Assembly (NCBI RefSeq): GCF_910592395.1
Contig: NC_088315.1
Span: 10,602,501-10,666,500, forward strand
Source of the DNA: Lineus longissimus
Lineage: Eukaryota > Nemertea > Pilidiophora > Heteronemertea > Lineidae
Reading direction: 5' to 3'
DNA length: 64,000 bases
Shown here: piece by piece, positions 1 through 64,000 of the stretch
Layout of the letters: each line of letters opens with the position of its first letter
Numbering within the stretch: the first letter of the stretch is position 1
Notes under the pieces: generated by a model
The model's database searches: none
The model's input: only the letters and a program-made list of their open reading frames with translations
What the model was told of the DNA's origin: nothing
Position numbers and translations under genes: made by a program

Positions 1-257
1 CTTTGGTCCCAGGCAATCGCCACGCCTCCGTGCGGCCGGCCAACCAGCAATTGCTCAACGTTCATACCAGTAACACCATGAATGTTCATATTGATACCCA
101 GTTCACCTCTAAGTTTTTGTAATTGTTCTTCAAACTGCCAATGTTCTTGCAGTAATAACAAGTCAGTGCATGCGTTCAGTTCACACATGTGTTCAACTCG
201 CCCTGATCTGAGTCCATTGCTATTGTACGACCTAAAGTTCAGCAAGCCCATAATCAT
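1..257 (-). pseudogene. LINE ORF2, N-terminal endonuclease part (cut by window edge)
   Basis: Read on the minus strand from an ATG at 257, the frame is open to the window edge. It begins with the typical start of an apurinic-type endonuclease of a non-LTR retrotransposon: NFRSYNSNGL (the N-x-N substrate-binding segment) and then LLLLQEHW (the catalytic E within QEHW). The endonuclease would nick target DNA for target-primed reverse transcription. It starts 66 bp downstream of the ORF1 stop, the usual ORF1-ORF2 spacing. The stretch 1-190 is nearly identical, in inverted orientation, to the LINE at 11983-12175. Only about 85 codons are visible, so whether ORF2 is intact cannot be judged. Confidence 0.75.
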
Positions 258-322
258 ACAACTAACAAGAAAGAGTTGGGTACTGGGGATTGTTCTATCA
301 CTACTCTTTGGAAAGAAATATA

Positions 323-1752
323 TCATGATTTGTCCTCGGTGTTTTCATCCTCCTTTTTGGGAGGGACATTGTACTTTCTGACACGTACGCCTTCAGGCCA
401 TAATGCGTCGTCAAATAATCTGCTGAATTCGGACTTCGCTACAGTTAGTCGGAACGATCTAAACTTAGCATTGGCATGCGACACTAGCTGTAATCCCCTG
501 ATTTCAATCTTGTTATCAGCGAGATGTTTCATAAGGTCCTCTTTCTTGGTGAAAGGGTCAAGCCGAAAAATAAACAAGTCCCTGTTGGGTTCAGAAGCAC
601 CTTTGAAACCACAATTCGCAGCTGATATGCCTGTGATCACCTTCTGTCGCGATTTCTCTCTCCTTTTTAACTTTTTCTGTTCATAACTGGATACTCGATA
701 TTCCCCATCAGAATCATCCGCACTCGTTTCAATCAGGGACCGGCAACTTCCCCTCAATCTAAATACGTTTTGGGGCATAGGCGGGATTAGTGCGCCCGTG
801 GCCACGCGCACCTCTAGAACCCCGCCCCCTACTCATAGATCCTGATTTCGAACTATATATACTGTTGAAAGTCATCTGGCCAGTGACTCCGCTTTCGGTA
901 TTACGTATAGTCTGGGTATCGCCCCATATCGATTCACACCGAGCCGGCTCAACAGTCGGTTCAGTCGGCCTACGCATCGCACCACTCTCCTCATCGTCAG
1001 TGACAGTACTTTTATGCTTCAATGTTTCGGCATATGATTTGTGTGGTTTGTAATCGGCATTTGCTTTTAATTCTCTCGTGTCATGTGAACACTTTTCTAC
1101 CATCTCTTGCATCTGAATCATTTTGTGTTCTAAACTATATAATCTATCAGCCAACGATATATTGTTCAGTTCCTCAGGTGGGGATCGTGGAATCTCCGCA
1201 AGCCTAGTTGCCGAAATCACGATTCTCGGCATTTTATTCACTTTGTCAAGCTTTCTCAGTGCGGCAATGATATCACTAGTATTCGCCTCCTCCTCCGGCC
1301 TCGCGGAAGATGACTTGCACACTTGCAAGTCACCTATTATATCACACAGATTAGGTTTCGCTCCCCATAACTTATTTTTCGCAACACGAATCTGACTAGC
1401 GGAGTAATAAATAACCAACCACTGCTTTCCGTACATTATCATTCGTACCCGTTTGCTGTCCAAATACAATGTATGCCAATACAGGATCATCCATAATTGG
1501 TAGGCCAGTATCTTCCTCCTGTGGGGCGGGATCTAGTTGTTTCTAAGAAGACCCTGCATCGTTCTCGGCGCGTTCTGGTTCCCCCGATTCGACGTGCTTG
1601 TCAACATGATCTCCCTCTCTTCGTGTCATTTTCAGGTCAGGGCTTCCTAATCCCTTCTGTGGGGAACGCTGATTTCCTTTACACTTTTCACCAGCTTGTC
1701 TCGGTGTTTCTGTGGTCCCGGAAAAGTGATCGGTTATTGTTTTCGAAGCCAT
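323..1752 (-). pseudogene. LINE ORF1 (RNA-binding protein), frameshifted
   Basis: This is an ORF1-type protein of a CR1/L2-like LINE, spread over three overlapping minus-strand frames. The N-terminus (ATG at 1752, low-complexity, charged) is open to 1543. A segment at 1490-759 follows, with VRKA and YSASQIRVAKNKLW in different frames around 1400, a motif common near the start of such ORF1 proteins. It continues with a short coiled coil (LEHKMIQMQEMVEK) and an RG-rich tail (GRGSRGARGHGR). The frame from 811 to 323 carries the RRM-like C-terminal domain, with LFIFRLDPFTKKEDLMKHL and WPEGVRVRKY. At least two frameshifts (about 1400-1550 and about 780) break it. In intact elements this protein binds element RNA. 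Clade assignment rests on general resemblance. Confidence 0.65.
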
Positions 1753-1929
1753 TAGAGCGGAACGGAATTCCAGCTATGGTGACTACTGTTGTTCTTTCGG
1801 TGTCACATACACACACGCATACATTTACAATGTACATGTATGTAAGTCCTGTTCACACTCAGGGAAAAAACTTCCCTCACTATTTCTCCAAAGAAGTAGG
1901 AATGGAACCTCTTTCAAAAGAATAACACC
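1753..1929. repeat. LINE 5' leader with CA/TG-rich microsatellite
   Basis: A short stretch between the LINE ORF1 start and the BEL LTR. It contains an ACACACGCATACATTTACA run around 1807-1825. No gene is seen. It is probably LINE 5' UTR cut by the BEL insertion. Confidence 0.4.
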
Positions 1930-2454
1930 TGTTTCGCTGAAACAGCGTGTTTTATTGACATTTATATATTTGAATTTCGCGCCCGATTCGTTTCGCGCCT
2001 TTCTGTTCATTCCGGTTCGGTCATTGGTTGACCAGCTCTCGCGATACGCGCGTGATTTCTTCAGGTTCACTTTGCGCCAAGTTTATAGCAAGTCGGACGT
2101 TCGGAAAAGTCTTTATCATGGATTATTTTTGGGGTTGAATATTAGTTACGTGGATTAACAGATGCCAATGTAAGTGTATCTCCATATTGATTAGGCGTTG
2201 ATTATATTACGGTTCAATTTCAGTGTTGATAGACAATTATTGTTGGTTGGCCAAAAAATAGTTCATAAATTATTGGTTCTAGTTAGCAAACATTTGTGTG
2301 TATAAACAAGTTGTATGTTTATCTTTATGTATTTCGTTGGTGCTAAATGTTCTTTATCATTTATTACAGGTTTCAAATAAAACCACTATATTGAAAGGCA
2401 TCGTTATCAACCTCTGTGTTCGACCCCTGGCCGGGCACACCACCATTTGAAACA
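1930..2454 (+). repeat. BEL/Pao 5' LTR
   Basis: The sequence from TGTTTCGCTGAAACA onward recurs at 7125 and matches closely until the 3' copy is interrupted at 7578, which defines an LTR pair. The end is placed at ...TTTGAAACA because GAAACA is the inverted complement of the starting TGTTTC; the exact end is an estimate. Relative to the 3' LTR, this copy lacks about 31 bp after 2250. It includes AATAAA at about 2378. Confidence 0.75.
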
Positions 2455-2761
2455 GTTGAAACAACGAAACAAGTCCACCAACACCAGACTGCAGATGAAC
2501 GCCGTCAAGGACGCCATCACAACCCTTGCTGACCACTACTGCTGCATGTAGTCGCCTCGTGGAACGTACACATCAAGGTCACCGTCGCCATTGGAGACGA
2601 TCGTGATTGAAACGAAACAATACGATCGCAGCTCTATTATCCGAACCACGCAAACGTGTCCGTGAATGACCACGGCCAAGCGGATTCGAAAGGATTACGT
2701 AACGACGCGTCGACAATAACTCGATTCCTTTGTACGAACTCGGCAGACTGTGATTCTCGGA
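2455..2761 (+). other. BEL/Pao 5' untranslated leader
   Basis: About 300 bp between the LTR and the gag start, without a long reading frame. A primer-binding site should lie just after 2454, but I could not match it to a particular tRNA by eye. Confidence 0.45.
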
Positions 2762-5700
2762 ATGGCTGACGTAGCAAAAGCGAAAAAGGCCCGTTCGGTT
2801 GCGAAGTCAGCTGTCACCCGCATTTCCGGTAAGGCAAAATTGTTTGTCAACGAGAAACGGCCGCCTCCGGAAGTAACTAAAGTTGAGGGTGATTGATGAG
2901 GAAGCTGCTTGGATCGAAACGGTCACGGATGGTTCTGATAAACTAGCAATTATCATTAATGACTACAAAGCATCCTGTAGTTCAACTACTACGCCGCCTC
3001 CAAGTGGTAAAGTCACTTCTTCAACTTCGTCTACCACGGCCAAAAAGCTGAACATCAGAACAGAGAAAGCCCCGTTACCTAAATTCGATGGGAACGTCAT
3101 AGAGTACTTCGATTTCAAGCGTGACTTTAAATTCTTGGTCGATGGTCGGTATCCTCCAGAGGAAGCGCTGTATGTTCTGAAAACTTGTCTCGGCCATAAG
3201 CCAGCGGATTGGATTCAGAGTGAACGTGATTATGAGGCTGCTTGGACGGCATTAGATGACAAGTATGGCAATCCGCGCCTTGCATCTGATGTGTTGATCG
3301 GGACATTGAATAAGTTCAGATCGCCGCCGGAGAATGATCTCACGCAGTTCGTTGAGTTACATCATCTGATCAAGAAAATTCATAACTCGCTGAGTGAGCT
3401 GAAACGTCCCGGAGATCTTGACAATTCTACCACGATTGGTCTGATCGAAAAGAAACTGCCTCACGCTGATAGACTGAAGTGGGCTACCCATCAACAGACT
3501 AAGAAAATTTCGCCTTCCGTGGGTACACTTCTCAACTGGATGAAGGGTGAGATCTGGATTCGTCAAGTTGCTGGAGCGGACATTCGTAGTTCGAAATCTA
3601 ACTCTGCGAAACATTCTGTGAATACCGCCAGCGCTAGTACTCATAAAAGTGATCAGATTGCGTCATCGCAGACCACAGTGACAATGCGCAGTGACAATTC
3701 AGGTAGGCCTAGTGGTTCAGGACAAACCGCAGAACAAACCGCAGGACAAACCACAGGTGATTGGTCTTGTTGGGTTTGTAAACAGAAACACAGTCCTTGG
3801 GAATGCGAGAAATTCAAATCTATGGATCTCAAAACAAGACTGGCTGAAGTCCGCAAGGTTAAAGCGTGTTACTTTTGTCTCCGCATACACCGTGGATCGT
3901 GTCGCTATCGAAAGCGCTGCGTTATCACAACTGATGACAAACCCTGTCCATATAGTCATCATCAGCTGTTACATGGTGCGCCTTTTGACCGCGCTTCGGT
4001 TGAAACCTCCTCTGTTCCTTGTAGTGAAAATCTACTTCCGGTTGTTAGTGTCAACGGTGTCAATCCGGAAACGCACGAAACCATAACCGCAACACTGTTG
4101 TTTGATAGTGGATCGCAGGTTTCATTGATACGCGATGGGTATGCTCATGATTTGGGATTAGTTGGTCAGGACATGGTGTTAAATATTTGTAAAGTAGGGG
4201 GTCAGGAAGAGCTTTTGGAGACGAAGATCTACAAATTGCAGCTACAACCAGTAGGCAGTGCGTCGCGTCATAGCATCCGAGTTATCGCAATCCCGAAGAT
4301 CGGTGAGGACATCAAGAGTGTTGACCACCAACGTTTGACAGAGATCTTTCAAATCAACTCTGCTGCGTTGAACCGGGGGTCAGGGCCAATTGATGTGCTA
4401 CTCGGTATCGATCACGCGAACTTTCATGGTGGGACAACGGAAGTTAGCGGTCAGTTCGTTATGCGTCAATCTCTACTCGGTCCTGTCATCTTTGGGTCGT
4501 CGTCATTCATCAATTCTGATTCTGTTTACGGACAGTTCCACGTGTCTTTACAAGAGCCCGTCGACATTACGGCATTTTTGACATCGGAGCAGATGGGAGT
4601 AGCCGTGAATCCATGCTGTACGAGACAGACATCCTATGAGAAGTCCCTGTCAACACTTGAGAAAAAAGAGGCCAAGATGATCCGTGACAGCGCTCAGAAG
4701 ATAGGAAACCAATGGATGATCCCGTTACCTTGGTATCGTGATCCCTCTGATCTACCAGACAACTACAACCAGGTGAAAGCTAAACTCATTAGCACCGAAA
4801 GACGTCTTCAAAGGAATCCGGAGCACGCCAAAATGTACGATCAGCAGGTGAGTGATTTGGTAGAAAGAGAAGCAGCCAGGAAATTAACCCAGGAGGAAGT
4901 TAGAAACCACGATGGTCCAGTTCATTACATCAGTCATCATGCTGTGCTGCGTCCGGAGAAAAAGTCAACTCCTTGTCGTCTAGTCTTCAATTCAGTTGCT
5001 AGTTTTCAGGGACATGTCTTGAACAAATACCTGCGCAAAGGTCCTGATTTATTGAATAATCTACCTGGTGTTCTCCTGAAGTTTCGCGAAAATCCGGTTG
5101 CGCTTATTGGGGATATTTCCAAGATGTATCATCAGGTGTTAGTTGATCCTGTCCGTGATGCGCATACTCATAGATTTCTGTGGAGAAACTTCGAAAACCG
5201 CCCTCCAGATATTTATGTGAAGCAGGTTCTAACGTTCGGAGATATTTCGTCGCCAGCATTAGCCAATACAGCCTTGGACATGACAGCAGAAGCACACGAA
5301 GAACGATACCCGGAGGCAGTTGCAACAATCAAGGATTGTCGGTATATTGACGATATAGGGGATTCGCTCAGGACAACCCCAGTCGTAATTAAACGCGCGG
5401 AAGAGGTCGATGTGATCCTCGACACAGGTCATTTCACAGTCAAGGAATGGATGTCAAACCAACCATTGAATGGAGAATCGAAAGAAGAATGGGACCCACC
5501 AGACGAGAAGTTCTTGGGAGTTGTATGGGACCGGAAAAACGATGAAATCTCTGTCTCTGTGAAACCCCCCAAGTGTTTCGTAACGAGTGATGGACAACTA
5601 CAATGGCAGATCCCAGACAAGCTAACCAAGCGGCTGGTACTTAGCGCTTTAGCGGGAGTGTTTGATGTTGTTGGCCTAGCTGCACCGGTTATCATCGTTG

Positions 5701-6290
5701 CGAAGATCTGGCTGCAGGAACTTTGGAAAAACAACTATGGTTGGGATGAAAACCTTCCGGAACCAGTCACAAAGAAGTGGATAAAGTGGTTTGAGGAGCT
5801 ACAAAGTCTGAAGTCATTCAAGGTTGAGCGATGCCTAACTCCACCAGACGCTGAGGGACGCCCAGTGTTGGTCATCTTCTGTGACGCCGCCTTGAACGGA
5901 TTCGGAGCAGTCGGATACATGCACTGGAAAACATCTGATGGGTACCAAACGCGATTCGTTCTTGCCAAATCTAGGGTTGCCCCGCTTAAACCACTCACTA
6001 TACCGCGCTTAGAATTACAAGCAGCTGTCATGGCCAGTCGATTGAACGAAACGATTCTAGCTGAAACCCGGTTTGAACTGGATAAGACAATTCTGTTCTC
6101 GGATTCAATGATCGTACTCTCATGGATTAGGCAGGAGCCGAGGAGTTTCAAAACATTCGTGTCGCATCGCATCGGTGAAATCCAAATGAAGACAAACGTA
6201 GAAGACTGGAGATACTGTCCAACGGAACTGAACATCGCGGATGACGTCAGCAGAGGATGCTCAGTTGAAGAGTTGAGAGAACAGTGCTGA
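2762..6290 (+). pseudogene. BEL/Pao gag-pol polyprotein (gag, protease, reverse transcriptase, RNase H)
   Basis: Gag-pol of a BEL/Pao retrotransposon. The likely start is the ATG at 2762, giving a basic N-terminus (MADVAKAKKARSVAKSA). A frameshift at about 2885 moves into the long frame 2883-6290 (1135 codons). In that frame: a DUF1759-type gag domain (aa 60-210, APLPKFDGN), Cys/His knuckles (aa ~296-350, CWVCKQKHSPWEC and CYFCLRIHRGSC), an aspartic protease (aa ~405, LLFDSGSQVSLI), a reverse transcriptase with the YIDD catalytic box (aa ~820) and a RNase H-like region (aa ~998, FCDAALNGFGAVGY). The frame stops at TGA 6288-6290 just before WKHGPEFL, where BEL proteins normally read on, so the stop is probably a nonsense mutation. 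The copy is inactive because the integrase core is also missing downstream. Confidence 0.9.
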
Positions 6291-7079
6291 TGGAAGCATG
6301 GTCCTGAATTCCTGAAACTACCTGAAGACGAATGGCCAGAGACTAATGCACCCGAGGGTCAAGATGAAAGTGAGAAGAAGGCAACCATCCAGGTATCGCA
6401 GGTTTCCATAGTTGCGCCTATACTGAACAGAATGGGAAAGTTCTCATCGCAAATGCGCGCGATTCGTGTTACCGCTACCGTCACAAAATCGAGAAAATTG
6501 CTGATAAATACGGAACCACTATCGCTTGATGAAATTCGCGACGCTGAGAAAAAGCTGTTGATTCATGCTCAGTCTGCTCTTCACCCATTGCTTGGTATAC
6601 CAGAATTACAAACTGTCCTGTTTGAAGTCGCCAACCTGGTGAATGAACGACCAATTGGGAGGAGCTCCAATGATCCTGATGATGGTGCATACATCTGTCC
6701 CAATGACATTCTACTTGGTCGGGCTTCAGCAACAGTACCACAGGGACCATTCCAAGAATCAAACAACCCAAGACATCGCGTAGAATTCTGCCAGAAAATT
6801 GTAGGATCATTCTGGAACCGTTGGTATCGCGACGTGTTTCCTTCACTTGTTCCCCGTAGAAAGTGGCAAACCGAACGCAGAGACATTCGCGTTGGAGATT
6901 ATGTACTTGTAAAGGAACCAAACCCCATCCGCGGAAACTGGAAGACAGGTCGCGTGACCAAGGTCTTCACCAGATCAAATGATCGCGTTAGAAACGTAGC
7001 CGTAAAAACCGCGTCAGGACAATATGAGAGGCCCATCACCAGAATTGCCGTGTTATATCCAGTCGAGGGGTTGGAATAG
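6291..7079 (+). pseudogene. BEL/Pao integrase remnant, catalytic core deleted
   Basis: Same reading frame as the upstream polyprotein, open from the TGA at 6288 to the stop at 7077-7079. It starts with the WKHGPEFL linker. At about 6530-6570 it has the beginning of the integrase N-terminal domain (LSLDEIRDAEKKLLIHAQ), then jumps directly to the end of the core (ELQTVLFEVANLVNERPIG) and the C-terminal DUF5641-like domain (PNDILLGRAS, FWNRWYRDVFPSL, VGDYVLVKE). The whole DDE catalytic core between these parts is absent, an in-frame internal deletion of several hundred bases near 6575. The element therefore cannot integrate on its own. Confidence 0.8.
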
Positions 7080-7124
7080 GCCCCTAAGGAAATGCATTGC
7101 GTGTCTGGTCATCGGCGGGGAGAG
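7080..7124 (+). promoter_or_regulatory. BEL 3' end with polypurine tract
   Basis: Just upstream of the 3' LTR lies GGCGGGGAGAG (7114-7124), a purine run fitting a plus-strand primer. Confidence 0.45.
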
Positions 7125-7578
7125 TGTTTCGCTGAAACAGCGTGTTTTATTGACATTTATATATTTGAATTTCGCGCCCGATTCGTTTCGCGCCTTTCTG
7201 TTCATTCCGGTTTGGTCATTGGCTGACCAGCTCTCGCGATACGCGCGTGATTTCTTCAGGTTCACTTTGCGCCAAGTTTATAGCAAGTCGGACGTTCGGA
7301 AAAGTTTTTATCATGGATTATTTTGGTGTTGAATATCAGTTACGTGGACTAACAGATGCCAATGTAAGTGTATCTCCATATTGATTAGGCGTTGATTATA
7401 TTACGGTTTGATTTCAGTGTTGATTGACAATTATTGTTGGTTTTTATTGGGAGAAAATACCACGACGATAAGTGGCCAAAAAATAGTTCATAAATTATTG
7501 GTTCTAGTTAGCAAACATTTGTGTGTATAAACAAGTTGTATATGTTTATCTTTATGTATTTCGTTGGTGCTAAATGTT
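7125..7578 (+). repeat. BEL/Pao 3' LTR, interrupted by Gypsy insertion
   Basis: Matches the 5' LTR from its TGTTTCGCTG start to GCTAAATGTT. At 7579 the sequence switches to a different LTR beginning TGTGATG, so the rest of this LTR is cut off. No continuation of the BEL LTR is seen elsewhere in the window. Confidence 0.8.
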
Positions 7579-8476
7579 TGTGATGAATGGCATCACAGGC
7601 CTTTGTGTTAGGCCTGAGTTGTTGGCCTTATTAGTTTTATTTATTCATAATTTGTCTGGTTAGGCTGAATGTGTAACTGGTATTTCAGTCATATTATTAC
7701 ATGTTAATTTAGACCTTTGGCTTGAGTGTGTTGAATAGGACTTTGGTAACTTCAGGACGTTATGTGATTACTAATGGACATAGACTTATATAACTCTTGG
7801 GTTCATTAGTTGGAGCTGGACTGGGTGTGGGCAGTTCCTGGCTGGCCTCTGTAAGGAGAAGTTGTACATCGTACGTGCCGAACTCAATTCCGTTTGACCA
7901 ACGTGGTCGTCATTCCTGGTGGAATGTGAACCGGCTGTGTGTCCGAGAGTCGTGGTGTTCTCACCTGTTTATTTGCGTCCAGCCGCGGGTTGGAGCGCCT
8001 TGGCATTGCTGCCATCGTGTCGGCGAACCGTGAGTTGGCTTTGCGGCCAAGGTGTCGCCAGACCGTTAATTTGTAAACCAGCTACGTACTTCGTGGCTAC
8101 TGGAGTAGCCTTGGACCGACTGCGTGTCGGGACGGACACTTTTGTGTCGTGTGTTGTCGTGTGGTAACGGGAGAGGAGTTCGGAGAGACGTGTGTTACGT
8201 GTGTTACGTGTTTGGAGACCGGTGGTAGGTGGAGGAGCCGTTGTTGGGAATTGACCGCACCCAGGGAGTGGAGCCCGGAGTGGAGGGAGCTTTGAACTTT
8301 GGTAATGTGTAAACAGACTTTTAGTTGTTGGATTTGAGCGGTGAAATGTTAATTTTGTAAATATATTTTTCTTGTTCTTGTTAATTTTTAATACATGTAA
8401 ATAATTATACATTCAGCCGTCTTTTTCTAATTTGTGACCAGGCCCGTGCAATAGTCTAAATCCCCGCTCCGTCACA
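7579..8476 (+). repeat. Gypsy 5' LTR
   Basis: Starts TGTGATG and ends CGTCACA, the expected inverted TG...CA termini, and is followed by a primer-binding-type sequence. It is about 898 bp. The matching 3' LTR is not in the window, so the boundaries rest on termini, context and the insertion point in the BEL LTR. No gene is seen in it. Confidence 0.7.
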
Positions 8477-8644
8477 TTGGTACCAGAAGTGGGGTCTGGT
8501 CACATATATGTAGCAAATTTGCTAAATTGTAGTTTTTTAATTGTATTTTGGTAGTAAGCAAACTTGAGACGAATTTGGTCACAATATGTGTAACCTGTTG
8601 AATCACTGTATATGTTGAGTGTGAATCTTACGGGTGCATGAAAG
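8477..8644 (+). promoter_or_regulatory. Gypsy primer-binding site and leader
   Basis: TGGTACCAGAAGTGGGG at 8478-8494 directly follows the LTR end. Sequences of the TGGTAYCAGAAG type are common primer-binding sites in Gypsy elements. The remaining leader to 8644 has no gene. Confidence 0.55.
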
Positions 8645-10492
8645 ATGTTGCCTGAAAACTTAACCAAGGTGACGGTTGCTGAGTTGCGTGTGCTGTGTGA
8701 CGAACGAGGGTTAAGTTATGCTGGGCTGATTAAGTCACAGGTTATAGACATGCTGAAAGAGCATGAAGAACAAGAAGAGACTCGGGTAAAGGCATTTATA
8801 CAAAGTTTTCATTAGGCCAAGGTAATGGCCAGTCCTCAAGCCAAGTCCACGCCTACAAAGGGTGGCGGTGTCGCTTTATCTCCTGTAAAAGAGAACAAGG
8901 TAAATGGTAGTATGGAGGTAAGGCTGTATGAATTGGAGCGTGAGAAAATGGCTCATGCCATTCGCATGGCACAAATTGAGCGGGAAAAAGCAGAGCGCGA
9001 CGCCGTGATTGAGCGTGAGAGACGAGAGAGTGACGCCGTGATTGAGCGTGAGAGACGAGAGCGTGAGGTGGAGATTGAGCGTGAGAGACAGAGATTTGAA
9101 CGCGAGCAGCAGCAGGAGGCTGCTAGGGCGCTAGACAGGGAAAGGTTGGAATTAGAAAAAGAAAGGTTAAAAATGGAACTTGAAATCTCCAGAATGCGCG
9201 AGCAAGAAATAACACAGAGAGCGGCTGATCATTCCCGGTCGGACATGGCTGGAAGGTATGGCAAGTATGGGCCAAAGATCCCAAAGCTGGCAGCTGGGGA
9301 GGACATCGAGGCCTACTTAGGTACGTTCGAACGCCTCGCTACAGCAAATGAGTGGGACCGAGACTCATGGGCACCTAGGTTGGCGGCTGTAGTCACCGGT
9401 AAAGCCAGGGAAGCTTATGCGCTCATGCCAACTGAGGACATCGGCGATTTTGATAAGGTGAAGCTCGCCATTCTAAAAAAGTACCAGCTTGGGTCTGAAG
9501 CGTACCATGAAAAATTCAGAACCTCAAACAAGGAAGCCAAAGAGAGGTTTCAGGAATGGGGAACTAGAGTGTCCCGCTATTTTGATAGATGGTTAGAAAT
9601 AAACGAAGTTAAAACCTTCGAAAAACTTCGAGAACATATGATCATGGAACAAATAACTAACATGTTGTCTCCAGATTTGCAGGTTTGGATGAAAGACAGA
9701 AAGCATGAGACTGTAGAGAGGCTCACAGAGTGGGTAGAGTTGTATGTCAATTCAAGAAAGAAATCTCACATCGCTAAGTTCGCTGAGCCAGCCAAGGGAT
9801 CGGGTGGTAAGTCTTTCAAGAAAGTAAGAAACGGCAATGCAGGTAAGCCCTCCAAAGACAATGTTACCTGTTTTTCTTGCAATCTAAAGGGGCACTATGC
9901 TGCAGAGTGTCCAGGCAGTGCGGGTAAGCACTCCAAAGATAATGTTACCTGTTTTTCTTGCAACTTAAAGGGGCACTATGCTTCGGACTGCCCTGATAAG
10001 AAAGAGAATGCCAGCGGTAGTGGCGCTGGTGCTAACACGCAAGGAAGGAAACCTAAGAAAGGGTATCTTTGCCTGAGTCCATCAAGACCTGGGTTTGTCA
10101 ATCACAAGCAGTTTGAACTTCGAGGGTATGTTGGTGAGATCCCTGTCTTGATGTTGCTGGATACAGGTTGCTCTAATACTCTAGTTAAATCCTGTTTGGT
10201 TTCAGACGACTCATATGATGGGAATAGCTCCGAAGTTCTGTTGGCCAATGGTACGACGGAAAAGGTCCTTACAGCCAAGGTGGTACTGTCTGGTACGCGG
10301 GGCAAGAAGGAGTGCATCGTAGGAGTGCTTGAGCGGTTACCTGTGGATGTCTTGTTGTCTCAGCAGGATTTCGTTGTCATTGGTGATTTAAATGAAGAAC
10401 CGTTCTCACCTATGTCTCTAGTTTCAGATGCTCGCGACTTGGATGGTGTTCCAGCTTTTGCCGTGACCACCAGGGCCAGACAGAAAGAATAG
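8645..10492 (+). pseudogene. Gypsy (Gmr1-like) gag-protease with N-terminal SAP-like domain
   Basis: The frame starts at ATG 8645 with a SAP-like segment (VAELRVLCDERGLSYAGLIK). It is broken by TAG at 8813 and continues in the same frame from 8816; the next ATG is 8825. From there come a highly charged E/R coiled coil (aa ~30-135, with a 36-bp internal duplication around 9000-9060) and a capsid domain of SCAN-related type (IEAYLGTFERLATANEWD, AVVTGKAREAYALM). Two nearly identical CCHC knuckles (CFSCNLKGHYAAEC and CFSCNLKGHYASDC, an ~80-bp duplication) follow, then an aspartic protease (MLLDTGCSNTLV). It ends at TAG 10490 in frame with the integrase part. The SCAN relationship is established knowledge for Gmr1-like gag; the match here is by eye. 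Confidence 0.8.
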
Positions 10493-11980
10493 GAAGCAGT
10501 AGCAGAATGGGAGAGTAGACAGCCACAAGCGAAGCCAAAGGCTGTTGGAGACTTGGTTCAGGGTAATGTAAAATCAGAGTCACTAGACTCAACTCCAGTT
10601 GCAGATTCGTCAGGAGATGTTGAAAGTCCTGATGATATTTTGAGCGTCGAGTTCTTGAGTGATGTACAGATAGCGGAGGGGGAGAGTAATGTCCCTCTAG
10701 ACTTGCCTCATTTAGATTTGTGGAGATTGGGCCCCACAGAGTTAGCCAAGCGGCAAAAAGCTGACGTAAAACTTCAGAAAGTTTTGCAAAATTATGAGAG
10801 GTCGTTGCCGAAGGACTCCATTGGATACTTCTGGAGGGATGGTTTGGCATATCGACGCTCTTTTATGGAAGGCCGACAACAATACTTTGACCAGTTGTTA
10901 GTTCCTCAGGAGTATCGGTTAGATTTGTTAGACTTGGCTCATAGTATTCCATTGGCAGGTCATTTAGGTGTAACTAAAACCAAAGGTCGACTGGTTGAGC
11001 ATTATTTCTGGCCTGGTCTACACAAGGACGTTGAGAAGTACTGCAGCACTTGTCCCAATTGCCAGAAGTGTTCAAGAAAACTGGCCTCTGAAAAGGCTCC
11101 CTTGGTAAGTGTTCCAGTTGTCGGACGACCTTTTTAGGCAGCTATTGACATAGTTGGCCCGGTGGAACGCAGCTCAAAGGGCAACAAATACGTGTTGACT
11201 CTGGTGGATTATGGCACCAGATTTCCTGATGCCATCCCTCTTAAGGACACGACGGCCGCTTCTGTAGCGGATGGGTTAATAGAAATGTTTTCCAGATATG
11301 GCATACCCGACGAGTTACTCAGCGACCAGGGTTCCAACTTTATGAGCGAACTGATGACTCAATTGCTTCCACGGCTTGGGATTAAGAAGATGAAGACCTC
11401 GTGTTACCATCCAATGGCAAATGGTTTGGTGGAACGTTTTCACTCCACTCTAAAAGGTATGTTACGGAAATTTGTTTCTGAAGAACCGAAAGAATGGGAC
11501 AAGGTTCCTCCGTATCTCATGTTCGCATACAGGGAGGTGCCGGAAGAGAGTACCGGGTTCAGTCCTTTCGAGTTACTGTATGGTCGCGCAGTACGGGGGC
11601 CACTAGCGGTTCTAAAGGAAAGCTGGACTGAGGAGACCCCGCAAGATGAGAACATTGTAGAATATGTTCTGTCTGCGAGGAATCGCAATGCACGGAAAAA
11701 AACTTATGAAGTTGGAGAAGAGGTGCTGGTCATGCTCCCTTCAGCTGCAAGTAAATTGAAGTCAACATGGCAGGGACCCTATCCCATTGTCCGAAAGGTT
11801 TCTCCTGTTGATTTTGAGGTCGACACTGGGAAACGCAGGAAGAAACTTCGTATATTCCATGTGAACCTGCTCAGGAAGTGGAATGATAGAGACAAGGTTG
11901 CATTTTATGCACAGGCGTATATCTTTGGGGAGAGTGAAACCCGCTTCCTCCACGCTCTACATACATTTTCAATAGAATGA
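10493..11980 (+). pseudogene. Gypsy integrase placed directly after protease
   Basis: Continues the gag-protease frame after TAG 10490. It contains the HHCC zinc-binding domain (about 10930-11070, HSIPLAGHLGVTKTKGRL and CSTCPNCQKC). A second in-frame TAG lies at 11135. The DDE core follows: AIDIVGP, LLSDQGSNF and GLVERFHSTLK carry the catalytic D, D and E. A C-terminal domain ends with RIFHVNLLRKW. No reverse transcriptase lies between protease and integrase, unlike ordinary Gypsy order, but like Gmr1-type elements, where RT and RNase H follow integrase. Here the element stops at 11980 at the LINE junction, so RT, RNase H and the 3' LTR are missing. The last ~20 codons are probably junction sequence. 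Confidence 0.8.
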
Positions 11981-11982
11981 GA

Positions 11983-14900
11983 TGAACACATGTGTGAACT
12001 GAACGCATGCACTGACTTGTTATTACTGCAAGAACATTGGCAGTTTGAAGAACAATTACAAAAACTTAGAGGTGAACTGGGTATCAATATGAACATTCAT
12101 GGTGTTACTGGTATGAACGTTGAGCAATTGCTGGTTGGCCGGCCGCACGGAGGCGTGGTGATTGCCTGGGACCAAAGAATGGACGCGGTTGTTACACCTG
12201 TACAGTGGGTTTCGAAACGTGTATGTGCTATTGAGGTTAAAAGTTAAAAATTAGAAAACAAAGTTATATTGTTAAATGTGTACATTCCGACCGATTCGGG
12301 AGGCCACCAGAACCTTATGAAATTTAACGGCGTTCTGCAAGAAATCTCTGCGATACTTGCAGCTGCAAATACCCCGGATATTATAATTGGTGGTGACTGG
12401 AACACATATTTTAGTAGAGCTGATTCAGCACATACCCAAGCTCTCTTAAAATTTATGGAAGAGGAGAGTTTACTTTGTGGAAAGACACATACTGCTTGTG
12501 ACGTAGATTACACATATGAGAGCAACATAACAGGTGACAGATCACTTATCGATCATTTTCTGGTATCGGAGAGTGTTTTTAAAAGAATCAAAAAATACAG
12601 TGCCCTGCACAAAGCAGACAACCACTCTGACCACTCCAGTTTACAACTGGTTGTTGAAGTAAATAATCAAACTGATAAAAAGTCCGATATCAATGATAGA
12701 AAGGCGGTAAAAACCAAGTTATGGGACAGTGTCGCTTAAGACGACATTGGGAGGTATCAGGAAGTACTAGCAGCCAAATTAGGAGAAATAAGATAATGTT
12801 CCCTTTCATGCACTTAGGTGTAATAATTACTCGTGTACGAACCACACTGGGGATATAGAAAAATTGCACGATGATATAATATCGCCATGCGTTAGGGCAG
12901 GTGATGAAACCATACCTTTTAGTAATAAGAGTACCGCGGTAGAGCAGGTTGGGACGAAGAAATCAGTGAGCAAAAGAGACGGGCTCAGTTTTGGCATGAG
13001 TTATGGAAGGAAAATGGGAGACCAAGAAATGGTTACGTCGCAGACATACGTCGCCAAACTAGGGCACAGTATCATTTAGCGGTAAAACGGGTGAAAAAGA
13101 ATCAAGATAAGGTAGCTGCAGAAAAATTGGCAAAATCAACTGGGGGTAAGAGTAGTAAGGAATTCTGGACAGATGTAAAGAAAATAAAAGGTACAGGTCG
13201 TGTGACACCTAATAATATGGACGGTGTTGAGGGGAGTGAGGCAATATGTCAAGTTTTTGCAAATAAATTCAGTAGGTTATACAACTCAGTTCCGTATGAA
13301 GTTGATGAAATGCATGAGTTGAAAATGAGTCTAAATGATAGTATTTTACAAAATTGCTGTGTTGGTCAATGCCAAAATGATCATCGAGTTAATGTGCATG
13401 AAGTTATTCAGGGGGTGAAACAGCTTAAAGCGGGAAAGAAAGACAGTATTTCAGACATTAGATCTGATCATTTTATAAATGGTGGTCCTAAACTTTATAC
13501 GTATATATCGTTTCTGCTTAGTTCGATGATCTCACATGGTTACTGTCCTACGAATTTTACAAGGTCTAAGGTAATACCGATACCTAAAAATAATAGGAAG
13601 TCTTTATGTTCATCAGAGAATTATAGAGGTATTTCTCTGAGCAGCATTATTGGCAAGATTCTCGATAACATCCTATTAAAGAAGTACAATTCTATTTTAT
13701 CTACATCTGAGTCCCAGTTTGGTTTTAAGGCTGGGATGTCAACGGCTACATGCAGCACTGTTGTAGATGAGGTTATAGAATATTACAATAGCTGCAAAAC
13801 TGCAGTCTACTGTGTTATGCTTGATGCAAGTCGGGCCTTCGATTGTGTTCATTTCATTAAATGATTTAGGGTATTGATGAAGAAAGGCCTGTGCCCTTTA
13901 ATTGCACGACTTCTGGCCAATATATATACAAATCAGATCATGCAAGTACAGTGGGGTGAGGTTTTATCGATGGAATTCTCAGTTAGGAATGGTGTGAAAC
14001 AAGGGGGTGTATTATCACCAGTATTGTTAGGTATATATCTTGACGAACTTTTACATAAATTGGGTAAATCTGGGGTTGGCTGCCACATTGGCAGCATGTT
14101 CTTTGGCGCCTTTGCCTATGCAGATGATGTCATCATTTTAGCGCCGTTATTAATCGGGCTTAGGAAAATGTTGAAGGTTACAAGTGAGTTCTCGCTTGAG
14201 TATTATGATTTCTTTCAACGCGTTGAAAAGCAAATTTCTTGTATTTGGGTGTAATGATCCTCCACCCGATGTGGTTTTTCAAGGTAATGCAATCAGAGTA
14301 TCCCAAGAGGAAATTCATTTAGGGATACGTCTGGGTCATGACGTACGACGTAGGCGGATACAACTATAAATGATCTTTATAAACGCACGAACACTAAATG
14401 TTATCTTGTGCTGTAGTTATAGTAGAAGTAAAACTGGATACCGTCACTGTAGTTTACAACAATGTCCATCGGTCCCTATTGTTGGGCTGTTGTGTTGCTC
14501 CACCCATTAAAATCTAAACTGAGACATTAAAATTTTTAATGTCTCAGTTTAGATTTGCCAACTACAGCTCAAGATATAGACTTTTTAAAACCTTCTGTAT
14601 GTCCCTATATGGATACCAACTATTAGACATGTCAAAACCGTATATGTAAGACCTCTACATCGCATGGCGTAAATGCATCAGACAGGTATTGTGTCTCTCT
14701 TACCGTACGAATAATGAGCTATTAACAGATATCATTCAAGATTGCTTTATTCAAAAACAATTGGAAAAGAGAATGGTGAAATTCGTAAGTGGCTTGTTTG
14801 TTGTAAAAAACAAGTACACTCGGAAATGTATCCAGTTGATAGTTGCATGCAGCAGTTCACCACTAGGGAAAACTTTTACCTACATTATTCATAAATATAA

Positions 14901-15096
14901 TTGGAATAGGTACAATTTGCCACTTTTAGGATATATGTTAGATGAGGTTTATAAATTGCCAGGTCAAACGAGGGTGGGATTTCAAATTAGGAAACTTTTA
15001 GAAATAAGGGATCAGGGGAGCAACTTTTTGTCGTCTACTGAAATAAAAATACTTCTAGATTTTTGTGTACAATGTAAGTGTGAATACTTTGATTGA
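11983..15096 (+). pseudogene. LINE ORF2 (endonuclease and reverse transcriptase), 5' truncated and decayed
   Basis: ORF2 of the same LINE family as at 1-1752, on the plus strand. The endonuclease spans 11990-12739 (LLLLQEHW; GGDWNTYF; DHFLVSESV; SDHSSL), with an in-frame TAA at 12245. A damaged linker (12740-13090) still shows WHELW-type residues in another frame. The reverse transcriptase spans 13091-14254 (KVIPIPKNN, ENYRGISL, VMLDASRAFDCV, NGVKQGGVLSPVL and the catalytic FAYADD at about 14110-14130), interrupted by TGA at 13862. A frameshift near 14200 leads to 14184-14369. The C-terminal region with a CX-type cysteine end (CVQCKCEYFD) ends at 15096. The first shared base with the other copy is about 11983, next to the Gypsy remnant. 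Confidence 0.8.
14510..14556. repeat. 47-bp near-perfect palindrome inside the LINE
   Basis: Arms AAATCTAAACTGAGACATT (14510-14528) and its exact reverse complement (14538-14556) flank AAAATTTTT. The whole piece can fold into one hairpin. It interrupts the decayed reverse transcriptase region. Confidence 0.85.
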
Positions 15097-15387
15097 TTTT
15101 TCTATAAGACTTGTAATACTAGGAGAGGATGTCATTGTGTAGAAATTTGGACGAGAAATTGGTTGTTCTTTTGTTGGCACCCGCACAAAATGTTCATGCA
15201 CGTTCACAATATTTCAGTACTTATAGTACGTATAAACATATATATGTACATACATACATATATATTGAAAATATGTTTAAATCCCATAACACCTACTTGA
15301 TATTGTGTACGAACTAAATACTGAAAGGAAGTGCAACTAATCTTAGCAAAAAATTAATCCAGATTTGCCGGAAACACGGATTTTATG
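15097..15387. other. No gene seen; LINE 3' region and TA/CA-rich repeat
   Basis: Contains a TATATATGTACATACATACA-type run at 15237-15266. Nothing else is recognisable. Confidence 0.5.
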
Positions 15388-16400
15388 AATCTAGGTAATA
15401 AAGGTACAGGAAAAAAGGTTCAGGAAAAAAAAGTACGGAAATAAAGGTACAGGAAATAAAAGTACAGGAAATAAAAGTACCGGAAATAAAGGTACCGGAA
15501 AAAAAGGTACTGGAAAAATAGGTACACAAAATGGCATAAATAGGTAAAAAGGTACACAATTTTTGTTTTTTTAATATTATTTGAATTCTCTTTTTTTCTC
15601 TTCATCACTTTAACTTTATTTGTTGCGTAGGCATTGCATAGGCCTTAGAAATAGGCATATCAATAATCAAATTTCCAGTATACCTTTATGGTTTTCAATA
15701 GTGAAAACACAGCTATCAAGATCACGATGATTGTAAAGATTCTAGGACAATGGTTAACTGATAAATGTACCAGTGTTCAAGTTAAATTGCAATTAATCAA
15801 TTAACATTCATCATAGAGCTGGAGCCAATTAACAATATGCCTGGCCAATTAGGTCTTAACAGACAAATTATTAGATTTAAGACCAAACACAAGCTATTTA
15901 GGGAAATTGGTGAGAATCTTAATCACAGGTAGGATGCCAGGTGCGCCCCCCCCCCCCCCCCCCCAATTCCCAAGATCCTGGATCCGCCCCTGATAAGAAT
16001 ACGACACGAGTATTTTAAAATTAAAAAAAACGTGAATGTAGTTATTACCAAAAAAAACGTCAGCTCCCCTGTTGGGCAACTTCTTCCATGAATTTTCCTC
16101 AGATTAATTCCGTAACAAAATTGTCCGCAATGTATTAAACTATTTTAAGGCACCACCTTAGTCACAAAAGAAGAAAAATGGACAAGAAAAGATTAAGACA
16201 TAGGCCGAGTCTGAACCAGTTGAAGAGAATAATATTCTAAAAAAAATTGTGTACTTTTTTACCTACTTATGCCATTTTCTCTACCTTTTTCCGATACCTT
16301 TTTTCCTGTACCTTTATTTCCAATACTTTTATTTTCTGTACCTTTATTTCCGTACCTTTTTTCCTGTACCTTTTTTTCCTATACCTTTATTACCGTATAC
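15388..16400. mobile_element. Foldback-like element with minisatellite inverted arms
   Basis: The left arm (15394-15560) is a degenerate tandem array of a ~15-17-bp unit like GGTACAGGAAATAAAA. The right arm (about 16238-16394) is the same array in inverted orientation (CCTTTATTTCCTGTACC-like units). The inside (about 15561-16237) has no coding gene. The 11-bp sequence CGGATTTTATG stands 6 bp outside each arm (15377-15387 and 16401-16411) as a direct repeat, which could be a target-site duplication. This is the architecture of foldback transposons. It is non-autonomous here. Confidence 0.6.
15944..15992 (-). repeat. C-tract plus hAT-like terminus motif
   Basis: A run of about 17 C (15947-15963) is followed by a sequence whose reverse complement reads CAGGGGCGGATCCAGGATC. 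CAGGGGCGGATCCAG is a recurring end sequence of small hAT-type elements in invertebrate genomes, from general knowledge. No second end was found. Confidence 0.35.
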
Positions 16401-16716
16401 CGGATTTTATGTATATGACGTGGACCGCATGAATTATTCGTATCTTATTGTAAAAAGAGTTGATGTGAATACTGCCGCATATCGAACCGCACATTAAATC
16501 CGAGAGTGACTAACACTGAGGGAGTCCGATGATCATTTACTTTCAGAGGAAGAAGTTGGACATATTATTGATTTTCTCTGCACGAATTAATTTAGAAAAT
16601 TATTGTAAACTGTAATATCTATTGCTGCACTTAAGGTTTGAAGTTCATGCACTTCGCACAGTATTTTGTAGCTGTACTTTTATGTCCGAAAATAAACATA
16701 GACCTACATAATAAAC
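16401..16716. other. No gene seen
   Basis: AT-rich sequence between the foldback element and the first segmental-duplication unit. No reading frame or motif I can support. Confidence 0.5.
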
Positions 16717-17183
16717 ATTTTCGTTGCCAAGCACCTGTGGTTGAAAATGCCTTTTGTGACCATGTGCCAACTGCAACCCAGGTCGTTTGGGGCAAATGAC
16801 TGTTCTGTATCGCAGGAATCTATCGGTAGAAGTGCGGTTTGAATACATACATTTTGTCTCAATTCCTGGCAGAAAATTGTAAATGTCTAAAACTTCACTG
16901 TCTGTTTTTAAAATGTTATTATGACTTATTATAAAAATTTTAAAGATACATTCGTATTTTTTTCTTCCCTTTTGCTTGGCTGCATCTTCGCGAATTTTTG
17001 GACTCTCAATTCACGAAGTACAGAAAAAAAGGAATTCCAATTAGTGGTAAGATACAGAATGAGCAACTATATTCAAATATCGATAGGTATATAATGACCA
17101 AGCGCAGTATGTCTGTATCGATTAAGCAGAATTCAAAATATATAATATGTTTCCAAAACATGATAAAGAAGTTCAACAATTGA

Positions 17184-18544
17184 AACAATTGAACGATTGA
17201 AAGGGTGATTTACTGCATGGTTTGAAAGATAAAGTTAGCAGACAACAATGACACGTGATGAGAATAAGCCTGCAAGACTGCGCTGTTCCAGTAGAGGTTA
17301 CCTCAAATCAGTCACATCCTGGTTCTCAATTCTCTGGTATGATCATGTGATGGTTGAAGATTGATGATGAAAACAAGTTGTTGCAACAAATGCCAATCTT
17401 TCCATTATGTTTGGCAACGGTTGTAACCCTCTACTGGCTTTAGAGTAACCGAGTGCAACAGTCATCACCACAAGTGCAACACTATTTTCATAGAGCCCGA
17501 AAGTCTCAACGTCGTGTGCTACAGAAATGACATACTCTTCATACATCGACGCCTGTAACATATTGATATGGACAGAGTAGCCTGTTATGCCTGTGTTGTA
17601 GTTCTTGTAGAAAACTCGAGAATTACTGATGTGTATATTTGGTTTTTAATACAGTTGTAGGGAGATAAAGGTAAATCATTTTCATTCAACGGCTACGCCT
17701 GTAGCAAACTGGAAATTATCGAAGTATCGTAGAAGCAGAAAAGGAATTGAATGTAGGTATAAAGGAGGTGATCTTTCTCGCTATATGTCGTAGTGACAGC
17801 AGATGAGAAGATAGGTACTACCAAGATTGTTATTTTGTTAACAATGCAAGTTTCTGCCTCACCGTCTTAATGACAACCCCGAGGTCACGCAAATTTTGGA
17901 CTGAAATAATGCCTTGTATTGCTAAGATGATGTACGTCTGTAAGATACCAACTCCATGTTTTACTTGGAAATTCGGCATGCGATATGGACGAATCTAACG
18001 GAAACATGGATAGAAATTGATAATGCTAAATAAAGCTGTCAACCATATACATGTACTAATCATTTTCATGCAAGGATGACATTAAAGTAGGCAAAGAATG
18101 CCCAGCTTCAGATGTCTGTTGTTTAGACAGTTTACATTGAGTAAATCGTACGGCTCTAAGAAAAGAGCTTCCTACATTAATCTTCTGCTTTTTTTGCACT
18201 TGAAAACTCCATGTCAGTCCGACCTCCCGTTTCTGAGATATGACCGTTTTGAGACATGACGTCCAATTTTAACTTTTGCGACACAACTTCAGCGTTTCGG
18301 TTGCCACTAAAAGCGTCTTCTTTGGGATTTCGCAAGGAATGAATGAAATTCTTGAATGCTAACGTCGTGCTACCTACAGCGAATGTAATTCTTGCTATCA
18401 ACTTATTACCTATCATCGTACTTTGCGTTTAGAGTAGTACAATTGCATGTGTGCTGTTCTATTCGATAAGGATTATGATCAGAGGGCTAGGAATAGTATT
18501 GGTGGGGAGAGGGGGAGGGGCTTGCTTGGAAAAAGTGCATTAAT
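17184..18544. other. Non-coding part of unit 1
   Basis: No supported gene. The sequence is repeated at about 26240-27210 in unit 2, with diverged pieces near 45130. It contains the empty Harbinger target GATCAG/AGGGCTAGG at 18478-18484. Confidence 0.5.
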
Positions 18545-18607
18545 GGTCTCGCGTATAAATAGCCATGATCAAATTTTTATACACTGTTGCTATTTTCACG
18601 CGAGACC
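18545..18607. promoter_or_regulatory. Inverted repeat containing TATAAATAG (unit 1)
   Basis: GGTCTCGCGTATAAATAGC pairs imperfectly with GCTATTTTCACGCGAGACC across a ~25-nt loop. TATAAATAG is at 18554-18562, about 510 bp upstream of the PAN-like exon. It is kept in all three units (28946 and 37751). It is a candidate core promoter; this is inference. Confidence 0.35.
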
Positions 18608-19068
18608 TGTATGACGCGAGTCCCAAAATGACATTTTGAGTTATCATGGTCTCCGGTCACTTCGTCACTTGGTCCTCACATTCGAATGGCGTAGTGACTG
18701 CATCAACTGATGGGTTGAAACTAAAGAACCAATATAAATACAGTCAGCAGGCATTACTCTCCTTTGATGTATCATTGGCATAGTTGATAGGCAAATTCTG
18801 TATTCACCTTGGAAAATACAATTTGCCTTTCAATCCAAGCTTAAAGAGTCGTTTTAGAAGAATGTTGATCAAATTATCTGCATCGGCTATTTTGCGAAGC
18901 GTTTTAGTCATCTCGATTAGCAAAACATCATGACAAAGTACCCTCATGGGATGAAGACTGTTTATCAGTTCTTATCTTAACTAGAACTCATTCAAGACAT
19001 TCATCTAATGTTACATTTTATTCATTGGACACTAAAATGGGGTAAGAATCAGAAATAAAGAGATCAGC

Positions 19069-19356
19069 ATGGGTGTTACTCAGAGACAGGCGGTTTTTGA
19101 ACATGTGGTCGATAACTTGGCTTTCAAACGTGTCGATTTAAAAATGAAGAGCCAAACCTTCAGCCAAATCCGGTGTGTTGGCGTGTGTGTTATAACCAAA
19201 GGATGTCTTACTGTTAATTACTGGCATGACGGATACATTTGTTGCCAATTGAGTAAGCGGAGGGGGAGGTGTATGGGAAAGGGTGAACTTGATGACCATC
19301 AGGGATCAAGAATGCTTCAAAAAAAGGTAATAGGCCATCAAAACAACTTCATCTGA
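19069..19356 (+). CDS. PAN/apple-like domain exon or small gene, unit 1
   Basis: An open frame of 95 codons, repeated with high identity in units 2 (29458) and 3 (38262). The centre reads SQTFSQIRCVGVCVITKGC then VNYWHDGYICCQL. The pattern C-x3-C-x5-C-x4-NY-x6-CC-x-L resembles the core of a PAN/apple domain, a disulfide-bonded adhesion module in secreted proteins. No signal peptide is visible. AAAAAGGTAATAG after the domain could be a splice donor, so this may be an internal exon rather than a whole gene. Which gene it belongs to is unknown. Confidence 0.4.
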   Translation: MGVTQRQAVFEHVVDNLAFKRVDLKMKSQTFSQIRCVGVCVITKGCLTVNYWHDGYICCQLSKRRGRCMGKGELDDHQGSRMLQKKVIGHQNNFI

Positions 19357-21062
19357 TATCTTTTGAACTTGTTAAGTTGTCAACCAAGGTGTTATGAGCT
19401 TGATTCCAATTGTTTACCATCTCGGTAATTTCCATTTTCTCTCGAAGCCATCAACGGGTCAGATTTCCGGCGCCATCAACAGAAGTTTTCTCCTGCTACT
19501 GTTTCTACTTTTTCTTAAACCCCGTAAGAGTCGTGGTCAGTCGAAGCGACTATATGCGTGAGGGAGGGGGGGGAGCGCAATATGCGCCATCGTTTTTATC
19601 TCTAGTTATCTTTAAGGTGGTCAACTTTGTGTCCTTCCAAATTGGCAACGTTTTTGTTGTCCATGCAGGAGCGTAGCTTGAGAGTGAGCAAAGAAGTCAC
19701 CAAAAAATTAATGTGTTTCTGAACGTGATTTACTGAGTGTCATTTTGCCCCCTCACCTCTGCAGCCCCATAAGGTACCTACATGTACGCACTGCCATGAT
19801 GAACACCTGACTCGTTGGCTCAAGTGTTGACTCCCTGGGTGTGTCCTGTGACATCTATTAGATGTTTCCCAGGTCTGGTCAATAAGACTCTTTGATCATA
19901 TTCAGAGTATGTAAAATTTGAATTGAAAGTATCAACTCATCATGTCATGGGGAAGAACCATACCTGATGCTGTGCTTGAATGTGATAGGGATGTGTCGTA
20001 CGATCGGACACAGTTACAATCTGAGGAATGATGACGATTCATCTGATTAGGTCCTTCGTCTTCGTCTTCATCGCATGACAGTGCCCTTGGTAATTTGACA
20101 GCCTCCCAAAGCCCAGGACGGTTCGGGAGAGAGGAATAGGTGGACCCCAATATGAAATGAGGACGTCTATTTTTAATCCTATACCGGAAAACAGACCAGA
20201 CGGAATACAGTGTGGATGGACATGTGCACGTATCTCAAAATAAGGCAAGGAAGAGAACATTTCAGCAATGGATCGGGAGATAGCTAAATATATAAAGCTG
20301 AATAAGTTGCGAAAAAGGGGTGAGGTACAAGGAAATCTTTTTTTTAAAGACTCGAGCGATATTTGGTAATACACTCAATTTAAATGCGTAGAATCAAGAA
20401 ATAAAAAAACCTCATGTTTTTAATGGGTGGATTAACTTTTCCTCGACTCAGATACAATTCATAGTAAAGATAACAACAAGACGAACAAAACTATACCTTA
20501 TGCAGCTCTGAGCTCCCAAAGATAAAGGAGATATACAGAGCATTTGTCGAAGCGACCAAACGGATTATTCAATTTCCCGTGATTTGGCGTTGTCTTAGAA
20601 TGGTTTTAGAACTTCGTATAAAATACAATTTCCTCATCAGCCTCAAAATAAGTTACACTATTTGATACATGTAATATTTGTTTGTGAAATGAAATCAAGC
20701 AACAACCAGCCAATAGTAGCGATAGGCATTGAATAAAAGCCGAATTATCTTGAAAAAGCCACCTTGATCTGGTACCGAGTGCTGCTTAAGGTGCTGTAGT
20801 ACTGCAGTCCAAATTTTTAGTCTTTATTCATTCTTGGTAGAATGGAGAAGAAGCAAATTAAACCGTCTGGTCAAGCAAACTTTACTCGTTGTGTTACTGA
20901 ACAGGTAAAATGTTTAGGGATCGGAACCTGATAGTCTCCGGATGGTGGTAGGTCACCACTGTAGGTTAATTGTGGTATAACACCGATTACTGAAATGCCG
21001 TTATGTACATCAAGCATACATAGCCGCGTCGAACTCTGGAAATCACTGATTTTGACGTTAAG
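19357..21062. other. Non-coding part of unit 1
   Basis: No supported gene. It is conserved at about 29746-31490 and 38550-40250. It contains a G-rich tract (19563-19573) that is expanded in the other units. Confidence 0.5.
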
Positions 21063-21979
21063 ATGAATGGTTCGCTGATTTCTCTTTCTGTTCAGCACAG
21101 GAACATGTATACACGGGGTCCCCCGGCATTACTCATACCACCAAAACCTGTCAAGCACTACCACCTCAATCTCGAGTATCTTATAGCAGTATATTTTGAA
21201 AAATCAGGAGTTTCGAACTTTTTGATTTATGAGTATAAACCAATAACTCATATGTTTCGAGTGAAATATAACGGCTCGTTTTTCTCACGCCAGCCGAGAG
21301 GAACATTTGCCTACTTTGAAAAATTCCTCTTGATTTTTGATGGCCCTGAAGTCTACATGTATGATTTTGCAAAGGGTATTGTAAACGGAAGTCTAATTCT
21401 GCCCAAGGAGGGCAGGCAGTGTCTCGAAAAAGATGTAAACTACCCTATATCTAACTTGGTTTTAAATTTACGATTTGCTGAAAGGCTTTCATGATGTGCA
21501 TTGATTTTTCCCGAAGTATTTTTTTGTTTGCCTACTACATAGAATCAGGCTCAGAGTCTGTTCTACGGTTAACTAATAAAACGCATCTTCACTTCCCTCA
21601 TGTTCACAAAGTTAATCCAACTTGGTACGACTACAACTTATTCGCAGTTGGTTTTATATGTCAGCGTGAAAACTATTTGACGATGGCTGTATATCATTAC
21701 AAGCAAGGACAATCATCCGGGTATAGCTTACTTCAGACATACTTAATAAAAGCCTACTCGGGAGGGGTGAAATCGTTTGGCATCATATCAAATCCAAACT
21801 ATGGAGTTAAATTTGTCATCAGTGGGCTGATGTTACGCTTCGGGTTTGTCATCAAGTGTTACAAAAATAAACCTCAGCAAAAGGCCTACATAAGAAAAAT
21901 CTGCACACACGTAAATCTTGAAAAATATGCTGGTAAACTGGTAAACGCATCAATGAGAAAGGCCAAATATTGCACATGA
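21063..21979 (+). pseudogene. Gene A, unit 1 copy, frameshifted
   Basis: Copy of the uncharacterised gene A (see 31535). The frame starts at ATG 21063 (MNGSLISLSVQHRNMYTRG), 42 bp upstream of the start available in units 2 and 3, where a 4-bp difference breaks this extension. A single missing A near 21484 (GAAAGG instead of GAAAAGG) shifts the frame after RFAE, and the rest is open in another frame (21491-21979). The end is also altered, and the SKPFNSNTKY tail lies out of frame beyond 21979. Non-functional as a full protein unless corrected. Confidence 0.6.
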
Positions 21980-22116
21980 TTCGTTCAAAACCTTTTAACT
22001 CAAACACAAAGTATGTGGTTAGATATACAAGAGCAGACTGAACAAGAAAAACTCTGAGACATTGGCCCTCATAACCTGTCCACTGTAATGTATTTTTTAG
22101 TACGCATCAATTACTT

Positions 22117-22287
22117 TCACCTACCACCTGGTGGTTTTCCGAGTTTCGTTTGAAGACGTCGAACTAATGTCCCAGATCTTTGGGAGCTGGTATTACCTGC
22201 CCCTGCCCCTGCTGAGCGACGACTGGTGTTGGCGATGACTGGTTTAATAGGAAAGCCAATTATGCCATTCAGATCAGCCAATATTGA
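22117..22287 (-). pseudogene. Short minus-strand ORF, unit 1 (start lost)
   Basis: Counterpart of the 55-codon minus-strand ORF at 32516-32683. The frame remains open (NTSRRSAGAGAGNTSSQ ... LGKPPGGR stop), but the ATG is absent. Confidence 0.25.
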
Positions 22288-23096
22288 CCATTATTTCGAT
22301 AGAACTGGCTTCCTAAGATCTTGATTAAAGGATGACCACGCTAGTGGAATATGTCAAAACGCTTGAAGTGCTTTTTAAGACTTTTAAACTGATGTTGGCT
22401 GTAGCGTTTGAACGAAAAATGTTGGCATTCGTGCTTTGATTCCTTTCATTCGTCTGACTTCTTTTGTTCAAACACTGAAGCTGGAGATATAACATCATGC
22501 CAGTTTAAAAATCACAAAATATACACTCCTTGGATGTCTTGGAAAACACTAACCACAATAAGGTAAATGTCAATTTGATGAACGGTTAATACGAGGGCTC
22601 AGTTGAAAGAGGTAGTCTTCAGTTTGAAGCTGGATAATCTCGGAATAAGGCGGTCAGATACTAGTTCAAAAGTCTGACTTTATAAACTAGGTCATTCACC
22701 TAATATGTCTTTTCCAGTACACTTGCTTTGTTTTACGACAGTGATAGACTACCTTTATAAACCTTGTACTGGGCCGTAGCTAGATGGGCTTGGCGCGAGA
22801 GGGAGGACAAATGTCCCTCCAAAGACTTACAAAACACGTCTTTTTCATGCACGTTTTGGGCTGATTTTCAAACTGGCGGAGGATAAAGAGGTGTTTTCCC
22901 CCCCCCCCCCCCCCCACGACGAAAAATAGCTGGCTTATGACCGGCAATACTACCAATAATGATGAATATCTTCGTCAAAGATAACGATATCACACTAATG
23001 AAAGTTTTCCAAGAAAACAAATATTAGCTCTGGAATATTTAATGGTTCTATCACTTACTCATTAAGGGTAATCGAAATCTACGGTACAGACGTAGA
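22288..23096. other. Spacer between genes A and B, unit 1
   Basis: No gene. Contains a run of about 20 C at about 22899-22915 that is only a few bases long in units 2 and 3. Confidence 0.45.
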
Positions 23097-24102
23097 ATGA
23101 GAGCGAGATTTCTACCACCTGTGATATCAAAAATCGGCAACCATGATAGGTTGCTTTATAATCACGTGACTGGCGCCATTGTTGTCGTTACCGACATCCG
23201 TGGTAAACAGGATTACGATGTGTGCATGTTTTCAAATCAAGGTATATTCGTTCTCAGCCATAGGACAATCCTTCATGTAAACAAATTAGTGTGCGCTTAA
23301 CTGTATCTAGCTAGCATGGCACTCGTCTATGATAGATACATCGTCGTAAGTTGCTGGGAAGAGCAAAAGTATCTGACATTTATCCTCTTTGACGTCAGGC
23401 TGGGCATCTGCACGTGGAAACTAGTCAAACCGGAAACGGACCCGTGCGTAAGGGGGGTGTATGTGACGAAGTTAAATATTTTGCTCCGACACGGGACATT
23501 AGTCATTGATTGCAAGCAATACGGCCAGTCTGTCATAAGGATGTATTCATTTAATCTGAATGATAGCGCCGTTATTAGACCTACGTCAAAAGGCGCTATA
23601 GAAATAAAGGCACCGGTGTCTTCTTACAACAGATCTTTCCTTGGCGAAGACTTCGTGTACTTTATTATTGGTGAAAAAGAAAAGAACGATTATCAATTCA
23701 GGATTGTATTTATACTGGTTTAGAAGAAGCAAACATTTTACTCTCCCAGGCTCCAGCACCGAATTTAGTTCCATTATCAACTTTCCACATCTCCAGTTCT
23801 TATCTTACATCTGTAGGTTTTGGGAATCAGACTGCCTTATAATTGTAGCTGCGGCTTTTAGAAAGAATAAAGAGCAAACGATGACAGCATTCTTTGGATT
23901 TAGAATAAGCTGCGTCCAGAGCTGCGTCGATACAACTTTAGCCATTGAACATGTTGACATTGATTTGAGATACCGGATTTCCAGAAGCACGTTAAAGGAC
24001 TTCATCCAAATGTTAGATGGCACACTCTATCATATTGTAAGGATTTCCAAGTCGACGAAAAGGTATTGGAAACACGTGAATATATTTGCAACAAGCGACT
24101 GA
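23097..24102 (+). pseudogene. Gene B, unit 1 copy, broken
   Basis: Copy of uncharacterised gene B (see 33501). The frame 23097-23300 ends early after KLVCA through substitutions around 23297 (GATAAA in unit 2 reads GCTTAA here). The middle (23316-23723) is open from MALVYDRYIV. A small indel near 23695 moves the rest into the frame of 23641-24102, which ends KHVNIFATSD in line with the unit 2 C-terminus. At least two lesions show that the unit 1 copy is dead. Confidence 0.65.
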
Positions 24103-24465
24103 TCATTCGGAGCCAATTTTTAGAAGAAAAATGTTAGTCAGTTATGAGGAACGCAGGTCTCTTGAGTTGGAGATGTTATTCTCGTTATTTTATGATGCAC
24201 GAAGTGTGAACTGGCCACCGCGGATAATGATGTCGAAAGAAATGTAACATTTTTATTCTGTCCAGAATGTCCTATGTGCTCTTGACGAATGGCCTCCTGT
24301 TTATTTATTGCCACAATGCTAATGGCAGCACCAAATTCTGAAGGATTGTATCGTTGCCATCATGGAGCAGCCAACTAAAGATGGAGATGACTCTTGTTCG
24401 AGGTGAGAGTAGTTCAGTAATTGAAGTCAGAATGAGCACTAGTTCAGTAATTGAAATCAGAAAAT

Positions 24466-24471
24466 AATAAA
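24466..24471 (+). terminator. Candidate poly(A) signal of gene B, unit 1
   Basis: AATAAA in a TAATAAAAACCTAAA context, conserved at the equivalent place in units 2 (34825) and 3 (43573), about 310-360 bp after the gene B stop. Confidence 0.4.
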
Positions 24472-25242
24472 AACCTAAATTATTTATTGGAAATAGATAC
24501 ATCTGTGATAAAGTGGAGTGGTCACAATTATCCAGAAACAATCGCCGATAAACGACAGAGAAAACTTAACAAACGGCATTGGCAGTGGACAGTGACATGG
24601 ATCAAGAACTCTTTGAGGACCCCCAAAAAGTATTTGTAAAAGTACGTCTGACTAGTCATAGAGAAAAACTCGAGGGTAACATGACAGTGAACCGTATAGT
24701 GGCATACAAAATCGTTGAAAGAGATACTCAATTACAGGTAGCATGACTAAATTGCGCCAGAAGGGCATTTGTCCTCTGAAATAATTCTGTTATACACTTA
24801 TCCGCCCTGACTCTACCGGCATCTGTATATGTATACCAACTTGACTATTTACACTGCAAATGATCTGATAGAAGTGCCATTCATGCAGAAACTATGTTAG
24901 CAAATCATATCATCTGAACTGTGATAGGCATTTACATTAACCCTTTCGTTGCCAAGCACCTTTGGTCGAAAATGCCTTTTGTGACCATGTGTCAACAGCA
25001 ACGACAGTCGTTTTAGGCAAATGACTGTTCTGCATCGCTGGAATCTATCGATAGAAGTGCGGTTTGAATACATTAAATTTTTTCTCAATTTCTCAGAGGA
25101 AATTGAGTTTAGATACTCTAAAAAAATCGGATTCGACGATTATTTTTTGATTGCCACGATATCGTATAAGCTCCCCACAGTTGAGCTAAAAAGAAAGGCA
25201 GCTGTTAGTGCGATCGAACCGGTCGATACAAAAATAATGTAA

Positions 25243-27211
25243 TTATTGGAAGGGTGTTTTAGAGCACAAAATATTCATCAAATGAGCTAGAGGTTCTACC
25301 GACAAATGGAATTTGTCGTTTGAGACTTAGATTGCTTGTGAGAGATTATTTCTAAATGGCGAAATTAAAAACAAATGTCTGATATGGGCAGAGACATGTA
25401 TTCATCCACAGGCGGATAGTCCGTACTGAACTGTGAAGCTGTGGTAAATACATGACTGTGATGGGTGAAAGTGGATTTATTCTTCAATCTTTGGTGGATT
25501 CTTAATCTACAGAGCCAGGCCATAACGGGGATATACTTTTTGATAATTAATTTAAGGAAATATTGACTCACTGGCCAGTTTAGAACTTGTATTCTAATAG
25601 GCCCATATCAGTCCGCGAGTGACGATTTGATGGCAATGCTGTACACAAATCAATTTTTCTCAGGCAATCGGTATTGGAATGTTTTGAATTTTTACTATTA
25701 TTTCGATAAAAGCCTCTTCAAAACACACATATGAAATTTGGTGGGAATTAAAGCACCCTTGGTGTACTTTTTTCACCAACCTATACTCATTAAAATGTAC
25801 ACAGAATGTACACGCTGACTAATAGAGGTCTCTGGCCATATGCTGGACTGTTACTACATTACGTGCCAAGCATCAAGCACACGTAATTACATTCACTGTA
25901 AAAAAATATACTGTTGTGGACAGCTAAAAAACCCACTATTTCTGTAAATGTCTAAAACTTCACTGTCTGATTTTTGAAAATGTTATTATGACTTTCAAAC
26001 ATTTTTAAAGATAGATTTGTATTGTTTTCTTCCCTTTTGCTTGGCTGCATATCCGCGGATTTTTGGGCTGTCAATTCGTTGGATACAGAAAAAAATACAA
26101 TTAGCGGTAATATACAGAATGAGCAACAATGTTCAAATATAACAGGTATATGACCAAGCGCAGTGTGTCTGTATCGATTTAGCAGAATTCACTTCAAAAT
26201 ATATAATATGTTTCCATAAACATGATAAAGAAATTAAACAATTGAAACAACTGAGCAATTGAAACAGTTGAAACGAAGTTACACAAAGTATGATTTGCTG
26301 CATGGTTTGAAAGATAACGTGAGCAGACAGCTATGACACGTGATGAGGACAAGCCTACAAGACTGCGTTGTTCCATTAGAGGTTACCTCGAATCAGTCAT
26401 GTCCTAGTTCTTAATTCTCTGGTATGATCACGTGATGGTGGAAGATGGATGATTGGCAACGGGTGTCATTTTCTACTGTCTTTGGATACCGAGTGCAACA
26501 GTCAAGTCAACGCCACAAGTGCAACACTATTTTCATAGAGAAGAGCCCCAAAGTCTCAACGTCGTGTGATACAGAAATAACATACTCTTCATACATCGAT
26601 GCCTGTAACGTATTGATATGGACATAGTAGCCTATCTTGTTGTTCTTGTAGAAAACTCGAGAATTATTGACGTAGATATTTGTTTTTTAATACAGTTATA
26701 GGGAGTTAAAGGTAAATCTTTTTCATTCAACGGTTACGCCCATAGCAAACTGGAAATAACCGAAGCATCGTAGAAACAGAAAAGGTGATTAATGTAAGTA
26801 AAAAGGAGGTAATCTTGCCTGCTTGATGTCGTAGTGATTGCAGATGAGAAGATAAGTACTGCCAAGATTGTTCTTCATTTTGTTAACAATGCAACTTTCT
26901 GCCTCACCGTCTAAATAATTTGGTGAATTAATTTGGTGAATGAAATAATGCCTTGTATTGCCAAGGTGATGTATATCTGTAAGATACCAACTCCCATATT
27001 TTACTTGGAAATTCGGCATGCGATATGAACGAACCTAACGGAAATATGGATAGAAATTGCGCAAGGAATGAGTGAAATTCTTGAGTGCTAACGTCGTGCT
27101 ACCTCCATCGAATGAATTTCTTGCTATCAACTTATTATCAATCATCGTACTTTGCGTTTAGAGTAGTACACTTGCATGAGTGCTGTTCTATTCGATAACG
27201 ATTACGATCAG
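25243..27211. other. Non-coding part of unit 2
   Basis: No supported gene. 25940-27210 matches 16880-18480 of unit 1. 25250-25930 has no counterpart I can see in the window. Confidence 0.5.
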
Positions 27212-27449
27212 GGACCTGTTTCATGAAGCTAATAAAGTGCCTTTAGCCCTAATGCTAGGATAAAGTCACTCCTTAAAGGAAGAACGCGTTTCATATACGT
27301 GCCTTTAAAATATCTAGGTTAATGTTACCATTAAGAGTGTTTCAGGTAGTGGTTTTATCCTGTCTTTATTTTATTCGGTTCCTTTAAACCTGAAGGTAGT
27401 CTAGAGTTCCTTTAGTCGCGAGGACTTCGTCCAGGGTAGACGTGGAATC

Positions 27450-28467
27450 ATGTTGCGCTTGATTCAGGAACGGAATAGGCGAAATCTTCGACAAGAACTG
27501 GTATTCAGGGATCGATTCAATCCGCTGGATTCCATGAGAGATGATTTATTCATCAAGAGATATCGTTTCCCGAAGAACATATGTTTCGATTTTTGTCGTC
27601 AGCTGTCGGAGGAGTTGGAGCATCCTACTCAGAGAAATGACGCCCTCCCAGTATCATTGCAAGTGTGTATAGCATTACGATATTTCGCAACCGGGCATGA
27701 ACACTCTAGTACCGGTGATATTCACCATGTGAGCATTGCGACAACATCGAGGTGTATTGGCGCTGTGTCATCCGCGTTTGCAGCACGCATTGACCAACAC
27801 GTTTACTTTGAGAGGGACCTCCAGAAGGTCAAAACCAAATTTTTGGATAACACGGGTTTTCCAAGAGTAATTGGATCGATCGATGCGACCCATTGTCGTA
27901 TACGCAAGCCTCACATCAACGAAAACGTGTATATCAATCGGAAAGGATACCACAGCATTAATGTCATGCTAGTTTGTGATTGGGATATGATGATAAATAA
28001 CTGTGTGGCACGTTTTCCAAGACGGTCTCATGACGCCTTCGTTCTCCACAGTTCAGCCCTTGGCCAGGCATTTGAAAACAATCCACCGAATGGTTGGATG
28101 TTGGAAGACTCGGGGTATCCTTGTACCTCTTGCCAATGCTCTAACCAGACAGAAAAAGGCATTCCAGCGGATGCAAATAAGAGCCAGATGCATCATAGAA
28201 TGTTGCAACGGTCTCCTAAAGCAACGGTTAAGATGCCTCCTCCGCAAGGAGATTCAATACACACCACAAAAGGCAAGCATTATTGTTCAGTCCTGCTGCC
28301 TGCTCCACAACATTGCTGTCCGGGATAGATTGCCCTTAGTGGAGGATTTAGATGACGATGACGATGATGACGAGGACTCTGATGATGACGTAGGGGATGA
28401 TGACTTTCCTCCTCGAGACATGGATGTGAACGGCAATCAAATTTGCCAGCTTGTAATTGAGTTCTGA
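27450..28467 (+). pseudogene. Harbinger transposase (HARBI1-like), frameshifted
   Basis: Open from ATG 27450. The N-terminal part has the usual pattern FRDRFNPLDSMRDDLFIKRYRFPKNICFDFC and ALRYFATG. The DDE nuclease shows GSIDATH (first D), SHDAFVL (second D) and EDSGYPC. After about 28115 the frame should change: the third catalytic region, IIECCNGLLKQR with the E, is in the frame of 28003-28467. About 10-15 residues normally found between DSGYP and the E helix also seem missing. The protein ends in an acidic DDDDDDDEDSDDD tail. A functional transposase would cut at the inverted repeats together with its Myb-like partner; this copy is defective. Confidence 0.8.
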
Positions 28468-28533
28468 GTAGAACTCCACTAAAACATCAAATTCAGTATC
28501 AGTCCAATTGCGAGAACGCTGTCTCTTGGCCAT
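28460..28533 (-). pseudogene. Stub of Harbinger Myb/SANT-like gene
   Basis: On the minus strand, MAKRQRSRNWTDTEFDVLVEFY matches the beginning of the Myb/SANT-type DNA-binding protein that accompanies Harbinger transposases (W and acidic helix pattern). After about 24 codons the frame runs antisense into the transposase 3' end, so the rest of the gene was deleted and the two convergent genes are fused tail to tail. Confidence 0.55.
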
Positions 28534-28945
28534 GTTCCCAGCAGAGAGTTAATGCATGGAAAGGAAGTTTCGTATGTCGAAAGGGCATTCTTATAGTGTA
28601 TAGGAACCAAAGACACTGAAATTGACACATTTTCCCACGGCCCGATCATGTTTTACAAATCTCAACACAATAAAACACTCTGCCTTCGAGTTATTATTTT
28701 TCACCAATGAGGTACACCATACAATCATTAATTAATGGTAGGCCTGTTAAATTTAATGTAATGGCAGAGTAAAAACGAGTTATGGAATGCGTTTAATACG
28801 CAGCTTTAAATAGACGTTATATCCTTCCTTTATGGTACCTTGAAGGAAGTCTGTAAAAAAGTTTTATGAAACAGGTCCCAGAGGTCTAGGAACAGTATTG
28901 GTGAGGGAAACAGTTTAGCAAAGAAAGCGCATTACGGGACTCGCG

Positions 28946-28954
28946 TATAAATAG
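28946..28954 (+). promoter_or_regulatory. TATAAATAG in conserved inverted repeat, unit 2
   Basis: Equivalent of 18554-18562. The arms ACTCGCGTATAAATAGCC and GGCTATTTTCACGCGA flank it. Candidate promoter by conservation only. Confidence 0.3.
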
Positions 28955-29457
28955 CCATGATCTAATTTCATACACTGTGGCTATTTTCACGCGAAACCCG
29001 TAAGACAAGAGTCCCAAAATGACATTTTGAGTCACGGTCTCCGGTCACTTCGTCACTCGGTCGTTACATTCGAATGGCATAGTGACTGCATCGATTGATG
29101 GGTTGAAACTGAAGGTACAATATCCGGCGCTAAAGTCAGCAGGCATCACTCACCTGTGCTGTATCATTGACCTGGTTTGATAGGCAAATTCCGTATTCAG
29201 CTTGAAAAATACAATTTTCCTTTCAAATCATACTTTAAGAGTCGTTTTAGAAGAACGTTAATCAAATTATCTGCAACAGCTATTTTGAGAATCGTTTAAG
29301 TTATCTTGATTAGCAAACATCATGACAAAGTACCCCTATGAGACGGAGACAGTTTATCAGTTCTTATATTTACCAGAACTCATTCAAGATATTCATCTAA
29401 TGTTACATTTTCATTTGACACTAAAATGGGGTAAGAGTCAAACATAAAGAGATCAGC

Positions 29458-29745
29458 ATGGGAGTTACTCAGAGGCAGGCGGCTTTTGAACATGTTGTCG
29501 ATAACTTGGCTTTCAAACGTGTCGATTTAATAATAAAGAGCCAAACCTTCAGCCAAATCGGGTGTGTTGTCGTGTGTCTTATAACAAAAGGATGTCTTAC
29601 TGTTAATTACTGGCATGACGGAGACATTTGTTGCCAATTGAGTAAGCGGAGGGGGAGGTGTATTGAAAAGGGTGAGCTTGATGACCATCAGGGATCAAGA
29701 ATGCTTCAAAAGAAGGTAATAGGCCATCAAAACTACTTCATCTGA
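29458..29745 (+). CDS. PAN/apple-like domain exon or small gene, unit 2
   Basis: 95 open codons, about 90 percent identical to unit 1. The cysteine pattern reads QIGCVVVCLITKGCLTVNYW and ICCQL. The frame is intact in three copies despite many substitutions, which argues that it is or was coding. A possible splice donor, AAGAAGGTAATAGG, lies at 29710-29720. Confidence 0.4.
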   Translation: MGVTQRQAAFEHVVDNLAFKRVDLIIKSQTFSQIGCVVVCLITKGCLTVNYWHDGDICCQLSKRRGRCIEKGELDDHQGSRMLQKKVIGHQNYFI

Positions 29746-29922
29746 TATCTTTTGAACATGTTGAATTGTCAACACGGGTGTTTGGAGCTTGATTCCATTT
29801 CCATTTTCTCTCGAAGGCATCAACTGGTCAGATTTCCACAGCCATCAACGGAAGTTTTCTCCTGTTACTTTTTCTTGAACCCCGTTAGAGTCGTTGTCTG
29901 TCGAAGCGGCTATACGAGTGTT

Positions 29923-29960
29923 GGGGGGGGGGGGGGGGGGGTGGGGGTGGGGGTGGGGGG
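29923..29960. repeat. G-tract
   Basis: A run of about 19 G followed by GT/GGGGG units. The same place in unit 3 (38727-38747) has a run of 21 G; unit 1 is shorter. Confidence 0.9.
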
Positions 29961-31534
29961 TGTAATATGAGTCTTTTTATCTGTAGTTGTCTTCTTGGTC
30001 AATTTTGTGTCCTTCGAAATTGGCAACGTGTTTGTTGTCAAAGCAGGGGCGGTGCTGATGGTGAGCAAAGAAGTCACCAAAAAATTAATCTGTTTTTTGA
30101 CGTGATATTTTGAGTGCTCCCTCCCCTCTCCAGCCCAAAAAGGTAGCTACATGTACGCCTCTGCCATGATGAACACCTGACTCATTGGCTCAAGTGTTGA
30201 CTCCCTGGGTGTGTCCTGTGACATCTATTAGATGTTCCCCGAGTCTGGTCAATAGAACTCTTTAATCATATTCAGAGCATGTACAATTTGAACTGAAGGT
30301 ATCCGCTAATCATGTCTTGGGGAAGAACCATACCTGATGATGTGCTTGAATGTGATAGGGATGTCGAACGAGCAATATGCTTAGACAAAGTTACAATCTG
30401 AGGAATGATCACGAATCATCTGATTTGGTCCTTCGTCATCGTCTTCATCGCAAGAGAGTGCCCTTGATAATTTGACAGCCTCCCATAGCTCAGGACGGTT
30501 CGGGGAAAAGGAATAGGTTGATCCCATATGGAGTGAGAACGTCAGTTTTTAATGCTATACCGGAAAACCGACCAGATGGTGTCATTCAGAAAAAAAACTA
30601 TAAAAATGCCCAATACAGTGTTGGATCGACGTGTGCACGTATCTCAAAAATTGGCCTATTGGTGGAAGGTATAAGGCTGGGAAGAGAACCTTTCAGAAAT
30701 GAACCGGGAGATAGCCAAATATATAATGCTGAATAAGTTACGAAGAAAGGGTTGAGTTGCAAGGAAATTAATTTTTTTAAGACTCCAGCATTTTTTGGTA
30801 ATACACTCTATTTAAATGCTTAGAATCAAGAAATTAGAAAAAACATCATGGATTTTAATGGGTGGATTAACTTTTCCTTGACTCAGATACAATTCACAAT
30901 AAAGATAACAACAAGACGAACAAAACGATGTCTGATGCAGCTCTGAGCTCCCAGAGATAAAGGAGATATAGAGAGCATTTTGTCGAAGAGACCAAACGGA
31001 TTATTCAATTTCCCGTGCTATGGCGTTGTCTTAGAAGGGTTTTAGAACTTAAAAATACAGTTTCCTTATCAGCCTCCAAATAAGTTACATTGTTTGATGC
31101 ATGTAATATTTTTTTGTGAAAAGAAATCAAGCAACAACCAGCGAATAGTAGTGACAGGCATTGAATAAAAGCCGAATTATCTTGCGAAAGCCGCCTATTG
31201 TCAAAATCTGGTACCGAGTGCTATTTAAGGTGCTGTAGTATTGCCGTCCAAATTTTTAGTCTTTATTCTTTCTTGGTAGAATGGAGAAGAAGCAAATGTC
31301 AAAAACTTGACTCGTTGTGCTATTGGACAGAAAAACTGTTTAGGGATCGGAACCTGATAGTCTCCGGGTGGTGATAGGTCACCACTATAGGTTAATTGTG
31401 GTATAACACCGATTACTGAAAGGCCGTTATGTACAACGAGCATTCATAGCCGTGTCGAACTCTGGAAATCACTGATTTTGACGGTAAGATGAATGGTTCG
31501 CTGATGTCTCAGACATTCTGTTCAGCACAGGTAC
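29961..31534. other. Non-coding part of unit 2
   Basis: No supported gene. Collinear with 19580-21100 and 38750-40290. Confidence 0.5.
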
Positions 31535-32470
31535 ATGTATACACGGGGTCCCCCGGCAGTACTCATACCGCCCAAACCTGTGAAAATATACCACCTCAAT
31601 CTCGAGTATCTTATAGCAGTATTTTGTGAAAAATCAGGAGATACGAACTATTTGATTTATGAGTATAAGCCTATTACTCATGTGTTTCGAGTGAAATATA
31701 ACGGCTCGTTTTTCTCACGCCAGCCGAGAGAAACATTTGCCTACTTTGAAAAATTCCTCTTGATTTTTGATGGCCCTGAAGGCTACATGTATGACTTTGA
31801 AAAGGGTGTTGTAAACGGTAGTATAATTCTGCCTAAGGAGGGGAGGCAGTGTCTCGAAAAAGAAGTAAATCACCCTGAATATAACCTGGTTTTAAATTTA
31901 CGATTTGCTGAAAAGGCTTTGATGATGTGCATTGATTTTTCCCGAAGTCTTTTTTTGTTTGACTACTACATAGAATCAGGCTCAGAGCCTGTTCTACGGT
32001 TAACTAATAAAACGCATCTTCACTTCCCTCATGTTCACAAAGTTAATCCAACCTGGTTCGACCACAACTTATTTGCAGTTGGTTCTATATGTCTGCGTGA
32101 AAACTATTTGACTCTGGCTGTATATCATTACAAGCAAGGACAATCATCCGGGTATAGCTTACTTAGGACACACTTAATAAAAGCCAACTTAGGAGGGGCA
32201 AAATCGTTCGGCATCATATCAAATCCAAATAATGGAGTTAAATTTGTCCTCAGTGAGCTGATGTTAAGCTTTGGGTTTGTCATCGAGTGTTACAAAAATA
32301 AGCCTCAGCAAAAGGCCTACATAAGAAAAATCGGCACACACGTAAGTCTTCAAAAATATGCTGGTAGACTTGTTAACCTCAATAAGAAAGGCCAAATATT
32401 GCACATGATTCGGTCAAAACCTTTTAACTCAAACACAAAGTATGTGGTTAGATATACAAGAGCAGACTGA
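31535..32470 (+). CDS. Gene A, uncharacterised 311-aa protein (unit 2, intact)
   Basis: An intronless open frame from ATG (MYTRGPPAVLIPPKP) to a TGA conserved in unit 3. I do not recognise the family. The protein has alternating short hydrophobic beta-type stretches and turns (HLNLEYLIAVF, YLIYEYKP, FAYFEKFLLIFDGPEGYMYDF, YLTLAVYHYK), suggesting a beta-propeller-like or other all-beta fold. It has no signal peptide and no clear membrane segment. It may be a distant paralogue of gene B about 1 kb downstream, judged by order and pattern only. Unit 3 encodes the same length with about a dozen substitutions. The ATG of unit 1 (42 bp upstream) is out of frame here, so MYTRG is the best start. Confidence 0.55.
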   Translation: MYTRGPPAVLIPPKPVKIYHLNLEYLIAVFCEKSGDTNYLIYEYKPITHVFRVKYNGSFFSRQPRETFAYFEKFLLIFDGPEGYMYDFEKGVVNGSIILPKEGRQCLEKEVNHPEYNLVLNLRFAEKALMMCIDFSRSLFLFDYYIESGSEPVLRLTNKTHLHFPHVHKVNPTWFDHNLFAVGSICLRENYLTLAVYHYKQGQSSGYSLLRTHLIKANLGGAKSFGIISNPNNGVKFVLSELMLSFGFVIECYKNKPQQKAYIRKIGTHVSLQKYAGRLVNLNKKGQILHMIRSKPFNSNTKYVVRYTRAD

Positions 32471-32515
32471 ACAAGAAAAATTGTGATGTTTTTTTTTAGT
32501 GCGCATAAATTACTT

Positions 32516-32683
32516 TCACCTACCACCTGGTGGTTTTCCCAGTTTCGTTTGAGGACCTCGAACAAATGTCCCAGGTCTTTGGGAGCTGGTATTACCTGCC
32601 CCTGCCCCTGCTGAGCGAAGACTGGTGTTGGCAATGACTGGTTTAGTAGGAGAGCCAATTATGCAATTCAGATCAGCCGCCAT
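32516..32683 (-). CDS. Short conserved minus-strand ORF, 55 aa (unit 2)
   Basis: Reads MAADLNCIIGSPTKPV then LRSAGAGAGNTSSQ and ends LGKPPGGR with TGA, convergent to gene A. It is open in all three units, with the start missing in unit 1. It is Gly/Ser/Pro-rich and disordered. It could be a last exon of an antisense gene or chance. No family recognised. Confidence 0.25.
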   Translation of the reverse strand: MAADLNCIIGSPTKPVIANTSLRSAGAGAGNTSSQRPGTFVRGPQTKLGKPPGGR

Positions 32684-33500
32684 TCACCATTGTTTTGATA
32701 GAACTGGCTTCCTAAGATCTTGATTAAAGGTTGACCACGCTAGTGGAATATGGCAAAACACTCAAAGAGCTATTTAAGACTTTCAAACTGATGTTGCATT
32801 TTTGGCCTTAGTGTTTGAACGAAAAATGTTGGCATCTGTGCTTTGATTCCTCTCATTTTTCTGACTTCTTTTGTTCAAACACTGAAGCAGGAGATGCAAC
32901 ATCATTCCAGTTTAAAAATCTCAACATATACACTCCTTGGATGTCTTGGAAAACACTACCCACAATAAGGTAAATGTCGATTTGATGATGGTTTTTACAA
33001 GGGCTCAGTTGAAAGAGGTAGTTCTCAATTTGAAGCTGGCGGGATAATCTCGAAATGAGGCGGTCAGTCACTAGTTCTTCAGTCTGACATTATAAACTAG
33101 GTTATTCAACTGATATGTCTTTTCCAGTACACTGGCTTTGTTCAGTGATAGACTGCCTTGATATACATTTTCTGGGCCGTAGCTAGAGGGGTTTGGCGCG
33201 AGAGGGATGGCAAATGTCCCTCCAAAGAGTTACAAAACACGTCTTTTTTCATGCACGTTTTTGGCTGATTTACAAACTGGCGGAGGACAAAAGAGATGTT
33301 TTGCCCACCCCCAATGACGAAAAATAGCTGACTTATGACCGGCAATACTACCAATAATGATGAATATTAAAATCATCGTCAAAGAAATCGAAATCACACT
33401 AATGAAAGTTTTCCAAGAAAACAAATATTAGTTATCTAACATTAACGGTTCTATCACTTAACTTATTAAGGGTAATCGAATTATACGGTATAAAAGCAGA
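32684..33500. other. Spacer between genes A and B, unit 2
   Basis: No gene supported. TATAAAAG at 33489-33496 lies only 5 bp before the gene B ATG and is not conserved in unit 1. Confidence 0.45.
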
Positions 33501-34511
33501 ATGAGAGCGAGGTTTCTGCCACCTGTGATATTAAAAATTGGCAGCCATGATAGGTTGCTTTATAATCACTTGACTGGCGCAATTGCTGTCGTGACAGACG
33601 TCCGTGGTAAACAGGATTACAATGTGTGCATGTTTCGACTGAATTCAAAGCAAGGTATATTCGTTCTCATTCATAGAACAATCCTTCGTATAAACAAATT
33701 AGTGTGCGATAAACTGTATCTAGCAAGCAATACACTGGTCTATGATAGATACATCGTCTTAAGTTGCCGGGAAGAGCACAAGCATCTTACATTTATCCTC
33801 TTTGACGTCAGGCTTGGCATCTGCACGAGGAAACTAGTCATACCGGAAACGGACCCGTGCGTAAGCGGTGTCTATATGACGAAGTTTGATACTTTGCTCC
33901 GACACGGGACATTAGTCATTGATTGCAAGCGATATAGCCAGTCTGTCATTAGGATGTATTCATTCAATCTGAATGAAAGCGCCGTTATAAGACTGTCCTC
34001 AAAAAGCGCTATCGAAATAAACGTCCCGGTGTCTACTTACCACAAATTCTTCCTTGGCGAAGATCTTGTGTACTTTATTATTGGTCAAAAAGAAGAGAAC
34101 GATTATTTGGGATTATATTTATACTGGTTTAGAAGAAGCAAACATTTTACTCACCCAGGCTCCAGAACCGAATTTAGTTCCATTATCAACTTTACAAATC
34201 TCCAGTTCTTATCTTACATTTCATGGTTTAGGGAATCAGACCACCTTATAATTGTAACTGCGGCCCTTGGAAGGAATAAAGAGCAAATGGTGACAGCATT
34301 CTTCGGATTTAGAATCAGCTGCGTCAGGGGCCGCCTCGATACAACTTTAGCCATTGAACATGTTGACATTGATTTGAGATACCAGATTCCCAGAAGCGCG
34401 TTTAAGGACTTCATCCAAGTGTTAGACGGCACTCTCTATCGCATTGTAAGGGTTTCCAAATCAACGAAAATGTATTGGAAACACGTCGATATGTTCACAA
34501 CAAACGATTGA
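33501..34511 (+). CDS. Gene B, uncharacterised 336-aa protein (unit 2, intact)
   Basis: An intronless open frame from MRARFLPPVILKIG to TGA. The family is not recognised. Like gene A, it is built from short beta-type strands (LLYNHLTGAIAVVTD, YNVCMFRL, LTFILFDVRLGICT, LYLYWFRR, HLIIVTAALG), a pattern compatible with a propeller. Cysteines are few and there is no signal peptide. The copies in units 1 and 3 are broken by indels, so unit 2 holds the only complete version. AATAAA at 34825 is the likely poly(A) signal. Coding status is supported by length and by the same frame in the diverged unit 1 copy; function is unknown. Confidence 0.55.
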   Translation: MRARFLPPVILKIGSHDRLLYNHLTGAIAVVTDVRGKQDYNVCMFRLNSKQGIFVLIHRTILRINKLVCDKLYLASNTLVYDRYIVLSCREEHKHLTFILFDVRLGICTRKLVIPETDPCVSGVYMTKFDTLLRHGTLVIDCKRYSQSVIRMYSFNLNESAVIRLSSKSAIEINVPVSTYHKFFLGEDLVYFIIGQKEENDYLGLYLYWFRRSKHFTHPGSRTEFSSIINFTNLQFLSYISWFRESDHLIIVTAALGRNKEQMVTAFFGFRISCVRGRLDTTLAIEHVDIDLRYQIPRSAFKDFIQVLDGTLYRIVRVSKSTKMYWKHVDMFTTND

Positions 34512-36027
34512 TCAATATGAGCCAATTTTTGTATGAACAATTTGAGCTGATTATGAGGAACACAATCAATTGAAGGGCAGTTTGATATGGCGAAGCCACA
34601 AACTTGCCAGTAGTAAGCAGGCTAGAGTGGTTAGGTTGTACATGTAACTCTTTGTCTCTGGGTAATGAATTAACGTCATCTCGATTATATATGAGCAATT
34701 GCCACAATGTTAATGGCAGCACCAAATTTTGAAGGAATTGCCAGCATGCTGAAGCCAACCAGAAAGTGGTGGTAACTCGATCATGACCTATGTACCAGCA
34801 GTTCAGCAGTTGAAGTTGGAATATAATAAAAACCTAAAACGACTTATTTGAAAGCTGTGATACATTATGATAAAAGTAGAGCGGTCACAGTTGTTGGCTG
34901 CAATCGCCGATAAACCACAGAGGAACCTAGACAAATAACCAAACAGCATTGGCAGCGGACAGTGACACAGAGATTTGAGGCAGAAAGTTTTCGGGGTATG
35001 TTAGGAGGTGCTGAGTTTTGAAGTGTACGATTAATTTTTCAAGTGAAGCATGGTGTTGCGATGATTTGAATTTTGTGCTGTCAAAAGTATTTGCACTTGA
35101 CTACTTCCACTTTGAATGCTCTGAAAAAACTAAGTACTAACCCATTCGTTGCCAAATGCGAATGTGGTCGATAAGGCCTTACATGCTACCGTGTGCCAAC
35201 TGCGACCCCATCTGTTGTTTTAGGCAAATGACTGCACTGCATCGCTTGAATCCAGTGCGGTTCGAATACATATTCTTCTACATTTCTGGGAAAAAATTAA
35301 GTTTGAAGACACAAAAAGTCGGACATTACAGTTATATTAGTTCGTCTCGTGAGTAGTTTCATCGGGTTCTGGGATCAATGGCATTGTCAGAATCCATCAC
35401 TGCGATGTTGGTTTGAAGAAAGTTGCATCGACAACTTTGTTGTTAAGGAAAGATGTCACCTTGGTTAAGGTACTGGAGTTTGTTTTTTCATCGTTTTCTT
35501 TGCAACATTTCAAGCACTTGTTGGTAACTGACTTTTGTTGTCGTCTAATCGTTTGATCTGCGGCAAGCCGTGTCGATGATAGCGTTCTCCATTGCATCAA
35601 CTGTGTCATAACAGTAGGAGCTATCATCACTATCAGGTTGTCGGGCCACAAAGATGGGCAATGTGTCTTGACAATCGTCCTATCATCAATCGGCAATCGT
35701 CCTAAACATCTAGGATAATCGAATTATCATCACCATCGAGACACTGAAAGGAAAACAAAAATAATTAAGGTGAAGGAAACGTGGCAGCTCTATTAGCCCT
35801 TATGCAGGTCAGTAAATCAGGAAAGTAGGTCAGTTCAAACCAACTCCTTATCGGCTCTAAATGTCTTTAGGTGAGAAGGTCAGTTTAAAAACTTAATCAA
35901 GATAAGCAAAAGTTTGATCCCAATCACGACCAGCTTACATACATTGTAACTCGAACGGTCATTAAGTAAGCCAGTAGGTCACGAACCCGAGTATTAGTGT
36001 AAACCTGATATCAGAAACTACTTCCTT
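34512..36027. other. Non-coding end of unit 2
   Basis: Holds the candidate poly(A) signal AATAAA (34825-34830). The stretch 35501-35940 is missing from unit 3, where CATCGTTTTC joins directly to ATTGTAACTCG. The end, ACTACTTCCTTGAC, runs into the next Harbinger terminus. Confidence 0.5.
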
Positions 36028-37683
36028 GACCTGTTTCATGAAGCCTATTAAAGTGCCTTTAGCCCTAATGCTAGGATAAAGTCACTCTTTAAAGGAAGAA
36101 CGCGTTTCATATACGTGCCTTTAAAATATCTAGGTTAATGTTACCATTAAGAGTGTTTCAGGTAGTGGTTTTATCCTGTCTTTATTTTATTCGGTTCCTT
36201 TAAACCTGAAGGTAGTCTAGAGTTCCTTTAGTCGCGAGGACTTCGTCCAGGGTAGACGTGGAATCATGTTGCGCTTGATTCAGGAACGGAATAGGCGAAA
36301 TCTTCGACAAGAACTGGTATTCCGGGATCGATTCAATCCGCTGGATTCCATGAGAGATGATTTATTCATCAATAGATATTGTTTCCCGAAGAACATATGT
36401 TTCGATTTTTGTCGTCAGCTGTCGGAGGAGTTTGAGCATCCTACTCAGAGAAATGACGCCCTCCCAGTATCATTGCAAGTGTGTATAGCATGACGATATT
36501 TCGCAACCGGGCATGAACACTCTAGTACCGGTGATATTCACCATGTGAGCATTGCGACAACATCGAGGTGTATTGACGCTGTGTCATCCGCGTTTGCAGC
36601 ACGCATTGACTAACACGTTCACTTCGAGAGGGACCTCCAGAAGGTCAAAACCAAATTTTTTGATAACACGGGTTTTCCAAGAGTAATTGGATCGATCGAT
36701 GCGACCCATTGTCGTATACGCAAGCCTCACATCAACGAAAACGTGTATATCAATCGGAAAGGATACCACAGCATTAATGTCATGCTAGTTTGTGATTGGG
36801 ATATGATGATAAATAATTGTGTGGCACGTTTTCCAGGAGGGTCTCATGACGCCTTCGTTCTCCACAGTTCAGCCCTTGGCCAGGCATTTGAAAACAATCC
36901 ACCGAATGGTTGGATGTTGGAAGACTCGGGGTATCCTTGCACCTCTTACCAATGCTCTAACCAGACAGGAAAAGGCATTCCAGCGGATGCAAATAAGAGC
37001 CAGATGCATCATAGAATGTTGCAACGGTCTCCTAAAGCAACGGTTCAGATGCCTCAGCAAGGAGATTCAATACACACCACAAAAGGCAAGCATTATTGTT
37101 CAGTCCTGCTGCCTGCTCCACAACATTACTGTCCGGGATAGATTGCCCTTAGTGGAGGATTTAGATGACGATGACGATGATGACGAGGACTCTGATGATG
37201 ACGTAGGGGATGATGACTTTCCTCCTCGAGACATGGATGTGGACGGCAATCAAATTTGCCAGCTTGTAATTGAGTTCCGAGTAGAACTCCACTAAAACAT
37301 CAAATTCAGTATCAGTCCAATTGCGAGATCGCTGTCTCTTGGCCATGTTCCCAGCAGAGAGTAAATGCATGGAAAGGAAGTTTCGTATGTCGAAAGGGCA
37401 TTCTTATAGTGTATAGGAACCAAAGACACTGAAATTGACACATTTTGCCACGGCCCGATCATATTTTACAAATCTCAACACAATAAAACACTCTGCGTTC
37501 GAGTTATTGTTTTTCACCAATGAGGTACACCATACAATCATAGGCCTGTTATAAAATTTAATGTAATGGTAGAGTAAAAACGAGTTATGGAATGCTTTTA
37601 ATACGCAGCTTTAAATAGACGTTATATCCTTCCTTTATGGTACCTTGAAGGAAGTCTGTAAAAAAGTTTTATGAAACAGGTCC
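36028..37683 (+). mobile_element. PIF/Harbinger transposon, unit 3 copy
   Basis: Nearly identical to 27212-28878. Its left end reads TTGACCTGTTTC, so the first G and the left target duplication are lost: this copy arose by tandem duplication of its surroundings, not by a new insertion. The right end keeps CAGGTCC followed by CAGAGG. Confidence 0.85.
36266..37295 (+). pseudogene. Harbinger transposase, unit 3 copy, two extra nonsense codons
   Basis: Same transposase as at 27450. It has TGA at 36491-36493 (TTA in unit 2) and TAA at about 36610 (CAA in unit 2), besides the shared frameshift after EDSGYPC. It retains GSIDATH, SHDAFVL and IIECCNGLLKQR. The minus-strand Myb/SANT stub is present too (MAKRQRSRNWTD, ATG about 37346). 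Confidence 0.8.
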
Positions 37684-37750
37684 CAGAGGTCTAGGAACAG
37701 TATTGGTGAGGGAAACAGTATAGCAAAGAAAGCGCATTACGGGACTCGCG

Positions 37751-37759
37751 TATAAATAG
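37751..37759 (+). promoter_or_regulatory. TATAAATAG in conserved inverted repeat, unit 3
   Basis: Third copy of the TATA-containing inverted repeat. Candidate promoter by conservation only. Confidence 0.3.
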
Positions 37760-38261
37760 CCATGATCTAATTTCATACACTGTGGCTATTTTCACGCGAG
37801 ACCTGTATGATGCGAGTCCCAAAATGACATTTTGAGTTATCACGGTCTCCGGTCACTTCGTCACTCGGTCGTTCCATTCGAATGGAATAGTGACTGCATC
37901 GATTGATGGGTTGAAACTGAAGGTACAATATCGCTAAAGTCAGCAGGCATCACTCACCTGTGCTGTATCATTGACCTGGTTTGATAGGCAAATTCCGTAT
38001 TCAGCTTGAAAAATACAATTTTCCTTTCAAATCATACTTGAAGAGTCGTTTTAGAAGAACGTTAATCAAATTATCTGCAACAGCTATTTTGAGAATCGTT
38101 TTAGTTATCTTGATTAGCAAACATCATGACAAAGTACCCCTATGAGACGAAGACAGTTTATCAGTTCTTATATTTACCAGAACTCATTCAAGATATTCAT
38201 CTAATGTTACATTTTCATTTGACACTAAAATGGGGTAAGAGTCAAAGATAAAGAGATCAGC

Positions 38262-38549
38262 ATGGTAGTTACTCAGAGGCAGGCGGCTTTTGAACATGTT
38301 GTCGATAACTTGGCTTTCAAACGTGTCGATTTAATAATGAAGAGCCAAACCTTCAGCCAAATCGGGTGTGTTGCCGTGTGTCTTATAACAAAAGGATGTC
38401 TTACTGTTAATTACTGGCATGACGGAGACATTTATTGCCAATTGAGTAAGCGGAGGGGGAGGTGTATTGAAAAGGGTGAGCTTGATGACCATCAGGGATC
38501 AAGAATGCTTCAAAAGAAGGTAATAGGCCATCAAAACTACTTCATCTGA
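38262..38549 (+). CDS. PAN/apple-like domain exon or small gene, unit 3
   Basis: 95 open codons, differing from unit 2 at only a few residues. The CVAVCLITKGCLTVNYW core is kept, but one of the paired cysteines (ICC in units 1 and 2) reads IYC here, which would change a disulfide pair. Confidence 0.4.
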   Translation: MVVTQRQAAFEHVVDNLAFKRVDLIMKSQTFSQIGCVAVCLITKGCLTVNYWHDGDIYCQLSKRRGRCIEKGELDDHQGSRMLQKKVIGHQNYFI

Positions 38550-38849
38550 TATCTTTTGAACATGTTGAATTGTCAACACGGGTGTTTGGAGCTTGATTCC
38601 ATTTCCATTTTCTCTCGAAGGCATCAACTGGTCAGATTTCCACAGCCATCAACGGAAGTTTTCTCCTGTTACTTTTTCTTGAACCCCGTTAGAGTCGTTG
38701 TCTGTCGAAGCGGCTATACGAGTGTTGGGGGGGGGGGGGGGGGGGGGTGTAATATGAGTCTTTTTATCTGTAGTTGTCTTCTTGGTCAATTTTGTGTCCT
38801 TCGAAATTGGCAACGTGTTTGTTGTCAAAGCAGGGGCGGTGCTTGAGGG

Positions 38850-40290
38850 TGAGCAAAGAAGTCACCAAAAAATTAATCTGTTTCTTGACGTGATTTTTTG
38901 AGTGCTCCCTCCCCTCTCCAGCCCAAAAAGGTAGCTACATGTACGCCCCTGCCATGATGAACACCTGACTCATTGGCTCAAGTGTTGACTCGCTGGGTGT
39001 GTCCTGTGACATCTATTAGATGTTCCCCGAGTCTGGTCAATAGAACTCTTTGATCATATTCAGAGTATGTACAATTTGAACTGAAGGTATCCGCTAATCA
39101 TGTCATGGGGAAGAACCACACCTGATGATTTGCTTGAATGTGATAGGGATGTCGAACGAGCTATATGCTTGGACAAAGTTACAATCTGAGGAATGATCAC
39201 GAATCATCTGATTTGGTCCTTCGTCATCGTCTTTATCGCAAGATAGTGCTCTTGATAATTTGACAGCCTCCCAAAGCCCAGGACGGTTCGGGGAAAAGGA
39301 ATAGGTTGACCCCATATGGAGTGAGAACGTCAGTTTTTAATGCTATACCGGAAAACCGACCAGATGGTGTCATTCAGAAAAAAAACTATAAAAATGCCCA
39401 ATACAGTGTTGGATCGACGTGTGCACAAAATTGGTCTATTGGTGGAAGGTATAAGGCTGGGAAGAGAACCTTTCAGAAATGAACCGGGAGATAGCCAAAT
39501 ATATAATGCTGAATAAGTTACGAAGAAAGGGTTGAGTCGCAAGGAAATTAATTTTTTAAAGACTCGAGCATTTTTTGGTAATACACTCTATTTAAATGCT
39601 TAGAATCAAGAAGGATTAACTTTTCCTTGACTCAGATACAATTCACAATAAAGATAACAACAAGACGAACAAAACGATGTCTGATGCAGCTCTGAGCTCC
39701 CAGAGATAAAGGAGATATAGAGAGCATTTTGTCGAAGAGGCCAAACGGATTATTCAATTTCCCGTACTATTATGGCGTTGTCTGAGAAGGGTTTTAGAAC
39801 TTCGTATAAAATACAATTTCCTTATCAGCCTCCAAATAAGTTACATTGTTTGATGCATGTAATATTTTTTTGTGAAAAGAAATCAAGCAACAACCAGCGA
39901 ATAGTAGTGATAGCCATTGAATAAAAGCCGAATTATCTTGCGAAAGCCGCCTATTGTTAAAATCTGGTACCGAGTGCTATTTAAGGTGCTATAGTATTGC
40001 CGTCCAAATTTTTAGTCTTTATTCTTTCTTGGTAGAATGGAGAAGAAGCAAATGTCAAAAACTTGACTCGTTGTGCTATTGGACAGAAAAACTGTTTAGG
40101 GATCGGAACCTGATAGTCTCCGGGCGGTGATAGGTCACCACTATAGGTTAATTGTGGTATAACACCGATTACTGAAAGGCCGTTATGTACAACGAGCATT
40201 CATAGCCGTGTCGAACTTTGGAAATCACTGATTTCGACGGTAAGATGAATGGTTCGCTGATGTCTCAGACATTCTGTTCAGCACAGGTAC
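38850..40290. other. Non-coding part of unit 3
   Basis: No supported gene; collinear with unit 2. Confidence 0.5.
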
Positions 40291-41226
40291 ATGTATACAC
40301 GGGGTCCCCCGGCAGTACTCATACCGCCAAAACCTTTGAAAATATACCACCTCAATCTCGAGTATCTTATAGCAGTATTTTGTGAAAAATCAGGAGATAC
40401 GAACTATTTGATTTATGAGTATAAGCCTATTACTCATGTGTTTCGAGTGAAATATAACGGCTCGTTTTTCTCACGCCAGCCGAGAGAAACATTTGCCTAC
40501 TTTGAAAAATTCCTCTTGATTTTTGATGGCCCTGAAGGCTACATGTATGACTTTGAAAAGGGTATTGTAAACGGTAGTATAATTCTGCCTAAGGAGGGGA
40601 GGCAGTGTCTCGAAAAAGAAGTAAATTACCCTGAATATAACCTGGTTTTAAATTTACGATTTGCTGAAAAGGCTTTGATGATGTGCATTGATTTTTCCCG
40701 AAGTATTTTTTTGTTTGACTACTACATAGAATCAGGCTCAGAGCCTGTTCTTCGGTTAACTAATAAAACGCATCTTTACTTCCCTCATGTTCACAAAGTA
40801 AATCCAACCTGGTTCGACCACAACTTATTTGCAGTTGGTTCTATATGTCTGCGTGAAAACTATTTGACTCTGGCTGTATATCATTACAAGCAAGGACAAT
40901 CATCCGGGTATAGCTTACTTAGGACACACTTAATAAAAGCCTACTTAGGAGTGGCAAAATCGTTCGGCATCATATCAAATCCAAACTATGGAGTTAAATT
41001 TGTCCTCAGTGGGCTGATGTTAAGCTTTGGGTTTGTCATCGAGTGTCACAAAAATAAGCCTCAGCAAAAGGCCCACATAAGAAAAATCTGCACACACGTA
41101 AGTCTTCAAAAATATGCTGGTAAACTTGTTAACCTCAATAAGAAAGGTCAAATATTGCACATGATTCGTTCAAAACCTTTTAACTCAAACACAAAGTATG
41201 TGGTTAGATATACAAGAGCAGACTGA
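40291..41226 (+). CDS. Gene A, uncharacterised 311-aa protein (unit 3, intact)
   Basis: Same length and frame as the unit 2 copy, with the same start (MYTRGPPAVLIPPKP) and stop (VVRYTRAD). It differs at about a dozen scattered residues and has no indels, consistent with a recent duplicate that still encodes a full protein. No family recognised. Confidence 0.55.
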   Translation: MYTRGPPAVLIPPKPLKIYHLNLEYLIAVFCEKSGDTNYLIYEYKPITHVFRVKYNGSFFSRQPRETFAYFEKFLLIFDGPEGYMYDFEKGIVNGSIILPKEGRQCLEKEVNYPEYNLVLNLRFAEKALMMCIDFSRSIFLFDYYIESGSEPVLRLTNKTHLYFPHVHKVNPTWFDHNLFAVGSICLRENYLTLAVYHYKQGQSSGYSLLRTHLIKAYLGVAKSFGIISNPNYGVKFVLSGLMLSFGFVIECHKNKPQQKAHIRKICTHVSLQKYAGKLVNLNKKGQILHMIRSKPFNSNTKYVVRYTRAD

Positions 41227-41271
41227 ACAAGAAAAATTGTGATGTTTTTTTTTAGTGCGCATCAATTACTT

Positions 41272-41439
41272 TCACCTACCACCTGGTGGTTTTCCCAGTT
41301 TCGTTTGAGGACCTCGAACAAATGTCCCAGGTCTTTGGGAGCTGGTATTACCTGCCCCAGCCCCTGCTGAGCGAAGACTGGTGTTGGCTAAGACTGGTTT
41401 AGTAGGAGAGCCAATTATGCCATTCAGATCAGCCACCAT
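41272..41439 (-). CDS. Short conserved minus-strand ORF, 55 aa (unit 3)
   Basis: MVADLNGIIGSPTKPV ... LGKPPGGR stop; same length as in unit 2. Weak evidence that it is a gene. Confidence 0.25.
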   Translation of the reverse strand: MVADLNGIIGSPTKPVLANTSLRSAGAGAGNTSSQRPGTFVRGPQTKLGKPPGGR

Positions 41440-42258
41440 TCACCATTGTTTTGATAGAACTGGCTTCCTAAGATCTTGATTAAAGGTTGACCACGCTAGT
41501 GGAATATGGTAAAACACTCAAAGAGCTATTTAAGACTTTCAAACTGATGTTGCATTTTTGGCCTTAGTGTTTGAACGAAAAATGTTGGCATCTGTGCTTT
41601 GATTCCTCTCATTTTTCTGACTTCTTTTGTTCAAACACTGAAGCAGGAGATGCAACATCATGCCAGTTTAAAAATCTCAACACATACACTCCTTGGATGT
41701 CTTGGAAAACACTACCCACAATAAGGTAAATGTCGATTTGATGACGGTTTTTACAAGGGCTCAGTTGAAAGAGGTAGTTCTCAATTTGAAGCTGGCGGGA
41801 TAATCTCGGAATGAGGCGGTCAGTCACTAGTTCTTCAGTCTGACATTATAAACTAGGTTATTCACCTAATATGTCTTTTCCAGTACACTGGCTTTGTTCA
41901 GTGATAGACTGCCTTGATATACATTTTTACTGGGCCGTAGCTAGAGGGGTTTGGCGCGAGAGGGATGGCAAATGTCCCTCCAAAGAGTTACAAAACACGT
42001 CTTTTTTCATGCACGTTTTTGGCTGATTTTCAAACTGGCGGAGGACAAAAGAGATGTTTTGCCCACTCCCAATGACGAAAAATAGCTGACTTATGACCGG
42101 CAATACTACCAATAATGATGAATATTAAAATCTTCGTCAAAGAAATCGAAATCACACTAATGAAAGTTTTCCAAGAAAACAAATATTAGCTATCTAATAT
42201 TAACGGTTCTATCACTAAACTTATTAAGGGTAATCGAATTATACGGTATAAATGCAGA

Positions 42259-43259
42259 ATGAAAGCGAGGTTTCTGCCACCTGTGATATTAAAAATTGGC
42301 AGCTATGATAGGTTGCTTTATAATCACTTGACTGGCGCAATTGCTGTCGTGACAGACGTCCGTGGTAAACATGATTACAATGTGTGCATGTTTCGACTGA
42401 ATTCAAAGCAAGGTATATTCGTTCTCATTCATAGAACAATCCTTCGTATAAACAAATTAGTGTGCGATAAACTGTATCTAGCAAAAAGAGCACTGATCTA
42501 TGATAGATACATCGCCGGGAAGAGCACAAGCATCTTACATTTATCCTCTTTGACGTCAGGCTTGGCATCTGCACGAGGAAACTAGTCATACCGGAAACGG
42601 ACCTGTGCGTAAGCGGTGTGTATGTGTCGACGTTTGATATTTTGTTCCGACACGGGACATTCGTCATTGATTGCAAGCGATATAGCCAGTCTGTCATTAG
42701 GATGAATTCATTCAATCTGAATGAAAGCGCCGTTATAAGACTGTCCTCAAAAAGCGCTATCGAAATAAACGTCCCGGTGTCTACTTACCACACATTCTTC
42801 CTTGGCAAAGATCTTGTGTACTTAATTATTGGTCAAAAAGAAGAGAACGATTATTTGGGATTATATTTATACTGGTTTAGAAGAAGCAAACATTTTACTC
42901 GCCCAGGCTCCAGAACCGTATTTAGTTCCATTATCAACTTTACAGATCTCCAGTTCTTATCTTACATTTCATGGTTTAGGGAATCAGACCACCTTTTAAT
43001 TGTAACTGCGGCCCTTGGAAGATATAAAGAGCAAATGGTGACAGCATTCTTTGGATTTAGAATCAGCTGCGTCAGGAGCCGCCTCGATACAACTTTAGCC
43101 ATTGAACATGTTGACATTGATTTGAGATACCAGATTCCCAGAAGCGCGTTTGAGTACTTCATCCAAGTGTTAGACGGCACTCTCTATCGCATTGTAAGGG
43201 TTTCCAAATCAACGAAAATGTATTGGAAACACGTCGATATGTTCACAACAAACGACTGA
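42259..43259 (+). pseudogene. Gene B, unit 3 copy, 11-bp deletion
   Basis: Identical start to unit 2, apart from a few changes, up to YDRYI. Then 11 bp present in unit 2 (around TCTTAAGTTGC) are missing near 42513, shifting the frame so that the first part ends at 42585. The remainder (from about 42550, open 42618-43259) continues in the correct frame of gene B to KHVDMFTTND. Otherwise it is almost identical to unit 2, so this is a young pseudogene. Confidence 0.7.
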
Positions 43260-45139
43260 TCAATATGAGCCAATTTTTATATGAGCAATTTGAGCTGATT
43301 ATGAGGAACACAATCAATTGAATGGCAGTTCGATATGGCGAAGCCACAAACTTGCCAGTAGTAAGCAGGCTAGAGTGGTTAGGTTGTACATGTAACTCTT
43401 TGTCTCTGGGTAATGAATTAACGTCATCTCGATTATATATGAGCAATTGCCACAATTTTAATGGCAGCACCAAATTTTGAAGGAATTGCCAGCATGCTGA
43501 AGCCAGCCAGAAAGTGGTGGTGACTCGATCATGACCTATGTACCAGCAGTTCAGCAGTTGAAGTTGGAATATAATAAAAACCTAAAACGACTTATTTGAA
43601 AGCTGTGATACATTATGATAAAAGTAGAGCGGTCACAGTTGTTGGCTGCAATCGCCGATTAATCACAGAGGAACCTAGACAAATAACCAAACAGCATTGG
43701 CAGCGGACAGTGACACAGAGATTTGAGGCAGAAAGTTTTCGGGGTATGTTAGGAGGTGCTTAGTTTTGAAGTGTACGATTAATTTTTCAAGTGAAGCATG
43801 GTGTTGCGATGATTTGAATTTTGTGCTGTCAAAAGTATTTGCACTTGACTACTTCCACTTTGAATGCTCTGAAAAAACTAAGTACTAACCCATTCGTTGC
43901 CAAATGCGAATGTGGTCGATAAGGCCTTACATGCTACCGTGTGCCAACTGCGACCCCATCTGTCGTTTTAGGCAAATGACTGCACTGCATCGCTTGAATC
44001 AAGTGCGGTTCGAATACATATTCTTCTACATTTCTGGGAAAAAATTAAGTTTGAAGACACAAAAAGTCGGACATTACAGTTATATTAGTTCGTCTCGTGA
44101 GTAGTTTCATCGGGTTCTGGGATCAATGGCATTGTCAGAATCCATCACTGCGATGTTGGTTTGAAGAAAGTTGCATCGACAACTTTGTTGTTAAGGAAAG
44201 ATGTCACCTTGGTTAAGGCACTGGAGTTTGTTTTTTCATCGTTTTCATTGTAACTCGAACGGTAATTAAGTAAGCCAGTAGGTCACGAACCTGAGTATTA
44301 GTGTAAACCTGATATCAGAAACTACTTCCTTGACTCTAACGGTCTTTAAATAATGTTGAATACTATCACAATCCACATTTTGTCACATTTGGTGGAAGGT
44401 ATCCAGGTAGAAGTTTTTGGACTGTACAGCGCACAGACTTCTCTTAAAGTCCACTTCTTTATGGACGACATCGGAGACTGAACACTTTGCTATCAACTTC
44501 AACACATGGGCATCCCTGCATACTAAAGGTTCCATGTTTCGGTGAATGAAATGGTCAGGAGCCATGTGGTCAGCTGTGGTAAGTGACAGGAATAATGGTA
44601 ACCGTTAAGATACTAGAAACATTGACCTCTGTGACAGTGGAAATTAGGTCAAGGCCAAATATTTCAGCCACCATGTTATTCTTGTCATAATGATCAGAGT
44701 AATTAATGACATACATTTAAAGAATGATGTTGTGATATGACCTAAATGGGACTTTATCATCTTGACCTATTCATCCCAGACATGTATGTCAAATTGACGT
44801 AAACCTTGGACAACATTGTAGAGATGCAAATGTGTCGACATATCAAATTTGAAGAGGTTAGGTCAAATATAGAAATTCCAAGTCCATGTCAACAAATGCA
44901 TCTGCTTGTGTCTATTTTTACCACTCCGAAGTCTATTAACGATGTCATGACCTCATTATGGTGTTCCCCAAGCTATTTCAGTATGGTCGCCAGGAGACCA
45001 GAAAGTCGGTCAAATTGAAAAAATAAAAAATACGTATGAGCTTATTTCAAAAAGCTATCATCAAACCAAATTTTAGTCATCTTACCCCAGCGGTTACGAA
45101 ACGTTCTCCACTAACGGACGATCACGCAGTATGTCTGTA
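43260..45139. other. No gene seen; end of unit 3 and unique sequence
   Basis: 43573-43578 is AATAAA, equivalent to 34825. After 44335 the sequence is unique until about 45125, where short pieces related to 17102 and 26158 recur (CGCAGTATGTCTGTATC). Confidence 0.5.
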
Positions 45140-45471
45140 TCAATTTAGCAGAATTCACTTCAAAAATATATATAATATGTTTTCATAAACATGATAAATA
45201 AATCAAATAATTGAAGCAATTGAACAATGCCTTATGATTTCTTGAGAATCCGCAAGTTCTTATCTGACAGATCAATAACTCCTGGTCAATATGCCAAAAC
45301 ACCTGTCAATTTAGCAGAATTCACTTCAAAAATATATATAATATGTTTTCATAAACATGATAAATAAATCAAATAATTGAAGCAATTGAACAATGCCTTA
45401 TGATTTCTTGAGAATCCGCAAGTTCTTATCTGACAGATCAATAACTCCTGGTCAATATGCCAAAACACCTG
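45140..45471. repeat. 166-bp perfect tandem duplication
   Basis: TCAATTTAGCAGAATTCACTT begins at 45140 and again at 45306. The two 166-bp copies appear identical. It contains part of the 17100-type repeat; no gene is supported. Confidence 0.85.
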
Positions 45472-46194
45472 GGTTTAACTTTTTCGAATTCAACTCCGTT
45501 CTACATCAGTTGGATCGTCTGCCTCACCACCCAATACATTCGCATCGATTAGCTAGGCACCGTGAATACAATAATGTCAAAAAGTCAATCGATAGATTTG
45601 TTTTGGTTACAATGGTAAAGATTTGGTGATCTTGTTGCTTGTAACAGCCACTCATGCAGTTTTCTTATTATATTAAAGACCGGGTATGTACTGCTGGTCA
45701 CGCACCTGTAATAAAGTTTTAAGCCCTTTTCCCTTTGAAATGGTACTTTATACAATCATGCTCATAACCTTTTCCGAGACGTACCCAGAAAGAAACGCTT
45801 TCACAGCCAAATAGACCTATCCTAGCCTGTTAATTAAACCATGAAATTTTCGTTGCACGTTATGCATGATAATCTCAGGGTTTGGGGGGTCTGAAGTTAG
45901 GGGGTGATTTCTGACGGCTTTTAACCCGCGAATAAGCTTTTTCACCACGACGGGTTAAATAGAGCCTCAAAACCACATTTAGTAAGCCAATTAGATTGTA
46001 ACCTCATCATTTTCTTAAGTTTAAACAAACCTAATTCACACTTCAAGAAGAACAATATTTTTAAATGGAAATTACCATTCAACTGGTATGGTGAGACCGC
46101 GGATTGATCTCGAACTGAACTACTCTATTTTTCCTTTTACCTGTCCCACAACGGAACATGGCAAAATAATGACAAAGTCTGTGGAAGGCCTATT
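45472..46194. other. No gene seen
   Basis: Unique AT-rich sequence without a supported gene. Confidence 0.45.
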
Positions 46195-46481
46195 TTGATG
46201 GGGGAAGCTCAAGTCTTAGAAAGGCCTAAGTTACATAAAAATGCAATACCAGTTGGACCGTGTGGTGTAGTAGGCTTATATAGGCCTAGAATGTATAGAT
46301 TGTGGCTTGTGGTTCGATTTGTCAAGATGAGGTTACTTTGGATAAACTTTTTGCTCTGCATTTTGGATTTGTGTGGTGATTTCGATGGACAATGATGACG
46401 ATGGGGCGGACGATGAGTAGGCAGGATATGAAAGGAGGCATCTTCATGGTTACAGATTAAATCAGCGGTTGGACTACGTTG

Positions 46482-47682
46482 ATACTTTTCAGGCTGCACC
46501 ATGCGATAGGCATCGACCATGCCCGGTCTATGCGTTCATTTGCGAACCATTTTAGTATCCACGCACGGCATTTCTCTAGATGGGTAGATGAATACGAGGA
46601 AATGGCAGAAAGGTGTGATCGATGCACACAACGACGCAGAATTCGGCAGCATGGCCATGATGAACAAGGTACCTCAATTTTTTGTGAGGAATTGACGGAA
46701 AACGTTTGCCCTCAAGTGGAGTAAAATATCATTGTGAGCTTTTTCAGTCAGTGGCATTTTCGAAATTTTTGTTTGAGTAGTTTCGATCCAGGTGCCTGTA
46801 GTTAATCCGTAAGAATGCATCGGAGAATAAGCAACGTCACTTTGCTTGAGACAGCCGAAGCGATCACGTCATACCAGGTGGCGAGGCGTATGCAAGCACA
46901 CACAGGAACGTTTTGTTTTGTGTCTGAATACGGCTGCACCAAAAACGCAGAAATGAGATACCCAAAAACGTCTCAGCCGTATAACTCTGTCTGCGCCTCA
47001 CTTCTGATGCGATTTAATAGTCAATCACCAAAAACAAAGTTTCGTTTTCTTTCTGTCTTTTTTCAGTAGTTTGGCCAGAGATGGAAAACCAACTTCCCCT
47101 CATCGTAGATCAATACCCGGCCCATCGGCATCACCTAGTGCCGTCACGAAATCCCACGAACGAATAGACATGACTCCCTCCTCCCTTCTCCAGCTTTCGG
47201 ACTTAACGGTTAACCGCAATTTTGAGAGCCACCTCAAGTCCTTATGGAAAGCATGGGAATTTTGGCATGCTCATGAGGAAGGACACTGTGATCCGATTTC
47301 CCGCCAGGAAGTAGTCCGTATGATCAGTCTCGGTTGGGAAATATTGGCCGAACGAGTGATCGACAGTAGATGGTGGCTGAGCGGGCTTCTTTCTGACGGT
47401 AGTGAGGGCCCAGTGATCCCGCCTCCATTAAATGACGAACTGATAAAGGATGTTGACGACAATGAGTTGATGTTTGAATCGGATGTAGATGATGATGATG
47501 GTGGTGGTGGTGGTGGTGATGATGATAATGATGATGATGGTGGTGGTGGTGATGATGATGGTGGTGGTGGTGATGGTGGTGGTGGTGGTGGTGGTGGTGG
47601 TGGTGGTGGTGGTGGTGGCGGTGGTGGTGGTGGTGGTGGTGGTGGTGGTGGTGGCCGGCGGCGGCGGTGGTGGTGGTGGTGA
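46482..47682 (+). pseudogene. Pogo-like transposase remnants (HTH and C-terminal tail)
   Basis: Two plus-strand pieces in the order of a pogo/Tigger-type transposase. 46482-46724 has a helix-turn-helix-like segment (RSFANHFSIHARHFSRWVDEY). 47071-47480 has NFESHLKSLWKAWEFW, ISRQEVVRMISLGWE and VIDSRWWLSGLLSDGSEG, similar to the region after the DDE core of pogo proteins (W...I..SF...G...DGSED). The catalytic core between them is absent or unrecognisable (46725-47070). The reading frame ends in an Asp/Gly stretch made by a microsatellite. Identification is by pattern memory, so moderate to low certainty. Confidence 0.4.
47487..47680. repeat. (GAT/GGT)n microsatellite
   Basis: About 190 bp of GAT and GGT triplets, grading into pure GGT and ending with GGCGGCGGCGG. 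It is translated as D/G, V/M or W runs in the three frames. Confidence 0.95.
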
Positions 47683-47699
47683 ATGATTCAGCAATAAAC

Positions 47700-49163
47700 C
47701 TTTTTTAGTAACGTTCATTATTTTGTTCCAGTCATTTGTTCAAACTTAACAGTTTATCATTTGTCCAGACAATTCGATTGGATAATCCTGTATTATTGTC
47801 TCTGTTCAAACTGAAAGCCAAAATCTGTGCTGTAACACTGCAGAGAATGCGGGAGCTGTTGTTACGCTTTTGCCAGGTTACATATTGATTACCTCATAGA
47901 GATCGAGCACCCGAACCAAACAAATTTCGAACATGGCGGCCCTGCCGTTTGTATTCTGTGCTCCCAAATATTGGCTCACTGTCTATAGTGACCATTAAAG
48001 TTGCATGGGTTTTTTAACCTCATTTTGCGATAACCTCATTTGTCCATAAGGACTGACCGATTCGGGCGCAATCGGCATCATTGGCTGTGTTTGGCATCAT
48101 AGGTGTGTCTCGTGAAGTGATTTTGGACAACAAACCATCGTATATATCTGTTTTTTTCGTTTTTCCATGTAATTTTGCCACGCCCCTTTTCCTGGGTGTT
48201 ATTCATATTGATTTATTATGGTCATATGTACGTACATTCGTACAAGGGGACGAGCTTACTATGTTCCAACAAATCGAGTACATTCGCAAAATGTTGATTT
48301 TTTGGACGCGTGTGAGTAGTGCAAATCGGCCACAAACAATTTATTCCATTTGATTCCACTTGATTCCATCGACAAATATTTAAAGAAAAGAACGAATATC
48401 GTGCCAGTTCGATAGTTTCAGGTTTGATCCGGGGGTGTGATAATGATAAGCGCGCAGCAGAAAAGCCGAAGGCTTTTCTGCGAAGCGCTACTATGGTTAA
48501 CGTGCATACGACGTATCCAATGTAAACAATGTTTCTCAAGTCCATGGATTCGTTTCAAATGGCTTCAATTTGACTTAAAATGGCCGCCAGAAGAGATAAA
48601 CGCGCGAAAGTAGAGAGAACCACACGATTATTCTCACTGTTTTTTAATCAAACTTCAATTTCAGGGGGTTTACCCCCCGACACATGTGTTTTGATTTTTG
48701 ATACTTCAGTGATAATATCCAAAAGATGCTTCAAATGGATATAATCCCGAAATAATGAACCAAAAGACGGGCAGGCGTTTCGAGAAAAAAAATTTTATTT
48801 TGAGATTTCAATAAACCTTTTGAACGAATTCCACATAGGCCGTGGTGGGATCCGAAGACACCTGAAAGAGGAATGTATGTTTTTATGGGGTACCATTGGT
48901 TTTGCAGATCTTCTGTTTTTTTCTAAAGAATAATCAATATTCGCTAGCAGGCTTTTTATGTTCCCAGGTATGAAGAGGGTTCTATGTTCCTCAGGTTCTT
49001 TGTTCATCAGTCTGGTGTTCCTCAAGAGTCAAGTGTCTTCAAGTCTCTTGGCCAGCAAAAACCCTTTCCAACCAATTTTTTATGCATTAACAATTCGGCA
49101 ACATGTTGGTGGGGGAAAAACCTGATCCCTAGATCCCTGACCCCTTGAATTGGTTGCCCAGAC
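47700..49163. other. No gene seen; one 23-bp hairpin
   Basis: Unique non-coding sequence. CAGAAAAGCC-GAA-GGCTTTTCTG at 48458-48480 is a perfect 10-bp stem hairpin. Confidence 0.5.
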
Positions 49164-49293
49164 AGAATATATGTATTGTGGTGGTAGGAATCTAGGTAAT
49201 TCTAAGCTATTTTAACAAAAGCCCTTACAGGCCTTTTTGTCTCAAATTAGCTTAGAAACCCCTAAGAACCAGACACCACAATACATATATTCT
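49164..49293. repeat. MITE-like hairpin repeat
   Basis: AGAATATATGTATTGTGGTG (49164-49183) and its perfect inverse (49274-49293) bound a 130-bp element. Inner parts also pair partly (TTCTAAGCT with AGCTTAGAA). Non-coding. Confidence 0.7.
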
Positions 49294-49686
49294 ATCATTC
49301 ATGAGATTCCCAGTGAAGCGTTGCAATGAAATGGTCAGTGAAGCGTTGCAGTGAAATGGTAAGGGAATACTAGAGTTCAATGGGTTAATGTAATCATGAC
49401 TTACTGTATTCCAACAGAAAGTACACGTCAATAGCTTTCCAAGGATACATCATTGCAAATATCCATTGAGAAATGGCAGAGAAATGAACCCTTGAAGTTC
49501 GCACATCTTGACAGTCCCAGCGTATTCCAATAAATGCTGTAGGCCTACAAGACAGCTGTTACAGTGATTAATCATTGTTGCTTGAATCTATTGAAAATAT
49601 TGTTGACAGAGTCTGCATGTACATGGTAACATATGTTACCAAACAATACTCACGTCCCAAAGTATTACAAAGGTCTATTGTTCGTT

Positions 49687-49788
49687 AATGCGTTTATCCG
49701 ACAGAATTTCGAGACATTATTTTAACGACGCAAAAATAATTTTCAGCGCTGAAAATATTTTTCGAAAATTCTGTCGGATAAACGCATT
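49687..49788. repeat. Inverted repeat upstream of the Polinton genes
   Basis: 23-bp perfect arms AATGCGTTTATCCGACAGAATTT (given here by position 49687-49709; right arm 49766-49788) with a 56-nt loop that contains a smaller palindrome, TTTTCAGCGCTGAAAA. It is about 155 bp before the first Polinton gene. Confidence 0.75.
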
Positions 49789-49944
49789 AAGACACAATAG
49801 GCCTTTTCATGTCTTTGACAAGCAAAAATAATTAATGACTGCAACATCTGATATGGCCATTGGTGAAATTATTCCATTAAAATAAATGGCCTTTTTACTG
49901 TCTTCATTAACCAAAATTCAAGGAAAAAAATTCAAGTAAATTAA

Positions 49945-51306
49945 ATGTATTATCCAATAGCAAATCAACATAAAAGTAAATTCACCTATGACTTCTTTAA
50001 TTTAGAAGTAACTGTTAATACTAATAACTTCTTCAGACTACAAGAAACTAAGATAACACCTGGGTTTTTGAGCCTGAAAAATAAGAAAGACTGTCTGCTA
50101 CTGGAAAAGAATCCATTATCGTTTTACCAGAACCAATTTAACATGGCTGTTTGGTTTGCTACAACAGGTTGTGGTATTTCAATAGACGATCACTTGAATC
50201 ACAGTGACCCATTGTTAAGGTCAATTTACAGGTTTCATGTTTACTATCAAATATTGAAGATCATGAAGAATCTAGAGATACCAATTCCAGGTGAAAGTGA
50301 TTTTAATGAGACAAACAATAACATTAACCGTAGGAAACTGGGAGGGTTATTGAGTGAATTTGGTTTAAAAGACGAGTACGATTTCTCGGTGTTTGAAAAT
50401 AACGGTGGTTGGAGGTCATGGAGTGTACCGGATTACAACCCGAACATAACTGATCCCGGATATTACATCAATGATTCTAAAATCAATTTCTTCCTCATGC
50501 AAGTTCATGAAAATAGAATGCCACCGATGTTCAGTAAAGACTGGGATGCTGGAATGGCTAATTTCAAATATCCAGATATTTTCATCAAGGATCATGTCAG
50601 GAGACACAAGAATGTATTTGATGTAATTACACAAAATGAATGTCAAACCTATCAACAATTCATGATATTTAAATCAAATGGTTTCTCTAATCCTGGAATA
50701 GAGAGGTTGAATGATACAATAAGAACATATGTTTACTGTATTCTGGGTGCTCAGGCGTTGACCAGAACACCAATAATTGGAGTACCGGGTACAGAATTGG
50801 ATGCACAGAAGGAATTTAACAAACTATTAAAGGACTCGATTAATCAACATCCTGATATTCCCACTTCAATTCAAAGATACCAAAAAGCAGTGAGTGACAC
50901 TCATACAAGACTAGATTATGTAATAGCACCAGGATTGTATGTCATAGGTTCAAATATGGTACTCGTTATTGGTAAGCTGGATAACTACAATAATAACATT
51001 TTAATAGCACCAAAAAATGCTAAACCCGGTAAGAATGACATTAACCACAAAAATACCTTACCACCACCACTGATGGAAGGAAATAGTTCTAAGAAAATAA
51101 GAGTTAAGAGTAGCGTTGGTACATCAATAACCAGTCATAAACCAAATAGTAATGTTGATACACCAAAAACAACTGAAACCTCAAAGAATACTCCTACTAC
51201 TACTAAACTTGACACCAAAGTTGAGAAGGTGGATGATACTCATGAAACAATTAAATTCATGCTTTACTCAGTTGTTGGTACATTGATTGTTTTTATGGTT
51301 AGATAA
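49945..51306 (+). CDS. Polinton protein, 453 aa, tail-anchored, candidate structural protein
   Basis: First gene of the element; its ATG lies in TTAAATG. The N-terminal 350 residues look like one globular domain (FYQNQFNMAVWFATTGC, YRFHVYYQILKIMK, ALTRTPIIGVPGTELDAQKEF, YVIAPGLYVIGSNMVLVIG). Then come a Thr/Lys/Asn-rich disordered linker and a C-terminal hydrophobic helix (IKFMLYSVVGTLIVFMV) ending one residue later, so it is probably tail-anchored. I recall similar proteins next to Polinton polymerases in invertebrate genomes but cannot assign a function. A virion or membrane role is inference from context. No palindromic module is present. It is followed 10 bp later by the next gene. Confidence 0.7.
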   Translation: MYYPIANQHKSKFTYDFFNLEVTVNTNNFFRLQETKITPGFLSLKNKKDCLLLEKNPLSFYQNQFNMAVWFATTGCGISIDDHLNHSDPLLRSIYRFHVYYQILKIMKNLEIPIPGESDFNETNNNINRRKLGGLLSEFGLKDEYDFSVFENNGGWRSWSVPDYNPNITDPGYYINDSKINFFLMQVHENRMPPMFSKDWDAGMANFKYPDIFIKDHVRRHKNVFDVITQNECQTYQQFMIFKSNGFSNPGIERLNDTIRTYVYCILGAQALTRTPIIGVPGTELDAQKEFNKLLKDSINQHPDIPTSIQRYQKAVSDTHTRLDYVIAPGLYVIGSNMVLVIGKLDNYNNNILIAPKNAKPGKNDINHKNTLPPPLMEGNSSKKIRVKSSVGTSITSHKPNSNVDTPKTTETSKNTPTTTKLDTKVEKVDDTHETIKFMLYSVVGTLIVFMVR

Positions 51307-51316
51307 ATAAGTAATT

Positions 51317-51362
51317 ATGGCTGAAGGAGGTGAAAATTATGAAATGGATGATTACGATTCAC

Positions 51363-51394
<32 letters not shown>

Positions 51395-51853
51395 GGAACT
51401 TTTGAACAAATTCTAGAAATGAGAAAGAATCTCCCTTATCCAGATGACGGCACAACATACAACACAGGAGGTGAATATATCCAAATGGATGAGATAGATC
51501 CTAATACAGGTGAAACCAATAGAACTTTTCAAGATGCCGGCACAACATACAACACAGGAGGTGAAAATCTTACTACTGAAACTTCATTCACTAAAACTCC
51601 AGAAAGGCAACGCACAACATACAACACAGGAGGTGAAAATCTTACTGATGAAACTTCATTCACTACAACTCCAGAAAGAGTAAGAGGTATTGTCCCTGAA
51701 TTGATGGAAAAGGAGTCATTTCTAGATGATAAAGAGGATAAACTTGATACAGCATTGAAAAAAAGTGGTAAATGGAAATATGACCCTAACAAACTAAGTA
51801 AACTAGCAACACGTATTTATTTGCACAACGAGGAACTACAAAAGGAGAATTAG
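51317..51853 (+). CDS. Polinton protein, 178 aa, with repeated TTYNTGGE motif
   Basis: An acidic, Ser-rich start (a run of ten Ser codons, TCA repeats at 51365-51393) is followed by three copies of TTYNTGGE (about 51452, 51542 and 51617) separated by spacers of about 22-30 residues ending in T-P-E-R. The DNA copies are almost identical (ACAACATACAACACAGGAGG), so the repetition is recent. The C-terminus is charged and helical. No known family. It is probably co-transcribed with its neighbours and may be a virion-associated or scaffold-like protein, but that is a guess. Confidence 0.65.
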
Positions 51854-51882
51854 CAAACTTTACAGAACAACAAAAGAACAAT

Positions 51883-52953
51883 ATGAATAAAATTCCTAAT
51901 CCTAATGGAGGGAATGCCTTTATCATTCCTTTAATTAAATCCGATGGTAAATTCCTTTCTGAAGGCACATTAAAGACTAAGTTTGGTACTAGATTTGCTA
52001 ACATGATTAGAGGTATGATTGCACCTGACCAACCAGTAAGTCAACCTACATTAGTAACCCCTGAAACACAGGCAGTAATTAATGAGGTAAACAGTTCAAA
52101 CAAACCAATAGATAAACTGATAGATTCTAATGATGATGAACTTAAATCACTGGGTTTTACTGAATATGCCTTGAGAGAACTTAGAGGGTTAAAACAGGCT
52201 GGTGATGATCTAGCTGCAGTAAAGAGGGATAAGGACATGCAAATAGAAAGCCTAGAAGAAGAACTTAATAATTTAACAAGAGACTATGTAAAGTCTGTAG
52301 AAGAAGATGCTAAAGATACGGGGGAGTTGAAAAAGAAAATAGATGAACTAAATGACAAATTGTATGAGGAAAAGTCAAAGGTATGGAGGTTAGACAATGA
52401 CAGGGAGTCACAAACTAGAAGAATTAAACGTTTAATTGTTGATGTTCTAAAGAAACCAGATTCAACTATTCCTCTGAAGGACAGAATAAAGTTACTTTTT
52501 AAGACGTATGGTGTAACTATTAGCGCCATAATAACAGCTGTTGTAATGACATTTACAACTCTAGGTCTCAGTATCAGTAGTGCTTTAAGTGGTGCCACTA
52601 AATCTGTAAAACCAACTCCAGGACCAGGACCATCTCCAGGACCAGACCCAACTCCAGGACCTACACCAGAACCTAGACCAAAACCATCAATACCAGATAA
52701 AGTAAAAGAAGGTCTCAAGAAGTTTGCTGAATGGCTAAAAGAACTAGCCAAGAAATCAGCTGCGGCTTTACCGGGAATCATCGGTTCTATCGTATCATTT
52801 CTCCTGAAAACAATTGGTGCAGTTGCTGGCTTTCTAGCCGAACATCTGATCATAGCAGTTATTGCTATTGTGAGCTCCATAATTTATGGTTTAATTGGGG
52901 GTGTTAAAGCCTTAAAATCACGTAAAACAGTAAAATCACGTAAAAGGTCTTAG
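51883..52953 (+). CDS. Polinton protein, 356 aa, coiled coil, Pro-Gly linker and membrane segments
   Basis: N-terminal globular part (FIIPLIKSDGKFLSEGTLKTKF), then a coiled coil (aa ~110-175, ESLEEELNNLTRDYVKSVEED). A hydrophobic segment (ISAIITAVVMTFTTLGLSI) leads to a PGPGP/PEPRPKP linker (aa ~245-268), an amphipathic region (LKKFAEWLKELAKKSAAALPGIIGS) and two further hydrophobic stretches (IVSFLLKTIGAVAGFL and IIAVIAIVSSIIYGLIGG). It ends in a basic tail with a duplicated KSRKTVKSRKR. It looks like a membrane-interacting virion protein. This architecture recurs near Polinton polymerases, as far as I remember, with no assigned function. Confidence 0.65.
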   Translation: MNKIPNPNGGNAFIIPLIKSDGKFLSEGTLKTKFGTRFANMIRGMIAPDQPVSQPTLVTPETQAVINEVNSSNKPIDKLIDSNDDELKSLGFTEYALRELRGLKQAGDDLAAVKRDKDMQIESLEEELNNLTRDYVKSVEEDAKDTGELKKKIDELNDKLYEEKSKVWRLDNDRESQTRRIKRLIVDVLKKPDSTIPLKDRIKLLFKTYGVTISAIITAVVMTFTTLGLSISSALSGATKSVKPTPGPGPSPGPDPTPGPTPEPRPKPSIPDKVKEGLKKFAEWLKELAKKSAAALPGIIGSIVSFLLKTIGAVAGFLAEHLIIAVIAIVSSIIYGLIGGVKALKSRKTVKSRKRS

Positions 52954-53001
52954 GTTACCTTCTATCAAAACAATGTTTAAAAAAATAATTATTATGTAAA
53001 T

Positions 53002-54170
53002 ATGAATAAATACATCTCATTAAAAGACTATTATTCTAGTGAGTCGGACTTCGTCCTGAGAGCAGAGCTCGAGTGGAACAATGAGAATCTTAAAGGATAC
53101 ATTCGTCCTAGGGTTATGGATCGAGCAGAGCTCTCAGGACGAAGTCGGACTAGGACAAAGTCCCGAGAGCAAAGCTTGACTCGAGCAGAGCTCTCAGGAC
53201 GAAGTCCGACTGAGACAATCAAAGTAGTCCTGCCAAGAATGAAAGAATATGACGTCAGTACCAACACTAATGCTCAATTCTGCCGTAATTGTAAAAGGTG
53301 GACCCTTTTTGAGTATCAAAAAAATTTGAATTCAGCAAGGTACGCAGCTAAAACTGTGAAGTATCAATTCTGCACCAATTGCAATTCGACTACTTACGAC
53401 GATGATTTTAAACTCTTGAGATCAATATTGACAACAAGACACGTTACTTTGACAGTATTCTAAGGAAACTTGGATGGAGTCGGCTGTCCGAATCGGCAGT
53501 AAAGTATTTAAAGGACTTTGTGGAAGGGTATTTACAGTGCTACTTTTCAAGTCACAGAAAATGTCTTAGTAAGCAGAGATATGAAAGTACTCTTCAGTCA
53601 GCCCTAAAAATGGGTATTAACACTCTCCCCTCTAAGTTATGTAACCAAGGGTTACATGGTGAAGCCATGCTTTTTAAATTTCACTGTGGGGAATATGATT
53701 GGTTTCTTGCCATTGAATTTATTAACAGGGCAATTGGTAAACCGCAATTAACCGATAAGAATATCACTGACCTTAGACTAGTGTACTATGCTTTCCTTAG
53801 ATTTCTGCATTACTGTGGTGTCAAGGTCACCATTAACTACACGGTATTTTTACACCAAGCCTTTAAAACGCTGAAAATTGATTATGTAATATTTACACCT
53901 TTTTTAACCAACAAGGAGCGAGTAAATGATTTGGAGAGAATATGGTATGATTTCACTCAAAGTATTTTCTTCCAGAATTACAAAGTTGAGAAGGAATACG
54001 ACCAGGATATTGACAAGCAGTTTGACGTTTTACTGAGTGCCAGTGCAGGTAGAGACATTAACTGCATCAGTAATATTAAGTTTACACCAGCCGGTCTTCG
54101 TCCTGAGAGCATAGCACCAGCCGGACTTCGTCCTGAGAGCATAGCTCGATCTAGTGTTAAGATGCAATAA
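53002..54170 (+). pseudogene. Polinton zinc-ribbon protein, frameshifted near 53410
   Basis: Two frames appear to be one gene. 53002-53463 starts with ATG, contains palindromic modules at 53046-53070 and 53123-53207 (read as LRAELE and RAELSGRS-type peptides) and a four-cysteine ribbon (FCRNCKRW ... QFCTNCNS). It then loses similarity in a short tail. The second frame opens after TAA at about 53411 without an ATG (DNKTRYFDSILRKLGW) and continues to 54170; its first possible start is GTG 53520, so a 1-base frameshift near 53410 is the simplest explanation. The second part is helical (HGEAMLFKFHCGEYDW) and ends in duplicated module peptides AGLRPESIA (54092-54147). Function unknown; zinc binding is likely. 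Confidence 0.5.
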
Positions 54171-54221
54171 AGTTGTGAAAACAGCATTTTGCACTTAACA
54201 GTCATTTTTCCATAATTTTAA

Positions 54222-55043
54222 ATGAATAATCAGCAAATGAATAGTCAGACATCTGCAGTGATTGAACAACAGATGAAACAGATTGGTGTTATGAGTCCTG
54301 AGAGCTTAGCTCGAGTTGGGGCTTCTAACCAACAGAACACTGGTAGTTACCAACAAAACAGAACTAACTTTCAACAGAACTGCTCTACAAATCAACAAGT
54401 TTCAAACAAGCAGTTGAATAGTTCAAATTTTGTTAATCCTAGTCAAGGAATAGTTAATCCCAGTCAAGGAATAGTCAATTCTAGTTGCCAACTAGGCTCA
54501 ACTAGCAATCAACAAAATTTGAACTATTTGACTGATAGTGGCCTTAAAGCCAAACAAGACTTAGAGATTCTAGTTGCAACTGGTAAATGCAAGGATTTCC
54601 TTAATAAACAAATAACTTTTAATGACGCAGATAATATGACTGAAAAAGAAATCTTAAAACACCATAGAATGTATGAAACAAAGATGGCTGCCAGACTTAA
54701 TGATTCTTTGGGTAAGACAGTAATTAAAGCTTACACTAAATTATCAAGGTGGTTATTACCAATAGATGATGAAGATAATCTTTACCATGATCTTAGAAAT
54801 GATTATTTGATAACTAACGAGTTGGATAAATGGCTTGTATGGTTGAGTTTGAGAATGGGACCATTAACTGCACTTGCTTCAACAACACTTATTACTTTAG
54901 GTCATTGTCATGAGGAATCATCTATGACTGCATCGAGTATGACTGCATCAAATATGAATACACCAAATATGACTGTCTCTGAATGTGACAAATCAATAGA
55001 TGAAAGTCTAGATATCACAGGTAGTGATGATAAAGAAGACTAA
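54222..55043 (+). CDS. Polinton protein, 273 aa, Gln/Asn-rich N-terminus
   Basis: ATG in TTTAAATG. Residues 1-110 are Gln/Asn/Ser-rich (NNQQMNSQ, SNQQNTGSYQQN) with a duplicated NPSQGIV and a module peptide SPESLARV at 54296-54316. Residues ~110-240 form a probably folded helical domain (LNDSLGKTVIKAYTKLSRWLLPIDDEDNLYHDLRNDYLI). The tail has M-T-A-S/N repeats. It is not recognised and may be a DNA- or capsid-associated protein; no motif decides this. Confidence 0.6.
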   Translation: MNNQQMNSQTSAVIEQQMKQIGVMSPESLARVGASNQQNTGSYQQNRTNFQQNCSTNQQVSNKQLNSSNFVNPSQGIVNPSQGIVNSSCQLGSTSNQQNLNYLTDSGLKAKQDLEILVATGKCKDFLNKQITFNDADNMTEKEILKHHRMYETKMAARLNDSLGKTVIKAYTKLSRWLLPIDDEDNLYHDLRNDYLITNELDKWLVWLSLRMGPLTALASTTLITLGHCHEESSMTASSMTASNMNTPNMTVSECDKSIDESLDITGSDDKED

Positions 55044-55092
55044 ATTAACCTGGTTATGAGAACATAGTTCGAATTAAATTCGGCCAAGATAA

Positions 55093-55629
55093 ATGGAACT
55101 TGAAACTGTAACTGATACTACTCGAGATATGCTCTCAGGACAAAGTCCGACTAGGACTATGTCCAGAGAACAAAGTTCGACTAAAGTTTCAGTGTCTAAG
55201 AAACCTCGATCAGAGAAACAATTAGCATGGTCTAGAGAACTGGGTAGAAGATCTAAGGAATTTAAGAGGATAAAAAAGGATAAGACGACATTTAAAGTAC
55301 AGGACTCCTCACCAAACAACAGAGTTGTGGAAAAGGAGGAAGAAGAATTAGAGGAAGAAGAACCACAATCTCAAAATACTGATGTATCACTGCGTGAATC
55401 TAGTAGTAATACTTATGTCTATGTACTAGGTTTAGGTGCCGTTATTTTAGCAGCATTCATTATGTTTAAGAAACTTCCTAAAAAAGTAAGTAAAGAGCAG
55501 CGATCAGGCTTGAATCGAGCTATGCTCTCTGGACAAAGTCCTAATGAAGCAGTCATGAAGGGATCAATTAACCCTCTTGTTAAACCTGTAGTTAAAGAGA
55601 AGAAATGTACTATTCCTTTAATGGAATGA
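55093..55629 (+). CDS. Polinton small membrane protein, 178 aa
   Basis: The N-terminus contains a four-palindrome array (55124-55178) read as DMLSGQSPTRTMSREQSST. Next comes a strongly basic region (RSEKQLAWSRELGRRSKEFKRIKK), then an acidic run (EKEEEELEEEE) and a single transmembrane helix (VYVLGLGAVILAAFIMF) followed by a basic stop-transfer segment. Another module pair lies at 55519-55543. A one-pass membrane protein is clear from sequence; its function is unknown. ATG in ATAAATGG. Confidence 0.65.
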   Translation: MELETVTDTTRDMLSGQSPTRTMSREQSSTKVSVSKKPRSEKQLAWSRELGRRSKEFKRIKKDKTTFKVQDSSPNNRVVEKEEEELEEEEPQSQNTDVSLRESSSNTYVYVLGLGAVILAAFIMFKKLPKKVSKEQRSGLNRAMLSGQSPNEAVMKGSINPLVKPVVKEKKCTIPLME

Positions 55630-55644
55630 TCTCATCAGGTGGTC

Positions 55645-55729
55645 CGACTTCGTCTTGAGAGCTCTGCTCGAGTCGAACTTTGTTCTCTGGACCTTGTCTC
55701 AGTCAGACTTCGTCTTGAGAGCAGAGCTC
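55645..55729. repeat. Six-module palindrome array between convergent genes
   Basis: Module starts at 55645, 55659, 55675, 55689, 55705 and 55719, i.e. steps of 14, 16, 14, 16, 14. Central ones are GAGC-TCT-GCTC, GAAC-TTT-GTTC and GAGC-AGA-GCTC. The last modules overlap the 3' end of the minus-strand gene, giving its C-terminus LELRIELCSQDEV. Confidence 0.95.
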
Positions 55730-56657
55730 GATTCTTAACTCTAAAGAAACCTCTGTTCCTCTGAAATTAACTAGCTTACCATTCTCATCAGTGATTTCGA
55801 ATTTTATGTGATTAGTACACTTATTTATCGTTTTCTTACAATTCGGTTCGTATCGCTGCATTTTTATTTGGTCACCATCTTCTACAGGTATGATGCAGAA
55901 AATGTTAGATGGTTTATTGTTGTAGAGGGTCTTAGCTTTGTCAACCAAATTAGCTTGCAGGAATAGATATTTCCTGTAAAGTTGAGTTGAGTGGTCTTGT
56001 GGAGTAGTATTTTCCTTTCTTGGTGAATTTAGTTTGCTTAAAGCCAAACCACTCATTCACCACTGTGAGCTGTTTTTCTATCACCTCTCTTATGGTTTTG
56101 CTTATTTGAAAACCTTCTGTGTTTCTCTCAATCTTGATTTTTTCATTTTTATCTAACTTGTCTACTTTCAGAGGGTACTCTTTATCCTCTGTAAGTTCAA
56201 GGGTTATGTAATTATTGTTATCACAGTAAATTTTCACATGGCTTATTCCAATTTCTTTTATGTATTTTTGCCATACCTCACAAAACTCACTTAAACTAAA
56301 ATGTCGAGAGTATGGAAATGTGTATTGAGTAATGGTGTCTTTAGTTGTGGTAGAATCATTTTCCAAATGCCGTTCGCAAATTTTCATGACTTCCTTTTCA
56401 AGTGTATCTGTTTCAAGTCCAGGAGCAAATAATGTCCTACACCATAATTGTTTATCTAAGGGCTCATGTTTTGTAATTCTGGTTATTTCGACTAGAAATG
56501 AGAAAATCCTGATTCCCTCTGGTAGAAAATCACCTGTCCACCATGAATTGTAAAAGGTTATCGATTTCAAAGTAATGGATTTTATGTCTAATTGGTCTGT
56601 TAAGTAGTACTCAAATTTGGCTTCATTACATTCTTGTTCATTGATTATGAAGTCCAT
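55703..56657 (-). pseudogene. Polinton candidate minor capsid/penton-like protein, frameshifted
   Basis: The minus-strand frame from ATG 56657 to 55950 begins with a region like Polinton proteins thought to be minor virion components (ITLKSITFYNSWWTGDFLP; ISKTIREVIEKQL). At about 55970-56010 the conserved continuation switches to the frame of 56056-55703 (YLFLQANLVDKAKTLYN, KPSNIFCIIPVEDGDQIK, IKFEITDENGKLVNFRGTEVSLELRI). The last segment, ending in an ITDENG-type beta strand pair, strongly resembles the end of that family. A 1-base shift is needed to join the halves: either decay or programmed frameshifting. Capsid assignment is by recalled resemblance only. Confidence 0.55.
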
Positions 56658-56713
56658 TTCTATTTAATTCAAGATATTTATTGAATTTAATAAATTTTAA
56701 TCTAATAAATAGA

Positions 56714-56830
56714 ATGACTGATAAGAATCAGAAAATACTTTGCACTACATGTGACAAGTACATATCCTACAATAATATGGCTATTCACAGGAGAACCAAA
56801 GGTCACTTAAATCCGGATTATCCAAATTAA
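56714..56830 (+). CDS. Tiny Polinton C2H2 zinc-finger ORF, 38 aa
   Basis: MTDKNQKILCTTCDKY then NNMAIHRRTKGH: C-x2-C-x11-H-x5-H, a single C2H2-like finger filling almost the whole product. It lies between two larger genes with its own ATG and TAA. It could be a small DNA-binding regulator; there is no further evidence of expression. Confidence 0.45.
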   Translation: MTDKNQKILCTTCDKYISYNNMAIHRRTKGHLNPDYPN

Positions 56831-56886
56831 ATCCGGATTATGTCCCTATTGCTCAACCCCGAGCCCAATCACTGATCCCTAAAACT

Positions 56887-59800
56887 ATGGATAAGAAACT
56901 TGCATTTGAGGAAAATGAGCTAGATGGCATAAAGAAAGTGAGTGGAATAGAAATAGTAAAACAATTTGGCAAGCCTGTAGTCACCATTAGTTTGAAGATT
57001 GACAGAGAAGCTAAACAAGTGTATGAATACAGAGATAAATTAGAGGAGGTATTATTTCAACTCAATGATTACCATCACAAAATTAGCATATCAGTATTTG
57101 CTCAGTTTGATCGTCAGGGTGAAAGTGTAACACACCCCATACAGTCTCCAATGGAAATCATAATTTAAAGGAACCAGGCAATTTATGCCATAACCAACCA
57201 GTTAAACTACATTAAGACACAGATTGAGGAAAGGTACTTTCAAGGTTCTGGACTTACTTTAAATAAAATAGAGTCTTGTAACATGACCATCTGTTCTTAC
57301 AAGAGGTGTAAAGGTGGTCATTACACTAAATTACCATTTAAAACAAAAGCAGTAATAAATGTGGAATCAAATGACAATAAATGTTTTCTCTGGTCTTTAT
57401 TGGCCGCTAAATATCTGAAAGAAAATCCAGAGACGGACTTTGTCCTGAGAGCAGAGCTCGAGAGTACATTAAATATTACTACCGATATGCTAGAAATGAC
57501 TTCGTCACGAGAACAGAGTTCGAAAACTACTGATATCAAAATCAAATCATTTCCTGTATGTATTCAAAAGGATATTCCTAAGATAGAGAGTGATAATAAT
57601 CTCAAAATTAATGTGTTCAAGTTAGAGAACGAATCGGCTAAGAGCACCTGTGAGGCAAAACTAGAACCTCTCTACCTGTCCAAGAATTATGATGATGATG
57701 ATGTCATTGATCTGCTCTATTTCAAGGACCATTTCATGTACATAAGAGACATCAATCTTTTCTTCAGGACACTAGCTCATAGAGTGTATCTTTGCAGGAG
57801 ATGCATGAATTACTTTTACAGGAAGTCAACACTAGATAAACATAAAAAGAAATGTGGAGAACACGATTACTGTAAGATTACTTTGCCTCCACCTAACAGT
57901 AAATGGTCACAAATTAAATTTGAAAAACACTCATTCAAAAATAGAGTTCCGTTTGTTATCTATGCTGATTTCGAAGCGATAAGCACAACAGTCAATGATA
58001 ACTCGAGCTCTGCTCTCACAACTCAGACAGATACCACTGTTACCACTAAAAAACTTTTTAAACAAAATGCATCAGCTGTTGGTGTTTATGTTCACTCAGA
58101 CTACACACACCTTTACAGTAGCCAGTATGTGTCTCACAGGGGTGCTGATGTTGTAGATGTGTTATGTAATTGGTTAATCAGGGTGGAAGAACAATTCTCT
58201 AATTTATTGAACTGTAACTTTCCTCTAACAATGACAGATGAAGACTGGCATAAATATCAATTAGAAACACATTGTTACTATTGTAATCAACCTTTGGGAT
58301 ATGACAAGGTCAAGGATCATGATCACTACTGTGGTAGATATCGAGGTGCTGCTCACAACTCGTGTAATTTGAATGAAAAGAAAGCTATGTTTGTTCCAGT
58401 GTTTTTTCACAATCTCAGTAATTACGATTCTCACTTATTTATTAAAGAATTAAAAACCTTACTCTTTTTACACATCACATGAAAGCTACAATGTTACTTA
58501 CCTAGAAAAGTCTATGTTTCTTGACGAATTGAAAAATGAAATGGCACCTGATTCTGCCTATGATGAGGCTAAGGTAATATGGGATCATTTCAAGATCAGG
58601 AATCACGGTGAGTTCATTGACCTCTACCTCAAAACTGATGTGATCCTTTTAGCTGATTTATTTGAGAAATTCAGGGATGTCAATTTGAACTACTTTCAGA
58701 TAGATCCCTGTCACTGTTACTCGGCACCAGGCCTAACCTGGCAAGCTGGTTTGAAGTACACAGGAATAAACCTAGAACTACTGACTGATACCAACATCTT
58801 ACTTACTTTTGAGAAAGCAATACGAGGTGGAATTTCGGGTGTTATGGGAACAAGACATGTCAAGGCAGATGAACACCACAAACTACTCTACGTAGACGCA
58901 AATAATCTCTACGGCTGGTCCATGATGGAACCTCAACCCTATGGTAGTTTTGAAATGATAGATATTGATCCACTCGAGCTATGCTCTCAGGACAAAGCTC
59001 GACTTAACATGAATGTTATCAGTAAAGAGCAGATTATGGCAATTCCAAGTGATAGTGAAGTAGGCTACTTCTTAGAGGTTGATTTGGAGTATCCAGGAAA
59101 TATTAAATTTAAGTCAAGGAACTTTCCATTCTGTCCCGAATCTCTCTTTATTGAAGATGATGAATTAAGTCCTTACCAGAGAGAGTTACTGGGTGATGAT
59201 AAAAGATCAAATGTAGAGAAACTAATACTAACACAAAAGGATAAAACTAATTACATAGTGCATTACAGAATGCTACAATTTTACCTAAAGCACGGAATGG
59301 TACTTAAGAGGGTTCATTCAGTGATAAGCTTTAAACAATCAAAGTGGTTAGCACCATACATTGATTTTAACACTAAAAGACGTATGGACTCTAAGACTGA
59401 TTTTGAGAAAGATTACTTTAAATTAATGAATAATGCGTTCTATGGAAAAACTTGTGAGAATGTAAGGAACAGGGTTGAAATTGAATTTGTATCGGACGGG
59501 GAGAGAGCCAGGAATGTAATGGCCAATCCCAGGTTTTCATCGATATGCGTATTTGACGAACATAATGCTGCTATTAGCATGAGGAAAACCTCAATGAAAT
59601 TCAACAAACCAATCTACATAGGAGCTTCAGTACTTGAATTGTCTAAATTATTAATGTATGAATTCTATTATGAAGTTCTTCAACCGTACTTTGGTGAGAA
59701 AAGTATTGAACTACTGTATCTAGATACAGATTCCTTTGTACTTAACATTAATACTGATGACTTAACTAAAGACTTAAAGGAGTTGAAACACTATTTTGAC

Positions 59801-60283
59801 TTCAGTAATTATCCAAAAGATCATACACTCTATGACACCAGTAAGAAGAAGGTACCAGGCTACTTTAAGGATGAGCTAGGAGGAGTAGAGATGACTGAAT
59901 TCATTGCCCTGAGAAGTAAGATGTACGCTTACAGGACCAAGACTATGTCTGGAGAGCAAGGCTCGACTAGGACAAAGTCCCGAGAACAGAGTTCGACAAA
60001 AGATTACGATTCTAAGAAATTGAAGGGTATTGCCAAGAATGTAGTAAGGAGAAATATCTCATTTGATGACTATGTTGATTGTCTTGAAAAGAGTAGGTCA
60101 TTTTACCACAAGATGAGACACTTAAGATCAGATAAACACCAAATCTATTTGGAAGAAGTTGACAAAAAAAGCCTCAGTCCTTTTGATGACAAGAGGTTCA
60201 TACTTGAAGATGGAATAAGCACCTTACCATTTGGAATGTATTATGAAGGCTACATAGATTACAGCGATTCAAACTTCGCTTGA
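56887..60283 (+). pseudogene. POLB: Polinton protein-primed DNA polymerase B, disrupted
   Basis: One gene in pieces. 56887-57168 is the N-terminal part, stopped by TAA at 57166; the same frame continues (ERYFQGSGLTLNKIES) into 57283-58482. That stretch has NDNKCFLWSLLAAKY, exonuclease motif I (YADFEAI, ~57960), a zinc-binding endonuclease VII-like insert (CYYCNQPLG ... DHDHYCGRYRGAAHNSCN) and exo II (NLSNYDSHLF). Near 58470-58510 about 100-150 residues are lost and the frame changes. 58514-60283 has exo III (YLKTD, aa 38-42), Pol A (VDANNLYGW), Pol B (KLMNNAFYGKT) and Pol C (YLDTDSF). The enzyme would replicate the element from a protein primer. In-frame palindromic modules sit at 57435, 57498, 58003, 58976 and 59940. 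Confidence 0.9.
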
Positions 60284-60286
60284 GTA

Positions 60287-60406
60287 CGACTACGTCTTGA
60301 GAGCATAGCTCGAGTCGAGCTTTGCTCTCGGGACTTTGTCCTAGTCGAGCTTTGTCCTGAGAGCATAGCTCGATTAGGACTACGTCCAGAGAACAAAGTT
60401 CGATTA
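60287..60406. repeat. Eight-module palindrome array, intergenic
   Basis: Directly after the polymerase stop. Module starts are 60287, 60301, 60317, 60331, 60347, 60361, 60377 and 60391, alternating 14 and 16 bp. Arms vary together: GAGC/GCTC, GGAC/GTCC, GAAC/GTTC. One further module (GGAC-GTA-GTCC) is at 60510-60520. This is the longest uninterrupted array and shows the rule most clearly. Confidence 0.95.
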
Positions 60407-60534
60407 AACTAATGAATAGGGTGGTGCTGATGGTAGTGTTACTTGGTGAAATTCATCCCTAACACCGAAGTCATGATAATAGTGATAGTGATACACCACA
60501 TTAGGATTAGGACGTAGTCCGGATCCTGTTTGAT

Positions 60535-61194
60535 TTACTGTGACTTCAGTTTTTCTAGCATCTCTGTCTGTGCTAGTTTTTTTCCTTCTTCTAAAAAAGT
60601 CTTCTTTAAAGACTCTACATCAACAGCTGAACTTGCCTCCCTTTGTTTTTTCCTAATGGCATTTTTCATCGAAATGTATTTCTCCTTCTCCTTGAGAATC
60701 AAAGTAAACTCATATGTAGATATGTGAGAATCGGTTAAGGCTTTACTAACCAAATCATTGATTGTGTTCAGTTTTGAAATTGCCAACATTCTGATATTCT
60801 CATGCTTTTCAATTTTCCTTAGAATATTCTTTTTCTCCCAGCCTAAGGCTGATGAAATAATGGCACTACCTATTGTTACGCCACCCAAAGCTAAGCCTAT
60901 CGGTGCCGTGATGACACCAGCTAGAGCGGAAACACCAACAGAGCCAGCTGCAACGCTGGCAAAATTAAGGAAATGGCTAATGCCAGTAATTACGCTAAAT
61001 GCTTTTTTGTACTTTGGAAATATCTTTCTTCTAAATTCAATCTCGCTTTCTAAGAAACTCTTAACCTCACATATTTGTTGTAGTCTGAAAGCCTGAGGGT
61101 TACTTTCTGTATGCTTTTCAGACCTTTCATAGTTTAATTTACTTTCAGAGTTTAAATTACTTAAATCTGGATAAACCTTATTGTCTCCATCCAT
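60535..61194 (-). CDS. Polinton membrane/coiled-coil protein, 219 aa
   Basis: Minus strand, ATG in TTAAATGG. A short N-terminus with YPDLSNLN is followed by a helix (FRLQQICEVKSFLESEIEFRRKIFPKYKKAF). A long Gly/Ala-rich hydrophobic region (FASVAAGSVGVSALAGVITAPIGLALGGVTIGSAIISSALGW) is followed by a long charged helical region (KKNILRKIEKHENIRMLAISKLNTINDLVSKAL). I recognise this as a recurring Polinton companion protein without known function. The layout suggests membrane insertion, possibly a role in particle entry or egress, which is inference. Confidence 0.7.
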   Translation of the reverse strand: MDGDNKVYPDLSNLNSESKLNYERSEKHTESNPQAFRLQQICEVKSFLESEIEFRRKIFPKYKKAFSVITGISHFLNFASVAAGSVGVSALAGVITAPIGLALGGVTIGSAIISSALGWEKKNILRKIEKHENIRMLAISKLNTINDLVSKALTDSHISTYEFTLILKEKEKYISMKNAIRKKQREASSAVDVESLKKTFLEEGKKLAQTEMLEKLKSQ

Positions 61195-61198
61195 TTAA

Positions 61199-61450
61199 TT
61201 AGTGGGAAAAACTAGAATCAGTTGTTCTGTCATTTCTAGTGTTTAGTGTTGATCCTACAGACACTACAGGTTTTTGAAGTACATTAAATTCTAAAGGTTT
61301 TTCTGTCCCAGCAGGCACAGCAGGTTTTAAAGGTTTTTCGGGACCAGGCTCCAACTTTGACTCTACTTCTGCCTCTAATTCTCTATGAAATCGTTCTAAT
61401 CTTTCTTTCCAATTACGTGGTCGTTTTGTGTAACCCCAAGTTCTATTCAT
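61199..61450 (-). CDS. Small Polinton protein, 83 aa
   Basis: Minus strand, ATG in TTAATTAAATG, ending 5 bp before the next gene starts. It starts MNRTWGYTKRPRNWKERLERFHRE, basic and helical, followed by a Pro/Lys/Glu-rich tail (PEKPLKPAVPAGTEKPLEF). No family recognised. Confidence 0.55.
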   Translation of the reverse strand: MNRTWGYTKRPRNWKERLERFHRELEAEVESKLEPGPEKPLKPAVPAGTEKPLEFNVLQKPVVSVGSTLNTRNDRTTDSSFSH

Positions 61451-61468
61451 TTAATTAAGTTAAATAAA

Positions 61469-62629
61469 TCAATTCACTGCAAAGAGTAAATTTCTTTCAA
61501 GTCTATTATTCAACTTAATCATCTCGTTTATGATTTCTGTCTGACTACATATGTTAATGTTCTGGTTCATTCTCATGTTATTATTTAAATTCGATAATCT
61601 ATCAAGCAGAATCATATTTTCATCACGAAGATAATCCCCGAAATGCTGTGATATCACTATTTTCCAATTTGGTATTACATCCTGGTCTCGAAAGACAAAC
61701 CAGTTTTCACTTCTCATCTTTACCATGAAATCCATTGACCTATCCAATTGATCCTTAAATAGTGTGTAGTCTACTTTAGCACTCTTCTGTCTGTTTTCTG
61801 TCTTTTCCATTGGTCTAATGTTAAACCAAGCAAAGCACAGTTCAGGTTTATCTTTGAATTCCTTGATTGGTAAGACATGATCCAACTCTTCTTCTACTAT
61901 TCGAACTCTGTTCTCGGGACTTTGTCCTATTGGAGATAGACTCCTCTGGTACTCTAACCACTGTGAGAAGAAACTGTCTGTACATCCTAGATTGAATGAT
62001 GAATTACCGGTACACTCTCCCTTAGAAATGCGGTTTAGACCAACTCTAATTTTGTGTCTGTCTCTATTACCATTTTGGTCAAGGTAATCCTTTTTGTAAT
62101 ATGAATTAAAACATGATCTGCAGTTACCTCTATTTCCGTCTTTACCAAATTCACCATCACTTAGTAATTTATTTTCATAACATTTATTACATCCCTTGAT
62201 TTTACTTGAACCACATTCTTTACAATAATCAAGTAGTTTATTACGCCTGTTCTTTTCAAAATTAATTTCAGGTTTCTTTTCACAGCACTTAACACAATAA
62301 ATTGTAGGTTGATTTTCCATGTTTTGATTCATCATATTATTCTGATTTTCCATATTATTCTGATTTATCATATTTTGATTTTCCATGTTTTGATTTTCCA
62401 TATTTTGATTTAACATAATCTGATTTAAGATAAACTGATTTATCATATTTTGATTTAACATAATCTGATTTATCATATTTTGATTTAACATATTATTTTG
62501 ATGCAAATAATACAAAAACTTCTGAATATTCTGATTCATCATATTATCATGATTCATCATATTATTCTGATTCATCATACCATTTTGATTCATCATACCA
62601 TTTTGATTATCAAATATTGCTCCATCCAT
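61469..62629 (-). CDS. Polinton HNH-like nuclease with NQNM repeats and zinc ribbons
   Basis: The first ~105 residues are repeats of N-Q-N-M/N-M-M/I-L-N-Q type from an AT-rich tandem repeat (62310-62610). They are followed by several C-x2-C pairs (IYCVKCCEKKP, YCKECGSSKIKGCNKC, CRSCFNSYY), which fit zinc ribbons. The C-terminal part has EELDHVLPIKEF ... CFAWFNIRPMEKTENRQK, the DH-x-LPI and N-x-RP-x-E-N pattern of HNH endonucleases seen in phages and giant viruses. A palindromic pair (61903-61927) is read as PIGQSPENRVRI, ten residues before the HNH start. Likely a DNA endonuclease; the substrate is unknown. Confidence 0.65.
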   Translation of the reverse strand: MDGAIFDNQNGMMNQNGMMNQNNMMNHDNMMNQNIQKFLYYLHQNNMLNQNMINQIMLNQNMINQFILNQIMLNQNMENQNMENQNMINQNNMENQNNMMNQNMENQPTIYCVKCCEKKPEINFEKNRRNKLLDYCKECGSSKIKGCNKCYENKLLSDGEFGKDGNRGNCRSCFNSYYKKDYLDQNGNRDRHKIRVGLNRISKGECTGNSSFNLGCTDSFFSQWLEYQRSLSPIGQSPENRVRIVEEELDHVLPIKEFKDKPELCFAWFNIRPMEKTENRQKSAKVDYTLFKDQLDRSMDFMVKMRSENWFVFRDQDVIPNWKIVISQHFGDYLRDENMILLDRLSNLNNNMRMNQNINICSQTEIINEMIKLNNRLERNLLFAVN

Positions 62630-62716
62630 TTCTTTCTTTATTTAGTAGGACATTTTTTTTTAAATTACGTTTTTCGAACTTGTTCTTGTGACTTAAGTCA
62701 CTTTAGAGACTTTATT

Positions 62717-63868
62717 TCATTTCAATGATTTGATATCAGAAACTGGTAACCATTCATTGAACTTATCACTGTAACCCTTCCACTTCACTAATCCGTATTT
62801 CTTGCCTTTACTGGTCTTGTACCTTAGGATTTTCTCGATCTTGTACTCTAGCTGGTCAGGATTAGGAACATAGCTCAATTCCTCTTCATAGAAATATCCT
62901 TGAATTTCTTCTTTGTGGTAATCCTCAAGCTGGTAGACGATAGGGTGAGTAAAGATGATCTGTTTGATTTGGAACACCTCCTCAGTGTAGTTGGGCATGT
63001 AACCTTTACCGAAAATGGACTTGTACTTTGAAATTCTTACACTGTCACCTACTTTGTACTTTGGATCACCAAATGTCTCTTTGAGGTGAAGACCGTAAAG
63101 ATTGTACCACACTGTTCCTTCGTTTTCCATCTTTCTGGCGTCTACAGGTTTCATACCTATTGATGAGTGAAATGTGTTATTGTAGCCGCTGACCAGGTCA
63201 TCCAGAACGTCAATCCACTTGTCAGTCTCCTTAGCGGTGAAATAACGCCACATTTTTTCTTTAAGGGTTCTATTGAATCTCTCTACTACTGCTGCCTTCT
63301 TATCAGATTTTGTGGAGAACCATTCTATGTCATTTTCTGTTAAGAGTTCCTTGAAGTGTTTGTTGTAAAATTCTTTACCGTCATCAAACTGGATTTTCGT
63401 TGGTTTTGCTTCCTCAAATATCACTTTAAATGCATCTCTGATTTCTTCTCCCCTCTTACTCTTAACTGCTAGAGCCCAAGAAAAACGACTAAATAGATCT
63501 ATGACTGTTAAAATGAATCTGAAACCCTTATTCTGTTTCTCAAATTTTTGCATGTCCACCAGATCTGCTTGCCATTGTTGATCGATGTACGATACCATTG
63601 TCTTCCTGAAGGTGAATTTCTTAATGGCCGGTTTGTGTAGTTGGTGAGTTGGTAGTGTTTCTAGAAATTCTTTCACTTCTTTTTGTTTAATAAGTTTTCC
63701 TGAGCGGGACTTTGTCCCTAGCAACGAAGTTGTGCTCTGCTCTCGTGACGAAGTCATATCTTCCTTGACCTGTTTCCAGATTTTACTCAAAGAACTGTAA
63801 GCCACGGGACTCTCGGGGTTGTAGTACAAATCCCTTAGATACTGCTGTGTGTCATCCTTTACATTCAT
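62717..63868 (-). CDS. INT: Polinton integrase with C-terminal chromodomain
   Basis: A retroviral-type DDE integrase of 383 aa on the minus strand, apparently intact. Catalytic residues are D102 (QADLVDM), D162 (FDDGKEF) and E196 (VVERFNRTLKE). The C-terminal SH3-like part (YKVGDSVRISKYKSIFGKGYMPNYTEEVF) leads to a chromodomain (EYKIEKILRYKTSKGKKYG, LVKWKGYSDKFNEWLP) that probably directs insertion to modified chromatin. The N-terminal linker contains palindromic modules (63707-63756) translated as TSSREQSTTSLLGTKSRSGK, between otherwise conserved segments. The start ATG faces the ATPase start with only TTAA between them. Confidence 0.9.
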   Translation of the reverse strand: MNVKDDTQQYLRDLYYNPESPVAYSSLSKIWKQVKEDMTSSREQSTTSLLGTKSRSGKLIKQKEVKEFLETLPTHQLHKPAIKKFTFRKTMVSYIDQQWQADLVDMQKFEKQNKGFRFILTVIDLFSRFSWALAVKSKRGEEIRDAFKVIFEEAKPTKIQFDDGKEFYNKHFKELLTENDIEWFSTKSDKKAAVVERFNRTLKEKMWRYFTAKETDKWIDVLDDLVSGYNNTFHSSIGMKPVDARKMENEGTVWYNLYGLHLKETFGDPKYKVGDSVRISKYKSIFGKGYMPNYTEEVFQIKQIIFTHPIVYQLEDYHKEEIQGYFYEEELSYVPNPDQLEYKIEKILRYKTSKGKKYGLVKWKGYSDKFNEWLPVSDIKSLK

Positions 63869-63875
63869 TTAAATG
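63866..63875. promoter_or_regulatory. Head-to-head start codons CATTTAAATG
   Basis: The integrase ATG (63866-63868, minus) and the ATPase ATG (63873-63875, plus) are separated by TTAA, forming the perfect palindrome CATTTAAATG. Each start thus has TTTAAATG. Any promoter must overlap the opposite coding sequence. Confidence 0.8.
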
Positions 63876-64000
63876 AGTGAAGTATTTATTTACGAGCCAC
63901 ACAATATGTTAATTTCTGGTGTTACCAATTGTGGTAAGACATATTTTGCCCTTGACCTCTTAGAAAAGGAGTATCGGCACAAGTTCCAGAACATAGTCAT
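63873..64000 (+). CDS. ATP: Polinton packaging ATPase (FtsK/A32-like), 5' part only
   Basis: Open from ATG to the window end. The first 42 codons carry a Walker A motif (MLISGVTNCGKTYFALDLL), typical of the FtsK/HerA-type genome-packaging ATPase (A32-like) of Polintons, which would pump DNA into particles. The rest lies outside the window. Position beside the integrase fits the element. Confidence 0.75.
   Translation, partial: MSEVFIYEPHNMLISGVTNCGKTYFALDLLEKEYRHKFQNIV

Follow-up and report, generated by a model that had tools for sequence, protein, structure and literature searches.

The carrier Polinton

The window analysed here is a stretch of 64,000 nucleotides, the last part of which (positions 49163–64000) is a Polinton that continues beyond the right end. 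Its left end reads 5'-AGAATATATGTATTGTGG, an earlier start than the one given in the initial annotation. At this end, 275 bp match the right end of another copy, C1, in inverse orientation, as terminal inverted repeats, and C1, the sole copy read at both ends, is flanked by the 6-bp target duplication CAGGAT. An integrase gene (62717–63868, minus strand) encodes an rve core and a chromodomain (PF00665, 6.7e-12; PF00385, 1.2e-7). The ORF adjoining the integrase gene in the C1 copy (L057) encodes a packaging ATPase that matches the terminase large subunit phrog_2666 with E = 1.2e-11, and the zinc-rich ORF 61469–62629 has the look of an HNH protein by eye, with weak matches or none in family searches. 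The polymerase gene, whose first open piece lies at 57283–58482 on the plus strand, has homologues of 36–41% identity among contigs from IMG/VR and MAGs; three of the five align over ~ 575 aa, the other two partially. By its motifs it is a candidate protein-primed DNA polymerase B (PolB), a name that none of its Pfam, PHROG or PDB matches carries, and its structure model is poor (mean pLDDT 38). Residues 328–376 of the first open piece resemble Endonuclease VII (PF02945, E = 1.7e-4, at 21.9 bits below the family cut-off of 23.6; phrog_423, E = 3.8e-5). PolB gave no match in phages, and a search of viral_contigs with integrase and PolB yielded no confirmed case; L001, with a match of only 17 residues, was dropped.

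Structure of the palindromic unit

The pattern GRRCN3GYYC has 45 matches in the window, against a mean of 6.62 in 100 shuffles (sd 2.26, largest 14), and 40 of them fall within 53046–63717. The excess in the Polinton reported in the initial annotation is thus real, whereas its claim that the other 50 kb holds none is slightly inexact: five matches (817, 11165, 11497, 27422 and 36238) lie elsewhere in the window, each isolated. An oriented partner was absent around the three of these five where one was sought, and no double-palindrome unit was found in positions 1–49162.

Within the Polinton the 11-mers are halves of a 27-bp unit, in which GARC-N3-GYTC is followed after 3 nt by what is mostly GGAC-N3-GTCC. 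The consensus is C-GARC-N3-GYTC-NNN-GGAC-N3-GTCC-N, the final base being mostly G and otherwise T or A. The palindromes noted earlier are genuine, but this double palindrome, not the 11-mer, is the natural unit. We counted 26 units in the window's Polinton, including half-eroded ones at 54288 and 58005. Among the 26 aligned units the arms pair in 93% of cases, against 15–38% when the partner is slid. The covariation claimed for the arms was also found, with 14 pair cells altered on both sides; shuffles average 3.3, and none of 500 reached 14. Two-sided variation occurs, however, in only three of the eight arm pairs (1.9 in shuffles, of which 72 of 500 attain three), and the test is partly circular, the unit structure having been derived from the very sequences tested. 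A less circular comparison anchors on the GARC..GYTC palindrome and takes, unfiltered, the 11 nt at a fixed distance from it: 14 of 22 such partners are perfect 4-bp palindromes, compared with 1% of random 11-mers, a 23rd anchor at 62866 being excluded as not orientable. The single hairpins of the unit are weak as DNA (−0.3 to −1.4 kcal/mol). Inversion of the loops (AGA/TCT) was considered as a general process and found unsupported, as most single sites retain their loops; loop changes fall mostly within arrays, where whole units get exchanged, and the site at 57539, with three loop forms, is the exception among single sites.

Unit sites in the window

At the left, a single unit (25-nt core 53046–53070, plus strand) stands between two AGT triplets, and a three-unit array with orientations −, +, − (53123–53207; outer flanks GAT/ACT) lies in an ORF. 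Also within ORFs are a two-unit array (54093–54147, plus), which comprises two to four units in other copies, and a unit whose second palindrome is eroded (54288–54312, plus). The site at 54500–54501 (flanks ACT/ACT) is filled in nine of 12 aligned rows, empty in two (the window and L055) and unreadable in one. An intergenic unit (55046–55070, plus) has the compensated arms TAAC/GTTA. It is followed in ORFs by a two-unit array with orientations −, + (55124–55178), for which four of the 11 readable rows carry both units and seven are without one, and by a unit flanked by AAT/AAT (55517–55541, minus). The site at 55567–55568 (flanks AAT/ACT), empty in the window, is filled in two of 12 rows (L051 and L052), empty in nine and unreadable in one. 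A three-unit array (55645–55729) occupies a convergent (3'-3') gene junction, its third unit overlapping the end of ORF 55703–56056 (minus).

The first open piece of the polymerase gene has a unit at 57435–57459 (plus; flanks AGA/AGA) that is filled in few homologues, and a further unit in the gene, at 57497–57521 (plus), has the compensated arms TGAC/GTCA. The site at 57539–57540, empty in the window, is filled in six of 30 copies, empty in 22 and unreadable in two, with flanks AAT/AAT and arms GTAC/GTAC. At 58005–58029 (minus) the second palindrome is mostly lost; L031 has a whole unit there, and L061 and L063 are empty. Two more sites with flanks ACT/ACT are empty in the window, 58242–58243 (12 of 30 copies filled, 18 empty) and 59764–59765 (filled in one of 30). 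In the second open piece, one arm of the unit at 58976–59000 (minus) is chimeric, which is accounted for by loss of 30 bp between two units, and a two-unit array in the polymerase gene (59940–59994, plus) is a clean insert relative to module-free homologues and is empty in L065. A four-unit array at the second convergent gene junction (60287–60401) corresponds to one to four or more units in other copies, and a lone GGAC palindrome (60510–60520, plus) to one or two units in some of them. The rightmost sites are a unit in an ORF (61903–61927, minus; flanks ATT/ATT) and a degenerate cluster near the integrase gene start (63707–63756, minus), with one recognisable unit (63732–63756).

A 3-bp repeat at the unit ends

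A 4- or 5-bp flanking repeat was initially considered and then replaced by one of 3 bp, since across sites the best agreement is that of the triplets located one base outward from the core. The two flanking triplets agree in all three bases at 10 of 20 sites, in two at six and in one at four (two arrays and two eroded units), with chance agreement of random 3-mers at 2%; the unit-end offset behind these counts was picked after inspecting the sites, and an empty allele in another copy is shown for a minority of the 20. Neither the palindrome that stands alone at 60510 nor the degenerate cluster at 63707–63756 belongs to this set. The triplet has the form ANT on the left at 12 and on the right at 15 of the 20 sites, against a background of 10.5%. 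Nine sites have no adjoining unit and an empty allele that is known; four of these have unequal triplets (55567, 59940, 58005 and the L008 site), so that the repeat may be microhomology instead of a true duplication. At some sites the target is identical to one flank copy, and the other resembles the unit.

Filled and empty alleles in related Polintons

At least 74 near-identical PolB copies are present in the genome. With dozens of such Polinton copies bearing filled and empty alleles, insert size, target, repeat and copying route can be read directly. At homologous sites some copies carry a unit that others lack, and in 43 of 43 filled/empty comparisons the length difference is exactly 30 × n bp, although differences within about 7 bp of such a value would have been accepted. 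These 43 comparisons represent 23 distinct flank pairs; they come from 130 flank pairs examined, the other 87 having no empty partner among the loci compared, and L048 was excluded since its sequence reads N. The PolB copies themselves differ in length mostly in 30-bp steps, while their divergence outside the units averages 1.55% (maximum 11.8%; 29 copies, leaving out L031). Comparison of related Polintons identifies the modules as inserted sequence and not as codons under conservation. On a tree of 28 copies, which leaves out L031 and L043, the site at 58242 requires 10 changes against a shuffled mean of 9.3, at least four of them forced by well-supported branches. This scattered presence indicates recombination among Polintons or recurrent gain and loss, and the direction of gain or loss is clear only at sites filled in few copies.

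Units relative to genes and reading frames

Eighteen of the 26 units lie inside the ten ORFs considered, and a 19th overlaps the end of ORF 55703–56056 (minus), which is not among the ten; seven or eight are accordingly intergenic. Those in ORFs cover all six combinations of orientation and phase, and the peptides they encode differ by class (RTKSREQS, DFVLRAEL and others). The commonest form of the unit is open in five of six frames, and as 30 is also a multiple of 3, units are able to sit in genes. Of the six units in which a TGA spacer would create a stop, none has it, against 15 of 20 elsewhere (p = 0.002). In an alignment with module-free homologues, these mostly have gaps where the units stand; units of the first polymerase piece are not clearly distinct in this way (44 of 398 shifts give a value that low), and L005 and L007, whose frames are broken, were aligned by their longest open piece alone. 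The proteins of a transposon are, in effect, being lengthened ten residues per step by a second, probably mobile sequence.

Genome-wide distribution

The strict unit pattern has 1,544 exact places in the genome. The 100 of these among the matches listed form 12 clusters, each a Polinton, and 56,332 bases of host DNA contained no unit at all, in agreement with the confinement to Polintons proposed in the initial annotation. A genome scan with a pattern of one fixed loop gave 0 places, and pattern scans of viral_contigs and, with one strict unit pattern, of genome_contigs gave 0 matches each. A blastn search of one array against plasmids returned ten records from one genus, each with a 27-base match at E 0.3, which we took as chance.

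Origin of the units

We consider it probable, at roughly 75%, that each module is one half of a mobile 27-bp double-palindrome element, which spreads within and between the copies of a single Polinton family. Every insertion would add exactly 30 bp, that is, the 27-bp unit and a 3-bp target repeat, usually the symmetric ANT. The target triplets left beside an inserted unit could then receive further units, building arrays of 30-bp period, and recombination between units would take 30 bp out again. A staggered cut of 3 nt, at which the end of the unit anneals with that of the target, may be the source of the 3-bp repeats, and the unit would be copied rather than cut out. We infer self-spreading from the filled/empty polymorphism; together with the short target repeat, this supports the earlier suggestion of a short dispersed family of that kind. 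The 6-bp duplication around the Polinton, seen in one copy, makes it unlikely that the integrase moves the unit by its usual action. Endonuclease VII family enzymes cut cruciforms, and the stretch of the polymerase gene that resembles them is a candidate only for the enzyme that moves the unit. More tentatively, and at somewhat less than an even chance, the unit could be a hyperparasite of a virus-like transposon: a self-spreading 27-bp double palindrome, perhaps the smallest nuclear mobile DNA, which would insert via 3-nt ANT ends by a Polinton or host activity and be shaped for harmless translation in nearly any frame.

A possible but rather doubtful alternative is template switching during Polinton replication, in which synthesis would stall at a triplet such as ACT, and the strand would jump to an array elsewhere, copy one 30-bp period and return. 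This would need neither a dedicated enzyme nor a mobile element, the palindromes merely easing the jumps. It fits with inserts that are always a multiple of the array period, with the chimeric half-units and with the existence of arrays with ACT, AAT and AGT spacers. Where triplets are unequal and the empty site is known, one is the target and the other resembles an array spacer (55567, AAT/ACT; L031, TGT/AGT; less clearly 59940, ACA/ACC). However, the AGA repeat at 57435 is absent from the array spacers seen in these copies, and all 43 comparisons show precise unit ends. Simple slippage of tandem repeats in coding sequence is very improbable: array sites do differ between copies by 30-bp steps, as it predicts, and it may account for changes inside arrays, but it is contradicted at single sites by units inserted without a neighbouring unit (58242, 59764, 57539, 54500 and 55567) and by the occurrence of units in both orientations.

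Selection for sequence-specific binding sites, serving replication, packaging or transcription ends, would explain why the palindromic arms covary. It is also in keeping with the arrays at both convergent gene junctions, the RNA of which folds better than shuffles (z = −2.55 for 55636–55738 and −6.90 for 60280–60412). We nevertheless regard it as unlikely, as 18 or 19 of the 26 units lie within ORFs and many sites filled in one copy are empty in near-identical ones, so that no single position can be required. The remaining alternative, a repeated peptide motif of Polinton proteins, has next to no probability and is already contradicted. The compared inserts are all multiples of 3 and units stand in open frames, yet the six orientation and phase classes with their differing peptides, the intergenic units and the covarying nucleotide pairs all indicate a palindrome family and not a protein motif, as the initial annotation had held.

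Comparison with known short palindromic elements

Short mobile palindromes are already known from mitochondria and bacteria; none of the open-licence PMC papers listed describes units inside a Polinton. REP/BIME repeats of bacteria are extragenic pairs of short palindromes in alternating orientation, located beside a conserved short word and moved by RAYT transposases. The present unit shares the pairing, the alternating orientation and the adjoining short word, but not the bacterial and extragenic setting, and no RAYT-type Y1 (HUH) transposase family was among the matches of the ORFs scanned. MITEs are small and non-coding, with a short target duplication and terminal inverted repeats shared with a transposon. 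The unit resembles them in the first two respects and, with a putative duplication of 3 bp, in the third, whereas it is inverted at its end bases C..G only and, in a comparison with the Polinton alone, the Polinton ends (AGAATATATG) are unrelated to it.

Rickettsia palindromic elements, compared by description, are likewise palindromic inserts tolerated in frame within protein genes, but they are bacterial and about 150 bp long (PMC10969869). The double-hairpin and repetitive hairpin-forming elements of fungal and sponge mitochondria share with the unit hairpin units, lineage-specific bursts and copied larger composites, and the double-hairpin elements have two hairpins each, like the two palindromes of the unit; both kinds differ from it in being mitochondrial and mostly intergenic (PMC2800124, PMC10085805). 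Those of Allomyces are reported to be without flanking duplications (PMC2800124). The yeast mitochondrial GC clusters are G+C-rich and palindromic, GC42 being 42 bp long with the target AG, and their way of moving is still open (PMC4478555). In several respects they recall the unit: they are short, mobile and palindromic, their copy number varies among close relatives, their putative target duplication is tiny, and units merge and shuffle (PMC4478555). A short palindromic unit with insertion polymorphism, as in the GC clusters and double-hairpin elements, is thus present here as well. It differs from the GC clusters in its length of 27 bp, its two palindromes with 4-bp arms and its 3-bp repeat of mostly ANT, and also in residing in a nuclear virus-like transposon, mostly inside genes. 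The units lie outside mitochondrial DNA, on contigs that, where the size is known, measure 13.6–29.4 Mb.

Palindrome pairs in the Polinton

The initial annotation described a family of 11-bp palindromic modules (GRRCN3GYYC), and the count bears this out: there are 45 matches in the 64-kb window, versus 6.62 (sd 2.26) in shuffles. Their claimed confinement to 53046–63756 holds for the 40 that fall within 53046–63717, and fails for the five found elsewhere in the window. Palindromes of any kind with a 4-bp arm and a 3-nt loop number 105 in 53.0–63.8 kb and 275 in the remaining window (9.7 vs 5.2 per kb), the excess coming mainly from the arms GAGC (15 inside, 0 outside), GGAC (14 and 2) and GAAC (7 and 0). 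The two outlying GGAC palindromes are one site in both copies of a duplicated stretch, with no second palindrome in the neighbourhood.

Within the region, palindromes are paired 3 nt apart in either orientation, A being GARC-N3-GYTC and B mostly GGAC-N3-GTCC. When each A was oriented via its flanking GA/TC and the 11 nt at a fixed distance were taken unfiltered, 14 of 22 partners were perfect palindromes, compared with 1% of random 11-mers; their arms were GGAC/GTCC, AGAC/GTCT, TGAC/GTCA and TAAC/GTTA. The Polinton of the window (49163–64000, running off the right end) has 26 such double palindromes, hereafter units, in whose alignment 93.3% of cells pair (87.0 in shuffles, 15–38 for slid partners). 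The covariation of arms claimed initially is seen in cells altered on both sides (14 vs 3.3, with 0 of 500 shuffles as high) and is weaker in pairs so altered (3 vs 1.9; 72 of 500 shuffles as high), the paired structure in both cases being derived from the very sequences tested. Across the Polinton copies compared, B is a perfect palindrome in 244 of 342 units, among which the compensated B arms of the window recur and GTAC/GTAC is an additional form.

Filled and empty sites

Outside the units, the 29 copies compared have a mean divergence of 1.55% (maximum 11.8%). Individual units are present in some copies and absent from others. Among 30 copies, a unit stands at site 58242 (window coordinates) in 12 and is lacking in 18; at 59764 a single copy carries one and 29 do not; and at 57539 six copies carry one, 22 lack it and 2 are unreadable. 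Of the 12 rows aligned in a second region, nine have a unit at 54500 and two lack it, and at 55567 two have a unit and nine lack it, with one row unreadable at each site. A systematic comparison, in which gaps up to about 7 bp off 30-bp multiples were tolerated, gave an empty counterpart for 43 of 130 flank pairs (the 43 collapsing to 23 distinct ones), and the length difference was exactly 30, 60 or 90 bp in all 43. Unit presence is scattered on a tree of 28 copies; for example, site 58242 takes 10 changes against 9.3 on average in shuffles, and well supported branches force at least four of them. This points to DNA exchange between copies or to repeated gain and loss of units.

In the related sequence L008, a unit at 1501–1527 lies in the first large ORF of the Polinton copy on contig C1; the window counterpart, 49945–51306, has none.

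Flanks and proposed mode of insertion

With the unit read as 27 bp, that is, the 25-nt core plus one base per side, the triplets outside it match in three of three bases at 10 of 20 sites, in two at 6 and in one at 4. No other offset gives a mean match as high as the 2.3 obtained here (1.85–1.9 for overlapping neighbours, ≤1.4 for others), and random Polinton triplets agree in 2%. The triplet has the form ANT on the left at 12 of the 20 sites and on the right at 15, against a background of 10.5%. For nine sites without an adjoining unit, an empty allele is known. At five the triplets are equal: ACT at 58242, 59764 and 54500, AAT at 57539, and AGC at a site in the family members L067/L062. At three of the four unequal sites, one triplet is the target and the other deviates (AAT and ACT at 55567, ACA and ACC at 59940, TGT and AGT in L031 at the 58005 site); the fourth, in L008, is ambiguous.

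Judged from these alignments, the unit behaves like a mobile element, with a length of 27 bp, exact ends, single sites without a neighbouring unit and a short putative target repeat. We favour a mode in which a 3-nt staggered cut at ANT would open the target and the unit would be joined or copied in via its own 3-nt ends. The strongest rival is replicative template switching with an array as donor, and it also accounts for the unequal triplets. If the staggered cut is correct, it would differ from that of the Polinton's own integration, since a 6-bp repeat, CAGGAT, borders the C1 copy, the single copy read at both ends. The hairpins are weak (−0.3 to −1.4 kcal/mol each), so protein binding may be as much a function of the palindromes as folding is. 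A weakly matched Endonuclease VII-like stretch is encoded in the polymerase gene; this family cleaves cruciforms, and a role in unit movement would be a guess.

Units also appear to turn over. For a chimeric palindrome at 58990, the best explanation is a 30-bp deletion between two units still present in other copies. The unit at 58005 is partial in the window, complete in L031 and absent from L061 and L063. In arrays, where the five-base spacer consists of an end base, the 3-bp repeat and an end base, entire units are swapped for one another between copies. One form of unit has an internal TGA spacer and arms mostly GAGC, the other an internal AGA or CGA spacer and arms often GAAC, although the two do not separate cleanly.

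Units and genes

Eighteen of the 26 units lie inside the ten ORFs considered, where both orientations occur in each of the three codon phases; the unit is thus not a protein motif, in agreement with the initial annotation. This count left out ORF 55703–56056(−), whose end is overlapped by a 19th unit (55705–55729), and seven units are intergenic. The TGA spacer occurs in 0 of 6 units in the stop-making frame and in 15 of 20 elsewhere (p=0.002). Arrays occupy the two convergent gene junctions (55645–55729 and 60287–60401), and their RNA folding is stronger than that of shuffled sequence (z −2.55 and −6.90, respectively); for array 53115–53215 this is true as DNA (z −2.29).

Alignment with related polymerases mostly shows the modules as inserts, not as ordinary conserved codons. 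GRRCN3GYYC is absent from five homologues, one from IMG/VR (L003) and four from IMG/VR and contigs filed under MAGs (L004–L007). In the second polymerase piece, module residues are matched by 1.71 of 5 homologues, compared with 3.75 for the remaining residues (19 of 588 circular shifts reach so low a value); the first piece shows only a small difference (2.52 vs 3.22; 44 of 398). The clearest insert, 59940–59994, places 15–19 residues between two conserved blocks, as judged against the three homologues reaching that far.

The window's polymerase gene (57283–60283) is itself broken into two open pieces, and a 221-nt stretch near 58456 is missing from this copy alone among 30 aligned. Copies with an intact frame are present elsewhere in the genome.

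Genome-wide distribution

In the assembly (391 Mb, 30 contigs), the strict unit pattern has 781 + 763 exact places and its reversed control none. At least 74 polymerase copies were scored (98–100% identity), spanning mostly 1707, 1737, 1767, 1797 or 1827 bp, which are 30-bp steps. An open frame of ≥1,240 aa is found in 47 of the 74, four of these with internal stops marked. Among 100 of the 1,544 places, apparently in contig order and thus expected to span C1 together with the initial 15.9 Mb of C2, we recognized 12 groups, each ≤13.7 kb wide and one of them on C2, with the lone place C1:14641447 merged with its neighbours. Seven groups contain or adjoin a polymerase copy, and the other five are represented by eight pieces that are Polinton DNA over 83–100% of their length (75–99% identity). 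No units were found in the 56,332 bases of host DNA compared, and for these 12 groups the claimed confinement to Polintons is upheld.

Yeast mitochondrial GC clusters resemble the units in polymorphism, short putative duplication and shuffling (PMC4478555), sponge and fungal mitochondrial hairpin elements in their hairpin build (PMC2800124, PMC10085805), and Rickettsia palindromic elements in being inserted in frame (PMC10969869). As described there, these elements are mitochondrial or bacterial, whereas the units lie in a Polinton. Among the listed titles and abstract openings of open-licence papers on Polintons/Mavericks with palindromes and on short palindromic nuclear inserts, none reports such an element.

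Other features of the window

Near the left Polinton end, the window has ~480 bp extra relative to other copies (49387–49869), with inverted arms at 49658–49723 and 49752–49817. A short tandem repeat at 61295–61330 differs in length among Polinton copies by multiples of 18 bp. ORF 61469–62629 has, by eye, zinc-binding cysteines and an HNH-like DHVLPI..N..K, with only weak family matches. Outside the Polinton, a 199-nt inverted repeat (1–199 and 11979–12177, 99%) encloses two ORFs that are retroelement-like by eye. Three diverged direct copies of a block, spaced 10.4 and 8.8 kb apart, occupy 19021–43152 and encode proteins such as MYTRGPPAVLIPPKPVK. Transposase pieces, Harbinger-like by eye, are found at 27450–28467 and 36743–37295, in two stretches 97–99% identical.
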